This document shows, one piece after another, positions 1 to 64,000 of a stretch of 64,000 nucleotides of DNA; position 1 is the stretch's first letter; every line of letters starts with the position of its first letter. The notes beneath the pieces are model-generated. The model ran no database searches. It was not told the origin of the DNA and saw nothing but the letters and a program-made list of their open reading frames with translations. The stretch is from Apoderus coryli (taxonomy: Eukaryota > Arthropoda > Insecta > Coleoptera > Attelabidae), in assembly GCA_911728435.2 (NCBI GenBank), contig OU452199.1:17494860-17558859 (forward strand), written 5' to 3'. The translations under genes and the position numbers were made by a program.

Positions 1-648
1 TCCATGCCATACAACATGTTTCAAGACTAGACCAGTCCCATAAACAGTGGCGAGCAATAATTAAATCAAAAGCTTTTAGCTTTTAGATATTTAGATTTTT
101 TTATATACATCAACAAATTATTACAATGGAGCCAGAAGTATGTTTCTATCTAAAAGCTTTTCATTTAATGATTGTTCGCCACTGATCATGGGACTGGTCT
201 AGTCTTGAAACATGTATGACATGGATTAAATATTATTATATTAAATTTAATTCATAGAGATAAGGCTTTTATTTCAATACTGTACTTGTAATAAATCACC
301 CTGTGTGTTTTTTTTACCGACGAATCGGCAACAGCACGACACACACCACATTCGCTTGTTTTTTTTTCTACCCTCCCTACGTATCCCCTCCAGATTAATA
401 CAGAATTTCATCAATCTCTCTCTCTGACAATACAGCATTGTCGGTGCATAACTGTTGCAAATGATGTAAATAATTGTTATACGTTGCGTTTTGTTTCTGA
501 TATTAATAAACTACAAAACGGTTTCTGGCTGTGACAATACTGCTCTATGCTTTACACGCTAGTCTACGCCACGTAGTGGCTGGCATACTTAGAGATGTTC
601 TCATTTTAATGCATTGGGCTGACTATCTATTGTGTAGATTAATCTTTG
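1..648 (-). mobile_element. P element, third copy, one end only
   Basis: This stretch matches 48,901-49,548 in the same direction and the reverse complement of 4,153-4,802 almost base for base. It is therefore the transposase-proximal (5') end of the same P-element family, oriented on the minus strand, with its terminal repeat ending at 648 (GATTAATCTTTG). The rest lies outside the window, so neither its target duplication nor its completeness can be judged. Bases 1-227 hold the nested foldback described at 4,574. Small differences in T-run length and single bases separate it from the other copies, so it is a separate insertion. Open frames crossing this end are not genes. Confidence 0.85.
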
Positions 649-1550
649 CTTTAGTTAAACATAATGAAATGAGAGAGACACGGCAAAGCAAGCCGCGCAG
701 CGCACAGAGGGAAGGGAGTATTCCTTTTGACTTTAAAATCGTGGCTGTGAGTCCGAAACAGGCGGACTACGTTGTATTCTTAAATAATGTCTTCGGACTG
801 GACGGTTCATATAATTACGATCGAACTTCACAGGTAGTTCGTTTGGTCGTATAATTTTTGCATCATCAAATACAAGGTGGTCTACATGAAATTAACAGCT
901 TCAATTAAAAATTCGCCTAATATTATGAATATGTGCATTTTACACGATAATTAATTTGTGCATCTAATTTTGACCTCATATACCTGGTGTTCCATTTGAA
1001 ATAAACAAGTTATTTAGAATTAAACTATACGTTCATTTAGCTTATTATTAGACACCCTGTATTTAATATTATGGGTTTTTTATATTTGGCGTAACAAGTG
1101 ATGAGTGGGTATATTTATCAACCCAGACTGGCTTAAAAAGAACAAACGAATAGGTGTGAATTTTTTCATTGAAATTATGTCTATATTTTTATAAAAATTA
1201 AAATATTTAAAAAACTGTCAGGTTTAGGTGAGATGTACTTTAATGAAAGTTAGGCTTATTTTGATATACAGGGCATTCTATATAAAAAAAAACACAATTA
1301 TGGTTCATTTTTTATATTTGGAACACCCTGTATAGATTCACAATATTTTTAAAATGTAACCATAAATCATTTTTATCGAACCCATGGATAAAACTTTAAG
1401 GAAATGAAATAGTTTAGCCACAATTTTCCGTGTCGTATGTCGTGAATAACCCTGTATAAGAAATATTAAAACATTATTGTATCTAAAAAACTACTAATTT
1501 ATACTTATTTTTATTTTACTACTATTCACGTGAACTAAATCTGGCAAAAT
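649..1550. other. Intergenic, dispersed CAGGGTG-type repeat
   Basis: No gene is seen. Bases ~950-1,450 contain several ACACCCTGTAT / TACAGGG motifs and match, in pieces and in both orientations, the foldback at 38,562-39,315. It is a dispersed noncoding repeat family. An open frame running across 531-854 joins P-element end sequence to flank and shows no protein family features. Confidence 0.5.
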
Positions 1551-1621
1551 TGTTTTTAAATGGCACAAGTTGACACATTTGGCGTTCGAATATTGATTTT
1601 GTATCGTCCTCACCAGACGGA

Positions 1622-1775
1622 CTACAATTTCAATAATAATAATAAAAAGTTCAAAGACCCCATTGTGTGCAAATGGGCTGCAATTTCAATATTAATAAAA
1701 GAAGTTCAATGACACCAATATGTGCAGAGGGGCTACAATTTCAATAATAATAAAAAAAAGTTCAATGAAGAGATG
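1622..1775. repeat. Short minisatellite, about 55-56 bp x 3
   Basis: Three consecutive imperfect units begin CTACAATTTCAATAATAAT, CTGCAATTTCAATATTAAT and CTACAATTTCAATAATAAT at 1,622, 1,678 and 1,733. It lies beyond the 3' end of the secreted-protein gene that ends at 2,116. Confidence 0.6.
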
Positions 1776-2115
1776 CAAGAAATGTATTGATATATTTATT
1801 CCATTGGATCTCAATTTCTTTTTAAGGTTGAACTATTGTCTCGAGAATTGCTACTGAGTCTATTGGTCGCTTGTTTTTAATATAATTTAGAACTATTTGA
1901 TTTTTATTTTAAATTTACGATAGGTGTATTTATTTCAAAATGTACCTATAGGTTAAAGCCCGGTAAGGTGTATTTTTTTCTAGGGCGACGGATACTGGAG
2001 TGGCCGTTGCCATTAAACGTAAATCGGGAAATGAGTCAGATTTAAATCAAATAAATATATATGATCCAACAATATATTTTACTACATATTATATTGCACT
2101 AGCATTGATTGTATT

Positions 2116-5100
2116 TCAAAATTCTCTATACGCAGCTGTTAATGTAAATACATCACTGAGTGGTGGTGGGTACGCTTGAGTTTTATCCTCTACTAGAACT
2201 ACCCAGTTACCTAGAAAACAAACAATACAAATTATATTTCTTTCATATTAACAATCGCCAAATACAGAATATTGCTATCGGCAATAAACGTAATTGAATA
2301 TTTTGTCAACTCTTCAGTTGTTCAACAAAATCACTTTAAAATAACTAAGTAATTGATATAGGTACGGATAATGTCAACTAGTAAACATGTGCATCTTTTC
2401 GAATGCGAAGCTCTATTTAAGATCAAATAAGTTAAATTCGGACCTCCTAAATGTGCGAATTATTTTCTCCAAATCCAAACTTCTTACTTCTTTACAGCCC
2501 TAGTTAATATTTTATTTAATTTCGTATACATCAGTCCAATTTGAATATTAAGTTACCAATCTACGCAAGCAATAAATGTTCTTATTTTAACGATTTCTAG
2601 TTATATTAGTATAACCGTTTATTCTAAAAAAAAAAATATCGAAATAATTTTTGTTTTTACTTTTTTTCATATTAAATTTTCTGTAGAAATTACTGAAAAA
2701 GTTATATTTCAATTGTATGGTTCGCTACGTTTCGTATTACGTATTACCTATATTATAAGATCATATCTCTCTTGACGATATTTTAGTTATTGGTGCTGTG
2801 CTAGAGTACAACCTAAGTATATGGAAATGACATATTTGGTTAAAGCTGCAAGCTACACATTAAAAAAGGTTTACAACATTCCGGTATTATCGAACTGATT
2901 CGCGGAAATATATTTCAAGAAACTTATAAAGCTTAGGGCTGGTAAATTCTGTAAAACTGGTGGTTTTTAAATACAAAATTTGTGATAGGCATACTGGATA
3001 GGCTTCCAAGGCTTAACTTGCAGATTTAAACTTTGCTGAAACCAGTTGTGATATTAGAGTAGCACAAGAATGTCTCCTAATTGCTGAAGGCGTTTGCCGA
3101 CGACGTAAAAGTTCAACAACACAATATATGCAAAATTTCCTACAAACAAAATTCAGCTCGTTGTTAATTGATATTGAATATTACTAATACTTTTTTATGT
3201 TACGCAATTGATCGTGAATGTTTTTCCGGGATTGTTTCTTAGCCGTGCACCGTCGAACGGATCTGAAAAGGTATGAAGTCATCCATACACAGAGACATTG
3301 TGGGGCTAACTTTATGTGACTTGTGTGGCGGAAATATTAACATTACACATAATTCGCATATTCAACATCCTCAAAGGAAATATGAGTATCATGATTATCG
3401 AGAAGAAGTAAGACCCGCTCCCTTTTAGAAGGTTTCACGTGGGAGGGAAAATGTTTTAGAAACACCATCCTCATCATCAGCATTCACTCGCTAACAAGTA
3501 TGAATTACTCCAACTCAAGGATTTCTGTTGTCCTGCCACAAAATTCACACACATCCAATCACCACCATTCACCGGATGTTGTAGGTGCGCAGCCCCATCG
3601 ATGCGTTCTCCCTCCTTTCGATGATGTCTCATCGCATTCTCATGTCGATCGATTTCGCCGTCCATCACTGATTCTACAGATGTCGAGTTCTTCATTGTAC
3701 TTCAGGCTTCGCCATTTGAAAGAGACGCTTTTTTGATGTTGAGTTGCAGTCATTTTGCCAGGTGATGAATGCTTTTCGTTTAGTGTCTAGTTTTAGAAAT
3801 ACCAGAAACTAGCAAATCAATTGGAATAGTATAGTGCTTTCAATGCTTTACATAATATTATATAATCTGATTCTATATTTTTAGACATAATTTACACAGT
3901 TAATACTGTGACAAATATTAAAATATCCCCTACGTTTAGAGATAAAAAATATATCCGACAACACCGCCAGGCGTCTAGTCATATTCACGCTTCTATTGTC
4001 GTCGAACACCTCAGAACAGAACAGAAGAAAATAGAAATAGAATAGCAAGCTCCAGAACGTTCTTGTATGCTGTAGAAGGCGATATGGTATATAAAGACAG
4101 AGAGTCAGACACAGAGGACGACCAGTAATGAAGTGAATACTCTATAGTTAAGACAAAGATTAATCTACACAATAGATAGTCAGCCCAATGCATTAAAATG
4201 AGAACATCTCTAAGTATGCCAGCCACTACGTGGCGTAGACTAGCGTGTAAAGCATAGAGCAGTATTGTCACAGCCAGAAACCGTTTTGTAGTTTATTAAT
4301 ATCAGAAACAAAACGCAACGTATAACAATTATTTACATCATTTGCAACAGTTATGCACCGACAATGCTGTATTGTCAGAGAGAGAGATTGATGAAATTCT
4401 GTATTAATCTGGAGGGGATACGTAGGGAGGGTAGAAAAAAAAACAAGCGAATGTGGTGTGTGTCGTGCTGTTGCCGATTCGTCGGTAAAAGAAACACACA
4501 GGGTGATTTATTACAAGTACAGTATTGAAATAAAAGCCTTATCTCTATGAATTAAATTTAATATAATAATATTTAATCCATGTCATACATGTTTCAAGAC
4601 TAGACCAGTCCCATGATCAGTGGCGAACAATCATTAAATGAAAAGCTTTTAGATAGAAACATACTTCTGGCTCCATTGTAATAATTTGTTGATGTATATA
4701 AAAAAATCTAAATATCTAAAAGCTAAAAGCTTTTGATTTAATTATTGCTCGCCACTGTTTATGGGACTGGTCTAGTCTTGAAACATGTTGTATGGCATGG
4801 ATTAATGATTATTAGGTATATTAAATTTATTTCGTGGATATTAGACTTTTATACCAATACCGAAATCAAGTAGGTATTAATGTACATTATTCTTTGTCAA
4901 AATTATAACTCCACTTAAGAATTGACTAGATACTTTTTCAATTTATTACATATATTTTAAATATTTCACGTAGACAATGTGGCAAAGATGTAACAAGATT
5001 GTTGTAGATCTTATAATACCTATAATAAAAAAATTATCAGTGCTACCTATATTATATTAGGTATACATATTATGGTTGTTTTCATACCTACTGATTTTGT

Positions 5101-8100
5101 TTTGAAGAGAATTACCTAATATATTAAATTAAATTTAATCTTTGGCTGCGTAGTTATTTTTTTTGTGAATATTTTTTAACTTATTTTGTGTTTTTCTAAT
5201 TTTAGACTAATTATATTATTTTGTGTTGTGTTTTTTTTTTATTTGAGAAACTTCCTAGTTTGTGACTAAATAATTTTTGTGTTTTGTGAAAATGGAAAGA
5301 AACAATTCGAAATTAAGTCGTAACCAATGTGCTTTTCGAAATTGTAACAACAGTTACAGAAACAATCGAGAGGTACATTTCTTTCGATTTCCTAAAGAAG
5401 AAGATCGATGCAGAAAATGGGTTATAAATTCAGGTATAAGTTCCACTTTATAGGTTTAGGTACTTAAATTTTACTTCTTTTTAATGTTTCTTCGGGTAAA
5501 TAATAAGTTCGGTAGGAATAGGGCTTTGGGTATCAAACAAAAAAGATAGAAAATAGAAATTTGACATAGGGGTAGTTCTAAGCATTTACAAGTTTGTGAC
5601 GTGTAGCGATTTTCGATGCCGCCCCCGGAGGTATACATGAGGGCGGCGCAATGCCGTTTTAAATATCTCGTTTCGCTTTCTTGGAAAATAAAAAATTATA
5701 ACTGATAACTGACACTTAGTACTTAACCCATTAATCCCCAACGTTGCGTAAACGAAACATTTTTTAAATTTTTTTTTCCAATGTGCCAGTAAAAAAAATA
5801 CTTTTTTGTTGCTACAATTTTTTCAAAATACAACAAAGACTTTACGTTTTAAGAAATATGTCGACAGAGTTAAGATATTTATTTTGTGCGAATTTATGAA
5901 CTCGCAACATTTTGAGATTTATCATTTCATATATTCGTCAATCTATTTGTCTGACACAGAAACGGATGAGATATTTCAAATTATGGATTTAGATTCCCAT
6001 GATCTTTAGTAAAAAGGGCGTTATATGATATTTTACAAAACATGTATAGTTTTTGCATATCGGATCATTTTTCCTAATGTTGCGTATACGCAACGTTGGG
6101 AATTCCGGTAAGAAGGCGCCATAACGTCGCGCCCTTCGCTGACCCACAATTAGGTAGCATTTATTTTGTTTCTTATATAATTTGTGTGTGATTCTTCTTA
6201 GTGAGTGTCAACAAAGATACTAAGTTATAATTATTGTGATTTAAAATTATATTATATATAAAATATAAAGTGAAGCTCTGGAAAATATTGACTTGAAGTA
6301 AGTGATAATTATGGTTCTGTTTGTTAATTTTTTTTTAAATAATTTGTTTGGTTATAATGATGTCTTGGAAAAACAGAATGCCTTAGTTATCTGCTGAGCT
6401 TTTAGCTATATTGGAGGAGGATGAGGATTTACTGCAGACTGATACCGTGGATGCAGTATATATTCCGCCACCCGTAGATGCACTTACAGACGAAGAGGAG
6501 CTTGACGAAAATATATGTGAAAACGTTGAAGATTTATCAGATGTTGCGGGGACCTACGAAATACACGCAAATTTGCCTGATACTTCTGAAGCCTTAGATG
6601 ATGAATCTTTACCGTCAAATTCAAAAAAAGCAAAACTATGTGCAAAAAATATAAAAATGAAGTCGAAGAAAACTCTACCGAAGTGGAGAAAAGAGACCCC
6701 AATATATACAACAGGACCACATAATGAAGAAAATAATATCTTGGAACAAATTGAAAACAGAGTTTGTGGAAAAAGCCCTTTTGAAGTTTTTTCCTTGTAC
6801 TTCAGTGACGAAGTTTGGGAAAAAATAATATATTATACTCGTAGAAGAAAATATGCTCACGACAATAATAGGCATTCATTTGATATTGATAAAACAAGCC
6901 TAAAGCGATTTTTCGGCATACTCATTTTTTCGGGATACCATACGGTTACCAGCTACAAAACTCTATTGGTCAAAAGACAACAAAGCAAGAAGAAGATGCT
7001 GACAGTGTAAAAACAACACAATATACATGTGTGCTAAATTTAAGGTGCATCTTCACACAAACTGTTTTGAAATATTTCACACTAAGTAGTAGTAGTATTT
7101 GTTTACCGTAAATCCCAATGTTGCGTATACGCAACATTTTTTTGTAAGAAAACTAAAAACTTGTATTTTTTTTTAACCTGATAAACAGTTATTTGGACAT
7201 AGGTTTAATAATAAAATAAACTAAAATCACCGAAATTGTTTGATTTTCCAAGCTTGGGAATTAATGGGTTAATACGTGGGCGTAAGAGGTAAGCTCACTT
7301 CACAGGTTCTCGGCCTTTTAACAGAAAAACTGACTTTTTGGACAAATTAGACATGGAACATCATATCATAACCATATTTTGTGTAACACATGTAGTTTTC
7401 GATATACAAGATCGATTTAAACACTTTTTGGACCCCTCTCGAAAAATTATTTTTTTTTGTTTCTGTAGTTAGTCAACGCCTTAAATTTATGTCAAAATTA
7501 ACCCTTATTTACAAATATTTCAAAAACTACTGCACCTAGGCAACCCGTATGTCATTTTTCTTGTCCTTTAGAGCGGCATTTATATATGTTAAAATATACA
7601 GAGTGTCGCATCAAGAAAAAGCAGGTTTGGTCCGCTGCGCGTTTGTGAACTACCCTATGTAATTAAAAACATTTTTGGTTGTAGATCTCTTCAGGTCCTA
7701 AAATTTTGTAAAGGATTTTTTTGTCTATCGCTTATAGATTGAGCTAGCTATCTTCCGCCCACACACTGTATATTATATAACGCTTAATAGCTGTATATCT
7801 AGAAATATCAAATATCGAGAGCGTTATAGAAAGATTTAATGTAATGAGGTTAGTTTTTAAAATGATATAAATCTAAGTATATAGGTTAAAAAAAAAATTT
7901 CATAGGTTTACACATTGTTTGTTTTGTTTATTAAGGCATCAAAACGGAAATTTTAATTGAATCTACTTAGAAGTTTGGTATATTAAAGACTAATAACATA
8001 ATCGCGTAAGTTAACCCTATACCAAAATTACAGGGTGTGCAAAAATCCCCATAACAATAAATTTTTTAATAACGCTCTCGATCTTTGATATTTCTAAAAA

Positions 8101-11100
8101 TAAAACTTTGTAAAAAGATGTACTAGTTTTATCAGAATACTATCTTAAACTTACTAAGTACTTATGTAAATAATATATTATTTTTTTTTCATTAATTGGT
8201 CGTGTTGATTTATACATAGGTGAAAGCATTAAGCTATGAAATATGCTAATGTGTTCTTTTGTTATTTAGGAGACGCGGAGCTTCTACATTTATCGCCTGA
8301 AAAACTATACGAAAGAAAACGCTTGTGCAGTGTACATTTTGTCGAAAACGATTTTGTAAATCCGCAAAAAAGAAATAGACTTAATTACTTCGCGGTTCCG
8401 CAAAACTATAAAGAGACACTAGACTTGACTGAATCTTTAGTAGTTGTCCCACCATTGAAGACATATAGTAATTCAAAAATAAATAATTCGCCACGTGATT
8501 CTTCAATGGTAGCTGTTGAGCTAAGTAGTTCAAACCAAACAACACACATGTCGCCACAACGGAACACATACTTGGAAGCCATTTCAGATATGCCTACACC
8601 ATCTCCAAGAACTAAAATGTTACGACGACGACGTGTTCTTTTTCCGAAAATTTCGACAAATTCCTCTGTATCACAATTTAAAAATCTTCTTTCCATACAA
8701 AAACGTCAATTGCGTAAGAAAAATTTGACGATTGCAAAACTGAGGCAACAGTTACGCATGCAAAGCAAAATGCGTGAAAGAAAAACAAGTGTTGATATGT
8801 TTAGTCTCAAATCAAAATATGCCGAAGCACTTGTTAATATGCAGATACACCACAAACCTGGTCGTCCCTGGACAGAAACTGAAAAGGACTTGAGTCTTTT
8901 GTCCTATTATAAATCCCCAAGCGCCTATAAATATTGGCGAAACAATTTAAAAATCTCTATGCCCAGTGTGTCCACTATTCGAGCCTGGATTAGTGACATT
9001 CCGTGCCTAGCTGGTTTTAATGAGGGTATTATTGAAGAACTTAAACGAAAAGTATCTACCATGGAAGAAAATGAAAAATATTGCACTCTAATTTTTGACG
9101 AAATTTCTATAAAAAAATACCTTCAATATTCGGCAAAATATGATAAAATCGAAGGTTTTCATGACCACGGTGGGAACACAAGGAAAAACATGTTTGGTAG
9201 TCAAACAATGCTTTTTTTGTTACGAGGAATATACAAAAATTGGAAATATCCGCTAGCATATTTTGTTTCTGCAACGGCAATGTCGGGCAAAGATCTTAGG
9301 CCTAATTTAGAAAATGCGTTAACAATTCTTTTAGATATTGGCCTAAAAGTTGTAGCCGTCGTTTGCGATCAAGGCAAAAACAACCAATCCGCAATGAAAG
9401 CTCTAGGGGTGACCAGAGATAAGCCGTTTTTTTATATTGGCCAATCAAAAATATTTTCAATATACGATGCTTTACATTTGATAAAAAATTTTAGAAATAA
9501 TTTTCTGCATAACAGGTATTTGTTTAAAAACAATTTAGTAAATTTTGATGACATAAGAAACGCATATAGGATTGACCAAAATAGTACTTCAAGCAGAAGT
9601 ATGATTAAAATTAGTGAAGCCCATCTTAACCCAGATAATTTCCAAAAAATGAGTTGTAAATTGGCTACTCAAGTATTTAGCAATTCTGTCGCCGCAGCTA
9701 TAAGAACTGCAGTTAGTACTAATGAATTAGTGTCGCCGACTGCATTGCATACCGCAGATTTTATTCAATTTGTTAATAATTTATTTGACACGTTAAATAG
9801 TAAAGAGCTCTTCGCGAAGAACCCATATGCTTCTGCCCTTTATAATGAAAGACCCATAATACAAGAAACTATGGAAGGCGCTATTGAAGTAGTGCTGACG
9901 TTAGCAAAAGAAGGCAAAGTTGGAGTGTATAGTAGACCTGATTGCTTCGATGGGATGATACAATCTTTAAAAGCAGTTCTTGGGATTTATGAAGAAAATA
10001 AAAAATTTGGGTTTCACTACTTATTGACCAATAGATTAAACCAAGATCCAATAGAAAATAAATTCTCTTCATTTAGGCAACGTGGTGGTTATAATCCTAA
10101 TCCCACAGTAAGAACGTTTCGAACTACATTTCGTTTATCGCTTAAGGTAAATCTTTTAAAACCTACAAATATTTCATCGAATTGTGAAGACGATGAAGAA
10201 AGTACTACTCGTATATGTCCGTCATCTGATGTGATGGCTCCGTTTCAGCTTGCACAAGTTGAAGTCCGTACTATGCCAGATACATCATCACCGGCACCTT
10301 CTAGTATTTCAGTGAGTTGTGGCTCTGAAGTACCAAAAAGAACAAAAAATACTTTACAGGATTGTTCTGACACTTACTTTGCAGGCTATTTAATCAATAA
10401 AACATTAAATAAATTTAATAATTGCACAAATTGTGCAACTCACCTAATTGATGCGTCAAACATACTTGGGGATAAAAATCAATTATTAATTTTAAACAAG
10501 ACATATCGTAATGTGTCAACTGGCTTGAAAAAACCAGTCCCTCGGTTAGTAGTTTTTGTGAAAAAATGTTTAGTTTACATACATAAAGTTTTAAATAATA
10601 GTCCACACAGAAATAATCTTTCTCAATATATAAAAGAAAAAATTTTAAGAAATTTTATTGCGATATTTCTCCCAGCATGTGAACATCATACCGCATATTT
10701 TATTGATTTAATGATTCGGACAAAAATATATAAGGAATGTATATGGAGAACATCTTTTTCAAAAAAAACTATTAGAAGAAAACGAAAGGTAGATATTCTA
10801 CAAAATTTGTAATATTTCTGCATTTTGTTTTTAAATTCATTTTTTGTCTTTAACGATCAATACATCTTTTAATGATATTTAGCATTCTCTAAATATTTAC
10901 AAACGAGTCTTTGTGTTTTTTTCAATTTAGAGTAATATGTATTTTGAACTTTCCGATGGAAATTATTGGTTACTTCCCGGACCCAGGGAAAGTATTTCTA
11001 AAATATATGACCCGCGTAACGAAACAGAAATTTAATTTATTCCAATAAACTAACCTAACAAACTAACTACTTTATTCAAAAATTAGAAATTAAAAAAATA

Positions 11101-14100
11101 GGTCTAGGCAAGTGTCAAAACAAAACACTCCAAAATGTATGGGGAATCTAAAAATATAATAATATAGATAAAATTGGTATCAACTTCCGGTATTACCGGA
11201 CGTCGCACAATTATAACAATATTTTATAGACTGATAATTAGATGACTAACTAACATTTTGAAAACAATTTTTTCCAAAACTTCTAATGTACCAACGACCA
11301 GTAATCACCCTATCTGTCCTATGTAAAATAAAAATTTGTCGTTTATTATTTAAACTATCTGTGTTATCCAATAAATTATTCTTACTGAAAAATTTTTCTT
11401 ATAATATTTTGGCTATACTTATAGCCTGCAAAATAATTGTCAGCACGCAGTCTTACAAAGTAATCTTAAAAGAATGAGGTTGAATCTCTAAATGTTTCGC
11501 ACTAAAACTACTACTGCAGTAGGAGTTGAATTTGAGGTTGCAATAATTGATCTGAGTGTTATGAGGTCATTGCTGCTTCACAATTGGAAGATGATAGTGG
11601 TTTTAAAAGATTTGCTACTCTTCAAGATATTCGAAATGGTGATCTGAAATGTATAGCAGTTGGATTACCATTGTATCCATCTCTAATATATATAATATAT
11701 GTAAACTTATTTTCGATTGGATATTGGTTAAGTCATTAAAATTTGTAGCCCAATTTTTCTTAATCCTCATACAAACACAAAATTGATTCCATCTTCCATT
11801 TTTTTTAGTAGATTTTCGAAGTAATTGCACAAGTGCATCAAAATTACCGATAATTTTACATGACAGCGTTTGAATGTAGTTTTTCCAAGACAACACGCTC
11901 GAATGCAAAATTATCTGGTTATTTTGATGCACGAGTGTAATTCGGGGGAATATTTCCCGAATACTGTCGCCACACGTATTGTCTGTTGTGTTTGGTGTTC
12001 TTTGGTTCGCTTTCCATCACTTTATTTTCTATAATTCCCAATGAATCACATCCGAATCGAGACATTTTTAAAAATATTTTTTGACTTTACTTGTCAAACT
12101 GATTTTATTATTAATTATCATGGATTCACAATGAGATTACCGTGGATACGTAAACAATGCAATCAAAGATTAATCTTTGATGCAATTATCGCAGTGCTCT
12201 TTCGGTTTCTACAGTGCAGTTACCGCTGTAATCAATCGATAATTGCACTGCTCTCATAGGATTTTTTACACATGAGGGAAATATTCAAAAAAATCAGTTG
12301 TGTCGCCCCAAAACTTTCTCGACAAGATATAATGTAATCAAAAATATAGGCATGACCTGCGTAACGAAACAGAATTTTAATAATTATTATTATTATAATT
12401 GTATTATATTAATTATTTCCAATAAACTAATGTAACAAACTAACTACTTTATTAAAAAATTAGAAAACAAAATATTGGCAGAACTGGGACTCGAACCCAT
12501 GACGGTGCCTAATAATAATAATAATAATAATAAGGTACACACACCTTAAAGTAGGAACCGTTACTTGCCGAGTTTTATTTAGAGGCAACTTTCTGCAAAA
12601 GTGTTCACTTTAGACCCATAAAATGATATTACTTTTATAAGGAAAAAATTTACAGGGAATAGAACATACGAAAGGATTTTTGCTATATAATTCTTTACTA
12701 TTTAGGGTATCAAATAAATTATTGATAAATTCCACGTAATTTGCTGTGTCTGATGCAGTTTCCGATTCGAACTCGGAGTATAAAGTGTGGAAACCCCTGT
12801 ATATCCGAAAATAATCGTTATTTTGAAAAAATGTTTAAAGAAAAGTTATTGGGTATAATTTCTGGCACAACCTCCTGATGTTCAATTTTTTATAGTGTTA
12901 ACAGCTTTGTTGCTATGGCAACCAACTTTGTTTTTTTAAATGACATGGTATATTTTTCTTTTCATTTTTAGGTAGACAATTTATTTCTGGATATGACGAT
13001 CTTAAATTTTTATAGGGTTACATTGGAAAATAATTGAGGAAAACTGTTTTATAAAACAATCATGTTCTTCGTTTACAGTTCATTAAAACTAAATTTTTAT
13101 AAGACTTGCCATGGAAAACATTGTAGCTGTCAATTGAAAATACTTGTAAAATAAAATACGAACAAATAAAAATTTAATTCAAAAAACCATTAGAAAGAAA
13201 ATGGAATCCAACAACCTAATATTAAAAACTAGTCCAACATATGTTGAAAATGTTGTCCGTTGATATTTGCGCACAATTGGAGTCTCCTTTCAAATGAATT
13301 TCTTACTTTTACTGACATGACAGGTAATATTCTTCTAGATTCTCCAATAACTTTATACCTATTCTGTTTTTAATAATTTCACCACAGATCTTTGAGAAAT
13401 ATCGAAATTATTATCGGAGTCAAAAAAATTTATTAACAAAATTTATATGTTTTTTATGTTATTCGGTAATGAAAAATATATGTTTCCATTAAGAAAAAAA
13501 CGAGTTGACCTTGAGATAACCTTGAAACGGTTGACAAACTCGCCAATGGGTGCCACCATTGTTTTTCCCCCACAATAGCAAACATCTTTTATTTGAACTT
13601 GTATAACATGTATAATATGTAATTTAAATCCATTGATATGCTCTTTGTACAATATATTTTTGAAGAGTTAACATGAAAACATGGCTTTTCCACTGATACA
13701 CCCAAGTTTTTAAGGCTGATTGGTTTTTCATTGATCGCATATAATAGCAACCATTTTTAATCCGCATTCTATAAGAATTTTTATAGCCGCCTCTAAAATA
13801 TACTTTAAATAAACATGATTAATAGTAATGAATTGCTTGCTACATAATGTAACAAGACAATAAGTTATGTTGGAAATTTGTTTCACACTACCATGCTTTC
13901 ACCAGACGGGCAGTTTCGTTGATTCACAATTCATCAGTGGTGATCGGCAGGCAGTGTGACCCAAATATTCAACATTTACGAAGAGCTTATACTAGCATGA
14001 GAGATGAATGACATATCATAATTACAGGTAGTGTAAGCTCTTTGTAAATGTTGGAAATTTCGGTCACACTGGGTTGTGGATCAACGAAACTGCCCGCCTG

Positions 14101-17100
14101 ATGAAAGTGTGGTAGTGTGAAACAAATTTCCAACATAACTTAAAAAGTCATGTATGTATGTAACAAGCCATTCATTAATAAAGCTTCCCGTCAGGGAATA
14201 TCTTGTGTTGGCAATAGGATATAATCAGTTGTTACTTCTCGTCCGGCCATCGTCTATCAACTTTCTCTCACCGGGCATATTGCCTGCTCACACTAGATGT
14301 CTGCGTAAAATTAAATGTATCCGTTTGGTGGGTAGTTTTGATTACAATAAGTCGGTGCCAAGCCCAAGCTCGAAACAAAATAAATCTATATTTACCTACT
14401 ACCTATTTGGCTTGGTACCGACTATTATGTGCATTGTTGTCTTTTGAATGATATTTGTATTTTGTTATTTTTCGTATTTTTTATTAGTTCTTTTGACAGC
14501 TCTGGTGTCATCAATACACCTGTATCCCGAATTGCACCAAATTGCGATGCTATTGAACAAGCATATAATCCTAAATATAATATTATTTTTGAACTTTGAA
14601 TGTACATATGAAATTTGTATCTTAAAATTAGTCAAAGAATCACCCTTTAAAGTTTGTACAAGTACTTATGCAACACCCTGTATACATAGATACTTTGATT
14701 TGCAATTTGCAAATCTGTTAAACTAGGTAATGCTGTTTTTTTTTATTTACTTTCAAATATGGTGTTATGTAATTGTATTCAAATTAAATGTTTGGGGATG
14801 ATATTTACGAGTTTTATTTTTTTATATAGAGAAACTGTTATTCAGTTTTTAAGGATCAATCTGAAGCAGACGATTGTACTTGTTAAAACATGAAAAAAGT
14901 TATTGTCGTGATACTTTTAACACCCTGTTGGTGGGTTTTTAAAGCTTTTTACGAAACGTGTTAACAATACAATCTACATAAATCGTTATTTTTTTAAAGT
15001 TTTATGATCATTGCACAAAAACCAATATTAGGGAGACTGTAAGTTTTTTTTCAATTCGGCGTTGCAGAATTTGAACCTAATTGTGATAATTGTGTTATTT
15101 TACTAGTATAGATATTTTTGAGTAAATTAATTCGGTTATAATCGATGAGTAGAATCTTTGGAGTAAAATACATTTCACAAAAACCCTGAACCATGTTTCT
15201 CAATAGATTTAAATTTTCATTAAAAACAGATTAAAAATTCTAATTTTTTACATCCTGCATTTCGAAACCGTATTTTTTTAAATAATTATTGTCATGCTGG
15301 AAATTTCAAACCTTATTTACTTCAGCAACTTGTAAAAAGCACAGCCTTTTTAATATTAACATTTCTTAAAATCGATAATACGCGATAACGATGACTTTCT
15401 ATCAATATCACAGAAGGATACATTTATTACGTATATAATTTGTTAGATTTTACATCTCCGAATTGAAACACACGCAAAAAATGTGCATAAAAAAGTTAGG
15501 GTAGCATTTCACGCCTGTATGAGTCTGAGATTTATTTTTTCATAATGTTAACAAGTTGAATCTGCTGTTTGAGTTTGATCCTTAAAACTGAATCAGATAA
15601 TAAGCGGAAGTCCTATCTATAACGCCAAATTTCGTTAATTTAAATATAACTTTTTGATGCATCCTTATATCCGAAATTTAAAATTAAATGACTAAAATAA
15701 TATTATTTTAGTCATTTAAAATTATTGTCTAAAACATTTAATGAACCAGCCCTGTATATTTATACTATTATAGTAATTTCTTTTATTTTCGTCCATACAC
15801 ATTAATCTTTGCGTAGATAGGTGTACGTATACCATATAATTTTATATTAACCGACAAAAAACACTGCTGCACAGTAGTACATATATGATACCTATAATAT
15901 AAAAACAAACTCCCACCTCGTAGGGGAAAGTATACTCGTCCTTGTCTAACATTGCCCATATGATTATTTTATTTCAACACAATACATATAACACCATCTA
16001 CAATTTCCATAATTTCCATGGTTACATGTTTTTCTAATAGATGTAGCTCGTGTCGAGACAGTTTCAATTTTTGTTTTCTTTCCCATATACGCTGACTATC
16101 TATTGTGTAGATTAATCTTTGGTTAAGAACAGTGTTGTGAAATATAATAGTTGAAATAAATATAGTGAAAATATAGTTTTTTTAAGATATTAGTGTATTT
16201 AAGTGTTTAGTTATTATGTGTAAATAAATTAGTTTAAATTCAAATCTCGTTATTATTTCACACAATGAACTCAGAAAAACGTTGCAATACTTAAAACTTA
16301 CCATCAACCCTTAATCTGTAGAATTCCCCACATTTACTTTGAATAACTCCTGAATTAGTAATAACCCAACCATCTGCGTTAGCTTTGCCTACATTTGCTA
16401 CTTCCAATCTGCTCCCGTTTGTGCATGATTTAGCTCGCAAATGGTAATTTCTGCAATTAAATTTCATGAAAAGGTGATTTTTTTATTGGAGTGATCTATT
16501 CAATACACTCGACAACAATCAAACCTATCTTTCAGGAATACGGAAAATCCCTATCATTGAAACTTTATTTGAAACCCATGTGCAGGGTGCATCGTTTTTG
16601 GATGTAAGTATAGGCTATCTGGGTAACCGTAAAAGATTTTAAAAATCTGATAAACTAAACCCAAGCCGTTTTTAAAAAATAATAAGGGTGAAATAGTATA
16701 TTAAGTATGAAGGGCGGTGAAGCATTCATTGCAGCCCGCCGCTGCATAGACGCACGAGTGAGCGAAGCGAGCGAGGGCAGCTATACAGCGAAGGACTGCA
16801 GCGGCTTTCCCGCCAGTGGTGCTTACAACTGTTTTTCGCCTGCCTCTTCATAAATTGGAACTCTCTTTAAGTGCAGGCAGGCGAAAAACAAAATAAGGCT
16901 ATCGCGATCGGTTTCGAATTTACAGGGTGATTTTTGAATGTTACCATTTTATTGTTTTAATATTTTAAATCGTTAAAAACATTCTGGTTGGCCAATGCCA
17001 GTCAAACAAAAAAAAAACAAACAAAAATTGCCCTAAACCTGATTCGAATCCATGCCTCCCAAATAACCCTAACCTAAACTCCCAATTAAACAAAAAATCA

Positions 17101-19690
17101 AATATCTAGAAAACGAAAAGAGATAAAAAAAATCCCGATGGCAGCCAGTCGGAAAAGTAGATTTTTGATTTATGTATTTTTTATTTATACTTAGTCTACC
17201 ACTGACACCCACTATTAATAATCAAATAACGGAATATTCTGACATTCGCCAAATATAACCAAAGTGTCATATTGACAGTTATTTTAACTGAAATACCCAT
17301 TATACTATAATACATACGTAAGTACGGTCTTATTGTTATTTCACAGGTGTTTATTTGTCAAAATAATTACAGGTATAGCGGGTGATGATTTTTTTTTTTT
17401 ATTTTTTGTTACTTTATATTGACTTACATTTACTTAAATATGCCAGCGATGAAAAAACTCTCCAAATAAATATTGTAGAGATTTAAGTGCTCTATCATTT
17501 GATATGTAACATCGGTATTTTCTATTAACAACGAAAAAAATATGATTTTTTTAAAACTTTGACAGGCCACCATTCTGAAATTAGCTCTCCGATTTCAATC
17601 GCCAACGAACTCACGCGATTCCATGACCTAGCCGATTTTTTAACCAAATTTTGTTTCGATTGGTCAAAAAATGCGGCCTAGAACGTGACGCAAAGTTTCT
17701 ATATCCCATATATATATATATAGATTTTTCAACATTGTTTTATAACTAGAAGGTCAAGATTACGAAAACTTATATATATATAGATATATATATATAAATT
17801 TTTGAACTGAGGTCATTTTTAGGATTCAGGGGTCATAAAATGAAGTACTACATAAAAATTTTTCAAAATTTCGGTTGTGTCGATCTCCTGAATAGTTAGA
17901 TTTTTTTTAAAAATCTACTAAAAATAATTAAAAATATCCACCGAAATAAGTTCTAACGTACGTCTTTTAGTTCAAAATATATATTCTAATAATTATTTGT
18001 ATGTATACAGGGTGTCCCAAAATTAACTTAAAATAATTTAAGGGGACATTCTACAAGCGAAAATAAGATATTTTTTATATGAACATATATCGAAAAATGC
18101 TCCGTTTCTGAGATACATGGTGTTATTTGTAAATTTCAAACGATGGGTTTTTAGTAATATTTCCGAAACGCGTCTCGATATCAAAATAAAATTTAGCAAA
18201 CTTAGGTATCTTTGTAGGATTATTAAAAAATATGATATCCCATGGTTTGGAAAATATCAGGGGTGGGTTAGGCTGGGGGATCAGAACAAATTTTGCCTGA
18301 ACTTTTTGTTGTGCGCTTTTTTGGATTTTTTCTAAGAAGTATAATAAATTTGAGACTTTGTACTTATGTATCTTATAATATGTTCAGTAGTTTCATAACG
18401 CTAGAAGAAGCCGTTTTCAAGATAAGTAACTTTGAAAATTCCTATACAACGTCTCCAATATTATTATACGGCTAGGATAATACAAGAAACAGGGTGGACA
18501 TGCCTATTAAGGGTTGACAGAATAACTTCTCCATTTCCTGCAAAGATACGTAAGTGTGCCAAATGTCATTTTGATATCCAAACGCGTTTCGGAAATATTA
18601 TTAAAAACTCATCGTCAGGAATTTACAAATAACACCGTGTATCTGAAAAACAAAGTTTTTTCGATATATATTCATATGAAAAAAAAAATCTTAATTTCGC
18701 TTGTAGAATGTCCGCTTAAATTATTTTAAATTAATTTCGGGACACCCTATGTATGGACGGACTATAGGGTGCTTTAAATCGATATTTAGGGCCTGTACCT
18801 ATAAACTTGTAAGTTGTACGGGTTGTTAAAACCAAAAAGGTTATACAATGTTGTCGCTTCGTTGCCGTTCCAGTTGTGTTTACATAGTGGCAAAGTCATG
18901 GTAGATTTTTATTTTTACTTTCCCACCACAGGTAAAGTATTGTGAATACGCACAAAAAAAAAATTGAGAGAAGAAGGCGGATATAACTCTATATATAACG
19001 ACCATTTCCAGATTCTGTTTCATTACTCAGGTCATATATTTTAAACGAAATAATAAGATAGATTATAATATTATATCTTGCCAGGAAAGTTTTGAGATGA
19101 CCCAACCATTTTTTTCTTTATTATTGTTGAAAATACTCTTACGCTAAACCTCGTTGGAAATCCAGATATACAGCACCATTGCCAATACATTTCACCGTTG
19201 CTTTGCGGCGATTATCTACTTCATTATCAGTAACTAGTTCACCTTCATAGTCCATAATTCTGCCGTTCAGCTTACTGCGAATTACTAAAATAAAGATCAA
19301 GTAGACAATTTTACATTTTTATGTGTTATTTTGTTTTTAAATCACAATTATATAGAAATAATTTTAACCAAATAAAAGCTCCCCATATATCTTCATTAAT
19401 TGTCCTACAAAATTTTACAAAAATGTCTTTATTGGGGAAATGTTTTGAAAATATAAATTAGCCATTCAATCCGTAAATAATGTAAATCAATAAAGATAAA
19501 AAAAACGTACTACATATAACATTGCAAAAATATCATACATCCGTCCATAAAGTTTACAATGGAACTTAATACAATTTTACAAAATTTTTGGCACCCTCAT
19601 TTGTCTATGTTAGAATAACTTACTTTGAACACTATTAGTATTAAAACCCGTTATACATGCACAAAATATGAAGACAGTTAGCAGATACAT
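2116..19690 (-). CDS. Secreted 150-residue host protein, four exons, P element in intron 3
   Basis: I rebuilt this gene from splice sites. Exons on the minus strand: 19,690-19,624 (ATG plus signal peptide), 19,284-19,143, 16,450-16,302 and 2,210-2,116 (stop TGA). Every junction has GT..AG (donors GTAAGT, GTAAGA, GTAAGT) and the phases 1, 2 and 1 fit exactly, giving 453 nt and 150 residues. The N-terminus MYLLTVFIFCACITG is a typical signal peptide, so the product should be secreted. The mature part has three cysteines (about C55, C79, C110), no transmembrane segment and motifs such as NGSRLEV, GWVITNSG and GNWVVLVEDK. I do not recognise the family. Intron 3 is 14.1 kb, of which 12.0 kb is the P element; without it the intron is about 2.1 kb. 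A possible AATAAA lies at 1,934-1,929. It could be a salivary or haemolymph protein, but nothing proves that. Confidence 0.72.
2211..4145. other. Intron 3 of the secreted-protein gene, distal part
   Basis: No further exon is seen. Bases 3,470-3,750 are richer in GC than the surroundings and have short open frames on both strands. They resemble the decayed 3' end of a LINE (minus-strand tail of repeated TGATGATGA near 3,470), but no domain can be named. Confidence 0.35.
4153..4183 (+). repeat. P element left terminal inverted repeat
   Basis: 31 bp, identical as reverse complement to 16,091-16,121 and to the ends of the copy at 45,982-49,548. Confidence 0.9.
4574..4805. repeat. Foldback (MITE-like) repeat inside the P element end
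   Basis: About 232 bp with two arms of roughly 75 bp that read TAATCCATG...CAGTGGCGA inward from each end. Present at the same place in all three P copies (also 1-227 and about 48,897-49,128), so it was there before the family spread, either as a nested MITE or as a subterminal inverted repeat of the P element itself. Confidence 0.7.
5292..10812 (+). CDS. THAP-domain P-element transposase (THAP9-like), two exons
   Basis: Exons 5,292-5,433 and 8,270-10,812 join across a GT..AG intron (donor GTATAAG, acceptor TTATTTAG) in phase 1 and give 894 residues, close to the ~900 of THAP9-type transposases. Residues 1-90 form a C2CH THAP zinc finger: C13, C18, then C67-x2-H70 in LCSVHF, with FFRFPKEEDRC and a terminal YFAVP. 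This finger binds the element's DNA. The body carries the RNase-H-like catalytic acids, by position near D324 (IFDEIS), D414 (VCDQGKNN) and E643 (LNQDPIENKF, followed by FRQRGGYNPNPT). All are intact and no frameshift is visible, so the protein may work. Known P transposases cut and paste DNA in the nucleus and use GTP. The intron contains a piggyBac remnant. Open frame upstream of 8,270 is intron, not coding. Confidence 0.88.
5727..7268 (+). mobile_element. piggyBac-like element nested in the P transposase intron
   Basis: Flanked by the diagnostic target TTAA on both sides (5,723-5,726 and 7,269-7,272). Terminal inverted repeats begin CCCATTAATCCCCAACG on the left and CCCATTAATTCCCAAG on the right. 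Palindromic GTTGCGTATACGCAAC motifs near 6,075 and 7,115 look like subterminal transposase sites. At 1.54 kb it is too short for a full transposase gene. The left ~77 bp of it are also present in the deleted P copy at 45,982-49,548, so the insertion predates that copy. Confidence 0.88.
6357..7010 (+). pseudogene. piggyBac transposase, N-terminal remnant
   Basis: The frame opens at ATG 6,357 (MMSWKNRMP), meets a TAG at 6,384-6,386 and then stays open to 7,010. The acidic N-terminus (EELDENICENVEDLSD), the linker PKWRKETPIYTTGP and the block EVWEKIIYYTRRRKYA...LKRFFGILIFSGYHTVTSY are the usual start of a piggyBac transposase (DDE_Tnp_1_7). The sequence then jumps to a lysine-rich end, so the catalytic aspartate domain is missing. 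The gene is dead through an early stop and a large internal deletion. Confidence 0.82.
7273..8269. other. Rest of P transposase intron, with an inverted repeat
   Basis: Noncoding. An inverted repeat with 28-bp arms (TAGAAATATCAAATATCGAG at 7,800 and its imperfect reverse complement ending at 8,096) spans about 300 bp and may be a small MITE. The intron ends at the acceptor 8,268-8,269. Confidence 0.5.
10813..12156. other. P element 3' noncoding region
   Basis: No intact gene. Bases 10,998-11,100 belong to the dispersed GACCTGCGTAACGAAACAGA family (also at 12,349 and 39,483). Bases about 11,530-11,670 read as a coding-like fragment on the plus strand (QLEDDSGFKRFATLQDIRNG) without a visible start or family; it may be a decayed exon of unknown origin. 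Confidence 0.35.
12157..12186. repeat. Probable P-element excision footprint
   Basis: The 16-bp palindrome CAAAGATTAATCTTTG (12,164-12,179) is exactly the two P-element tips joined, and it is flanked by the 7-bp direct repeat ATGCAAT on each side. P transposase is known to leave the target duplication plus a few terminal bases when ends are rejoined. The scar lies inside another P element. Confidence 0.6.
12285..12540. repeat. Dispersed repeat with tRNA-like 3' fragment and TAA microsatellite
   Basis: Bases 12,285-12,475 match 39,425-39,570 (shared ATCAGTTGTGTC...GACCTGCGTAACGAAACAGA). Directly after it, 12,478-12,512 reads on the minus strand as the T-arm and acceptor end of a tRNA (GGGTTCGAGTCCC), next to (TAA)n at 12,511-12,532. 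There is no D-arm or anticodon arm, so this is not a tRNA gene; a tRNA-derived SINE end is more likely. Confidence 0.45.
13847..14167. mobile_element. Hammerhead-ribozyme foldback insertion in the P element
   Basis: A 280-bp foldback (13,862-14,141) whose arms begin AAGTTATGTTGGAAATTTG and end with its reverse complement. Outside it a 10-bp direct repeat ATGTAACAAG occurs at 13,847-13,856 and 14,158-14,167. The left arm carries a hammerhead ribozyme on the minus strand. The right arm carries the same sequence on the plus strand but has lost the CTGATGA box. The element is absent from the deleted P copy because it lies within the deleted interval. It resembles the larger element at 61,982-62,691 in its ribozyme core only. 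Confidence 0.65.
13899..13943 (-). ncRNA. Hammerhead ribozyme, slightly degenerate
   Basis: Read on the minus strand: stem I TCACCA pairs with TGGTGA; core CTGATGA; stem II TTG/CAA with loop TGAAT; core GAAA; then CTGCCC and cleavage triplet GTC. The position that should pair just after CTGATGA is A opposite C, and stem III is imperfect, so activity is doubtful. Confidence 0.6.
15684..15719. repeat. Perfect 36-bp palindrome in P element 3' region
   Basis: The palindrome runs TTAAATGACTAAAATAAT and its reverse complement. The same palindrome is kept in the copy at 45,982-49,548. It could form a cruciform or bind a dimeric protein; no role is known. Confidence 0.6.
16091..16121 (-). repeat. 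P element right terminal inverted repeat
   Basis: Reverse complement of 4,153-4,183; followed by the target duplication GTTAAGA. Confidence 0.9.
16451..19142. other. Intron 2 of the secreted-protein gene
   Basis: Noncoding. It holds a GC-rich island (about 16,690-16,890) with AGCGAAGCGAGCGAG and a hairpin with 15-bp arms GTTTTTCGCCTGCCT at 16,831-16,845 / 16,875-16,889, a tRNA-like B-box fragment near 17,035 (minus strand), TA-rich runs at 17,700-17,800, the foldback at 18,007-18,748 and a reverse fragment of the GACCTGCG family at 19,013-19,050. Confidence 0.55.
18007..18748. mobile_element. Foldback element with ACAGGGTGTCCC ends
   Basis: 742 bp with arms of about 190 bp. The left end begins ACAGGGTGTCCCAAAATTAA and the right end is its imperfect reverse complement. 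A 6-bp direct repeat ATGTAT flanks it (18,001-18,006 and 18,749-18,754). There is no transposase, so it is a non-autonomous element; its superfamily is unknown. Confidence 0.65.
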
Positions 19691-19742
19691 TTTTTGGATT
19701 AGTATATATGTAGCGACTAAAACCAGGATTCTTTTACTGCTG

Positions 19743-19748
19743 TTTATA
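19743..19748 (-). promoter_or_regulatory. Candidate TATA box of the secreted-protein gene
   Basis: TATAAA reads on the minus strand about 53-58 nt upstream of the ATG at 19,690, leaving room for a start site near 19,715. Position fits a core promoter; no other support. Confidence 0.4.
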
Positions 19749-20416
19749 CTAAACTGGTTTTGTTAATTACTATTTTTTGTACAATTAACAAAATATAAAA
19801 ACCAAAACCAACAATTTTCGCAATTGCACCGTATTGATAAGGTAACAAGCTCATTATTTTCAGAGCAGCAAATACGTTCTATTTTTGTAAAAAAAATATT
19901 TAAGTGTAATATTTTAATGAAATAAAAATCTAAAACCACATCCAAAATGAATTATTTTTTATTTACATCTATATTTAAGTTTTATTGTATCGTAATCGTA
20001 TTCGGATATTGCATTGTGTATCTCCTCTCGAACCCATTCGGCTTTCCTTGCTAAAAATCTGATTGGTGTGATGTAGGCTAACCCTGCAACTTAATGTAAA
20101 TAGAGGCGAGATCACTTCCGATGGAAACATAATACGGGGTGATTTTTTTTAATGCATGCCGGTCTTACTCTCTTACGAATAATATTGCCATTTACTATAT
20201 TTAAACTTTAATCTTATGTGGTACTGCCGCTATCCAAATTTTAATGTTTGACATAGGCAAAAATATATCCTATCATGAAACATATTATGGACATTCAATG
20301 AATGATATATATATATCATTCATTTGGCTTTTCTATATAATATATATAGAATTTATTCAACTACTAGTTGAGTCACTTTAAGTGAATATTTTCCCTTAGC
20401 TTATATATATATATAA
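19749..20416. other. Upstream flank of the secreted-protein gene
   Basis: No gene seen. Mostly AT-rich, with TA-dinucleotide palindromes near 20,310 and 20,407. Confidence 0.4.
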
Positions 20417-20935
20417 TATGTTCAATATATTGGGGATAGGCTAATGTTGTGGTGTAGTGTAAAAAAACTCTTTTTTACTATGCCAAGCTTTCGAAATTTT
20501 TTAATTTCTTCTTCAGGGCTGCAAATTACAAGAACAACAGTTTATTTTTTATACAAAAAGTACAATTCGCAAGTAATATTACCTTTGGTATGTAAAGGTG
20601 AGTTACATTGATGTTAAAACTGACATATTTTTTTATTGTATATAGTTGTATATAATTATAGGAAAACAACCAAAATAATGTTTAAAATGTGAGAATTAAT
20701 AATATTATTAAGCAGAAAACGTGGTGCCCATTCCAAGATCTAATCTACAATTTGATCAAGAGAACGATTTGCAAAAACTTATAGTGATAAGTATCAAATA
20801 TAAAAAGTATAAACGGGCGAGCGTTTGATTTATTTCATAGATGGTAACATGGGCGGACCTATAAATAGTTCTCGCTAATTTTGAAGGAAAAGCTGTCACT
20901 CTTTTCCCCGAATAACCGCGAGATCAATGAGGTGG
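20417..20935 (-). repeat. PLE terminal repeat, left copy
   Basis: Matches 33,912-34,143 in the same direction, from AATATGTTCAATATATTGGGG to CGCGAGATCAATGA. The left copy has about 288 extra bases (20,531-20,818) that the right one lacks. Together the two flank the whole head-to-head PLE, as pseudo-LTRs do in Penelope-like elements. Confidence 0.75.
20480..20523 (-). ncRNA. Hammerhead-like motif in PLE terminal repeat
   Basis: On the minus strand: GCC, core CTGAAGA, a stem GAAATT/AATTTC with AAAA loop, core GAAA, palindromic AGCT, then GGC closing a three-base stem I. The middle base of CTGANGA is free to vary in hammerheads. Such motifs are known in the terminal repeats of Penelope-like elements. 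The same motif lies at 33,980-34,023. Confidence 0.45.
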
Positions 20936-21418
20936 ATATATTAAAATATAATATATTGTGTATTTCTTTGTTCGGCAATCCTAATGTTCCATCAATCCTT
21001 TCTCTGATTTATATAATTAGTCTCACTAAAATAAGATTTCCTTTGTGTGAGCAGACTCCAAAACGGCGTTGGGATCTGTCACTTCCCCCACCATCCCGAA
21101 GCCCCCACTTCTAAACAACGTGAACGGAGACTAATTTGTTTTTTCGTAATGAGTAAACAGGCTGTCACCACTGTTTTCAGTTGTCCTGATAAGTGCAAAG
21201 CAGGCTGCCACTACTGCGTTACAAAAACATTGTATTGATGGATTGATATCCATGAGCCTTCTGACAAAATTTGACTAATCAACGTCCATGTAGACGTTAA
21301 TCCATCAACTGTTGTCAAACAAATCGAGAAACAGGCTCTCACCACTGCTAACGAACTGTGTTAAACCAGAAAACAGGCTCTCACCACTGTTTTCCTATTT
21401 AATTGGTACTGACAAGGG
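20936..21418 (-). repeat. PLE 3' noncoding region with short repeated motif
   Basis: Lies downstream of the PLE reading frame. The motif CAGTGGTGAGAGCCTGTTT recurs about four times on the minus strand with variation (near 21,153, 21,195, 21,330 and 21,370). The first part is shared with 33,810-33,880 behind the plus-strand PLE. Confidence 0.55.
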
Positions 21419-22098
21419 CTAAATTGATCCTTGTGAGTCATCCGGCTCAGAATTGCGTGCATCACCCAATTGGCAAATATATGTGTACATCGCGCTAGTC
21501 GTGTCTATATCTCTTCGTTTGTTTAAACAGTTTTCGTCTCTATTAGTCTCAAACATCTCCAAGAACAGTCTCTTTGTTAAGTTAGGTTCAATGTGTAAGG
21601 CTTTTGTGTTTTCGTAACTTGGAAGGTGTCCAGTGTCCAGATGATGTTCTGACAGGGCACATGATCTCTTATTGAGACGACAATCACTTTTATGTGATGT
21701 TAACCTGTCTCTTAACACTCGAGACGTCTGTCCAATATAAGTTAGATTACAGGACTTGCAGGGAATGCTATATACCACATTCGAAGTCCTCATTGCATCA
21801 TCTCTATCTTTAAGCTTTGAGAAAATATTGCCAACTGTTTTTGTATATTTCTGTGCTACTTTTATGGAATCAAATTTGCTAAAAACTTTTGCTATTTTTT
21901 GTGATACATCCTTTATATACGGAATAGAATAATAAAAGGTTCTTGTTGCCTCACTGTTGTTGTGTGTATTGGTGTGCTCATGTTCGTTATTGACTGAAGA
22001 TCTATTGGTACTAGTGTTGTAAATTAGTTTTCTTAACAGCTGTTTGGGGTACGAATTTTCAATAAGTACATCGAACAAGATTTTTTTATTTTTTTCCA
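21419..22098 (-). pseudogene. PLE polyprotein, C-terminal GIY-YIG nuclease part (minus copy)
   Basis: Reads as the C-terminal ~225 residues of a Penelope-like polyprotein: a linker, then the GIY-YIG endonuclease (VVYSIPCKSCNLTYIGQTSR, followed by RLTSHKSDC and SEHHLDTGH). The GIY-YIG domain cuts DNA for integration. This frame is continuous and nearly identical to the plus-strand copy, but its reverse-transcriptase half lies 9.5 kb away (31,626-32,605) because a DNA transposon inserted between them at 22,099. The start methionine seen in this frame lies inside the transposon end and is accidental. Confidence 0.85.
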
Positions 22099-22132
22099 CC
22101 CTGTTGAAAATGCCAGATAGAACCATATAAAA
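22099..22132 (+). repeat. Left terminal inverted repeat of the satellite transposon
   Basis: Begins CCCTGTTGAAAATGCC; pairs with 31,592-31,625 with about six mismatches in 34 bp. Confidence 0.75.
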
Positions 22133-22220
22133 AAAAATTTAATATGGATTAATACGGTTCATAGTGTGTATTTGAAACAGCAATTCCAAATTAAAAACAT
22201 ATTTGAAATAATTAGTATGA

Positions 22221-23790
22221 ATCAGGATTGCCCACTAGAACCTGTTTACATCTAGAACGGATTTAATATGGTTTTATAAGCAAATCCAAATGCAAAAGCT
22301 ATTGGGATTAATTTGTAGTTATCAGTTTCTATCAGGATTGCCCAATAGAACCTATTTACATTTAGAACGGATTTAATATGGTTTTATAAGCAAATCCAAA
22401 TGCAAAAGCTATTGGGATTAATTTGTATTTATCAGATTCTCTCAGGATTGCCCAATAGAACCTGTTTACATTTAGAACGGATTTAATATGGTTTTATAAG
22501 CAAATCCAAATGCAAAAGCTATTGGGATTAATTTGTAGTTATCAGTTTCTATCAGGATTGCCCACTAGAACCTGTTTACATTTAGAACGGATTTAATATG
22601 GTTTTATAAGCAAATCCAAATGCAAAAGCTATTGGGATTAATTTGTAGTTATCAGTTTCTATCAGGATTGCCCAATAGAACCTGTTTATATTTAGAACGG
22701 ATTTAATATGGTTTTATAAGCAAATCCAAATACAAAAGCCATTGGGATTAATTTGTAGTTATCAGTTTCTATCAGGATTGCCCAATAGAACCTGTTTACA
22801 TTTAGAACGTTTTAATATGGTTTTATAAGCAAATCCAAATGCAAAAGCTATAGGGATTAATTTGTATTTATCAGATTCTATCAGGATTGCCCAATAGAAC
22901 CTGTTTACATTTAGAACGGATTTAATATGGTTTTATAAGCAAATCAAATGCAAAAGCTATTGGGAGTAATTTGTAGTTATCAGTTTCTATAAGGATTGCC
23001 CAATAGAACCTGTTTACATTTAGAACGGATTTAATATGGTTTTATAAGCAAATCCAAATGCAAAAGCTATTGGGATTAATTTGTAGTTATCAGTTTCTAT
23101 CAGGATTGCCCAATAGAACCTGTTTACATTTAGAACGGATTTAATATGGTTTTATAAGCAAATCCAAATGCAAAAGCTATTGGGATTAATTTGTAGTTAT
23201 CAGTTTCTATCAGGATTGCCCAATAGAACCTGTTTACATTTAGAACGGATTTAATATGGTTTTATAAGCAAATCCAAATGCAAAAGCTATTGGGATTAAT
23301 TTGTATTTATCAGATATAATCAGGATTGCCCAATAGAACCTGTTTACATTTAGAACGGATTTAATATGGTTTTATAAGCAAATCCAAAAGCTATTGGGAT
23401 TAATTTGTATTTATCAGATTCTAGCAGGATTGCCCAATAGAACCTGTTTACATTTAGAACGGATTTAATATGGTTTTATAAGCAAATCCAAATGCAAAAG
23501 CTATTGGGATAAATTTGTAGTTATCAGATTCAATCAGGATTGCCCACTAGAACGGATTTAATATGGTTTTATAAGCAAATCCAAATGCAAAAGCTATTGG
23601 GATTAATTTGTAGTTATCAGATTCAATCAGGATTGCCCACTAGAACCTGTTTACATTTAGAACGGATTTAATATGGTTTTATAAGCAAATCCAAATGCAA
23701 AAGCTATTGGGATTCATTTGTAGTTATCAGATTCAATCAGGATTGCCCACTAGAACCTGTTTAAATCTAGAACGGATTTAAATGTAAATC
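22221..23790. repeat. Satellite array, 110-bp unit, about 15 copies
   Basis: The landmark ATCAGGATTGCCC recurs at 22,221, 22,331, 22,441, 22,551, 22,661, 22,771 and onward every ~110 bp to about 23,740. Most units differ by only one to five bases; one unit near 23,540 is shortened. Each contains ACGGATTTAATATGG. There are no unrelated spacers between units, so this is a tandem satellite. Confidence 0.95.
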
Positions 23791-25024
23791 CCTGTATATT
23801 ATTATAAATAAATTATAACTCTTCAATTTTGTTGAAAAACGTTAAGGTCTATAGTATTATAGAATTACTTACCTCTTCGTCGAATTAATTTTCATTTATT
23901 ATTATTATTTTTTATATATGTCTAGAATTATTGTTTTAAAAAACCATAACTTTGGGATTTGTGGAAGCAAAAAACAGTCTGCACTCGGTTACATGTACTT
24001 TTTTTCTATTTTAAAATTACATGTCAATATTTATCTCAATGTTCACCTAAAACAAAATATAAAATATTAATAATACTTAATCGATGAGTAGAAACAAGTA
24101 CGTTTTATCACTTCACCAAACAATTTTTTTAATGTATAGGCGCGTTTTGTTAACAATGTTAGCATCTTCAAAAAACGGTAGCAAAACATGTTTCGTAAGT
24201 AGAAACTGTAATCATTAACATTAGGTACATACAAAAACAAAGATATCAAAATCATAATTCAATTATGTTTTATTTAGAACATATTAATAGTTCTTTGAGC
24301 TAACATATATTTTTTGTCATACATATATTATGTAAAATGATGAATACTAAATTTTTACGCGAAATTAATAATCATAATATACCTAATTATTTAATTTATA
24401 TCAGGCAAGTGTCTAGTCTTTTAAAATCACCACACTGGCGTAGGCGTAAAGAAGTTTAAAGACGTCTTGTCTTGGGTTTCAATAATAATCTGATTATGGA
24501 AATGTTTTAGAAGATATATATTGTGAACTAAATAAGTAGCTATTAAAGTTTTAGGGCTCCATAATATATTGCGCGGCTAAGTTTAATGAAAATTATTTTT
24601 GGAATGTTATCATAAATAAGTGTTTTAGGTCATTTTATACGTAAATAAGTACTTGTTGAACCAAATTTGGTAAACCATACTACTGAACATTTCTAAGTTC
24701 TGAACTTTTGGCAAAATAAAAAAAAACATAACTACCTAAAAATCTTACTGGGCTTGCCTGAAGACAGCAGATACACCACATAGCCACATAGTAAACTTGG
24801 TCTACATACGCGATATAAAATGAGTGCCTTAGAGAATCCCGTGAAAAGTGTATAAAACGGATAAAAAGTAAACCCAATATTTTTGTCGACTATAAAATAC
24901 TAATAAAAAAAAAAGATGTTAGGACTTTTTTTATAGAAAAAATTATAACATAAAATTGTTATTGAATAATACTAACTTTCCGTTCCTCATGTCTTATTGT
25001 CTAAAATATCTTCACTCTCTACGT
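23791..25024. other. Interior of satellite transposon, no gene seen
   Basis: AT-rich, without open frames that look coding. Confidence 0.4.
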
Positions 25025-26635
25025 TTATTTCTTCAGAGGTTTCCGTATTCTCTTTGAATTATTTTTCATCCCATCTAAAAAAAATTTCAAGTCCATGACT
25101 AACTTTTTGTGGAAAAGTTAGATATTGGAATATTAAAATATCAGTTATGAAAATACTGTTAAGCAGTTCATTACATAAACAATCCTTTTATTTAATTGGT
25201 ACTTACCACAGCTCTGCCGGGGCGCCCTATTAATATCGGATACCTTTATCCCAATCCAGGTATTTACTTTTGATAACTGGGTACGCATGGCGAATTCATC
25301 AGTCCCTTTTTTAATTAAATAAAATGTTGTAATATCTGAAAATGCAAAACGAATCAGTTCCATGTATTGGCTTCAGATATGCCATCTAAATATGCCCAAA
25401 CAGAAATAAAATTTGAATAAATAGGCCATTCTTACAGCGAGCGGTGTACAATTTTAATAGCAAAGTAAAAAACAAATGTCACCACAAATATGTTTTATAT
25501 TAACGCCTTTATAGAGACACGCTTCGAGAGTATAATACACTCATCATTGGCCTGCAGCAACCTAATGCTGGAAAACCTAACAATTAAACATTCACATTTC
25601 AATGCAGAACCTGTACTGGGGAGCATTTCAGAGTTTAAATGGTAAAACGTAAGTATTTACAATACAAACATTGTAATGTCCTCGGACAGGGTTCTTGTTA
25701 ATTTTCCAGACTGAATAAAAGATATTATAATTAGGTGGATGAGACAGAAATGTACTTGAAGATTAATATTGAAATATAGAAAGAACAACAAATAAGTCCA
25801 CAAACAAAACCTTAAATTGCAAACGTATAAGAATCATAGAACAACGGCAGACTTCTTATCGCACTGAATACAAAATTTGTTTAAAAACATTGCAAATAAT
25901 AATAAATTAAATTATTGGTGTGGAAATAAAATAAACTTCCTGAATTGGTTTTTTTAACTTTGTGTCATAAGAAAAATCTGCCTCATGATCATAATGAAAC
26001 CTATAAAACGGTAGCAAGTGAGAACCCAAAAGTTCTATTTTAGTCATGATATCAATGATACTTGAACGTTCAAAATTATACGGTTTTCAAAATACCAAAG
26101 CTACCTTCTAAGGAGAAACTGTGTTCTTGGTAAGGACCAAGAACACAGTTTCTACAAAAATAGCAAGCAAACACTTTATAAACTACTAAGTACTAGATGG
26201 ATAAAGCTAAATAATATGATTTCACTCTTACTTAGTTTTGAAACAACGTCGAAGACATTTTTTGCAACCATTGAACATTTAATAACTCATTTGTTGCTTT
26301 CAGTTGTTCCCTCAAATTATTTAGTCTCATTGGCTTTCGTGAATTTTCTTTCAGAATTTCCTCTGGGTTTAACATTTTAATTCGCTTTTCCCTTATCTGC
26401 GTTTTTTTCGCTTATCTGCGTTTTCAGAGCATCAATATCGTCTAAAACAACATGATTTATTTAGATTTACAGACGAATATAAATTTAAAAAGTAATCAAT
26501 AATAAAACTAGCAAAAATACCTTCAATATATAAAATACAAAGGTTTGTAAGTTTTTTATATCTTCGGTGATCCAATCCAATCCAATCTCCTGTACTATAT
26601 CATCATCAAGGAATCTGAGATAAGCATACCCCATA
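25025..26635 (-). pseudogene. Decayed multi-exon gene carried in the satellite transposon
   Basis: Five coding-like blocks with splice signals lie in order on the minus strand: A 26,635-26,521, B 26,441-26,232, C 26,107 to about 25,907, D 25,335-25,207 and E 25,074-25,025 (stop TAA). A and B join in frame only if one of three TCCAA units (26,571-26,585) is ignored, and B stays open only if one copy of a 17-bp tandem duplication (about 26,391-26,424) is ignored. B then ends in TAA just before a GTAAGA donor, and C has an internal TGA. Readable pieces include YLRFLDDDIVQEIGLD, a coiled-coil-like LREQLKATNELLNVQW, IELLGSHLLPFYRFHYD and FAMRTQLSKVNTWIG, with a basic end. I do not recognise the protein. 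It may be a host gene captured by the transposon. The C-D junction is uncertain. Confidence 0.45.
26114..26153. repeat. Perfect hairpin, 17-bp arms
   Basis: AGAAACTGTGTTCTTGG at 26,114-26,130 and its exact reverse complement at 26,137-26,153, separated by 6 bases. It sits in the intron immediately before the presumed acceptor of exon C of the decayed gene. Confidence 0.8.
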
Positions 26636-28388
26636 CTAAAAAGAGTAAAAAGTTCTTAAATATTGTCATTAATTCTCAATTCTTAATATAATAATAAATT
26701 ATCATTAATTCTTTAGATCTTCTTTCATCTCCCAAAAGTCTTAAATGTGTGTATAAATTGAAGAAAATTTAATAAAATAAAAATTGTTAAAATAACTACG
26801 AATAATGTTCCATATTTCACCGTTTTGGAAAATTTAACACATTTGTTTTATTAATTAATTGTGGTGAAATATCTATTATTACAGTACCTATATGTACAGG
26901 GTGTATTCTGGTTGATGGTATACACTTTGTTTTGTTGTTTTGGGAAAAGTAACTAAGTACGAATATTTTGAAAATGTAAGTAATTACTTAAGTTGGATTT
27001 TTTCGATATAGTTAATTAGGTAGACAACTATTAAAACGTTTTTTTCTTTATTAACGTTGATAAAGTTCACAAGAATAAATGTATTCTACCACTTCACCCA
27101 AATTACATATTATAGTGACAATATTATTGTATGCTGATAGATTAGGTATTAGTACAGCTAATACACACAATTAGCTGTCGTATTAGGTTGATCTGAATAA
27201 TCACTTGCGTGCGTACTAATGATAATGATTACTATAATATTATATTAGCAGAGCATAGGCTATGTTTTTTATTCCTTATAAAGACAATGATATACCTTGG
27301 TAAAAAGAATAATTTATTTGCTTACCTGCTTCTTATAATAATAATCACAACACACAACACAAAGTTATTAAGTTATTTTATGCTGTTAGATAGTCATAGA
27401 TGAAAGATATTATAATATATATTTAGGTTAGCATTTACACTTATTTTATTACACAATTGAGATAGAGTAATTAATAATTATTGATAATGAAAAACAAAAC
27501 ATAAACCGACGCCATAACAAAACACGATGCTAGCAATGGAATTTGGGCTAGGTTAGACTAAGAAAAAAATTGTACCGCAGCAGTGTTGTCATAGGGAATT
27601 ATCAAATTGTAACATATTTTATTCGACAATTCCAAAATCAAGATTATTACAGACTTTGTTGTCTGATTATTATGCATGAGTTTATTCAGTTGACGATAGT
27701 TTTTTATTGTTTTCTGGAATATATAACGACGACATAGAGATTGCAACAGATGTTTTAATTACATTTAGATATATTGACTTTTTATAAATATAAAGACAAT
27801 AACAAAATATGCGCCATAGCAATTAATATAATAATAGATAATAGGTATATAAATATACGCTATTATTGTTATAGATAGAGAATAGTAGGTATTAAATAAG
27901 CTACCAAAATTGAGTTATGACGACATACATGTTGTATTCACACACACTTCTGGATGTGATTGTATTAATATTCATGTCTTCACCCATTCTATAGTAATTT
28001 TGAAATATATTATGATATAATTCTATACCGTGTCAGAAGTCAGCTGCAATCGGCAACACTGAACTCTGAACTACTCCCAAGCGTCAAGCATAAACTACTA
28101 TACCTACTTACTAGTTGCCAGATTTAGTTCAAATCCGCAGTTTTGTCGCGATTTTCTTCAAAAAATATTCATATATATTTGAGTTTTTTTCTTATTAGTT
28201 ATTTTTTTATTTATTTAGTTATCATGTTATCGGCAAAACCAGGAGCAAATGTATGTTCATGCCACCCCAATTGTGACTCTTTTGATATACTTTGCTATCT
28301 TTTCGTATGGAAAAAATGTAATTAAATTTTGAATACCTATCTGTGCGTTAGTAAAAGTTACTAGGTATATAATTATGTATATAGGTAG

Positions 28389-28428
28389 GTAATATCAAAG
28401 ATTAATGTACATTAATCTTTGGTAATAG
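28389..28428. repeat. Possible P-element excision footprint
   Basis: A 26-bp perfect palindrome (28,396-28,421) consists of CAAAGATTAAT, GTAC and ATTAATCTTTG, that is 11 bases of each P-element tip around four bases. Flanks are GTAATAT and GTAATAG, six of seven alike. Weaker than the scar at 12,157. Confidence 0.45.
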
Positions 28429-28465
28429 TGATGGCTATACCTCGGCAACACTGAGTATTAGCATT

Positions 28466-28637
28466 GTGTTTATTATAATATAGTGTGTCAGCGCTTGGTT
28501 AGTACCATCATCTAACAACAGACGGCGTTATCAACTTCAGTCGTTCATTAATAAATTTCTGGTATATGATGACGCCATCTGTTGTTAGTTGACAGGTACT
28601 ATCCAAGCGCTGACACACTATATTATAATAAACACAC
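28466..28637. repeat. MITE-like palindrome, 172 bp
   Basis: Perfect outer arms of 33 bp (GTGTTTATTATAATATAGTG... and its reverse complement) with further partial pairing (CGCTTGG / CCAAGCG, then GACGGCGT / ACGCCATC) toward a short centre. TATTAG occurs just outside both ends. Confidence 0.65.
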
Positions 28638-29080
28638 TGGTATTAGTAAATGGTCAGCGTTGCCGGTTGTAACATAATAATTATTATTATGATTTTGCAC
28701 TTAACTAAATCTGGTACTAAATTTGTACTGTAAGATGAATCTAATGAATCTGTACTAGGATTTTTTATATACTAAATTGGCCAACAATTGACCTGTTTTC
28801 TTGGTGACGTAACAAATATGTTCTAAAATCTGTGCAGCTATAATAACATTATATTATTATGTTTAAGCATGTTATCGGCAACAGTGGATATGGTAAGAAA
28901 ATCATAACTATTTTGGCAACACACAAAAAACAAAGTAGTAGTTTTCTTTATAAAGACAATGACCTCACCTATCTATATAATTACTGTTTAGGTATATAAT
29001 TTATTTTAATAACTTAAAACGCCGTGTTGTTTTATAAAATAATTTCTTAAAATAAAGAGCTCAAGAAATCTGCATTATTT

Positions 29081-31340
29081 AGGATAACGGAAATGAATGA
29101 AATTTTTTATTGAATCCGTATTGAAACCAATCGTATCGTGGAAATTCTTATTCAGCAATTCTATATTAAACGCAATTGAAATAAGCAGTAAACTAATTCA
29201 AACTGATAAAACCAAATTAATTATTTGATTTAGAATGCCTTATTGAAACCAATAAATTCCAAATAAAGAATTTCTTATTAATCCATATTGAAACCAATTC
29301 GTTTCATGGTAATTTTTATTCAGTACTTCCATATTAAACGCAATTGAAATAAGCAGTTTTATGCCGCATAAAAACTAATTCAAACTGATAAAACCAAATT
29401 AAACATTTGATTTGGAATGCCTTATTGAAACCAACAATTCCCAAATAAAGAATTTCTTATTAATCCATATTGAAACCAATTCGTTTTATGGCAATTTTTA
29501 TTCAGTAATTCCATATTAAACGCAATTGAAATAAGCAGTTTTATACCGCATAAAAACTAATTCAAACTGATAAAACCAAATTAAACCTTTCATTTGGAAT
29601 GCCTTATTGAAACCAATAAATTCCAAATAAGGAATTTCTTATTAATCCATATTGAAACCAATTCGTTTCATGGTAATTTTTATTCAGTACTTCCATATTA
29701 AACGCAATTGAAATAAGCAGTTTTATGCCGCATAAAAACTAATTCAAACTGATAAAACCAAATTAAACATTTGATTTGGAATGCCTTATTGAAACCAACA
29801 ATTCCCAAATAAAGAATTTCTTATTAATCCATATTGAAACCAATTCGTTTTATGGCAATTTTTATTCAGTAATTCCATATTAAACGCAATTGAAATAAGC
29901 AGTTTTATACCGCATAAAAACTAATTCAAACTGATAAAACCAAATTAAACCTTTCATTTGGAATGCCTTATTGAAACCAATAAATTCCAAATAAAGAATT
30001 TCTTATTAATCCATATTGAAACCAATTCGTTTCATGGTAATTTTTATTCAGTACTTCCATATTAAACGCAATTGAAATAAGCAGTTTTATGCCACATAAA
30101 AACTAATTCAAACTGATAAAACCAAATTAAACCTTTCATTTGGAATGCCTTATTGAAACCAATAAATTCCAAATAAGGAATTTCTTATTAATCCATATTG
30201 AAACCAATTCGTTTCATGGTAATTTTTATTCAGTACTTCCATATTAAACGCAATTGAAATAAGCAGTTTTATGCCGCATAAAAACTAATTCAAACTGATA
30301 AAACCAAATTAAACATTTGATTTGGAATACCTTATTGAAACCAATAAATTCCAAATAAAGAATTTCTTATTAATCCATATTGAAACCAATTCGTTTTATG
30401 GCAATTTTTATTCAGTAATTCCATATTAAACGCAATTGAAATAAGCAGTTTTATACCGCATAAAAACTAATTCAAACTGATAAAACCAAATTAAACATTT
30501 GATTTGGAATACCTTATTGAAACCATTAAATTCCAAATAAAGAATTTCTTATTAATCCATATTGAAACCAATTCGTTCCATGGTAATTTTTATTCAGTAC
30601 TTCCATATTAAACGCAATTGAAATAAGCAGTTTTATGCCGCATAAAAACTAATTCAAACTGATAAAACCAAATTAAACATTTGATTTGGAATGCCTTATT
30701 GAAACCAACAATTCCCAAATAAAGAATTTCTTATTAATCCATATTGAAACCAATTCGTTTTATGGCAATTTTTATTCAGTAATTCCATATTAAACGCAAT
30801 TGAAATACGCAGTTTTATACCGCATAAAAACTAATTCAAACTGATAAAACCAAATTAAACATTTGATTTGGAATACCTTATTGAAACCAATAAATTCCAA
30901 ATAAAGAATTTCTTATTAATCCATATTGAAACCAATTCGTTTCATGGTAATTTTTATTCAGTACTTCCATATTAAACGCAATTGAAATAAGCAGTTTTAT
31001 GCCACATAAAAACTAATTCAAACTGATAAAACCAAATTAAACCTTTCATTTGGAATGCCTTACTGAAACCAATAAATTCCAAATAAGGAATTTCTTATTA
31101 ATCCATATTGAAACCAATTCGTTCCATGGTAATTTTTATTCAGTACTTCCATATTAAACGCAATTGAAATAAGCAGTTTTATGCCGCATAAAAACTAATT
31201 CAAACTGATAAAACCAAATTAAACATTTGATTTGGAATGCCTTATTGAAACCAACAATTCCCAAATAAAGAATTTCTTATTAATCCATATTGAAACCAAT
31301 TCGTTTTATGGCAATTTTTATTCAGTAATTCCATATTAAA
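29081..31340. repeat. Satellite array, 182-bp unit, about 12-13 copies
   Basis: The landmark CAGTACTTCC or CAGTAATTCC recurs at 29,321, 29,503, 29,685 and on every 182 bp. Two subtypes (GTTTCATGGTAA with CAGTACTTCC; GTTTTATGGCAA with CAGTAATTCC) mostly alternate, which gives a higher-order unit of about 364 bp in places. The first unit (29,100-29,220) is shortened and most diverged. On the minus strand each unit contains CAATATGGATTAAT. Confidence 0.95.
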
Positions 31341-31591
31341 CACTATTCATTTTAACCTATTAAATCCGTATAAAACCCACTTTGTTTTGAATCTGTAATG
31401 GCATATTAGATCTAATCATATTTAAAACTTATAGAGACCAATACAATTCCATTGATGTGTTTTATATGTATATCCAAATAAACCCAAACCAAATTGAATC
31501 ATATAAGATTACTATTAAAATAACATAGAGCTTGTCAAAGCCAGATTAAAACCTACATTCACTTATAGATACTTATAGATCCAGATCAAGT

Positions 31592-31625
31592 TTTAATATG
31601 ATTCTATACGGTATTTTCAACAGGG
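31592..31625 (-). repeat. Right terminal inverted repeat of the satellite transposon
   Basis: Reverse complement begins CCCTGTTGAAAATACC; the duplicated CA follows at 31,626-31,627. Confidence 0.75.
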
Positions 31626-32605
31626 CAATAAACTGTGGTGACAAAGGTTTTCTATTCGTTTTTTTAATCCCAAAACGGAATTGATTTTTATCTTCTCAGT
31701 GTGGAAAGAATTATAATTTATATATCTTCCAGAATTGGTGGGTTTTACATACCAATCAACGAAAATTTTATTGTCAGGCATTCTAATTAACCTAGTGTCT
31801 AGGAAAGGTACACTTCTATCCTTCTCCTCCTCCATAGTGAACTGAATGTATTCATTGTAGTTGTTGAACACTTCTAGTATTACTTCTTTTTTGTTGTGTG
31901 GTATAGCACAAATTAGATCATCAACATATTTCTTCAGAAAGGGTAAATCAAAATCCAGCAGTGGTAGGACACAGTCCAATAAGTCATCCATGACATATTG
32001 GGCTAAAATCGGTGATAAAGTAGCACCCATAGGTGTACCTAAGATTTGTTTATAAAAATAGTTCTCAAAAGAAAAGTATGTGGAGTCGAAAATGAACTCT
32101 ATTATATTCAAAAAAATTCTTTTTTGGGGATGTTGGTAATCTCTGAAATTAGGTTCCACCTTTTCTCAACGCTACGAAAGACCAGATTTTTGGGGATATT
32201 ACTATATAAAGAAACCACATCAAGGCTCACCAACACATAGTCTTGAGGTAGCTGTTTTTCATTAATATAACTTGCAAATTTAAAGGAATCTGTTGTGAAA
32301 TATGGGTTGTCCTTATTGTAGGCATTGGTCAAAATGTCCGTAATAAATTTTGATAACTTGCTGGTAGGGGAATTGATGGACGAGATGATAGGTCTAAGCG
32401 ATAGGATAGGTTTGTGAATTTTAGGTAGTCCGTAAAATTTAGGTGAAGTTTGTCCATAAATTGTCAGTCTCTTAGCGATCTGTTCGTCTATATAATTATC
32501 TTGTTTTAATTTCGAAACTATTTTGTTGGACTTCTGTTGGAGAGTGGATGTGGGGTCATTTTTTAAAAGTTGATAGTATTTTTTATCTGATATGATGTTT
32601 TTTGA
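31626..32605 (-). pseudogene. PLE reverse transcriptase part (minus copy), frameshifted
   Basis: From about 32,605 downward the frame reads a typical Penelope-like RT: FYGLPKIHKP, LRPIISSINSPTSKLSKFI, VSLDVVSLYSNIP, ILGTPMGATLSPILAQYVMDD and the catalytic KYVDDLIC, then VPFLDTRLIR. A single extra base in an A/T run near 32,110 shifts the frame between IPKKEF and LNIIEFIFD. The frame is then cut after HHSLL by the transposon that ends at 31,625; the GIY-YIG half is at 21,419-22,098. A functional element would join RT and GIY-YIG in one polyprotein. Confidence 0.88.
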
Positions 32606-32652
32606 TAACTGAGTGTGTAAACATCATATCAGATAAAAAATACTATCAACTT
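32567..32652. repeat. Head-to-head junction of the two PLE copies
   Basis: Perfect 32-bp inverted arms (32,567-32,598 and 32,621-32,652) around a 22-bp spacer mark where the minus copy meets the plus copy. Such 5'-to-5' joins are known for Penelope-like insertions. Confidence 0.85.
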
Positions 32653-32657
32653 ACCTA

Positions 32658-33809
32658 GAGTTCATTTTCGACTCCACATACTTTTCTTTTGAGAACTATT
32701 TTTATAAACAAATCTTAGGTACACCTATGGGTGCTACTTTATCACTGATTTTAGCCCAATATGTCATGGATGACTTATTGGACTGTGTCCTACCACTGCT
32801 GGATTTTGATTTACCCTTTCTGAAGAAATATGTTGATGATCTAATTTGTGCTATACCACACAACAAAAAAGAAGTAATACTAGAAGTGTTCAACAACTAC
32901 AATGAATACATTCAGTTCACTATGGAGGAGGAGAAGGATAGAAGTGTACCTTTCCTAGACACTAGGTTAATTAGAATGCCTGACAATAAAATTTTCGTTG
33001 ATTGGTATGTAAAACCCACCAATTCTGGAAGATATATAAATTATAATTCTTTCCACACTGAGAAGATAAAAATCAATTCCGTCTTGGGATTAAAAAAACG
33101 AATAGAAAACCTTTGTCACCACAGTTTATTGGAAAAAAATAAAAAAATCTTGTTCGATGTACTTATTGAAAATTCGTACCCCAAACAGCTGTTAAGAAAA
33201 CTAATTTACAACACTAGTACCAATAGATCTTCAGTCAATAACGAACATGAGCACACCAATACACACAACAACAGTGAGGCAACAAGAACCTTTTATTATT
33301 CTATTCCGTATATAAAGGATGTATCACAAAAAATGGCAAAAGTTTTTAGCAAATTTGATTCCATAAAAGTAGCACAGAAATATACAAAAACAGTTGGCAA
33401 TATTTTCTCAAAGCTTAAAGATAGAGATGATGCAATGAGGACTTCGAATGTGGTATATAGCATTCCCTGCAAGTCCTGTAATCTAACTTATATTGGACAG
33501 ACGTCTCGAGTGTTAAGAGACAGGTTAACATCACATAAAAGTGATTGTCGTCTCAATAAGAGATCATGTGCCCTGTCAGAACATCATCTGGACACTGGAC
33601 ACCTTCCAAGTTACGAAAACACAAAAGCCTTACACATTGAACCTAACTTAACAAAGAGACTGTTCTTGGAGATGTTTGAGACTAATAGAGACGAAAACTG
33701 TTTAAACAAACGAAGAGATATAGACACGACTAACGCGATGTACACATATATTTGCCAATTGGGTGATGCACGCAATTCTGAGCCGGATGACTCACAAGGA
33801 TCAATTTAG
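32658..33809 (+). pseudogene. PLE polyprotein (plus copy), RT N-terminus missing, GIY-YIG intact
   Basis: One open frame runs from before 32,658 to TAG/TAA region at 33,809. It begins inside the RT at EFIFDSTYFSFENY, carries GTPMGATL and the catalytic KYVDDLIC (about 32,826-32,850), then continues without interruption into the GIY-YIG nuclease (YIGQTSR near 33,490; EHHLDTGH near 33,580). Compared with the minus copy about 460 bp of RT coding sequence are missing right after the junction, so fingers motifs are lost and the RT cannot be complete. Otherwise it differs from the minus copy at only a few residues, so the duplication is recent. It provides the empty site that defines the 9.5-kb insertion. 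Confidence 0.85.
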
Positions 33810-33911
33810 CCCTTGTCAGTACCAATTAAATAGGAAAACAGTGGTGAGAGCCTGTTTTCTGGTTTAACACAGTTCGTTAGCAGTATTTTCGTAGCCTACT
33901 GTTTGAATATC

Positions 33912-34143
33912 AAATATGTTCAATATATTGGGGTATAGGCTAATGTTGTGGTGTAGTGTAAAAAAACTCTTTTTTACTATGCCAAGCTTTCGAAATTTTT
34001 TAATTTCTTCTTCAGGGCTGCAAATTACAAGCGAGCGTTTGATTTATTTCATAGATGGTAACATGGGCGGACCTATAAATAGTTCTCGCTAATTTTGAAG
34101 GAAAAGCTGTCACTCTTTTCCCCGAATAGCCGCGAGATCAATG
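33912..34143 (+). repeat. PLE terminal repeat, right copy
   Basis: Direct repeat of 20,417-20,935, lacking 288 internal bases. Includes the hammerhead-like motif on the minus strand at about 33,980-34,023. Confidence 0.75.
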
Positions 34144-34670
34144 ATCAAAGCGACAGGTACTTCAATAATTATAATGCCATGATTATGTTCGAAATAAATG
34201 CTCATAATTAGACCGAGACGAATTTGTCAGTATTTGCCTCGGTCTGGTTCAACTGAATGTAACTGAGGCCGTGCTAAATTAAACATAATCCCTTGGTAGG
34301 TAAACCAGTAATTTTGACCGCTATGCCACAAAATTATTTTGCTTTATTCTATTTACAGACACAAATTTCTTTTGTTATGAATTACGTTTGAAATCATTGG
34401 TGATATCATTAATAAAACACATAAACAAAAGAGTGCTCAATACACTCTGGGGAATCCCGGATGTACCATGAACATTAAAAGACAAACTGGATACGATACG
34501 ATGCTTGAAAAAAAAGTTTTGTCTTGGAGTTGGAGCCCTGGGATTCTTTAAATCTCAAAATTTTACTAATGATATTGGAAGATCATATTATTCAGTTTGA
34601 AATCAAAGATAGTCAACTTAAATACATTGAATATTTACCACTGTTACTACTACTAGGAAGCTTCTGATAA
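34144..34670. other. Noncoding gap between PLE and LINE
   Basis: No feature seen except a short GACCGAGACGAA / GCCTCGGTC inverted repeat near 34,220-34,250. Confidence 0.4.
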
Positions 34671-37437
34671 TTATTATTTTTTTTTTTACTTTATTAAATT
34701 AACGGGATACCCCAATTATATTTACAACAAATTTCTTATAAAGATCATGACAGTACCTAAGACAAAATAAACAAATTCATAATAAATTCAAGATCTGTTA
34801 TGAGTTCTACTCAATCAATCATATTTATATAAGTCTGATAATAAGGCGACCAAATCACTGACGAGTATTCCAGTGAAGAACGAACCAGGGACACATAAAA
34901 CAAACGACAGCTCGGAATCGATAAGTCTCTAGAATGTCGCATCACAAATCCGAATACTTTATGACCATTCTGAGACATTCGGCATATGTGTTCATTACAG
35001 TCAACAGACTCTGAAAAGTGAACACCCAAGTCTTTTATTTTGTCAACATATTTCAACTGATCACCAGCCATCGTGTACTGACTAGGAAATCTTTTCCTCT
35101 TGCGAAAGAAGCTAATAAATGAACACTTACTGATATTGAATTTCAAATTATTATACACAGACCACTGCCACAGCGCATCAACATCGCGCTGCAAATTTTC
35201 AACATCGGCCTCGCACGAAATTCTTCTATAAATCTTCAATTCATCCGCAAATAGATTAGCCATCAAATACTTCAGTACATCACTGATATCGTTGACAGAA
35301 ATATTAAGCAATAATGGGGCACAATGGGACGCCTGAGGGACTCCTGATTCATGACTTTTGTGATTCATGATTTTTACTACCTGTGTACGCCCCCTCAAAA
35401 ATCTTTCCAACCAAGATAAGGCATGGTCAGAAAATCCCATCTTTGCCAACAAAATATCAAAGTTCACCCTATCAAATGCTTTGGCGAAGTCGGTATACAC
35501 CGAATCCACCTGATAACCTCCACTCACAGCATCCAATATATCAAGTTCATAAGAAATCAAATTCGTAACTGTAGATTTTTTTCTACAGAAACCGTGTTGA
35601 CCCTCTTTAATGAGACCTCTGCATTTCCATTCAAGTTGATCGAACAGAAGGCCATCGAATAGCTTCGCTACTGCAGATTGATTACAAACTCCTCTGTAAT
35701 TTGAGATGTCTCCAGAGGCACCAGATTTGTATATAGGTCTCACATAGCTAGTTTTCCAGGCGTCTGGAAATTTCTCTTGATCCAATGACATGCTGTACAG
35801 TCGTCTCTGAAGAGGCACTGCCACAGTATGTATGCAACTCTTAAGAAAGTAATTAGGTATGTTCTCTGGACCAACGGAAGTTTTATTAGGGATTCTAAGG
35901 ATTTTGTCATACACCTCAAATGTGATGTTTCCCGAATTGATACCAGAAAATTCCCCAATATTACACGCAGATCCATCATAAACGCTGGAGAAAAACTGAG
36001 CGAAAAGATTCGAGATGTCGGGACCCCTACCAGCCACCTGATCGTTAAAAAACATTGATCTTGGAAGACCATTGTTATTTCTCTTATTATTAATAAAATG
36101 CCAAAAGTGACGAGGATTGTTGCCAATATTTGTCTCCAAAAGTGCGACAAATGATTTATAACATTCTTTAGACTTGACCTTACATTGTGTTCGTACCTAA
36201 CAAATTCCCAATTCAGTGCCTCATCACCAGTTTCTTGATACATTTTATGCGCCTCCTTCTTTAAACACACTAAGTGCATAAGTTCTGCACTTAAATATTT
36301 GGGGAAACTTGATCTCTTGATGCACCTCAGAGGCACATACACACTGATACATGATTCAGGGCAGAGGAAAATAAGTCAACAGCCTCATTAATATCTCTTC
36401 CCTCAAAGACATCCGCACATACTATCGATGCTAAATAATCATTAATAGCCTCATAGTTTGCTTTCCTAAAATCACGATAAAACTCTTCACACTCGAGAGG
36501 CTCAGCTATACTAGTGAATACAGCAAATATATATGGAGTGTGATGAATACTACCAGGCATCAATAAATCAACCGCCGGTGAGCACTCGAATGCAGGATAA
36601 TGTGAGCAAGTCCAAATAAACGCCGCGACTATTAGGATTGTTGTTATTTTGATACAAATTCAAATGACCAAACTCTTCACATACTCTCTGTCCTGGAGAA
36701 TTTTCAGAACAACGCACACATGCACCTAAATCATCATTAAATCATTCACAATCCGGGATATTGTAATCCCCACAAAGAATTAATTGTTAAAGTTCCTATT
36801 AATGTCTCCAACTTCCGCACAATGTTCCTCGTATATCTGTAAAGGTGAGCCTGGAGGAATATAAATGGCACCGTATATACAATCATCCTGGGGCAATGTT
36901 ACTCTAACAAAGAGATGTTCGACGGCGTTTACCTTAATTTTAACAGGTGTTGACTTCAAACTGCTGGACACTGCAATTAACACACCACCCCCCCTAGACT
37001 TATTGCTAACGATTTCATTTCTGTCCGTTCGATAAATATTGTATCCCTCAAATTTCGATTCTTGACAGGAAATAGAAGCATTCAACCAGGTCTCAACTAA
37101 TATACTCGTAATTATATCATAAGAACACAAGACTCACCGCCTCTGACAATTCAGATAATCTTGAGCGCACGCCACCAACATTTTGAAAATAACAACTTAA
37201 TTTAGCTTTAAATGATTTTTTTTTTTCACCATTTGAAGGATTGACATTATTCATCCTTGGTTTGGAACTCACTACTTTCGGTTCCCCATTAAAGGAGTAC
37301 CTGTCATACACATTAGACTCGCCGTTATTTCTTCTTGTTTTCACTTCATCATATGTTGCTTTTAGTTTCTTACGTTGAAGCGGTGTTAAGTCAGCCGTGA
37401 TAGAACGATCATCTCTATTTAATTTCCGTTTATTCCT
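34671..37437 (-). mobile_element. LINE 1 (non-LTR retrotransposon), degraded
   Basis: Minus strand, from about 37,437 (end of ORF1-like coding sequence) to an A-rich tail with AATAAAG just before 34,690. It carries apurinic endonuclease and RT domains in one series of frames. Frameshifts, stops and a missing C-terminal stretch make it inactive. No clear target duplication was found. Confidence 0.8.
34811..37437 (-). pseudogene. LINE 1 endonuclease and reverse transcriptase remnant
   Basis: In order on the minus strand: an ORF1-type tail or linker (ITADLTPLQRKKLKATYDEV, about 37,420-37,340); endonuclease start YFQNVGGVRSRL; EN core ETWLN, GYNIYRTDRNE and GGGVLIAVSSS; CGDYNIPDCE followed by TGA where W is expected (about 36,745); linker; then RT from 36,139 with FPDAWKTSYVRPIYKSG, TDFAKAFDRV and GVPQASHCAPLL. 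The catalytic FADD motif reads FADE, and the usual GVPQGSxLGPLLF is altered, so the RT is dead even where its frame is open. Frame changes occur near 37,120, 36,330 and 36,140. Family: Jockey/CR1-like insect LINE, judged by motif style only. Confidence 0.82.
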
Positions 37438-37680
37438 TAAGAGGGGAATCCGAAATGGTTACTTACAAAAATGTCCGATGGTGGCGCTAGTGAATCTCAT
37501 CGCATTTCAAATTATTCATTTCTTAACTTAGAGTAATTTTATAGAATATTTTAATACATTCTTCTCCTCAATAGGTGTCGCCAAAAACTAATACATAGTG
37601 GCACAAAATGTCATATTTCTATTTTGCATAAATTATTTTCACATTCTTTTTTGTGCTGGTATTCTTATACGTTTGATGCT
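37438..37680. repeat. Dispersed repeat beginning AAGAGGGGAATC
   Basis: Matches 45,736-45,960 in the same direction (shared TTCTTCTCCTCA, GGTGTCGCCAAAA, ATACATAGTGGCAC). Both copies lie next to a retroelement. Noncoding. Confidence 0.6.
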
Positions 37681-38561
37681 TATCTTCGCTTAGACTAGTT
37701 ATAGTTATATACTATTATACATAAAAGGGATGATTGTAAAAAAACTGGTTTTATTTACGATAAATAGTCAAGATTTTTAAATATTTTCACAAATTGATGA
37801 TTTTTGTGAAAACCGTAAAACAGGTAAATGACACCTTAAAACGAATCCCAGTTATTTTTGAGGGACTATTAAAATACTCCAATACAGGGTGTTCTATTTA
37901 AAAAAACAGAACTATGATAATACATCCTTATCTCTTCTTTGGACCGCCCTGTATGCTTGCAGTGTTTTTCAAAATGTATTAGGTTAGCCCTGTTGTTTTA
38001 GTTTGTCAGTTTCAAAACCTTGAGACGCTTATTTCATGCATCAAAGAGTGTCTTTCCTAATAGTATACAATGTGTCCAGAAACTAATGGACCAAGCGAAA
38101 GCCACAAATTCTAGAGCAGATTTCATGGCAATTCAACGCCAAACTTCTAATGCGAAATTGCTTCCGAAAGAAGTTATAGTTTTTAAAAGATGGCGGCTTA
38201 GCATAGGTTTTTTAAAGATATCGCGAAAGCGCTTTTAGCCATTGGAGTGAAAGGTGACATAGATATTTCCCTAAATAGAAGCATTCGTTAGCTGAATTAA
38301 ATTGCGAACTTAGGCGTCTAAACGGGTAGCAACGGACATTTTTAATAAAAACCTCTTTTTCACTAACTTTTGGAGAATTCTGACATCATTCTTAGGAAAT
38401 ATGAGGTATTCTTATCTCAATATGATAGAATGCTGCAATTTCGAGAAAAATTAAGTTTTAGTCTAATATGCGGTTTAACATAGTACCTATCTATTTGATT
38501 TACGATTGGTACAGTGGTTATTTAATCAGTAAAAATTTTAAAAATTAAGTAGGGTATTAGG
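37681..38561. other. Noncoding, dispersed short repeats
   Basis: Contains TACAGGGTGTTC near 37,884 and an inverted CCGCCCTGTATG near 37,945. No gene seen; a short open frame at 38,020-38,238 has no family features. Confidence 0.4.
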
Positions 38562-39199
38562 TATTGTGAGTCTATACAGGGTGTCCCAAATATAAGAAAT
38601 GAACCATAGTTGTGTTTTTTTAAATGGAATGCGCTGTATATGAATATATTTTTAGATTCCCCGTTCAAAATAAACCTAACTTTCATTAAAGTACATCTCA
38701 CTTAAACCTGACAGTTTTTTAAATATTTAAATTTTTATAAAAATATAGACATAATATGCATGAACAAATTCACACCTATTTGTTTGTTCTTTTTAAGCCA
38801 GTCAGTCTGGGCTGATAAATATACCCACTCATCACTTGTTACGCCAAATATAAAAAACTCGCAATACTAAATACAGGGTGTCCAATAATATAATTTATAT
38901 GAACGTAAAGTTTAATTCTAAATAAATTGTTTATTTCAAATGGAACACCCAGTATATGAGGTCAAAATTAGATGCATAAAGTAATTATCTGTCAAATATT
39001 ATAATACTTTCCTATGGATAACTTTTGAAATTTAAATATTTAAAAAACTGTCAGGTTTAGGTAAGATGTGCTTTAATGAAAATTAGGTTTATTTTGAACG
39101 GGGAATCTAAAAATTTATTCATATACAGGGCATTCCATTTAAAAAACACAACTATGGTTAAGTTCTTATATTTGGGACACCCTGTATAGACTCACAATA
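38562..39199. repeat. Large foldback with ACAGGGTGTCCC arms
   Basis: The outer 190 bp on each side are inverted copies (TATTGTGAGTCTATACAGGG at the left, its reverse complement ending at 39,199) around a spacer of about 260 bp. The right part continues to 39,315 and matches 1,200-1,450. Non-autonomous, family unknown. Confidence 0.65.
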
Positions 39200-39424
39200 T
39201 TTTTAAAATGTAGCCCTAAATCATTTTTATCGAACCCATGAATAAAACTTTAAGGAAATTAAATAGTTTAGCCACAGTATTCCGTGTAGTATGGCGTGAA
39301 TAACCCTGTATATACGTTCCAACTACCTAACTGGTGAAATTTGAAACGCTATTTAAACCCCCACTAAGGGTATCTTATAATTTTATAATAACTACCAGTC
39401 GGGAGTTCTTGTAATCTCTCTATA

Positions 39425-39570
39425 GATCATAAAAAATCAGTTGTGTCACCCCAAAACTTTCCCGACTAGTTATAATATAATAAAAAATATATGACCTGCG
39501 TAACGAAACAGAATTTTAATAATTATTTTAATTGTATTATTTCCAATAAACTAACGTAACAAACTACTCG
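39425..39570. repeat. GACCTGCGTAACGAAACAGA dispersed repeat
   Basis: Same family as 12,285-12,475 and 10,998-11,100; here without the tRNA-like end. Confidence 0.6.
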
Positions 39571-39774
39571 TAACTACTTTGTTCCTTATTATATTTATCC
39601 TCTAACAGTAGGTATACCTACATACCTAATATTACCATAGATGTTTATTCTTTGATATTACTGTACAGGGCTAAAGTTAATAATCCCTACTCCTAGTACG
39701 CACGCATATACATATAACACACACCACATACAACTATACCTATATTAATAATATTAAGTACGACAAAACCATTA

Positions 39775-40550
39775 GATTTTTGTGTCACTGTGTATAAACA
39801 GCGCCATCTCTTCAATGCTGTCCCAACTACGCTGGATATTAAATTTATAAAAAAATTATAAGAAAATGGCGGATATTTGAAGGGAAATTTAAGGTTTTTT
39901 TTATATATGGATATTGTCTAATACAGAAAGTTTTCACGTACAATTTTAATTACAAGTGATTGTTAAATATATAAATTAGGTAATAAAGTAATATTATCAT
40001 TATTAAATATTAGAATCATAGCACAAAATGAGGAAAACGTTGCTGACTTTAAACTCAATTTATTAAGTAATTATTTATTGTTGTAGCCTCAAAATACCTT
40101 ATTACCTAATCCAAACCTTAGTCTTTAAAACCCTATTAAAATTTTTGCTACGAGATACGTATTAGTGGAGATTTCCATCCACAAAAATATATCTGTAAAT
40201 TTGAAAAAGTTACCCATGTTTGAACTCAATTTATGAGTTAACTATTTAATCTTTCCGCTTGAAAATACTTCATTACCTAATCCCATCTTTTGTCTTTAAA
40301 ACCCTATGAAAATTTTTGCTAGCAGATACGTCTTAGTGGCGACTACCATGCGCAAAATTACGCCTGCAAAGCGAAATATGATGATTTTCTAACTCTGTTT
40401 TTGAACTAACTATCCAATATTTCAACTTCAAAATACTTCAATACCTAATCCCATCTTTACTCTTTAACTCCCTATCAAAATTTTTGTTACCAGATACGTA
40501 TTAGTGGAGTCTACCATGCGCAAAAATAGGTCTGCAAACGATTGTATTCA
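39775..40550. repeat. Dispersed repeat with three 170-bp tandem units, copy 1
   Basis: Nearly identical to 52,795-53,636 in the same direction. The phrase AGATACGTATTAGTGG recurs at 40,153, 40,324 and 40,492. The block begins near ACAAAACCATTAGATTTTTG and ends at CGATTG followed by unrelated flanks. Confidence 0.8.
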
Positions 40551-40599
40551 AACGCCCCTCTTAAACAATCTTCTACAGTTTTTGAGTTCTCGAAAAACA

Positions 40600-40940
40600 A
40601 TCTACAATCTACAAGGGTCATCAGTCACCATACATGTTTCGAGGCACCCGGCCTCATCATCAATGATGGATTTGATTTACTTAAAAGCTGGCTTATGTAA
40701 TTGGATATACACGAGAAAACACAATGTCTGAAAGCACGATACGGCAATGCATTACACGATATTATAACATACTACACTATACTGAACTCACCATTTCATG
40801 AAAGAAATTATATAAACACAAAAAACACAAAAACAAAACTAAGTCATATTACGATAAAATTATTGGTGTCGTACCTGTTTTTTCTTTTTATTAATCATTG
40901 GTACGGTTTTGATTGTACCAGTTCGCGTTTAATAATGAAG
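40600..40940. repeat. Inverted terminal repeat of a second PLE, left copy
   Basis: Bases about 40,660-40,940 are the reverse complement of about 45,325-45,605 (shared TTTGATTTACTTAAAAGCTG and TGGTACGGTTTTGATTGTAC). The pair encloses LINE 2 and a PLE coding fragment. A hammerhead-like motif lies at its outer side (minus strand, about 40,624-40,672): TTGATGA, stem GAGGC/GCCTC, GAAA, palindrome ACATGT, then A and TGGTGA. The first core base C is replaced by T. Confidence 0.6.
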
Positions 40941-43900
40941 CTGCACGTTCTCGTCCCGTCAAAATTAGATTGAAGGATGTGCAAACTGTTGCGCTGCTGC
41001 TGAGACATGCACAGAGACTGAAATCTGATGAACGCTTTAAACATTTTGCTTTAAGCTCAGATAAAACACCCAAGCAACGGGCAATCTATAAAGCTGTCAA
41101 AGAACAGCTTTTTGAACGAAAAAGATCAGGAGAAACGAATATCAAGATCGAGTATGCACAGGGTGTGCCCAAAATAGTCCCAGTTACGCAACATTTAAAC
41201 TAAGCACGTCCAACGCGGATATATCAACTATAAGTGATCAAACAATCTATATGACTCAAAACTTGCAGTGTGTTTATCAGAATGTTAGGGGTCTTAATAC
41301 TAAAATTGACATATTTTTTTCATCCGTCAGTGATCTGCATTTCGATCTCGTGGCACTCACAGAAACTTGGCTTCATTCGGACGTTAGTGATGGTGAGATT
41401 TTTCCAAGTAATTACCAGGTGTTCCGAAAAGACCGAAACTTTGTCACTACTGGTTTAACCACTGGTGGGCGTGTTTTATTGACAATTCGTAACGAAATAA
41501 AGACTAAACTCATAAACACAAATATTTTAGCTACTGAATTTCCATATATTGACTTTTTAGCATGGAAGTGTTTTATATCTCATATATCTTTTTGTATTTT
41601 AGTTGTTTATATACCTCCAAAAGTGCATTTCGATGTCTTGGAATTGTTTCTTGAGTCGCTTGTTCAATTTGAAGTATTTCATAATGAAAAAAATTTATTT
41701 TTAGGGGATTTTAACGTAGGTTTGTTTTCAAGAAATGATATGAGCGATCAAGGAACGTTGATTTTAAGAAATTTTATCGATTTTTTTGAAATGTCTCAGT
41801 ACAATGCTATTTACAACATTGATGATCGCCTTCTTGACCTAGTTATTTCTAATGTTGTATGTCATGTTATTCGTAATAATTGTCCTTTAGTTGAAGAGGA
41901 TTATTTTCATCCATGTTTGATTGTTAGCATTTCATTGCTCTCAGGTAAGCGACAAAAACGTTTTACTAGTAATGCAAATAATCCATCATATAACTTTAAA
42001 AAAGCAAATTTTCATGCTTTGTATAACGCGGTGTTGGATGCGGACTGGTCGGAGTTACGACATATTCCTAATGTTGATACATATGTTTCTAGGTTCTATA
42101 GCATCTTGGATGCGATTAATGAGTGTAATGTTCCTAAGGTATTCATTCGTAGTTTTCCTTCCTGGTACACATCGAATATAATCGCGAATATCAAGAAAAA
42201 AGAAAAAATATTTAATAAGTTCAAGAAGACTCATAGTGAGGTTTTGTACCAACAATTTGCAACTAATGTAGAAAACAGTATAAAACATAATCCCAAAGAG
42301 TTTTGGAGGTTTTTTCACTGTAAACATAAGTCTACACGATTGCTGGGTGTTATGACTTTTGGGGACGATGAATATAGTGATCCGCAAAGCGTTGTCGACG
42401 CATTCGGAACCTTTTTCCAGGGTGTATTTATTAACACCTCGAACGCATTGGTCATGATTGTCCTTGTGTTGATTCGTTTTCGATTGAATCAGTTACTGAA
42501 GATGTAATGTTAAAAGCATGCAGAAGGCTCAGTAACAGGATGACATCAGGTCCAGATGGTCTTCCATCTTTCTTTGTAAAAGACTGTATGCCGGTTCTGG
42601 TTGGGCCGCTGTGCTTAATATTTAACTTGGCCCTTGAAAATAAGGTATTTCCGCAGGAGTGGAACTATCGCCCGATTTCCATTCTGTCGAATTTTGCAAA
42701 AATTTTTGAGTCTGTACTATATGATCGTATATTTATAGTTTTGTTAGAAATCAGATTTCCACTGTACAACATGGTTTCTTTTCCCATAGATCTACTGTGT
42801 CTAATCTAGCGGTTCTTTCTGAAAATGTTTCTGAGGTTTTAGATCGTGGAGGCCAAATTGATGTAATATTTACAGATTTCACTAAGGCATTTGACAGAAT
42901 GGATCACGGCATTTTAATGCGAAAATTTGACCAGTTTGGTTTTGTTTTAAACCTAAAATTGTTTCTGCAGTCATACTTGAAAAATAGACCTCAGTATGCT
43001 TCTCACAATGGCTACCAGTCTCATACATATACAGCTTCTTCAGGAGTGCCTCAGGGATCGAACCTTGGACCCATTTTTTTATGTTATTTATCAATGACCT
43101 GGAGAATGGAATGAATTGTGATCGGCTGATGTTTGCGGATGATCTAAAATTGTACAGTTCTATTGATAGTATCGTTGACTGTGCTATTCTCCAGAACAAT
43201 TTGGAGCTGGTGCATCAATGGTGCGTACTAAATAAACTTTCACTTAATCCGTCGAAGTGCAAATATATCAGTTTTACGCGGAAGAGGGTGATCATTGATA
43301 ACGTTTATTCCATTGATCAGGTGCAAATCTCACGATCTGAATCTATCACTGATTTAGGAATTATATTTGATTCAAAATTTACGTTTGCTGAGCATATCAA
43401 TTATAAGACACTAGAGGCAGGTAGGACATACGGTTTTCTGGTTAGGAATTGCAGGGAATTTAGAAACACAGATACCCTTAAAACGCTGTACTTTAGCTAT
43501 GTGCGCTCTAAGCTGGAATATGGGTCACTGATATGGTATCCATATTATGTGACTCATCAAAATACGGTCGAAAAAGTGCAACGTAGATTTTTGAAGTACT
43601 TAATGTACGAGTATAAAGAGGATGGTCATTATCCTCCAAGGCGTACTGACTACCAATTAATGACAGATCGATTTGAGATACCAAGTCTTGAACTTAGAAG
43701 GAAAATAAATTCTTTGTGATTTCCTTACAGTTTAGGTCACTCCAATATAGATTGTTCTCACTTGCTTTCAAGAATTAATTTCAACGTTCCAAGGCAGAAT
43801 ATAAGGTCCAGTACAACATTTTATTGTGGTTATGCTAGGACGAATCTTATGTTGAGATCTTCTATTTCTATTTGTACCAGAAGCTACAATCTTATGTGTA

Positions 43901-43970
43901 AATATTGTGATATTTTTTCGTGTAGTGTTAACGAAATTATGGATTGTGCCATGTCTCATGTTACTGATTA
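40941..43970 (+). pseudogene. LINE 2 ORF1 tail, endonuclease and reverse transcriptase
   Basis: Pieces in order: ORF1-type C-terminus ending at 41,203 (LSSDKTPKQRAIYKAVKEQL, then GETNIKIEYAQGVPKIV); a frame from ATG 41,251 to about 42,440 with the endonuclease (VYQNVRGLNTK, LTETWLH, GGRVLLTIRNE, FLGDFNVG, DYFHPCL) and linker NPKEFWRFF; frameshift; RT start TSGPDGLPSFFVKDC at 42,507; a deletion between FPQEW and YRPISILSNF; frameshift near 42,800; VIFTDFTKAFDRMDH, SSGVPQGSNLGPIF; frameshift near 43,075; the catalytic MFADDLKLY intact; LSLNPSKCKYISF; C-terminal LINFNVPR-type domain to 43,970 after a stop at 43,719. At least four breaks make it inactive although catalytic residues survive. Confidence 0.85.
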
Positions 43971-44115
43971 GTATTACCATTAAGAGCTAGTTTCCTTTTT
44001 ATTTTAATTTAAGTTTATTTTTTTTTTTGTGATTTCACCGTTTGGAATTATTATTATGTTGTCCTGTAATTGGCTTCGCTGTTGGACAATAAATGCTATT
44101 ATTATTATTATTAGA
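40941..44115 (+). mobile_element. LINE 2 (non-LTR retrotransposon), nearly full coding length
   Basis: Runs from within an ORF1-like segment to a tail GGACAATAAATGC(TATTAT)n ending about 44,115. Inserted in a PLE remnant. The endonuclease and most of the RT are readable. 5' truncated; no clear target duplication. Confidence 0.82.
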
Positions 44116-44131
44116 TGTGTGTATTTATATA

Positions 44132-44932
44132 GATTGTCCAATACTTTATCGTTCTCAGTATACAGAAAAAGCACAAGTACAGATATAGCAATTCCATTAT
44201 CATCTAACCACCCTTTCGCGCACAAGTTTGCTGCGTTCAATTCCCTCTTCCACAGATTATTTAATATTCCAATATCGGAAGATTATTTCAATGAGGAACT
44301 TTCTACCATATATCATATAGCTAAGTCCAATGGTTTCCAAACTGAGACAATTAATAAAATATATTACAAGTACTTTAGCAGACATATCCATAGAAACCTA
44401 GTACCTGCCTCTGATTTTATTTCACTCAAATTTTACCCAATCACATACACACATCCTTTCTGCTTAGCGATTAAGAAGATTTTCAGCCAACACAACATCA
44501 ATATTTGTTTTCGTACTAACAATACTATTAATTTCCTCCTTAATAATAGTAAAGATAAATCTTCTTGTACTGAGAAACCCGGAGTGTATTCATTGTCATG
44601 TGGTACACAGGGATGTCCCGCCTAGTACATAGGCCAATCAGGTCGTGCAGTAAAAACTAGAGTAGACGAGCATCATAGGATCATTTGTAAGGTTCTATCA
44701 CACAATTATTCCTGTATTGATATAGTCGATCGTCATTTGCAAATCATATCATTAACCTCCGTCATTCTTTTGATCCAGAAAACAACTCGAAATTAATACA
44801 TGTCAACAATACTCTCGAAATAATGGAAATTACCTCAATAAACAACGAACCATCGATTAATTGCTTGAATGATCAAACCGAAATTACATCTACTAGTTTT
44901 TTCAAGTCTTTGTCCTTTATCAATCATTAACC
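44132..44932 (+). pseudogene. Second PLE: RT end and GIY-YIG nuclease, broken
   Basis: Reads as a different Penelope-like subfamily: RT end SVYRKSTSTDIAIPLSSNHP, HKFAAFNSLFHRLF and linker to SLSCGTQGCPA; then an in-frame TAG (44,623-44,625) directly before YIGQSGRAVKTRVDEHHR, the GIY-YIG core. A further frameshift near 44,730 leads into LRHSFDPENNSKLIHVNNTL and a stop at about 44,932. The catalytic RT part is missing. The fragment is bounded on the left by the LINE 2 tail and on the right by the PLE 3' region and the inverted terminal repeat. Confidence 0.8.
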
Positions 44933-45324
44933 CAATTGAAGATGTACTTTTAAATGAAGTTTTTTGTAATGTGTTTGTGATGACTGCGTCTGTGTTGCTT
45001 GGTTGTGGCTGTGCTTTGTGTGGCTGGATGTGGCGTACCTGATATTGTTTGTTACTTATCCTGTGTTCATACTTAACTATGTAAACAAGAATGACATCTG
45101 TACTGTTACTGTATAACTTACCCTAGTTAACATGTGGGTATTTGTTTTGTGAGATTATAAACGTGTAAGTCTGAGAGATAGATGTCGCTAGTGTGATTGG
45201 ATTTTTAAGTAGTATCGATTTTCTTCATCAATTCATGATTTCTGTTTATGGATATCATATTTACCTTTTCTACGGTAGATGGTACGTCCATTACAACCCT
45301 ATGTTGATAATGCCTTAACACCAT
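44933..45324 (+). other. Second PLE, 3' noncoding region
   Basis: Noncoding, G/T-rich between 44,970 and 45,060. Leads into the terminal repeat. Confidence 0.45.
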
Positions 45325-45605
45325 TTCATTGTTAAACGGCAACTGGTACAATCAAAACCGTACCAATGATTGATAAAAAGAAAAAACAGGTACGACACCA
45401 ACAATTTTATCGTAATATGCCTTAGTTTTGTTTTTGTGTTTATATAATTTCTTTCATGAAATGGTGAGTGTAGTATAGTGTAGTATGTTATAATATCGTG
45501 TAATGCATTGGCGTCTCTTGCTTTCAGACATTGTGCTTTCTCGTGTATATCCAATTACATAAGCCAGCTTTTAAGTAAATCAAATCCATCAAATGCCTTC
45601 GCATT
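45325..45605. repeat. Inverted terminal repeat of the second PLE, right copy
   Basis: Reverse complement of about 40,660-40,940; see there. The match ends near TTCATTG on the inner side. Confidence 0.65.
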
Positions 45606-45735
45606 TCAAAAAGGCAGAATCGTTTTAGTTTTTGAATAGTTCAGACGTAATAGTCTTATAAAGTTAAAGAATTATTTTAATTTATTTTTAAGAGTTTAGA
45701 CTTATCATAAAGTACTATTTCTGTTTGTTTATTAA

Positions 45736-45960
45736 GAGGGGAATCTGAAACGGTTAGTTACAAAAATGTCCGCTAGTATGGTTGTATTCTTAGTTGCCTA
45801 AGGCTGTATTCATTTAAAAATATCCATTTCTGAGGTTACAACATATTTTAATATATTCTTCTCCTCACTAGGTGTCGCCAAAACTAATACATAGTGGCAC
45901 TAAAAAGTAATATTTCTATTTTGGGTAATCATTATTTTTATTCTTTTTTGTGCACATATT
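45736..45960. repeat. Dispersed repeat beginning AAGAGGGGAATC, second copy
   Basis: Diverged direct copy of 37,438-37,680. Confidence 0.6.
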
Positions 45961-45981
45961 CGCATGTAATATAGACTGTAA

Positions 45982-48900
45982 CAAAGATTAATCTACACAA
46001 TAGATAGTCAGCGTATATGGGAAAGAAAACAAAAATTGAAACTGTCTCGACACGAGCTACATCTATTAGAAAAACATGTAACCATGGAAATTATGGAAAT
46101 TGTAGATGGTGTTATATGTATTGTGTTGAAATAAAATAATCATATGGGCAATGTTAGACAAGGACGAGTATACTTTCCCCTACGAGGTGGGAGTTTGTTT
46201 TTATATTATAGGTATCATATATGTACTACTGTGCAGCAGTGTTTTTTGTCGGTTAATATAAAATTATATGGTATACGTACACCTATCTACGCAAAGATTA
46301 ATGTGTATGGACGAAAATAAAAGAAATTACTATAATAGTATAAATATACAGGGCTGGTTCATTAAATGTTTTAGACAATAATTTTAAATGACTAAAATAA
46401 TATTATTTTAGTCATTTAATTTTAAATTTCGGATATAAGGATGCATCAAAAAGTTATATTTAAATTAACGAAATTTGGCGTTATAGATAGGACTTCCGCT
46501 TATTATCTGATTCAGTTTTAAGGATCAAACTCAAACAGCAGATTCAACTTGTTAACATTATGAAAAAATAAATCTCAGACTCATACAGGCGTGAAATGCT
46601 ACCCTAACTTTTTTATGCACATTTTTTGCGTGTGTTTCAATTCGGAGATGTAAAATCTAACAAATTATATACGTAATAAATGTATCCTTCTGTGATATTG
46701 ATAGAAAGTCATCGTTATCGCGTATTATCGATTTTAAGAAATGTTAATATTAAAAAGGCTGTGCTTTTTACAAGTTGCTGAAGTAAATAAGGTTTGAAAT
46801 TTCCAGCATGACAATAATTATTTAAAAAAATACGGTTTCGAAATGCAGGATGTAAAAAATTAGAATTTTTAATCTGTTTTTAATGAAAATTTAAATCTAT
46901 TGAGAAACATGGTTCAGGGTTTTTGTGAAATGTATTTTACTCCAAAGATTCTACTCATCGATTATAACCGAATTAATTTACTCAAAAATATCTATACTAG
47001 TAAAATAACACAATTATCACAATTAGGTTCAAATTCTGCAACGCCGAATTGAAAAAAAACTTACAGTCTCCCTAATATTGGTTTTTGTGCAATGATCATA
47101 AAACTTTAAAAAAATAACGATTTATGTAGATTGTATTGTTAACACGTTTCGTAAAAAGCTTTAAAAACCCACCAACAGGGTGTTAAAAGTATCACGACAA
47201 TAACTTTTTTCATGTTTTAACAAGTACAATCGTCTGCTTCAGATTGATCCTTAAAAACTGAATAACAGTTTCTCTATATAAAAAAATAAAACTCGTAAAT
47301 ATCATCCCCAAACATTTAATTTGAATACAATTACATAACACCATATTTGAAAGTAAATAAAAAAAAACAGCATTACCTAGTTTAACAGATTTGCAAATTG
47401 CAAATCAAAGTATCTATGTATACAGGGTGTTGCATAAGTACTTGTACAAACTTTAAAGGGTGATTCTTTGACTAATTTTAAGATACAAATTTCATATGTA
47501 CATTCAAAGTTCAAAAATAATATTATATTTAGGATTATATGCTTGTTCAATAGCATCGCAATTTGGTGCAATTCGGGATACAGGTGTATTGATGACACCA
47601 GAGCTGTCAAAAGAACTAATAAAAAATACGAAAAATAACAAAATACAAATATCATTCAAAAGACAACAATGCACATAATAGTCGGTACCAAGCCAAATAG
47701 GTAGTAGGTAAATATAGATTTATTTTGTTTCGAGCTTGGGCTTGGCACCGACTTATTGTAATCAAAACTACCCACCAAACGGATACATTTAATTTTACGC
47801 AGACATCTAGTGTGAGCAGGCAATATGCCCGGTGAGAGAAAGTTGATAGACGATGGCCGGACGAGAAGTAACAACTGATTATATCCTATTGCCAACACAA
47901 GTATTTTTTTTACTGGCACATTGGAAAAAAAAATTTAAAAAATGTTTCGTTTACGCAACGTTGGGGATTAATGGGTTAAGTACTAAGTGTCAGTTATCAG
48001 TTATAATTTTTTATTTTCCAAGAAAGCGAAACGAGATATTTAAAACGGCATTGCGCCGCCCTCATGTATACCTCCGGGGGCGGCATCGAAAATCGCTACA
48101 CGTCACAAACTTGTAAATGCTTAGAACTACCCCTATGTCAAATTTCTATTTTCTATCTTTTTTGTTTGATACCCAAAGCCCTATTCCTACCGAACTTATT
48201 ATTTACCCGAAGAAACATTAAAAAGAAGTAAAATTTAAGTACCTAAACCTATAAAGTGGAACTTATACCTGAATTTATAACCCATTTTCTGCATCGATCT
48301 TCTTCTTTAGGAAATCGAAAGAAATGTACCTCTCGATTGTTTCTGTAACTGTTGTTACAATTTCGAAAAGCACATTGGTTACGACTTAATTTCGAATTGT
48401 TTCTTTCCATTTTCACAAAACACAAAAATTATTTAGTCACTAACTAGGAAGTTTCTCAAATAAAAAAAAAACACAACACAAAATAATATAATTAGTCTAA
48501 AATTAGAAAAACACAAAATAAGTTAAAAAATATTCACAAAAAAAATAACTACGCAGCCAAAGATTAAATTTAATTTAATATATTAGGTAATTCTCTTCAA
48601 AACAAAATCAGTAGGTATGAAAACAACCATAATATGTATACCTAATATAATATAGGTAGCACTGATAATTTTTTTATTATAGGTATTATAAGATCTACAA
48701 CAATCTTGTTACATCTTTGCCACATTGTCTACGTGAAATATTTAAAATATATGTAATAAATTGAAAAAGTATCTAGTCAATTCTTAAGTGGAGTTATAAT
48801 TTTGACAAAGAATAATGTACATTAATACCTACTTGATTTCGGTATTGGTATAAAAGTCTAATATCCACGAAATAAATTTAATATACCTAATAATCATTAA

Positions 48901-49548
48901 TCCATGCCATACAACATGTTTCAAGACTAGACCAGTCCCATAAACAGTGGCGAGCAATAATTAAATCAAAAGCTTTTAGCTTTTAGATATTTAGATTTTT
49001 TTATATACATCAACAAATTATTACAATGGAGCCAGAAGTATGTTTCTATCTAAAAGCTTTTCATTTAATGATTGTTCGCCACTGATCATGGGACTGGTCT
49101 AGTCTTGAAACATGTATGACATGGATTAAATATTATTATATTAAATTTAATTCATAGAAATAAGGCTTTTATTTCAATACTGTACTTGTAATAAATCACC
49201 CTGTGTGTTTCTTTTACCGACGAATCGGCAACAGCACGACACACACCACATTCGCTTGTTTTTTTTTCTACCCTCCCTACGTATCCCCTCCAGATTAATA
49301 CAGAATTTCATCAATCTCTCTCTCTGACAATACAGCATTGTCGGTGCATAACTGTTGCAAATGATGTAAATAATTGTTATACGTTGCGTTTTGTTTCTGA
49401 TATTAATAAACTACAAAACGGTTTCTGGCTGTGACAATACTGCTCTATGCTTTACACGCTAGTCTACGCCACGTAGTGGCTGGCATACTTAGAGATGTTC
49501 TCATTTTAATGCATTGGGCTGACTATCTATTGTGTAGATTAATCTTTG
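45982..49548 (-). mobile_element. Internally deleted P element (3.6 kb)
   Basis: Reverse-complement copy of the 12-kb element with the same 31-bp ends, flanked by the 7-bp duplication ACTGTAA (45,975-45,981 and 49,549-49,555). It keeps the equivalents of 4,153-5,803 and 14,205-16,121 and lacks 5,804-14,204, so the transposase exon 2 is gone and only the THAP exon 1 remains (about 48,411-48,270). The deletion joint at 47,899-47,901 shows 3-bp microhomology (CTT). The joint lies inside piggyBac sequence on one side, which dates the deletion after the piggyBac insertion. It must be mobilised in trans. Open frames in it are noncoding copies. Confidence 0.9.
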
Positions 49549-49555
49549 ACTGTAA

Positions 49556-50887
49556 GTATAATAGATTATTGGTACCTAGGTATTATATTGTAGGTAGGTA
49601 TTTTATGGTTTATTTAATTTAAGAAATAAAATCAGCACATAAAATTGAAACGAAAATATCATATTATAATCAGAGCTTTCACAAATCAGTGTGAATTTTC
49701 ATTATTTTTTATTTAATTAGGTACTTTTTTTATTTCAATAGGTAGGTACCTACCTACTTTGATTTTAACTTTGTTTTCAGGAAATGATTTTTGATTTATG
49801 ATTCAAATCTTTTTGAATAGTATCTTTGATTTTTTACTAAAAAAATTAAGATTTAAATCTTTTCAAAATAATTTATATTTCTCAAAATATTTATATTTAT
49901 AGATAAGGTGTATTTATTATATCCAAATAAAATATTTATTTTATATTAGACATGAGGCACTATTTATAGGTACATATAGGTACTTTATTCTATATCAGAT
50001 AAATAAAACAAATAGTTTATTATGAAATCATTCTCACTACAATCAATTACAAATAGGTATAAAATCAATTACAATGATAGTAACAATCTAAACAAAAGGT
50101 AAGAGTTTGACTGGAAGCCATTGTTTCACTCTCCCTAAGAAAAATAACACACTTCAAATAATAATAACAAACACTAACACTACAAATAATAAGAAAAATA
50201 ACACACTACAGTTTGTCCTCGGATAGGTGAAATGACTCATATAAAAGACAAAAAATCTTCGAGTGGAAATTTGATCTAGCCCTGCTTGGTGTGAAACTAA
50301 TTTAAGACAATCAGTTAAAATTACGACAAAATGTGATTAAGAAAAGTTATTCAGAATGAAAAACTGAGTAACTGTGCGAATATCTTAGACCTACTTTGAA
50401 TTTTTGCTTTTTTCCCCTTTTTTTTTCCTTTCTGGTAGCAGGTTGACAAAAGACACACACACACCATCACACACAAACACTTTTCCAAAAACATTATATT
50501 CGCAATAACGTGTAAGGATAATGACAGTAAATTCAAATAAAACCCGAAAATAATACAAATAATTGAATTTAATCCGTTAAATACAATAGCTTTTTCTATC
50601 TTCGACTATTCTATAACAATATAATCATCTCACTAACTAAAAGTTCACTTCCCTTTCGGCATCCAAATTAAAACTTGTACATTCAGCCTTTTTTTAAAAT
50701 ATTAGTCGTTGACATGTTTAGAGAGTTAACATAAACAAAAACCAAACAGAGAGCAATCTTGGGTTATATGATATAATGATTGAAATACAATAACACACCC
50801 AGTAGAATATGAAGTGTGTTAATATAAACAAGTTGCAGGCCATTGAATAGTACAATGCCCTTATATACCAAAATATTACAACAAACG
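49556..50887. other. Intergenic, AT-rich
   Basis: No gene seen. Contains GGTAGGTACCTACC-type runs at 49,740-49,760 and short AC-rich tracts near 50,455. Confidence 0.4.
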
Positions 50888-52297
50888 TTAGAGAGGTTTC
50901 GCGGCGAGTTCTTTTTTTTTTTGCCTTTGTGCTTCGATTGATATCAAAATAAATTGTGGGTCAATACATCGTTTCCCTTTTCCAATTCTGTCTCTAACTA
51001 TCTCAGGAGCTATACAATCACCATAAAATGTTTTTAATTTTGGCAAAATCTTCTCTTTCCAAAAATAGTCATCTCGGAAAATTTCTTCAATAAAGAAGTC
51101 TATTGTATCATTTATATATACAATGAAATAACATTTATTTTTGTTGGTAATATTTAACTGACCCTGAATCTAAAACGACATTTTAATACAAAACACTGTC
51201 AGCTAAATAAATATTTTTTCTTATATACCTGAAAATAATACTGATGATTTCTATTTAGCTGAATTTTACCATTTTTATTTTTTCGTAAATAATATTTTCC
51301 TTTCAGCAGCCCAACTACTTCTTCAATATTATTTTCCCTAAGGTTTAGTTTTGAGGCTGAAAACATGCTTTTAACTTCAATAATAGCATCTTCATCCAAA
51401 ATCAAACCTAAAATGAAAAAAAAACTCGTAACTATCAAGGGAATTTGGTAGAAAACTAAGCTACCATCTGGTGAAGCTCCTAGGAATCCATTTTCTAAAT
51501 CTATCCACCATCCCGAGTCAATTACGTGTTTGTTTTGGGTTTTTTGAATCAAAGCAACTGCCACCTTTTCCTTCGCGATTCCATAATCAGTGGCTTCTGA
51601 CAAGAATGACGAGGGTTTTAGGCACTGTTTTACAATATTATGGCAAGGTGTATACGGCTTTCGTTTTATAACCCTGCCAAACATTGATGCAGTAAGTCTC
51701 ATTTTCCTCTCATTCATATAGAATTCGTTGCCAAATTGTCCTTGAGTTTGGATTTGTATAACATCGCTCTCTTTTTCTGTTACCTATTTTAGATAATTAG
51801 TGCTGGTACTTAAAGTTATGGGTAGAATATTTTACCTGTAATCGGTTTAAAATTACATCAACTTCATTCCGTACGAGAGCTTCATCTTTCTCTGGCTTTT
51901 CGGCATTCGGTCCGTAATCTTCATTTTTTTTTGTTTTCTTAATTTTCTTTGGCAGAATTTCTTGAATATCGTCATTTTTAAACAAACGTTTTCTGCTTTT
52001 GAATTCATTCTGCCTTTCCGGCTTTTTGAGAAATACTTTAAAGTTTTTCCCTGGACTATGCCCAGTCACCAATTTGTATGGACTTGAATGCCAGTCGGAC
52101 TTTTTATTATGGCATAATCCCGAAAGAATAATCCTACGTTCGTATGAGCCTCTTTGAATTAGGTTTAGCCTTTTGCCCATATTAAACCTGGCAACAATAT
52201 TCATGAGTCTTTCTGTCCTATTATTCTTGTCATTTTCTATGAGCAGATGTGCTTTACGTACTAATATAGTATTTTCAAAATGAGTATGCTGCCACAT
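50888..52297 (-). CDS. Mutator-like/YqaJ nuclease fusion protein, four exons
   Basis: Exons on the minus strand: 52,297-51,836, 51,783-51,465, 51,407-51,229 and 51,169-50,888 (TAA). All introns are short (42-59 bp), GT..AG and in phase, giving 413 residues. Exon 1 (residues 1-154) resembles the end of a Mutator-like transposase domain (NRTERLMNIVARFNMGKRLN, then LIQRGSYERR) with a lysine-rich tail. Residues ~175-330 form a YqaJ/lambda-exonuclease-like domain: RLTASMFGRVIKR, E226 in GIAKEK, D260 in GASPDG, E271-V-K273 and HQYYFQ, the expected PD-(D/E)xK residues, all intact. YqaJ enzymes digest DNA ends. The start may instead be a splice acceptor at 52,289-52,290 with further exons upstream that I cannot find, so the gene may be 5' truncated. 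Likely transposon-derived, possibly still active or domesticated. Confidence 0.78.
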
Positions 52298-52794
52298 TTA
52301 GGTAGAGGTAGGTACATAATTTATTTATTTTAATAAAAATAATTTTATTGTATAAAATTTCCTTTATGGCTCCCGATTAAGTTATGAGATCTAACCTTTT
52401 TTAAACAATATTCTAGACGCTTTACTCACAATAATATTTTTTGTAGAAATTTAAATAGGCTAGTCTAAAAAAAATCACCCTGTATTTAATTTTCGTCCTC
52501 TATTTATTTATCCCTTTTATAGACGGCCTACGTAAACGAATGTTATATCGTATAGGTACCTACCTATTCTGTAGTTAAAGTTCTAGGTATACGAAAAAAC
52601 TATTTTAATTCGTTTTTTACTTTCCCCACCTAGGGACGTAGATAATGCTGATAACGAATCTGAAATCCTTCCTAAAATGCTTAAATCAAAAATGGCGGAT
52701 ACAAGATCGCAGACACGATTTACGCTAATTTTGGTATTTATACCAGTGTTTTTGGGGTCGCTGACTACAAATCTGAAATCTGTTTTTGATGTAC
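52298..52794. other. Flank of the YqaJ gene
   Basis: No upstream exon recognised. One CACCCTGTATTT motif near 52,480. Confidence 0.35.
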
Positions 52795-53636
52795 AACAAA
52801 ACCATTAGATTTTTGTCTTGCTGTGTATAAATTTAAAAAAAAGTGAACTATAAGCGGCGCCCATAGCGGCATCTCTTCAATGCTGTCCCAACTACGAACA
52901 ATTTGTTCGGTGCCTAAATTTATAAAAAAATTATAAGAAAATGGCGGATATTTGAAGGGAAATATGAGGGATTTTTTTATATATGGATATTGTCTAATAC
53001 AGAAAGTTTTCACGTACAATTTTAATTACAAGTGATTGCTAAATATATAAATTAGGTAATAAAATAATATTATCATTATTAAATATTAGAATTATAGCAC
53101 AAAATGAGGAAAAAGTTGCTGACTTTGAACTCAATTTATTAAGTAATTATTTATTGTTGTAGCCTGAAAATACCTTATTACCTAATCCAAACCTTAGTCT
53201 TTAAAATCCTATTAAAATTTTTGCTACCAGATACGTATTAGTGGAGATTTCCATCCACAAAAATATATCTGTAAATTTGAAAAAATTACCCATGTTTGAA
53301 CTCAATTTATGAGTTAACTATTTAATCTTTCCGCTTGAAAATACTTCATTACCTAATCCCATCTTTTGTCTTTAAAAATGAAAATTTTTGCTAGCAGATA
53401 CGTCTTAGTGGCGACTACCATGCGCAAAATTATGCCTGCAAAGCGAAATATGATGATTTTTTAACTCTGTTTTTGGACTAACTATCCAATATTTCAACTT
53501 CAAAATACTTCAATACCTAGTCCCATCTTTACTCTTTAACTCCCTATCAAAATTTTTGCTACCAGATACGTATTAGTGGAGTCTACCATGCGCAAAAATA
53601 GGTCTGCAAACGATTGAATTCAAACGCCCCTCTTAA
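52795..53636. repeat. Dispersed repeat with three 170-bp tandem units, copy 2
   Basis: Nearly identical direct copy of 39,775-40,550; the AGATACG landmark recurs at 53,229, 53,396 and 53,564. It has an extra ~45 bp near 52,830-52,860. Confidence 0.8.
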
Positions 53637-56600
53637 GTCCTGCGTTCATGTCCAGTTCTGAAATAGTAAGTCTTCTTAATAGTCGGTTGACGTAAAGTTT
53701 TGATCAGTAAGTGCTTTTGTGTATTCTTGTTAATGTCTCTAAAGTTAAAGACCTTTTTGCTTTTAAAAGTTTGAGTAAAGTAAAAGTTGTTTCTTTTCAT
53801 AAGTTGATTAATATTTCAAATATTCGAATTATGTCCGTGTGTTCTAATTGTCAGATTACAATTATAATTAAAGTTTTATGTAGAAATTAATAATAATAAT
53901 TATTCGTAATTATATTAATTTACCTATTTCAGTTGTACACTTTCTTAGATTAAGATTTTCTTTCTTAGATTATCATTTTCTTTTAATGTTTTATTATTTT
54001 TTTTATTTATACAGGGTTCATTGGACTGAGGCTTTTAAGTAGATTTATTTCTGAGTGTATACAACACCCGCTAATTTAAATTGTCACCCTATCCCTCCCT
54101 CCTGTTGAAACCTGACACTCTCCACATTAAGTTCTGCTAAGGCTAGGGGGAAAAAATTCAAATCATCGCTATGTACAGTCCTCATTTGACGTTACCGGCC
54201 GACTGCGCTCTTCAAAGAAGTAAGGCCCGAATATCCGAATTTCTGACCCTCTGCATCGTGAGAAACTCACAGCCTGGTGTGACTTTCTCACGATGGCACA
54301 CGAGGCTTTTCGTGTATCTCTCTCGGGATATCGGCTCACCAGTACCGGAAGTTTTGCTTGCTGACGGTGGCAGATAAGTGGAAATGTGTCTCGTCACTGA
54401 AGAAACACCTCTGAGGTAAATACATAAGCATGTTGCGCATGCAGCAACTCGATTATAATTCTTGTGCTACAACCATTTTGTATGTATATGAAAATAAAGA
54501 TCCTGGTGAAGGATTCTTTGTACAGTGCGATCAGTGAGGCGAACGATGGCATGTCGGCCTGCAAGCATGCAGGCGACTTTAACACACAGCGTGTTCTCTT
54601 TTGATAATAGATCCAGTTTTTCTGAGGTTTTTTACCCGTAAAACAATTAATTTTCCGTCCTTCGATTACGACGTCAAATCTAATAGGGAGACAATTATGC
54701 CGCACCCACTAGTAGTATAAACAGCCATAAATAATTATTTTAATTCCCTTTTAAATGATATGCCATGTTCCTATCCCTAATTAGTAAGATAAAAGGAGGT
54801 TTCTAGAAAAATTGGATTCATTATATTTTAATTAAGTGGCTATGAAACGTCACGAAATTTGACGTTCGTTGTTCATTAACGAAAGTTTTTTTTAAATAAT
54901 TACTTGTATATTAGGTACTCATGGACAATGTGACAATATTAGACATTTGAAATAAGCTGATAAGTTGATATTAACTCTTGGTATAACCGGAAGTAGCACA
55001 AATACGAGTATCACAATATTATAGACTGGATTGATCTGAGTAATCACTCAAATTTTTGAAACAATCTTATGCTAAACATCCCACAATCACATTGTATATT
55101 TATGTATGTATTGCACTGACCATATTGTGGAAAAAAAATTATTTAAAAATTATATTGTCACACGGGACGAATTAGGTATTTCTGCCGATTTTCAAATTAA
55201 AAAAATGCCTACATTCAAAATCAGTAACATACGATTTAAGTTTCCCACAAAAAAAAACGCCATATTATGAATTTTGGAATCCATCATTTATCTTAGTTAT
55301 TCGACTAATCTAAAATAAATTCAGCTATGCGATGTTACCGATTTTACCAAAAAGTCCTAACAACTTTACCCCATATCTATAAAATTTTTTGAATTGCTCT
55401 ATCATTAAAAATCAAAATTGTCATCTATCGGTTTTTCAGGTAAAAATAATTTGTGATTAACGTGGTTCAAAACATGACCCTAATTAAACTTAGGCAAATT
55501 AAATTCTGTCAATTCAAAAGTTGATATTTTGGTGGTAGTTTAGTTTAATTTGCTAAAATGACTATTCTTTCAGATATTCATAAAAAGGGGACTAAAGTTT
55601 TTCAGATGAAACCCCCTATTATTACTGCATAATAATAATAATAAATGCATTAAATCTAATAAGTAATCCATCACTGTGGAGTGCAAAGACACTGCAATAA
55701 AATATTTATGTATGAGTCAATTATAAAACCGTTATTTCAAAAAAAAACTTGAACACCTTGTATTTTGGAAACAATGCAGTTCCGGACGTATGGAACTTTT
55801 TTCCATAAAATGACCTGAAAAATCACCCCCTTAAATATTGCCGCGTCTTATTGAAAGACCCTGTATAAGTAAGTACAACAATTAATAAAATAAATCATTA
55901 GAAAATATTTTCAATAAGTGTTTTCCTGTGAATTTTAACTAGTTAAGAGGTTAAACTTATGAATATTTTCAGAAAATTATTATATTATTTCAAAATATGC
56001 ATGAGCTCGAAAAAATTTCTGGATTTAATTTAACCTTGAGCGGTATTCGCTAAGAAAATTCCACACCATATTGTGTTTAAACTAAAATCAATAATGTTTG
56101 ATTGTAGTTGCGCAAAAATACTATTTCAATATTTAGCATACTCATTGTAGTTACACGGAAATACAATATTAAGACTTAAAATAGTATATTATTTAATTTT
56201 ACACAAATTTTTAGTTACTACAAGTGGTAGAAAATTGATTTTTTTAGTTTTTTCATGAACAGATTTAGTTTGCTCCACAGTTTCGATTAGTTTTCGGCAT
56301 TATTGATTTTTACGTATTGTAGTTATACACGGAAATACAATTGTAAGACTTAGAATATGTACATAATGTATTGTACTCAGAGATATAATATACAGGGTGT
56401 TTCAGAAAGCATGGCCAAACTGCTACAGGTAATAGAACTGCTTAAAATAAGTGTAGCTTGTTATATAAATTTTTGCCGAAGGAGTCTTCCTTTTCGAGAT
56501 ACAGGGAGTTAAAAAAAATATTTTTAATATTTTTCCTATCTGACTATGAATTATTAGAAATAACGGTCTCAATTTTTTCATATGAATATTTTTGGGGTCG

Positions 56601-58773
56601 CAGAATCGATTAAAAATACTCGCGTTCCTTTAAAACATAGAGGGCGCTAGTCACACAATGTCTAAGCTAAATTTTCATTCATAACTTTTAGAGACTTGGA
56701 GAATAAATAAATAAATAAAAGACTTGGTAATGGCAAAAATTGATTGCTCGTTTATTACCCAACAAAAAAAGTACTCTTCGAAAAAAACGCTTGGATGTAT
56801 CGTTTCCAAGATATTTTAAGTTTATTAAGAAATACAAGCAGGCGCGGTCCCAGGATTTTCTTGAGGGGGGGACGCAAAATATAAAAAGTATTTGCCATAT
56901 AGTTGAAAGTGATGTAGGTATATATCTATAACTGTAAATAATAGACTAACAGACTAATAATAATATATTAAATAATAACGATAAAATAAAAAATAATAAA
57001 CTTAACCAAATGATTAAACTTGTATAGGCTACGGCTAAAGCTGTTACCCTGCTCTTATGTAAACTATCCTGCGATTTTAAAAACTGGATTTGCAAGGGTA
57101 AATTAGTTTATATACTATCCAGCTAGTTTATAAAACTATTCAGCTAGTTTACAAATTAACAAAGTAAGCATTTTAACCCTAACATATAGGTACATTTACA
57201 AAACAAAATCAAGTTTTCCTTTTTGCATAGCAAATCTATCAATAATGCGCTCTACATCTAAATCAATATTTCGGTGAATATACAAAGTGTTTCAAAAAAA
57301 GCTGGCCAAAATTTGTGAGCGAATTGGGGACATCTAATCATAAAAAAAAACCTAAATTGTAATTTTTCGAAAAGTCCTTATTTACAAAGATATTCGTCAT
57401 GAGGACGATTTTTTTGAAATATTTTCGAAACGAGTAAAGATGAATTAACCAAATGTTGCATATTTATTCACCTAGTTAAATGTCGTAAACTGACATGAAA
57501 TTGAATAAAAAAGGATGACCATAGGCGGGTAAACGGGGGAGACCCTTGCCTTAATTATAACCTAACTTTTTTTTTTGTGATTTTTATTCATTTTATGTCA
57601 AGAATGTGATAAAATAAAGTTTTCTACATAAAAAAGGCATACTTCCTTTTTCTCGAGAAATTCGAGATTGAAAATTTTAGGACAAAATTGGTCCTTAATA
57701 AACAGCATTAATAAAATTTTGGAAAACTTTGCGTTAGCAAACTGTATTTCAATAATTAAATAATAATGTAAACACGTTTAAATAAAGAAATTGAAACTAA
57801 CTTGACTTAATTATTATTCTGTGGTTATGTAAAAATATGTCCACTATAATCCGATAAAATACATGTACTGCCATGGTACCCAATTTGATTGGTAAGAAAA
57901 TACTGGTGTCGAATTTTCAGAATGTCGATGTCGTTTAATAACAGGTAATTTTTTTAAGTTTATAAAGATATGATCGTATCATTTAACAACATATTGAAGA
58001 AAACTTAGAAGTCACCCGGTATATCTTCATTTCTGTTTCCCCATTCAATGGCTTCAAACCTTCATACCTGCGAAAGTTCAAACTCGATTATTCATTCTAT
58101 TTCAAGCATATACGACACAATTTTCAAAATGAATGATATTAGAGTAATTATCCATTTAGAACGAATATTCTTTCTAAAGCTATGATATTCACGACCAGTA
58201 TTTAAGATGCACTTCTTTATCAGTTCTTCAAATTTTCCTAAAAAATCAACTGCTATCAACAGCTAAATGAAGAACATTGTAGAACTTTGCAAGTTTAGGA
58301 TCTGGCTTCTAAGCTTGAAATGAGTGGTACAAAACGTCGAAAATCTCAAGCAATGCATTGCATAAACTGTTGGTTCATCCGGTCCGGGGGTAAGGTGCAC
58401 CAGTAACCCAGTAATTGTTACTGAACCACTGAAACGCAACTGGATAGTTTCCGAGAAATCGATCTCCGCAGTTCGTCACCGAAGCTCTTTTATATTATGT
58501 TTAAAAATAGACAGTACGTATAAATAAATAATAAATACTCAGAGATAAATCTTTATCAGTCTATTATGAAGTAAAAAAAATATGTATATATTGATAGATC
58601 GAATTTCTATTTGCACTGATGTGTTTAACAACTGAACGTAAGTACTTACCTTAAATATCATGGCTATATAATATATTATAAGACAGATTTTTGAAAAATA
58701 ACGAGAGACTGTAAAACATTTAGTTATGAATTTATACATTTAATATCATCTTCAATATAATATGTGCCTTTTC
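53637..58773. other. 5-kb stretch without recognisable gene
   Basis: AT-rich. A GC-richer block at 54,160-54,720 has short open frames on both strands but no family features. TACAGGGTGTTTCA (56,392) and TACAAAGTGTTTCA (57,281) are two same-direction ends of the dispersed type, each followed by GGCCAAA. GCGCGGTCCCAGGATTTTC and a G-run near 56,840-56,875 look like an isolated transposon tip. Confidence 0.4.
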
Positions 58774-59224
58774 ATAAAAAATGATTCGAGTGTTCTTGAG
58801 GATGCAATTGATTCAGTGTTTCATATGTCTGATACATTGGTTTTGTGTGGGGAGTTAAATATAACAAAGGTGCCGAATATTTGAGTAAGTTGTTTGAATG
58901 TTATAACTTTATTCAGATTATCAACCAATCTACTCGCATAACTTCATCAACTGAGACTTTGCTGGATGTTATTGTAGTCTCCGATTCGGAGGTTGTCACT
59001 AACCCTACAGTAACAGATCTTCCATCTATCTCGGATCATAGTTTATTTTCTTGCAATTTAAATAAAATTAAAAAAACTCCAATAAATAGAGTAACTACAT
59101 ACAGGGACTTCAATAATTTCAACTCAATCTAATTTAAATACTTGTTTTCTATGATCAACTGAAACTCCATCTTTCATATGCAGGATGGTAATGACATGGT
59201 TTCCTTTTTAACTGAAAATTTATT

Positions 59225-59320
59225 CAAATAAAAGAAAACAAACAAGAACTTTCAATGTCAACTCCTTTTTTTTTTTTGTGGAGTTGACTTTGAAAGTTTT
59301 TGTTTGTTTTCTTTTATTTG
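59225..59320. repeat. 96-bp inverted duplication inside LINE 3
   Basis: Arms of about 41 bp (CAAATAAAAGAAAACAAACA... at 59,225-59,265 and its near-perfect reverse complement at 59,280-59,320) around a T-run. It interrupts the coding region and looks like a templated hairpin copy. Confidence 0.75.
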
Positions 59321-60316
59321 AAACTGACAGTCCACTTTGATGATGGATCATTTATTTCGTTTGAAAATTTATTGCAGATATTTGATCAGTGTTGTCCATA
59401 TATGACTGTTAGAGTCACAAAACCATCGGCAGCTTGGTTGACTTATAATATTAAATTAATGATTAGGGCTAGGGATGCAGCACTAAGTAAATTTAAGAAA
59501 TCAAAATCTGAAGCTCATTAGAACTTCTTTAAAAACATAATAAATGAGGTAAATTATGCCATAAAACGGGAAAAAAATTCCATATGGAATTTATACTAAA
59601 CCAAAAAAATACTAAAACAACTTGAAATACTCTGAAATCTATGAATATTATACACAACAAAAGAAATGGTGGCAGCTTGCCTCAGAAATTGTTGGATCTG
59701 GAAAATATAAACAAGCACTTTACTGATCAGGCAGTTTTGCAGAAAACCGAGGCTCAACTGAGATTGTTGGATAAATATAATGACCGTTTTCAACAGGACT
59801 ATCACTTTGAGTTCAGTGCTGTGGATCGGATTCAGGTTGCGCGGTACTTGAATTCTATAAAAACAAGTGCTGTCGGACCTGATTTGATTAGCATGAGAAT
59901 GTTACGGGTGGTTAGTTTTTACCTAATTGATCATCTGACGCATATCATCAATTGCTCACTCATGAACTCTACATTTCCTGAAGGATGGAAACAGGCTAAT
60001 GTGATTCCACTAGCAAAAATTTAAGAACCTACCGAACTGAAACATTTGAGACCAATTGTGTCCTGAGTAGTGGTTTACTGAAACCGAATCAATCTGGGTT
60101 CAGACAGGGGTTTGGTATGGCAACAATCTTGGCACATATTATGGAGGATATTCTAAAAGAGACAGATAATGGAAAAGTCACTGCGTTGGTACTTCTTGAT
60201 TACTCGAAGGCCTTCGACTGTATGTAACCGAATATTCCATGTAGTAAGCTTTATTATTATAATTTTTCGAACAGAGCTGTTAATATGATTAGAAGCTATT
60301 TGTCCGACCGCCGGCA

Positions 60317-60906
60317 GCAGGTAGTTTATAAAAATGTATATTCGGACTACTCAGCTATATAAATGGGCGTCCCTCAGGGTTCGGTTCTTGGACCTTTGCT
60401 CTTTTCGATATATATTTCGGACTTTCATACAGTTATCGAGAATTACCACCTAGGGCATTATGCCGATGCTACCCAGACTTATATCTATTTTGAGGCAGAT
60501 GAGAGTAATGTGGCTCAGGATTTATTGAACGCCGATCTGGAGCATCTTGTACAATTTTCATTGGCACACAATTTAAAGCTGAATACCAGTAAGTCCATCG
60601 GTATGTTGTATGCAGGTAGTTTATAAAAATGTATATTCGGACTACTCAGCTATATAAATGGGCGTCCCTCAGGGTTCGGTTCTTGGACCTTTGCTCTTTT
60701 CGATATATATTTCGGACTTTCATACAGTTATCGAGAATTACCACCTAGGGCATTATGCCGATGCTACCCAGACTTATATCTATTTTGAGGCAGATGAGAG
60801 TAATGTGGCTCAGGATTTATTGAACGCCGATCTGGAGCATCTTGTACAATTTTCATTGGCACACAATTTAAAGCTGAATACCAGTAAGTCCATCGGTATG
60901 TTGTTC
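60317..60906 (+). repeat. 295-bp tandem duplication in LINE 3
   Basis: 60,317-60,611 and 60,612-60,906 appear identical. The unit is not a multiple of three, so it shifts the frame. Identity of the halves implies a recent event. Confidence 0.88.
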
Positions 60907-62058
60907 GGTCCAAAGGCAAAGAGAGAGGCTGTGAGTAGCAGATTCGAATTTCACCTTGGCGGAGAAATAATTTCTAGAGTGAGGCGAGGAACCTTGGTCT
61001 TTGGATGGATAAGGGTCTGCGATTCACAAGTCATGTCAACCGGCTCTTTAGGGCCAGTTATCCGATTTTAAAATATTTTTTTCCTCCCCGTCATACTATT
61101 AATACCAAAACTAAACTTAGCATTTGTGAAACGTTGATTGTCTCTAGGGTCTCATATTGTGACACTGTGTACGGGCCGACCTTGCTTAAGTTTGTTACGG
61201 ATCGGTTGCAAAGTATTCATAATTCATGTTTTCGTTTTGCCTATTGCATTCGAAAATTCGAACATATTAGCCATAAAATTGCCGAAACTTGTCCGTTTCA
61301 TGCTTGAGAAGATGAGGCAAATTCATATCATGGGGTTAACACCTAAAATTCTAACCACTGGGCCCATTTATTTATTCAACAAATTTAAGGAATTCGCAAA
61401 CGTTACTGAGAGAAACAGAAAGCAGGGACCAAGCTTGTTATCCCAAGGCATGTTTCAAATATGTATAAACGTAGATTCGTTTATGCAGCTTGCAAATATT
61501 ATAATGCACTGCCCGAGTATCTGAAAAATATTTCATTATTGAATTTAAAAAAAAAGACTGAAGTTGTACTATAGTCAGATTAACTGAGGGCTAAAAGTAT
61601 GACGATCTGTATTGCTCTTGACTTGGATTCATCTGGCTTCATTATTGATTCATTTTAAATAAATGTTCTGTACGTAGAGAGTAATATAGGTAATAGGTAA
61701 GTTGAAAATCGTCGATATATTTATGTAGGTAGATTATATGTGTAATTGTAAGAGGCTTATTTTGTTGTATGGCTGTGTATGAGAATGATTTGTATGGTTA
61801 GGTAGAATATCGCTCATAGAGCGAATCTCGCCATTTCAATGAATTGTTTTTCGTGCTATATTTTGTTATTGTTAATTCATTGAATAAACTCATTATTATG
61901 ATTATGATTATGATTATTATAAAAAATGATTCGACACAGTGGTGGAAGGCAAAACCCATAAATAATATCTCAAAAAATAATCATCATTGTTTTGAAATGG
62001 GCTTGTTTAACAAAACAAGACTTAAAATCCGAGAGTTTGTCTGTCAACCACTATACTT

Positions 62059-62102
62059 TCACCAGACGGCCGTTTTGTCGATCCACGACTCATCAGTGGT
62101 GA
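62059..62102 (-). ncRNA. Hammerhead ribozyme, core G mutated
   Basis: Same ribozyme in the other half, read on the minus strand, with identical stems and CTGATGA (62,096-62,090). The GAAA box reads AAAA: the change at 62,076 removes the catalytic G12. Probably inactive. Confidence 0.8.
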
Positions 62103-62411
62103 TCAGTCAGTAGTTGACAGCCAAACTCTCGTAAATAATGTGGTATATACCCCACACGGTACAGAGATGTAAAAGGATGTGTTTGGCGACATCTAGTTTT
62201 ACCGTTGGTAGTACGCCGAGTGAACAACAGTTCCTATATCGGCTGCCTGGGAGGTCTCTGACCCCATAAAGCAACTACCAACACATAGACGCGCCGATAC
62301 TCCCTTAAGCGGGATCGCATATATACACGGTACACATCCTTTTACATCTCTGTACCGTGTGGGGTATATACCACATTATTTACGAGAGTTTGGCTGTCAA
62401 CTACTGACCGA

Positions 62412-62455
62412 TCACCACTGATGAGTCGTGGATCGACGAAACGGCCGTCTGGTGA
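62412..62455 (+). ncRNA. Hammerhead ribozyme, consensus core
   Basis: Stem I TCACCA (62,412-62,417) pairs with TGGTGA (62,450-62,455). Core CTGATGA 62,418-62,424. Stem II GTCG/CGAC with loop TGGAT. Core GAAA 62,438-62,441. Stem III is the self-complementary ACGGCCGT (62,441-62,448), short, as in ribozymes that work as dimers or in circular repeats. Cleavage is expected after the C of GTC at 62,449. An outer 19-bp helix (62,383-62,401 with 62,466-62,484, one mismatch) extends stem I. All conserved core bases are present. Confidence 0.85.
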
Positions 62456-62691
62456 ATGTATAATGGTTGACAGACAAACTCTCGGATTTTAAGTCTTGTT
62501 TTGTTAAACAAGCCCATTTCAAATATATGCGATCCCGCTTAAGGGAGTATCGGCGCGTCTATGTGTTGGTAGTTGCTTTATGGGGTCAGAGACCTCCCAG
62601 GCAGCCGATATAGGAACTGTTGTTCACTCGGCGTACTACCAACGGTAAAACTAGATGTCGCCAAACACATCCTTTTACATCATTGTTTTGA

Positions 62692-63632
62692 TTGCAGCTC
62701 TTTTAGGTCGGACCCTTCCAATGCATGATTCATATATGTAACTACTCTTTCCAAAATGTTCAGTTTCACGAGTTTAAACACGATTTAAGCATATTAAAAT
62801 TACAGCTTAACACATCACATTGAACGACTACTAATATTACTCATTATTGGAATTATGGGGATAAAATTATTTGGAAGAAATATCAAATCGTGAAATATTA
62901 TTCATACTATTAATAAACACACTCCATGTTATTTGTTATAAGACCACGTAGTTTGATCGAGTTTACTTTTAGAGAGTGGGCCAGCAGAATATTGGAAAAA
63001 GAATCTTGGTATCTCGGACTATAATGGAGTTGATTAAGAAATACTTTATTATTGTCCGAAGTACCACGGATTTTTTTCAGGAACAACAATAATAAATATC
63101 AAGCTCAAGATGAATCTGATTAATACATTAATGCACAACGTATGATTACAAAAACCAAACCGCCCATTTAGGTCATGTTGCCATAACATCTGATGCAGAA
63201 TTCAAGTAATGCGTACAATTTATAGTTTTTTCGTGTGTTAGCCAAGTAATATTGTGCTTAGAAAGTGAGTTTATATTTTAGTTTTTGTGTACAGTACCGT
63301 GGAAATTAATAGTGCAGAGCCCAAAATGAGTTTTAGGTAAATGTTTACATCTTAGACAATGAAAGAGAATGGACAAGTAACAGTCCAGTCCATAACAAAA
63401 AATGCACTGCACATATGCCAAAAAAATACATTGAGACCAGAAGTTACAGGTATAATAGACAATATTTATCTACAATTGAAATACCGGCCGGTCAAAAGCA
63501 GGGTAGGTTATCAAATAGCACACACTGAACCGAAAAGGTACGTGATATTAATAAAAAAGTGCTTCAAATCAATGAACGTCAACATTAAATTTGAGCCGAT
63601 GATGGGTGACATTAATACAATGAACGTTCGTA
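62692..63632. other. Flank, no recognised gene
   Basis: An open frame of 92 codons at 63,359-63,637 shows no signal peptide, domain or splice context and runs into the minisatellite; I cannot say whether it is real. Confidence 0.3.
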
Positions 63633-64000
63633 CATAAATTCGGTAGCGAATTCTGTACGTTGAATTAATAAATAACGAACATAAATTTATGCTCGCCGGT
63701 TATTGATCTTACGAATGATGGACATTAATTTATAACTCCTGTACGTTAAAACGATGTTACCAGGTTGTTAATGTTACGAATGATGAAGATTAGTTTATGT
63801 CTCCAATACGTAAAACCGATGTTAGCTGGTTATTAATGTTACGAACGATGAACATTAATCTATGACTTTTGTACATTAAACCGATGTCTGAAGGTTATTA
63901 ATGTTACGAACGAGAAACATGAATCTATGACTTTTGTACGTTAAACCAATGTTAGCTGATTATTACATTGGGTTATAATAATTGTTTTACGTAATTGTGT
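63633..64000. repeat. Minisatellite, 65-bp unit, at least five copies
   Basis: GGTTATTRATSTTACGAAYG recurs at 63,698, 63,763, 63,828, 63,893 and, diverged, 63,958. A first weaker unit begins near 63,633. The array may continue past the window. Confidence 0.85.

Follow-up and report, generated by a model that had tools for sequence, protein, structure and literature searches.

How do two copies of a small ribozyme-bearing repeat come to lie back to back in a genome, each opened at a different point and both enclosed by one target-site duplication? Such a locus is present near the end of a 64,000-nucleotide stretch of the genome of the beetle Apoderus coryli (the whole stretch analyzed, hereafter called the window). 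A previous sequence-only reading described it as a retrozyme-like element inserted as an inverted, circularly permuted dimer, and proposed that a circular RNA had been reverse transcribed twice, with a strand switch, into a single target. We examined the anatomy of the insert, mapped other copies of the family throughout the assembly, and compared their organization with that of a Penelope-like element of the same genome. The positions of the features discussed are collected in Table 1.

Table 1. Positions of the retrozyme insert, its parts, and the Penelope-like element in the window
Feature	Position	Strand	Remarks
Penelope-like element, minus arm, outer part	20402..22098	-	GIY-YIG region and 3' end
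Insert splitting the minus Penelope arm	22099-31625		9.5 kb
Penelope-like element, minus arm, inner part	31626..32623	-	Reverse transcriptase
Snapback palindrome at the joint of the two Penelope arms	32567..32652		Stem of about 34 bp, loop of 18 nt, by eye
Penelope-like element, plus arm	32637..33884	+	RT and GIY-YIG
Retrozyme insert	61982-62691		333-nt hammerhead monomer in two inverted, circularly permuted copies, flanked by 14-bp target duplications
Left target-site duplication, CATCATTGTTTTGA	61982..61995		Last 5 nt overlap with the circle
Left arm, antisense copy of the 333-nt circle	61991..62324	-	334 nt, 1.00 lap
Left hammerhead copy	62059..62102	-	G-to-A at window 62076 in the GAAA core strand; position hand-mapped from the right copy
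Filler ACACGGT between the arms	62325..62331	.	7 nt
Right arm, sense copy of the circle	62332..62681	+	350 nt = 333 + 17, 1.05 laps
Priming site P1 inside the right arm	62341..62352	+	Circle index 9-20
Type I hammerhead, right copy	62412..62455	+	Predicted cut after 62449
Priming site P2 inside the right arm	62518..62528	+	Circle index 186-196
Right target-site duplication, CATCATTGTTTTGA	62678..62691		First 4 nt overlap with the circle

The insert and its ribozymes

The 14-bp direct repeat previously noted at the flanks of the insert was borne out on both sides (61982-61995 and 62678-62691), and the two monomer copies that it encloses are indeed in opposite orientation, with a monomer of 333 nt rather than the approximately 335 first estimated. 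The arrangement described for them, A-B on the left and the inverse of B-A on the right, was recovered as well: both derive from one circle, opened at a different point in each (98.8% identity, 4 mismatches), and the B-to-A joint is present undamaged in the right copy. In circle coordinates, where index 0 is window position 62332, the outer 3' end of the left arm falls in site P2 (index 191) and its inner end adjoins its own start, while the outer 3' end of the right arm falls in site P1 (index 16). Overlaps of the target duplication with the circle as long as these (5 and 4 nt) have a chance probability of about 6e-6 in simulations; across the family the overlap is short on average. Comparison of the outer termini of the insert revealed no inverted repeats. 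The arms are made up of the repeated 333-nt unit and offer no space for an open reading frame encoding RT and GIY-YIG domains. Between the arms, the filler together with 62332-62334 forms a 10-bp inverted repeat with 62351-62360, 16 nt further on (by eye), as if a cDNA end had snapped back. Insertion of one retrozyme into another was considered and rejected: an inner duplication was not seen, and the sole duplication lies outside both arms.

Each copy had been credited with a hammerhead ribozyme, a claim that holds for one of the two. The comparison with hammerhead models that had been suggested found a type I hammerhead in the right copy (RF00163, 33.8 bits, E 1.5e-5), marginally under the Rfam cut-off of 34; an Rfam scan of the whole window at the gathering cut-off listed no family, hammerhead included. 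For the left copy the E-value scan reported no match. The G that is changed in the GAAA strand of its core is presumably the catalytic G12, and this hammerhead is predicted to be probably inactive. Both arms of the insert extend through the predicted ribozyme cut site. Another copy of the family (L082) carries a hammerhead of 34.4 bits, above the cut-off. A hammerhead pattern search of viral_contigs and genome_contigs gave no matches.

Several other repeats of the window were inspected. The palindrome at 13861-14142 was considered as a second retrozyme and rejected, being built into a larger young transposon; the best 40 of 1690 genomic candidates for this element are all 100% identical over 321 bp, supposed duplications included. 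Each arm of this palindrome contains a hammerhead-like stretch, the left one 88% identical to the retrozyme ribozyme over 50 nt, and neither stretch gave an Rfam hammerhead match. A diverged relative of the same element (L081) has two ribozymes 96-98% identical to that of the retrozyme, one of which passes the Rfam cut-off with 37.4 bits; by eye, it has downstream sequence in common with the 13861-14142 element. Two similar arrays with units of about 165 bp (2.6-2.9 copies each) are located at 40048-40538 and 53124-53610 within related larger repeats, and a loose scan for hammerhead motifs found no match in them. A 100-nt hairpin at 59223-59322, whose matches to microRNA models are all below cut-off, is perhaps a MITE. 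An imperfect palindrome of 339 bp (4522-4860) lies inside a repeat that recurs at 48842-49180. Finally, a 295-bp sequence is present twice in tandem at 60317-60904, within an RT region; the copies are almost indistinguishable, which suggests either a very recent duplication or an assembly artefact.

Layout, ends and laps of the copies in the genome

A genome search for further copies of the monomer, which the sequence-only reading had called for, was carried out on the assembly from which the window is taken (428,062,225 bases in 129 contigs), and 50 independent copies were mapped onto the circle (37 + 10 + 3). The 333-nt unit is multi-copy, with 1414 candidate places in the genome, the best 40 of which were scored. 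The first set, obtained with the full element as query, consists of these best 40 of 1414, the window locus among them, minus three segmental duplicates that have the same target duplication (L039, L043 and L052); its 37 loci are ranked by similarity to a head-to-head query, which introduces a selection bias. A second, layout-independent set was derived from a 101-nt query that is blind to layout but favours young copies (100% matches); it yielded 24 further loci, of which the first 10 were mapped. The two candidate lists are the best 40 of 1414 and the best 40 of 1326. Three older copies, 80-91% identical in their main segments, make up the third set; they come from a hammerhead family search with four matches, L081 being left out as another kind of element.

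Among the 50 mapped loci, 39 are head-to-head, always with the antisense arm on the left and the sense arm on the right, 11 have one arm, and none is tail-to-tail. Head-to-head and one-arm loci number 30 and 7 in the first set, 7 and 3 in the layout-independent set, and 2 and 1 among the older copies. Back-to-back insertion is the usual mode among the copies examined, and no freak event.

The outer ends, which correspond to the 3' side of the RNA, are concentrated at two sites: 44 of 89 lie at P1 (index 9-20), 41 at P2 (index 186-196) and 4 elsewhere. Moreover, the two sites are used together, one arm each, in 34 of the 35 head-to-head loci where both ends could be classed (27 of 28 in the first set, with a chance probability of 1e-7). 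The 10 layout-independent loci comprise six P1/P2 pairs, a seventh head-to-head locus with P2 and a left end elsewhere (L088), and three with one arm. The sole P2/P2 locus, L069, is without a convincing duplication. As judged by eye, two one-arm loci (L055 and L062) contain stretches of 6-13 nt that resemble stubs of a second arm at P2, and a third (L049) has a short antisense stretch from P1, which would make it P1/P1, without duplication. In the predicted fold of the circle, P1 is at a small hairpin and near P2; about 10% of comparable position pairs are equally close, and the proximity of the two sites in this model is suggestive at most.

Target sites were examined through their duplications. 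Credible duplications of at least 10 bp flank 28 of the 37 first-set loci, 24 of them being 12-14 bp long; seven loci have none of at least 10 bp, and two dubious cases were set aside (L063, in an AT repeat, and L068, inside the element). In the layout-independent set, 7 of 10 loci have a duplication of at least 9 bp. The dinucleotide TT is found at +2/+3 after the top-strand nick in 11 of 28 cases (P 0.002) and after the bottom-strand nick in 16 of 28 (P 4e-7), for a background of 15% in the flanks. As this tendency follows both nicks, the two target strands seem to be cut with a similar preference, TT being stronger on the bottom side. The overlap of the target with the RNA averages 1.7 nt at P1 and 2.7 nt at P2, which rules out microhomology as the main determinant of priming.

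The arms themselves are very diverse in length. In the 24 simple loci of the first set, the 48 arms range from 71 to 2254 nt, the longest corresponding to 6.77 laps of the circle; 39 arms reach at least one lap, 11 at least two and 4 at least three. The first set favours long arms, and only 4 of 17 arms of the layout-independent subset reach one lap. Inner ends are found at positions all over the circle, and a single one of the 48 is within 3 nt of the ribozyme cut, so that cDNAs do not, as a rule, run off the end of a cleaved linear RNA. At the inner junctions, 15 of the 24 loci have an overlap of 1-7 nt, and in the rest the arms abut or are separated by fillers of up to 23 nt. The junction of L058 (1480-1634) is made of several short alternating segments, as if cDNA ends had switched template repeatedly.

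Sequence variants within the laps give information on the template. Where two or more laps of one arm have a variant fixed, every lap of the other arm carries it too in 45 of 48 cases; it is absent in two cases and mixed in one. Properly matched arms have 54 variants in common and differ at 55 positions, compared to a mean of 5.8 shared variants, and a maximum of 17, when arms are paired with those of other loci (1000 shuffles, 25 loci). Most differences within loci are changes in a single copy (168 single, 66 fixed, 2 arm-specific and 16 of other kinds), both arm-specific variants belonging to one locus (L034). Because variants are common to both arms, we infer that one monomeric template served for all laps of both, and this template was probably a circular RNA. 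A circle would be the simplest template consistent with the laps and the shared variants; similarity among laps could also result from gene conversion, or from a multimeric transcript of a homogeneous array of recent origin.

Probable two-primer insertion of an RNA circle

The window also contains a Penelope-like element, a head-to-head pair with a hairpin at its junction, of the same kind as the fold-back of the retrozyme filler (by eye). A hammerhead search of 31000-35000, the region of the junction between the Penelope arms, found none. The protein has its best-scoring relatives at about 55% identity; other relatives, at 33-50% identity, are from insects, mostly the beetles Diabrotica and Coccinella, and also mosquitoes and a longhorn beetle. 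The 9.5-kb insert in the minus arm has ends that resemble inverted repeats (CCCTGTTGAAAAT..., by eye) and two tandem arrays, of 110 bp (22221-23781) and 182 bp (29190-31341). Behind the plus arm, 33907-34144 repeats in direct orientation the terminal part of the left Penelope arm (20409-20532 plus 20817-20930, split there by 284 bp), possibly the start of another, truncated insert.

Genome searches were made with the 3' part of the Penelope-like element (best 40 of 154 and best 40 of 901 candidates). A first tally gave 24 clusters, defined by gaps below 13 kb: in 16 the minus arm precedes the plus arm, in none is the order reversed, seven have one orientation and one is mixed. For the tally of ends, five short matches (63-82 bases) were left out, and the other 45 of 50 fall into 23 clusters. 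According to the match coordinates, the 45 arms have two alternative end positions that differ by 7 nt: 26 are short, 18 are long, and one is the query. Each of the 17 clusters that contain both orientations is head-to-head, and of its two outermost ends one is short and one long. Thirteen of these are simple pairs and four have extra inner arms, all short-ended; six further clusters are single. The 7-nt difference falls in TATATATA, and a target preference could mimic two ends at the resolution of match coordinates. Since a Penelope element of the same genome has the same layout with two end positions, its machinery is likely to be the mover of the retrozyme. The Penelope protein of Anolis, as described in PMC11167929, cleaves and extends both strands, and its reverse transcription begins at two adjacent internal sites.

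Our preferred reading, to which we give a probability of about 0.8, is that one RNA circle is inserted by two-primer, rolling-circle reverse transcription. The 333-nt noncoding hammerhead RNA would circularise, and an endonuclease would cut the two strands of an AT-rich target at staggered positions, so that 3' overhangs of about 12-14 nt are left. Both overhangs would then prime reverse transcription on one RNA circle, one at P1 and the other at P2, and rolling-circle synthesis would proceed for a fraction of a lap to several laps. The point where the two cDNAs come together would vary, and their ends would be joined through microhomology or following a short snapback. The product would be an insert of two inverted, circularly permuted arms, head-to-head and flanked by target duplications, and the enzyme would most likely be a Penelope-like RT/GIY-YIG protein. 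The genomic copies can be regarded as recorded reactions, with two fixed start sites, one per target strand and per arm, one template, multiple laps, target duplications and overlaps at the junctions; from these we infer that the template was an RNA circle and not a homogeneous multimer of another kind, with the Penelope protein as the actor. The earlier proposal that a circular RNA was reverse transcribed twice into one target is supported in this respect, but the strand switch that it invoked gives way in our model to priming by two primers on opposite target strands, at two fixed sites of the circle (P1/P2 in 34 of 35 loci).

It is conceivable, as a tentative extension to which we would give well under even odds, that a symmetric protein dimer grips a closed RNA circle at two sites and cuts both strands, in a mode common to Penelope elements and animal retrozymes for which we came across no description in open-licence papers. 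Each protomer would feed one cut 3' end into its own site, and two rolling-circle cDNAs would be copied from the same circle. If this were true, Penelope elements too would go through RNA circles made by hammerheads, and this would account at once for pseudo-LTR tandems, inverted repeats and a tail restricted to one end.

The main rival to the two-primer model, which we consider unlikely, is twin priming of the LINE type, where a LINE protein would nick the target, both strands would prime on the RNA, and inversions would be a side reaction. Duplications of 12-14 bp and head-to-head inversions fit such a process, given a median of 13 bp for L1 duplications, but inversions are reported in 18-22% of human L1 and 0.02% of germline Alu insertions (PMC12016303), compared to 39 of 50 retrozyme loci and 7 of 10 in the layout-independent subset. 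The window does have RT domains in LINE-like frames, their identity as LINEs being an interpretation, but retrozyme arms begin at two fixed sites, one each, and the same anatomy is found in the Penelope element of this genome. LINE enzymes have a nick preference that concerns mainly the first strand, and the TT tendency common to both nicks may argue against them.

A rather improbable variant leaves the two-primer mechanism otherwise unchanged and takes a linear multimer, that is, an uncleaved array transcript, as the template. A long multimer would also yield arms of several laps, and a young array is homogeneous, but the variants present in all laps (45/48) would demand a nearly perfect multimer each time, and inner ends show no accumulation at the ribozyme cut (1/48). 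Six arms stop shortly after completing one lap, at 334-353 nt, and none at 313-333, a weak argument in the same direction; abundant RNA circles are, moreover, the form in which animal retrozymes are known (PMC7229834). A double-strand break that captured extrachromosomal DNA, as circles or fragments, would account for the overlap of at least 1 nt at 15 of 24 junctions, but this is very improbable, as it leaves the fixed outer ends, the constant orientation, the P1/P2 pairing (34/35) and the regular duplications unexplained. As for a foldback or MITE-like DNA transposon with a palindromic structure, which inverted repeats plus target duplications might evoke and which the sequence-only reading had named as its own refutation, it is ruled out by the outer termini without inverted repeats and by permutations, arm lengths and inner junctions that vary from locus to locus among the 24 simple two-arm loci examined.

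Comparison with known mobile elements

By its ribozyme, unit size, copy number and duplications, the window insert is classed, on sequence grounds, as an element of the animal retrozyme kind, which upholds its first identification as retrozyme-like. Like the animal non-LTR retrozymes described in PMC7229834, it is a small noncoding repeat with a type I hammerhead (333 nt, for RNAs of about 170-400 nt), multi-copy, with tandem laps and target duplications of more than 4 bp; its unit also falls within the range of about 150-450 bp used to recognize animal retrozymes. Unlike them, as they are described there, it is head-to-head in 39 of 50 loci rather than arranged in tandem, and has fixed sites P1 and P2, whereas that account is without fixed priming sites or an identified enzyme. 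Tandem arrangement is given in this source as a descriptive feature rather than a stated requirement, and inverted inserts were not found in its main text. Among open-licence papers, we found no description of a head-to-head insertion layout for retrozymes, nor of two-sided rolling-circle target-primed reverse transcription. The earlier remark that inverted dimers depart from the described tandem retrozymes therefore stands for retrozymes, but such a layout is known for Penelope elements (PMC3846280). Plant LTR retrozymes are similar in that their hammerhead RNAs are proposed to spread via circular RNA (PMC4918200), and different in having LTRs, a primer binding site, 4-bp duplications and type III ribozymes (PMC7229834).

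A parallel also exists with LINE-1 twin priming, where two target strands prime on one RNA to give a 5' inversion with duplications; as presented in PMC12016303, these are a minority of insertions, with one cDNA started at the poly(A) and one internally, unlike the present family, where they make up most of the copies examined and arms have two fixed start sites and multiple laps.

In layout, the family resembles Penelope-like elements, for which head-to-head inverted arms, junction palindromes and target duplications are described (PMC3846280), and which have two end or start sites, the Anolis protein extending both strands from two internal sites of the RNA (PMC11167929). One end of each kind was found in 34 of 35 retrozyme loci and, by match coordinates, in 17 of 17 two-orientation Penelope clusters of this genome. 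Unlike Penelope-like elements, which code for an RT and a GIY-YIG endonuclease, the retrozyme encodes nothing. In rotifers, inverted Penelope repeats are most often head-to-head, with palindromes and an optional tail on one of them; they are ascribed to self-priming, which is thought to need an antisense template, and their origin is presented as an unsettled question (PMC3846280). Our model differs from this account, in that two target strands would prime on one sense template. The mover of animal hammerhead retrozymes is likewise left open in PMC7229834, which calls Penelope elements a strong candidate. The two questions, that of the retrozyme mover and that of Penelope inversions, are thus brought into one testable model with a defined substrate: the RNA, P1, P2 and the target tendency. 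The anatomy common to retrozyme and Penelope element points to the long-sought machine that moves RNA circles in animals.
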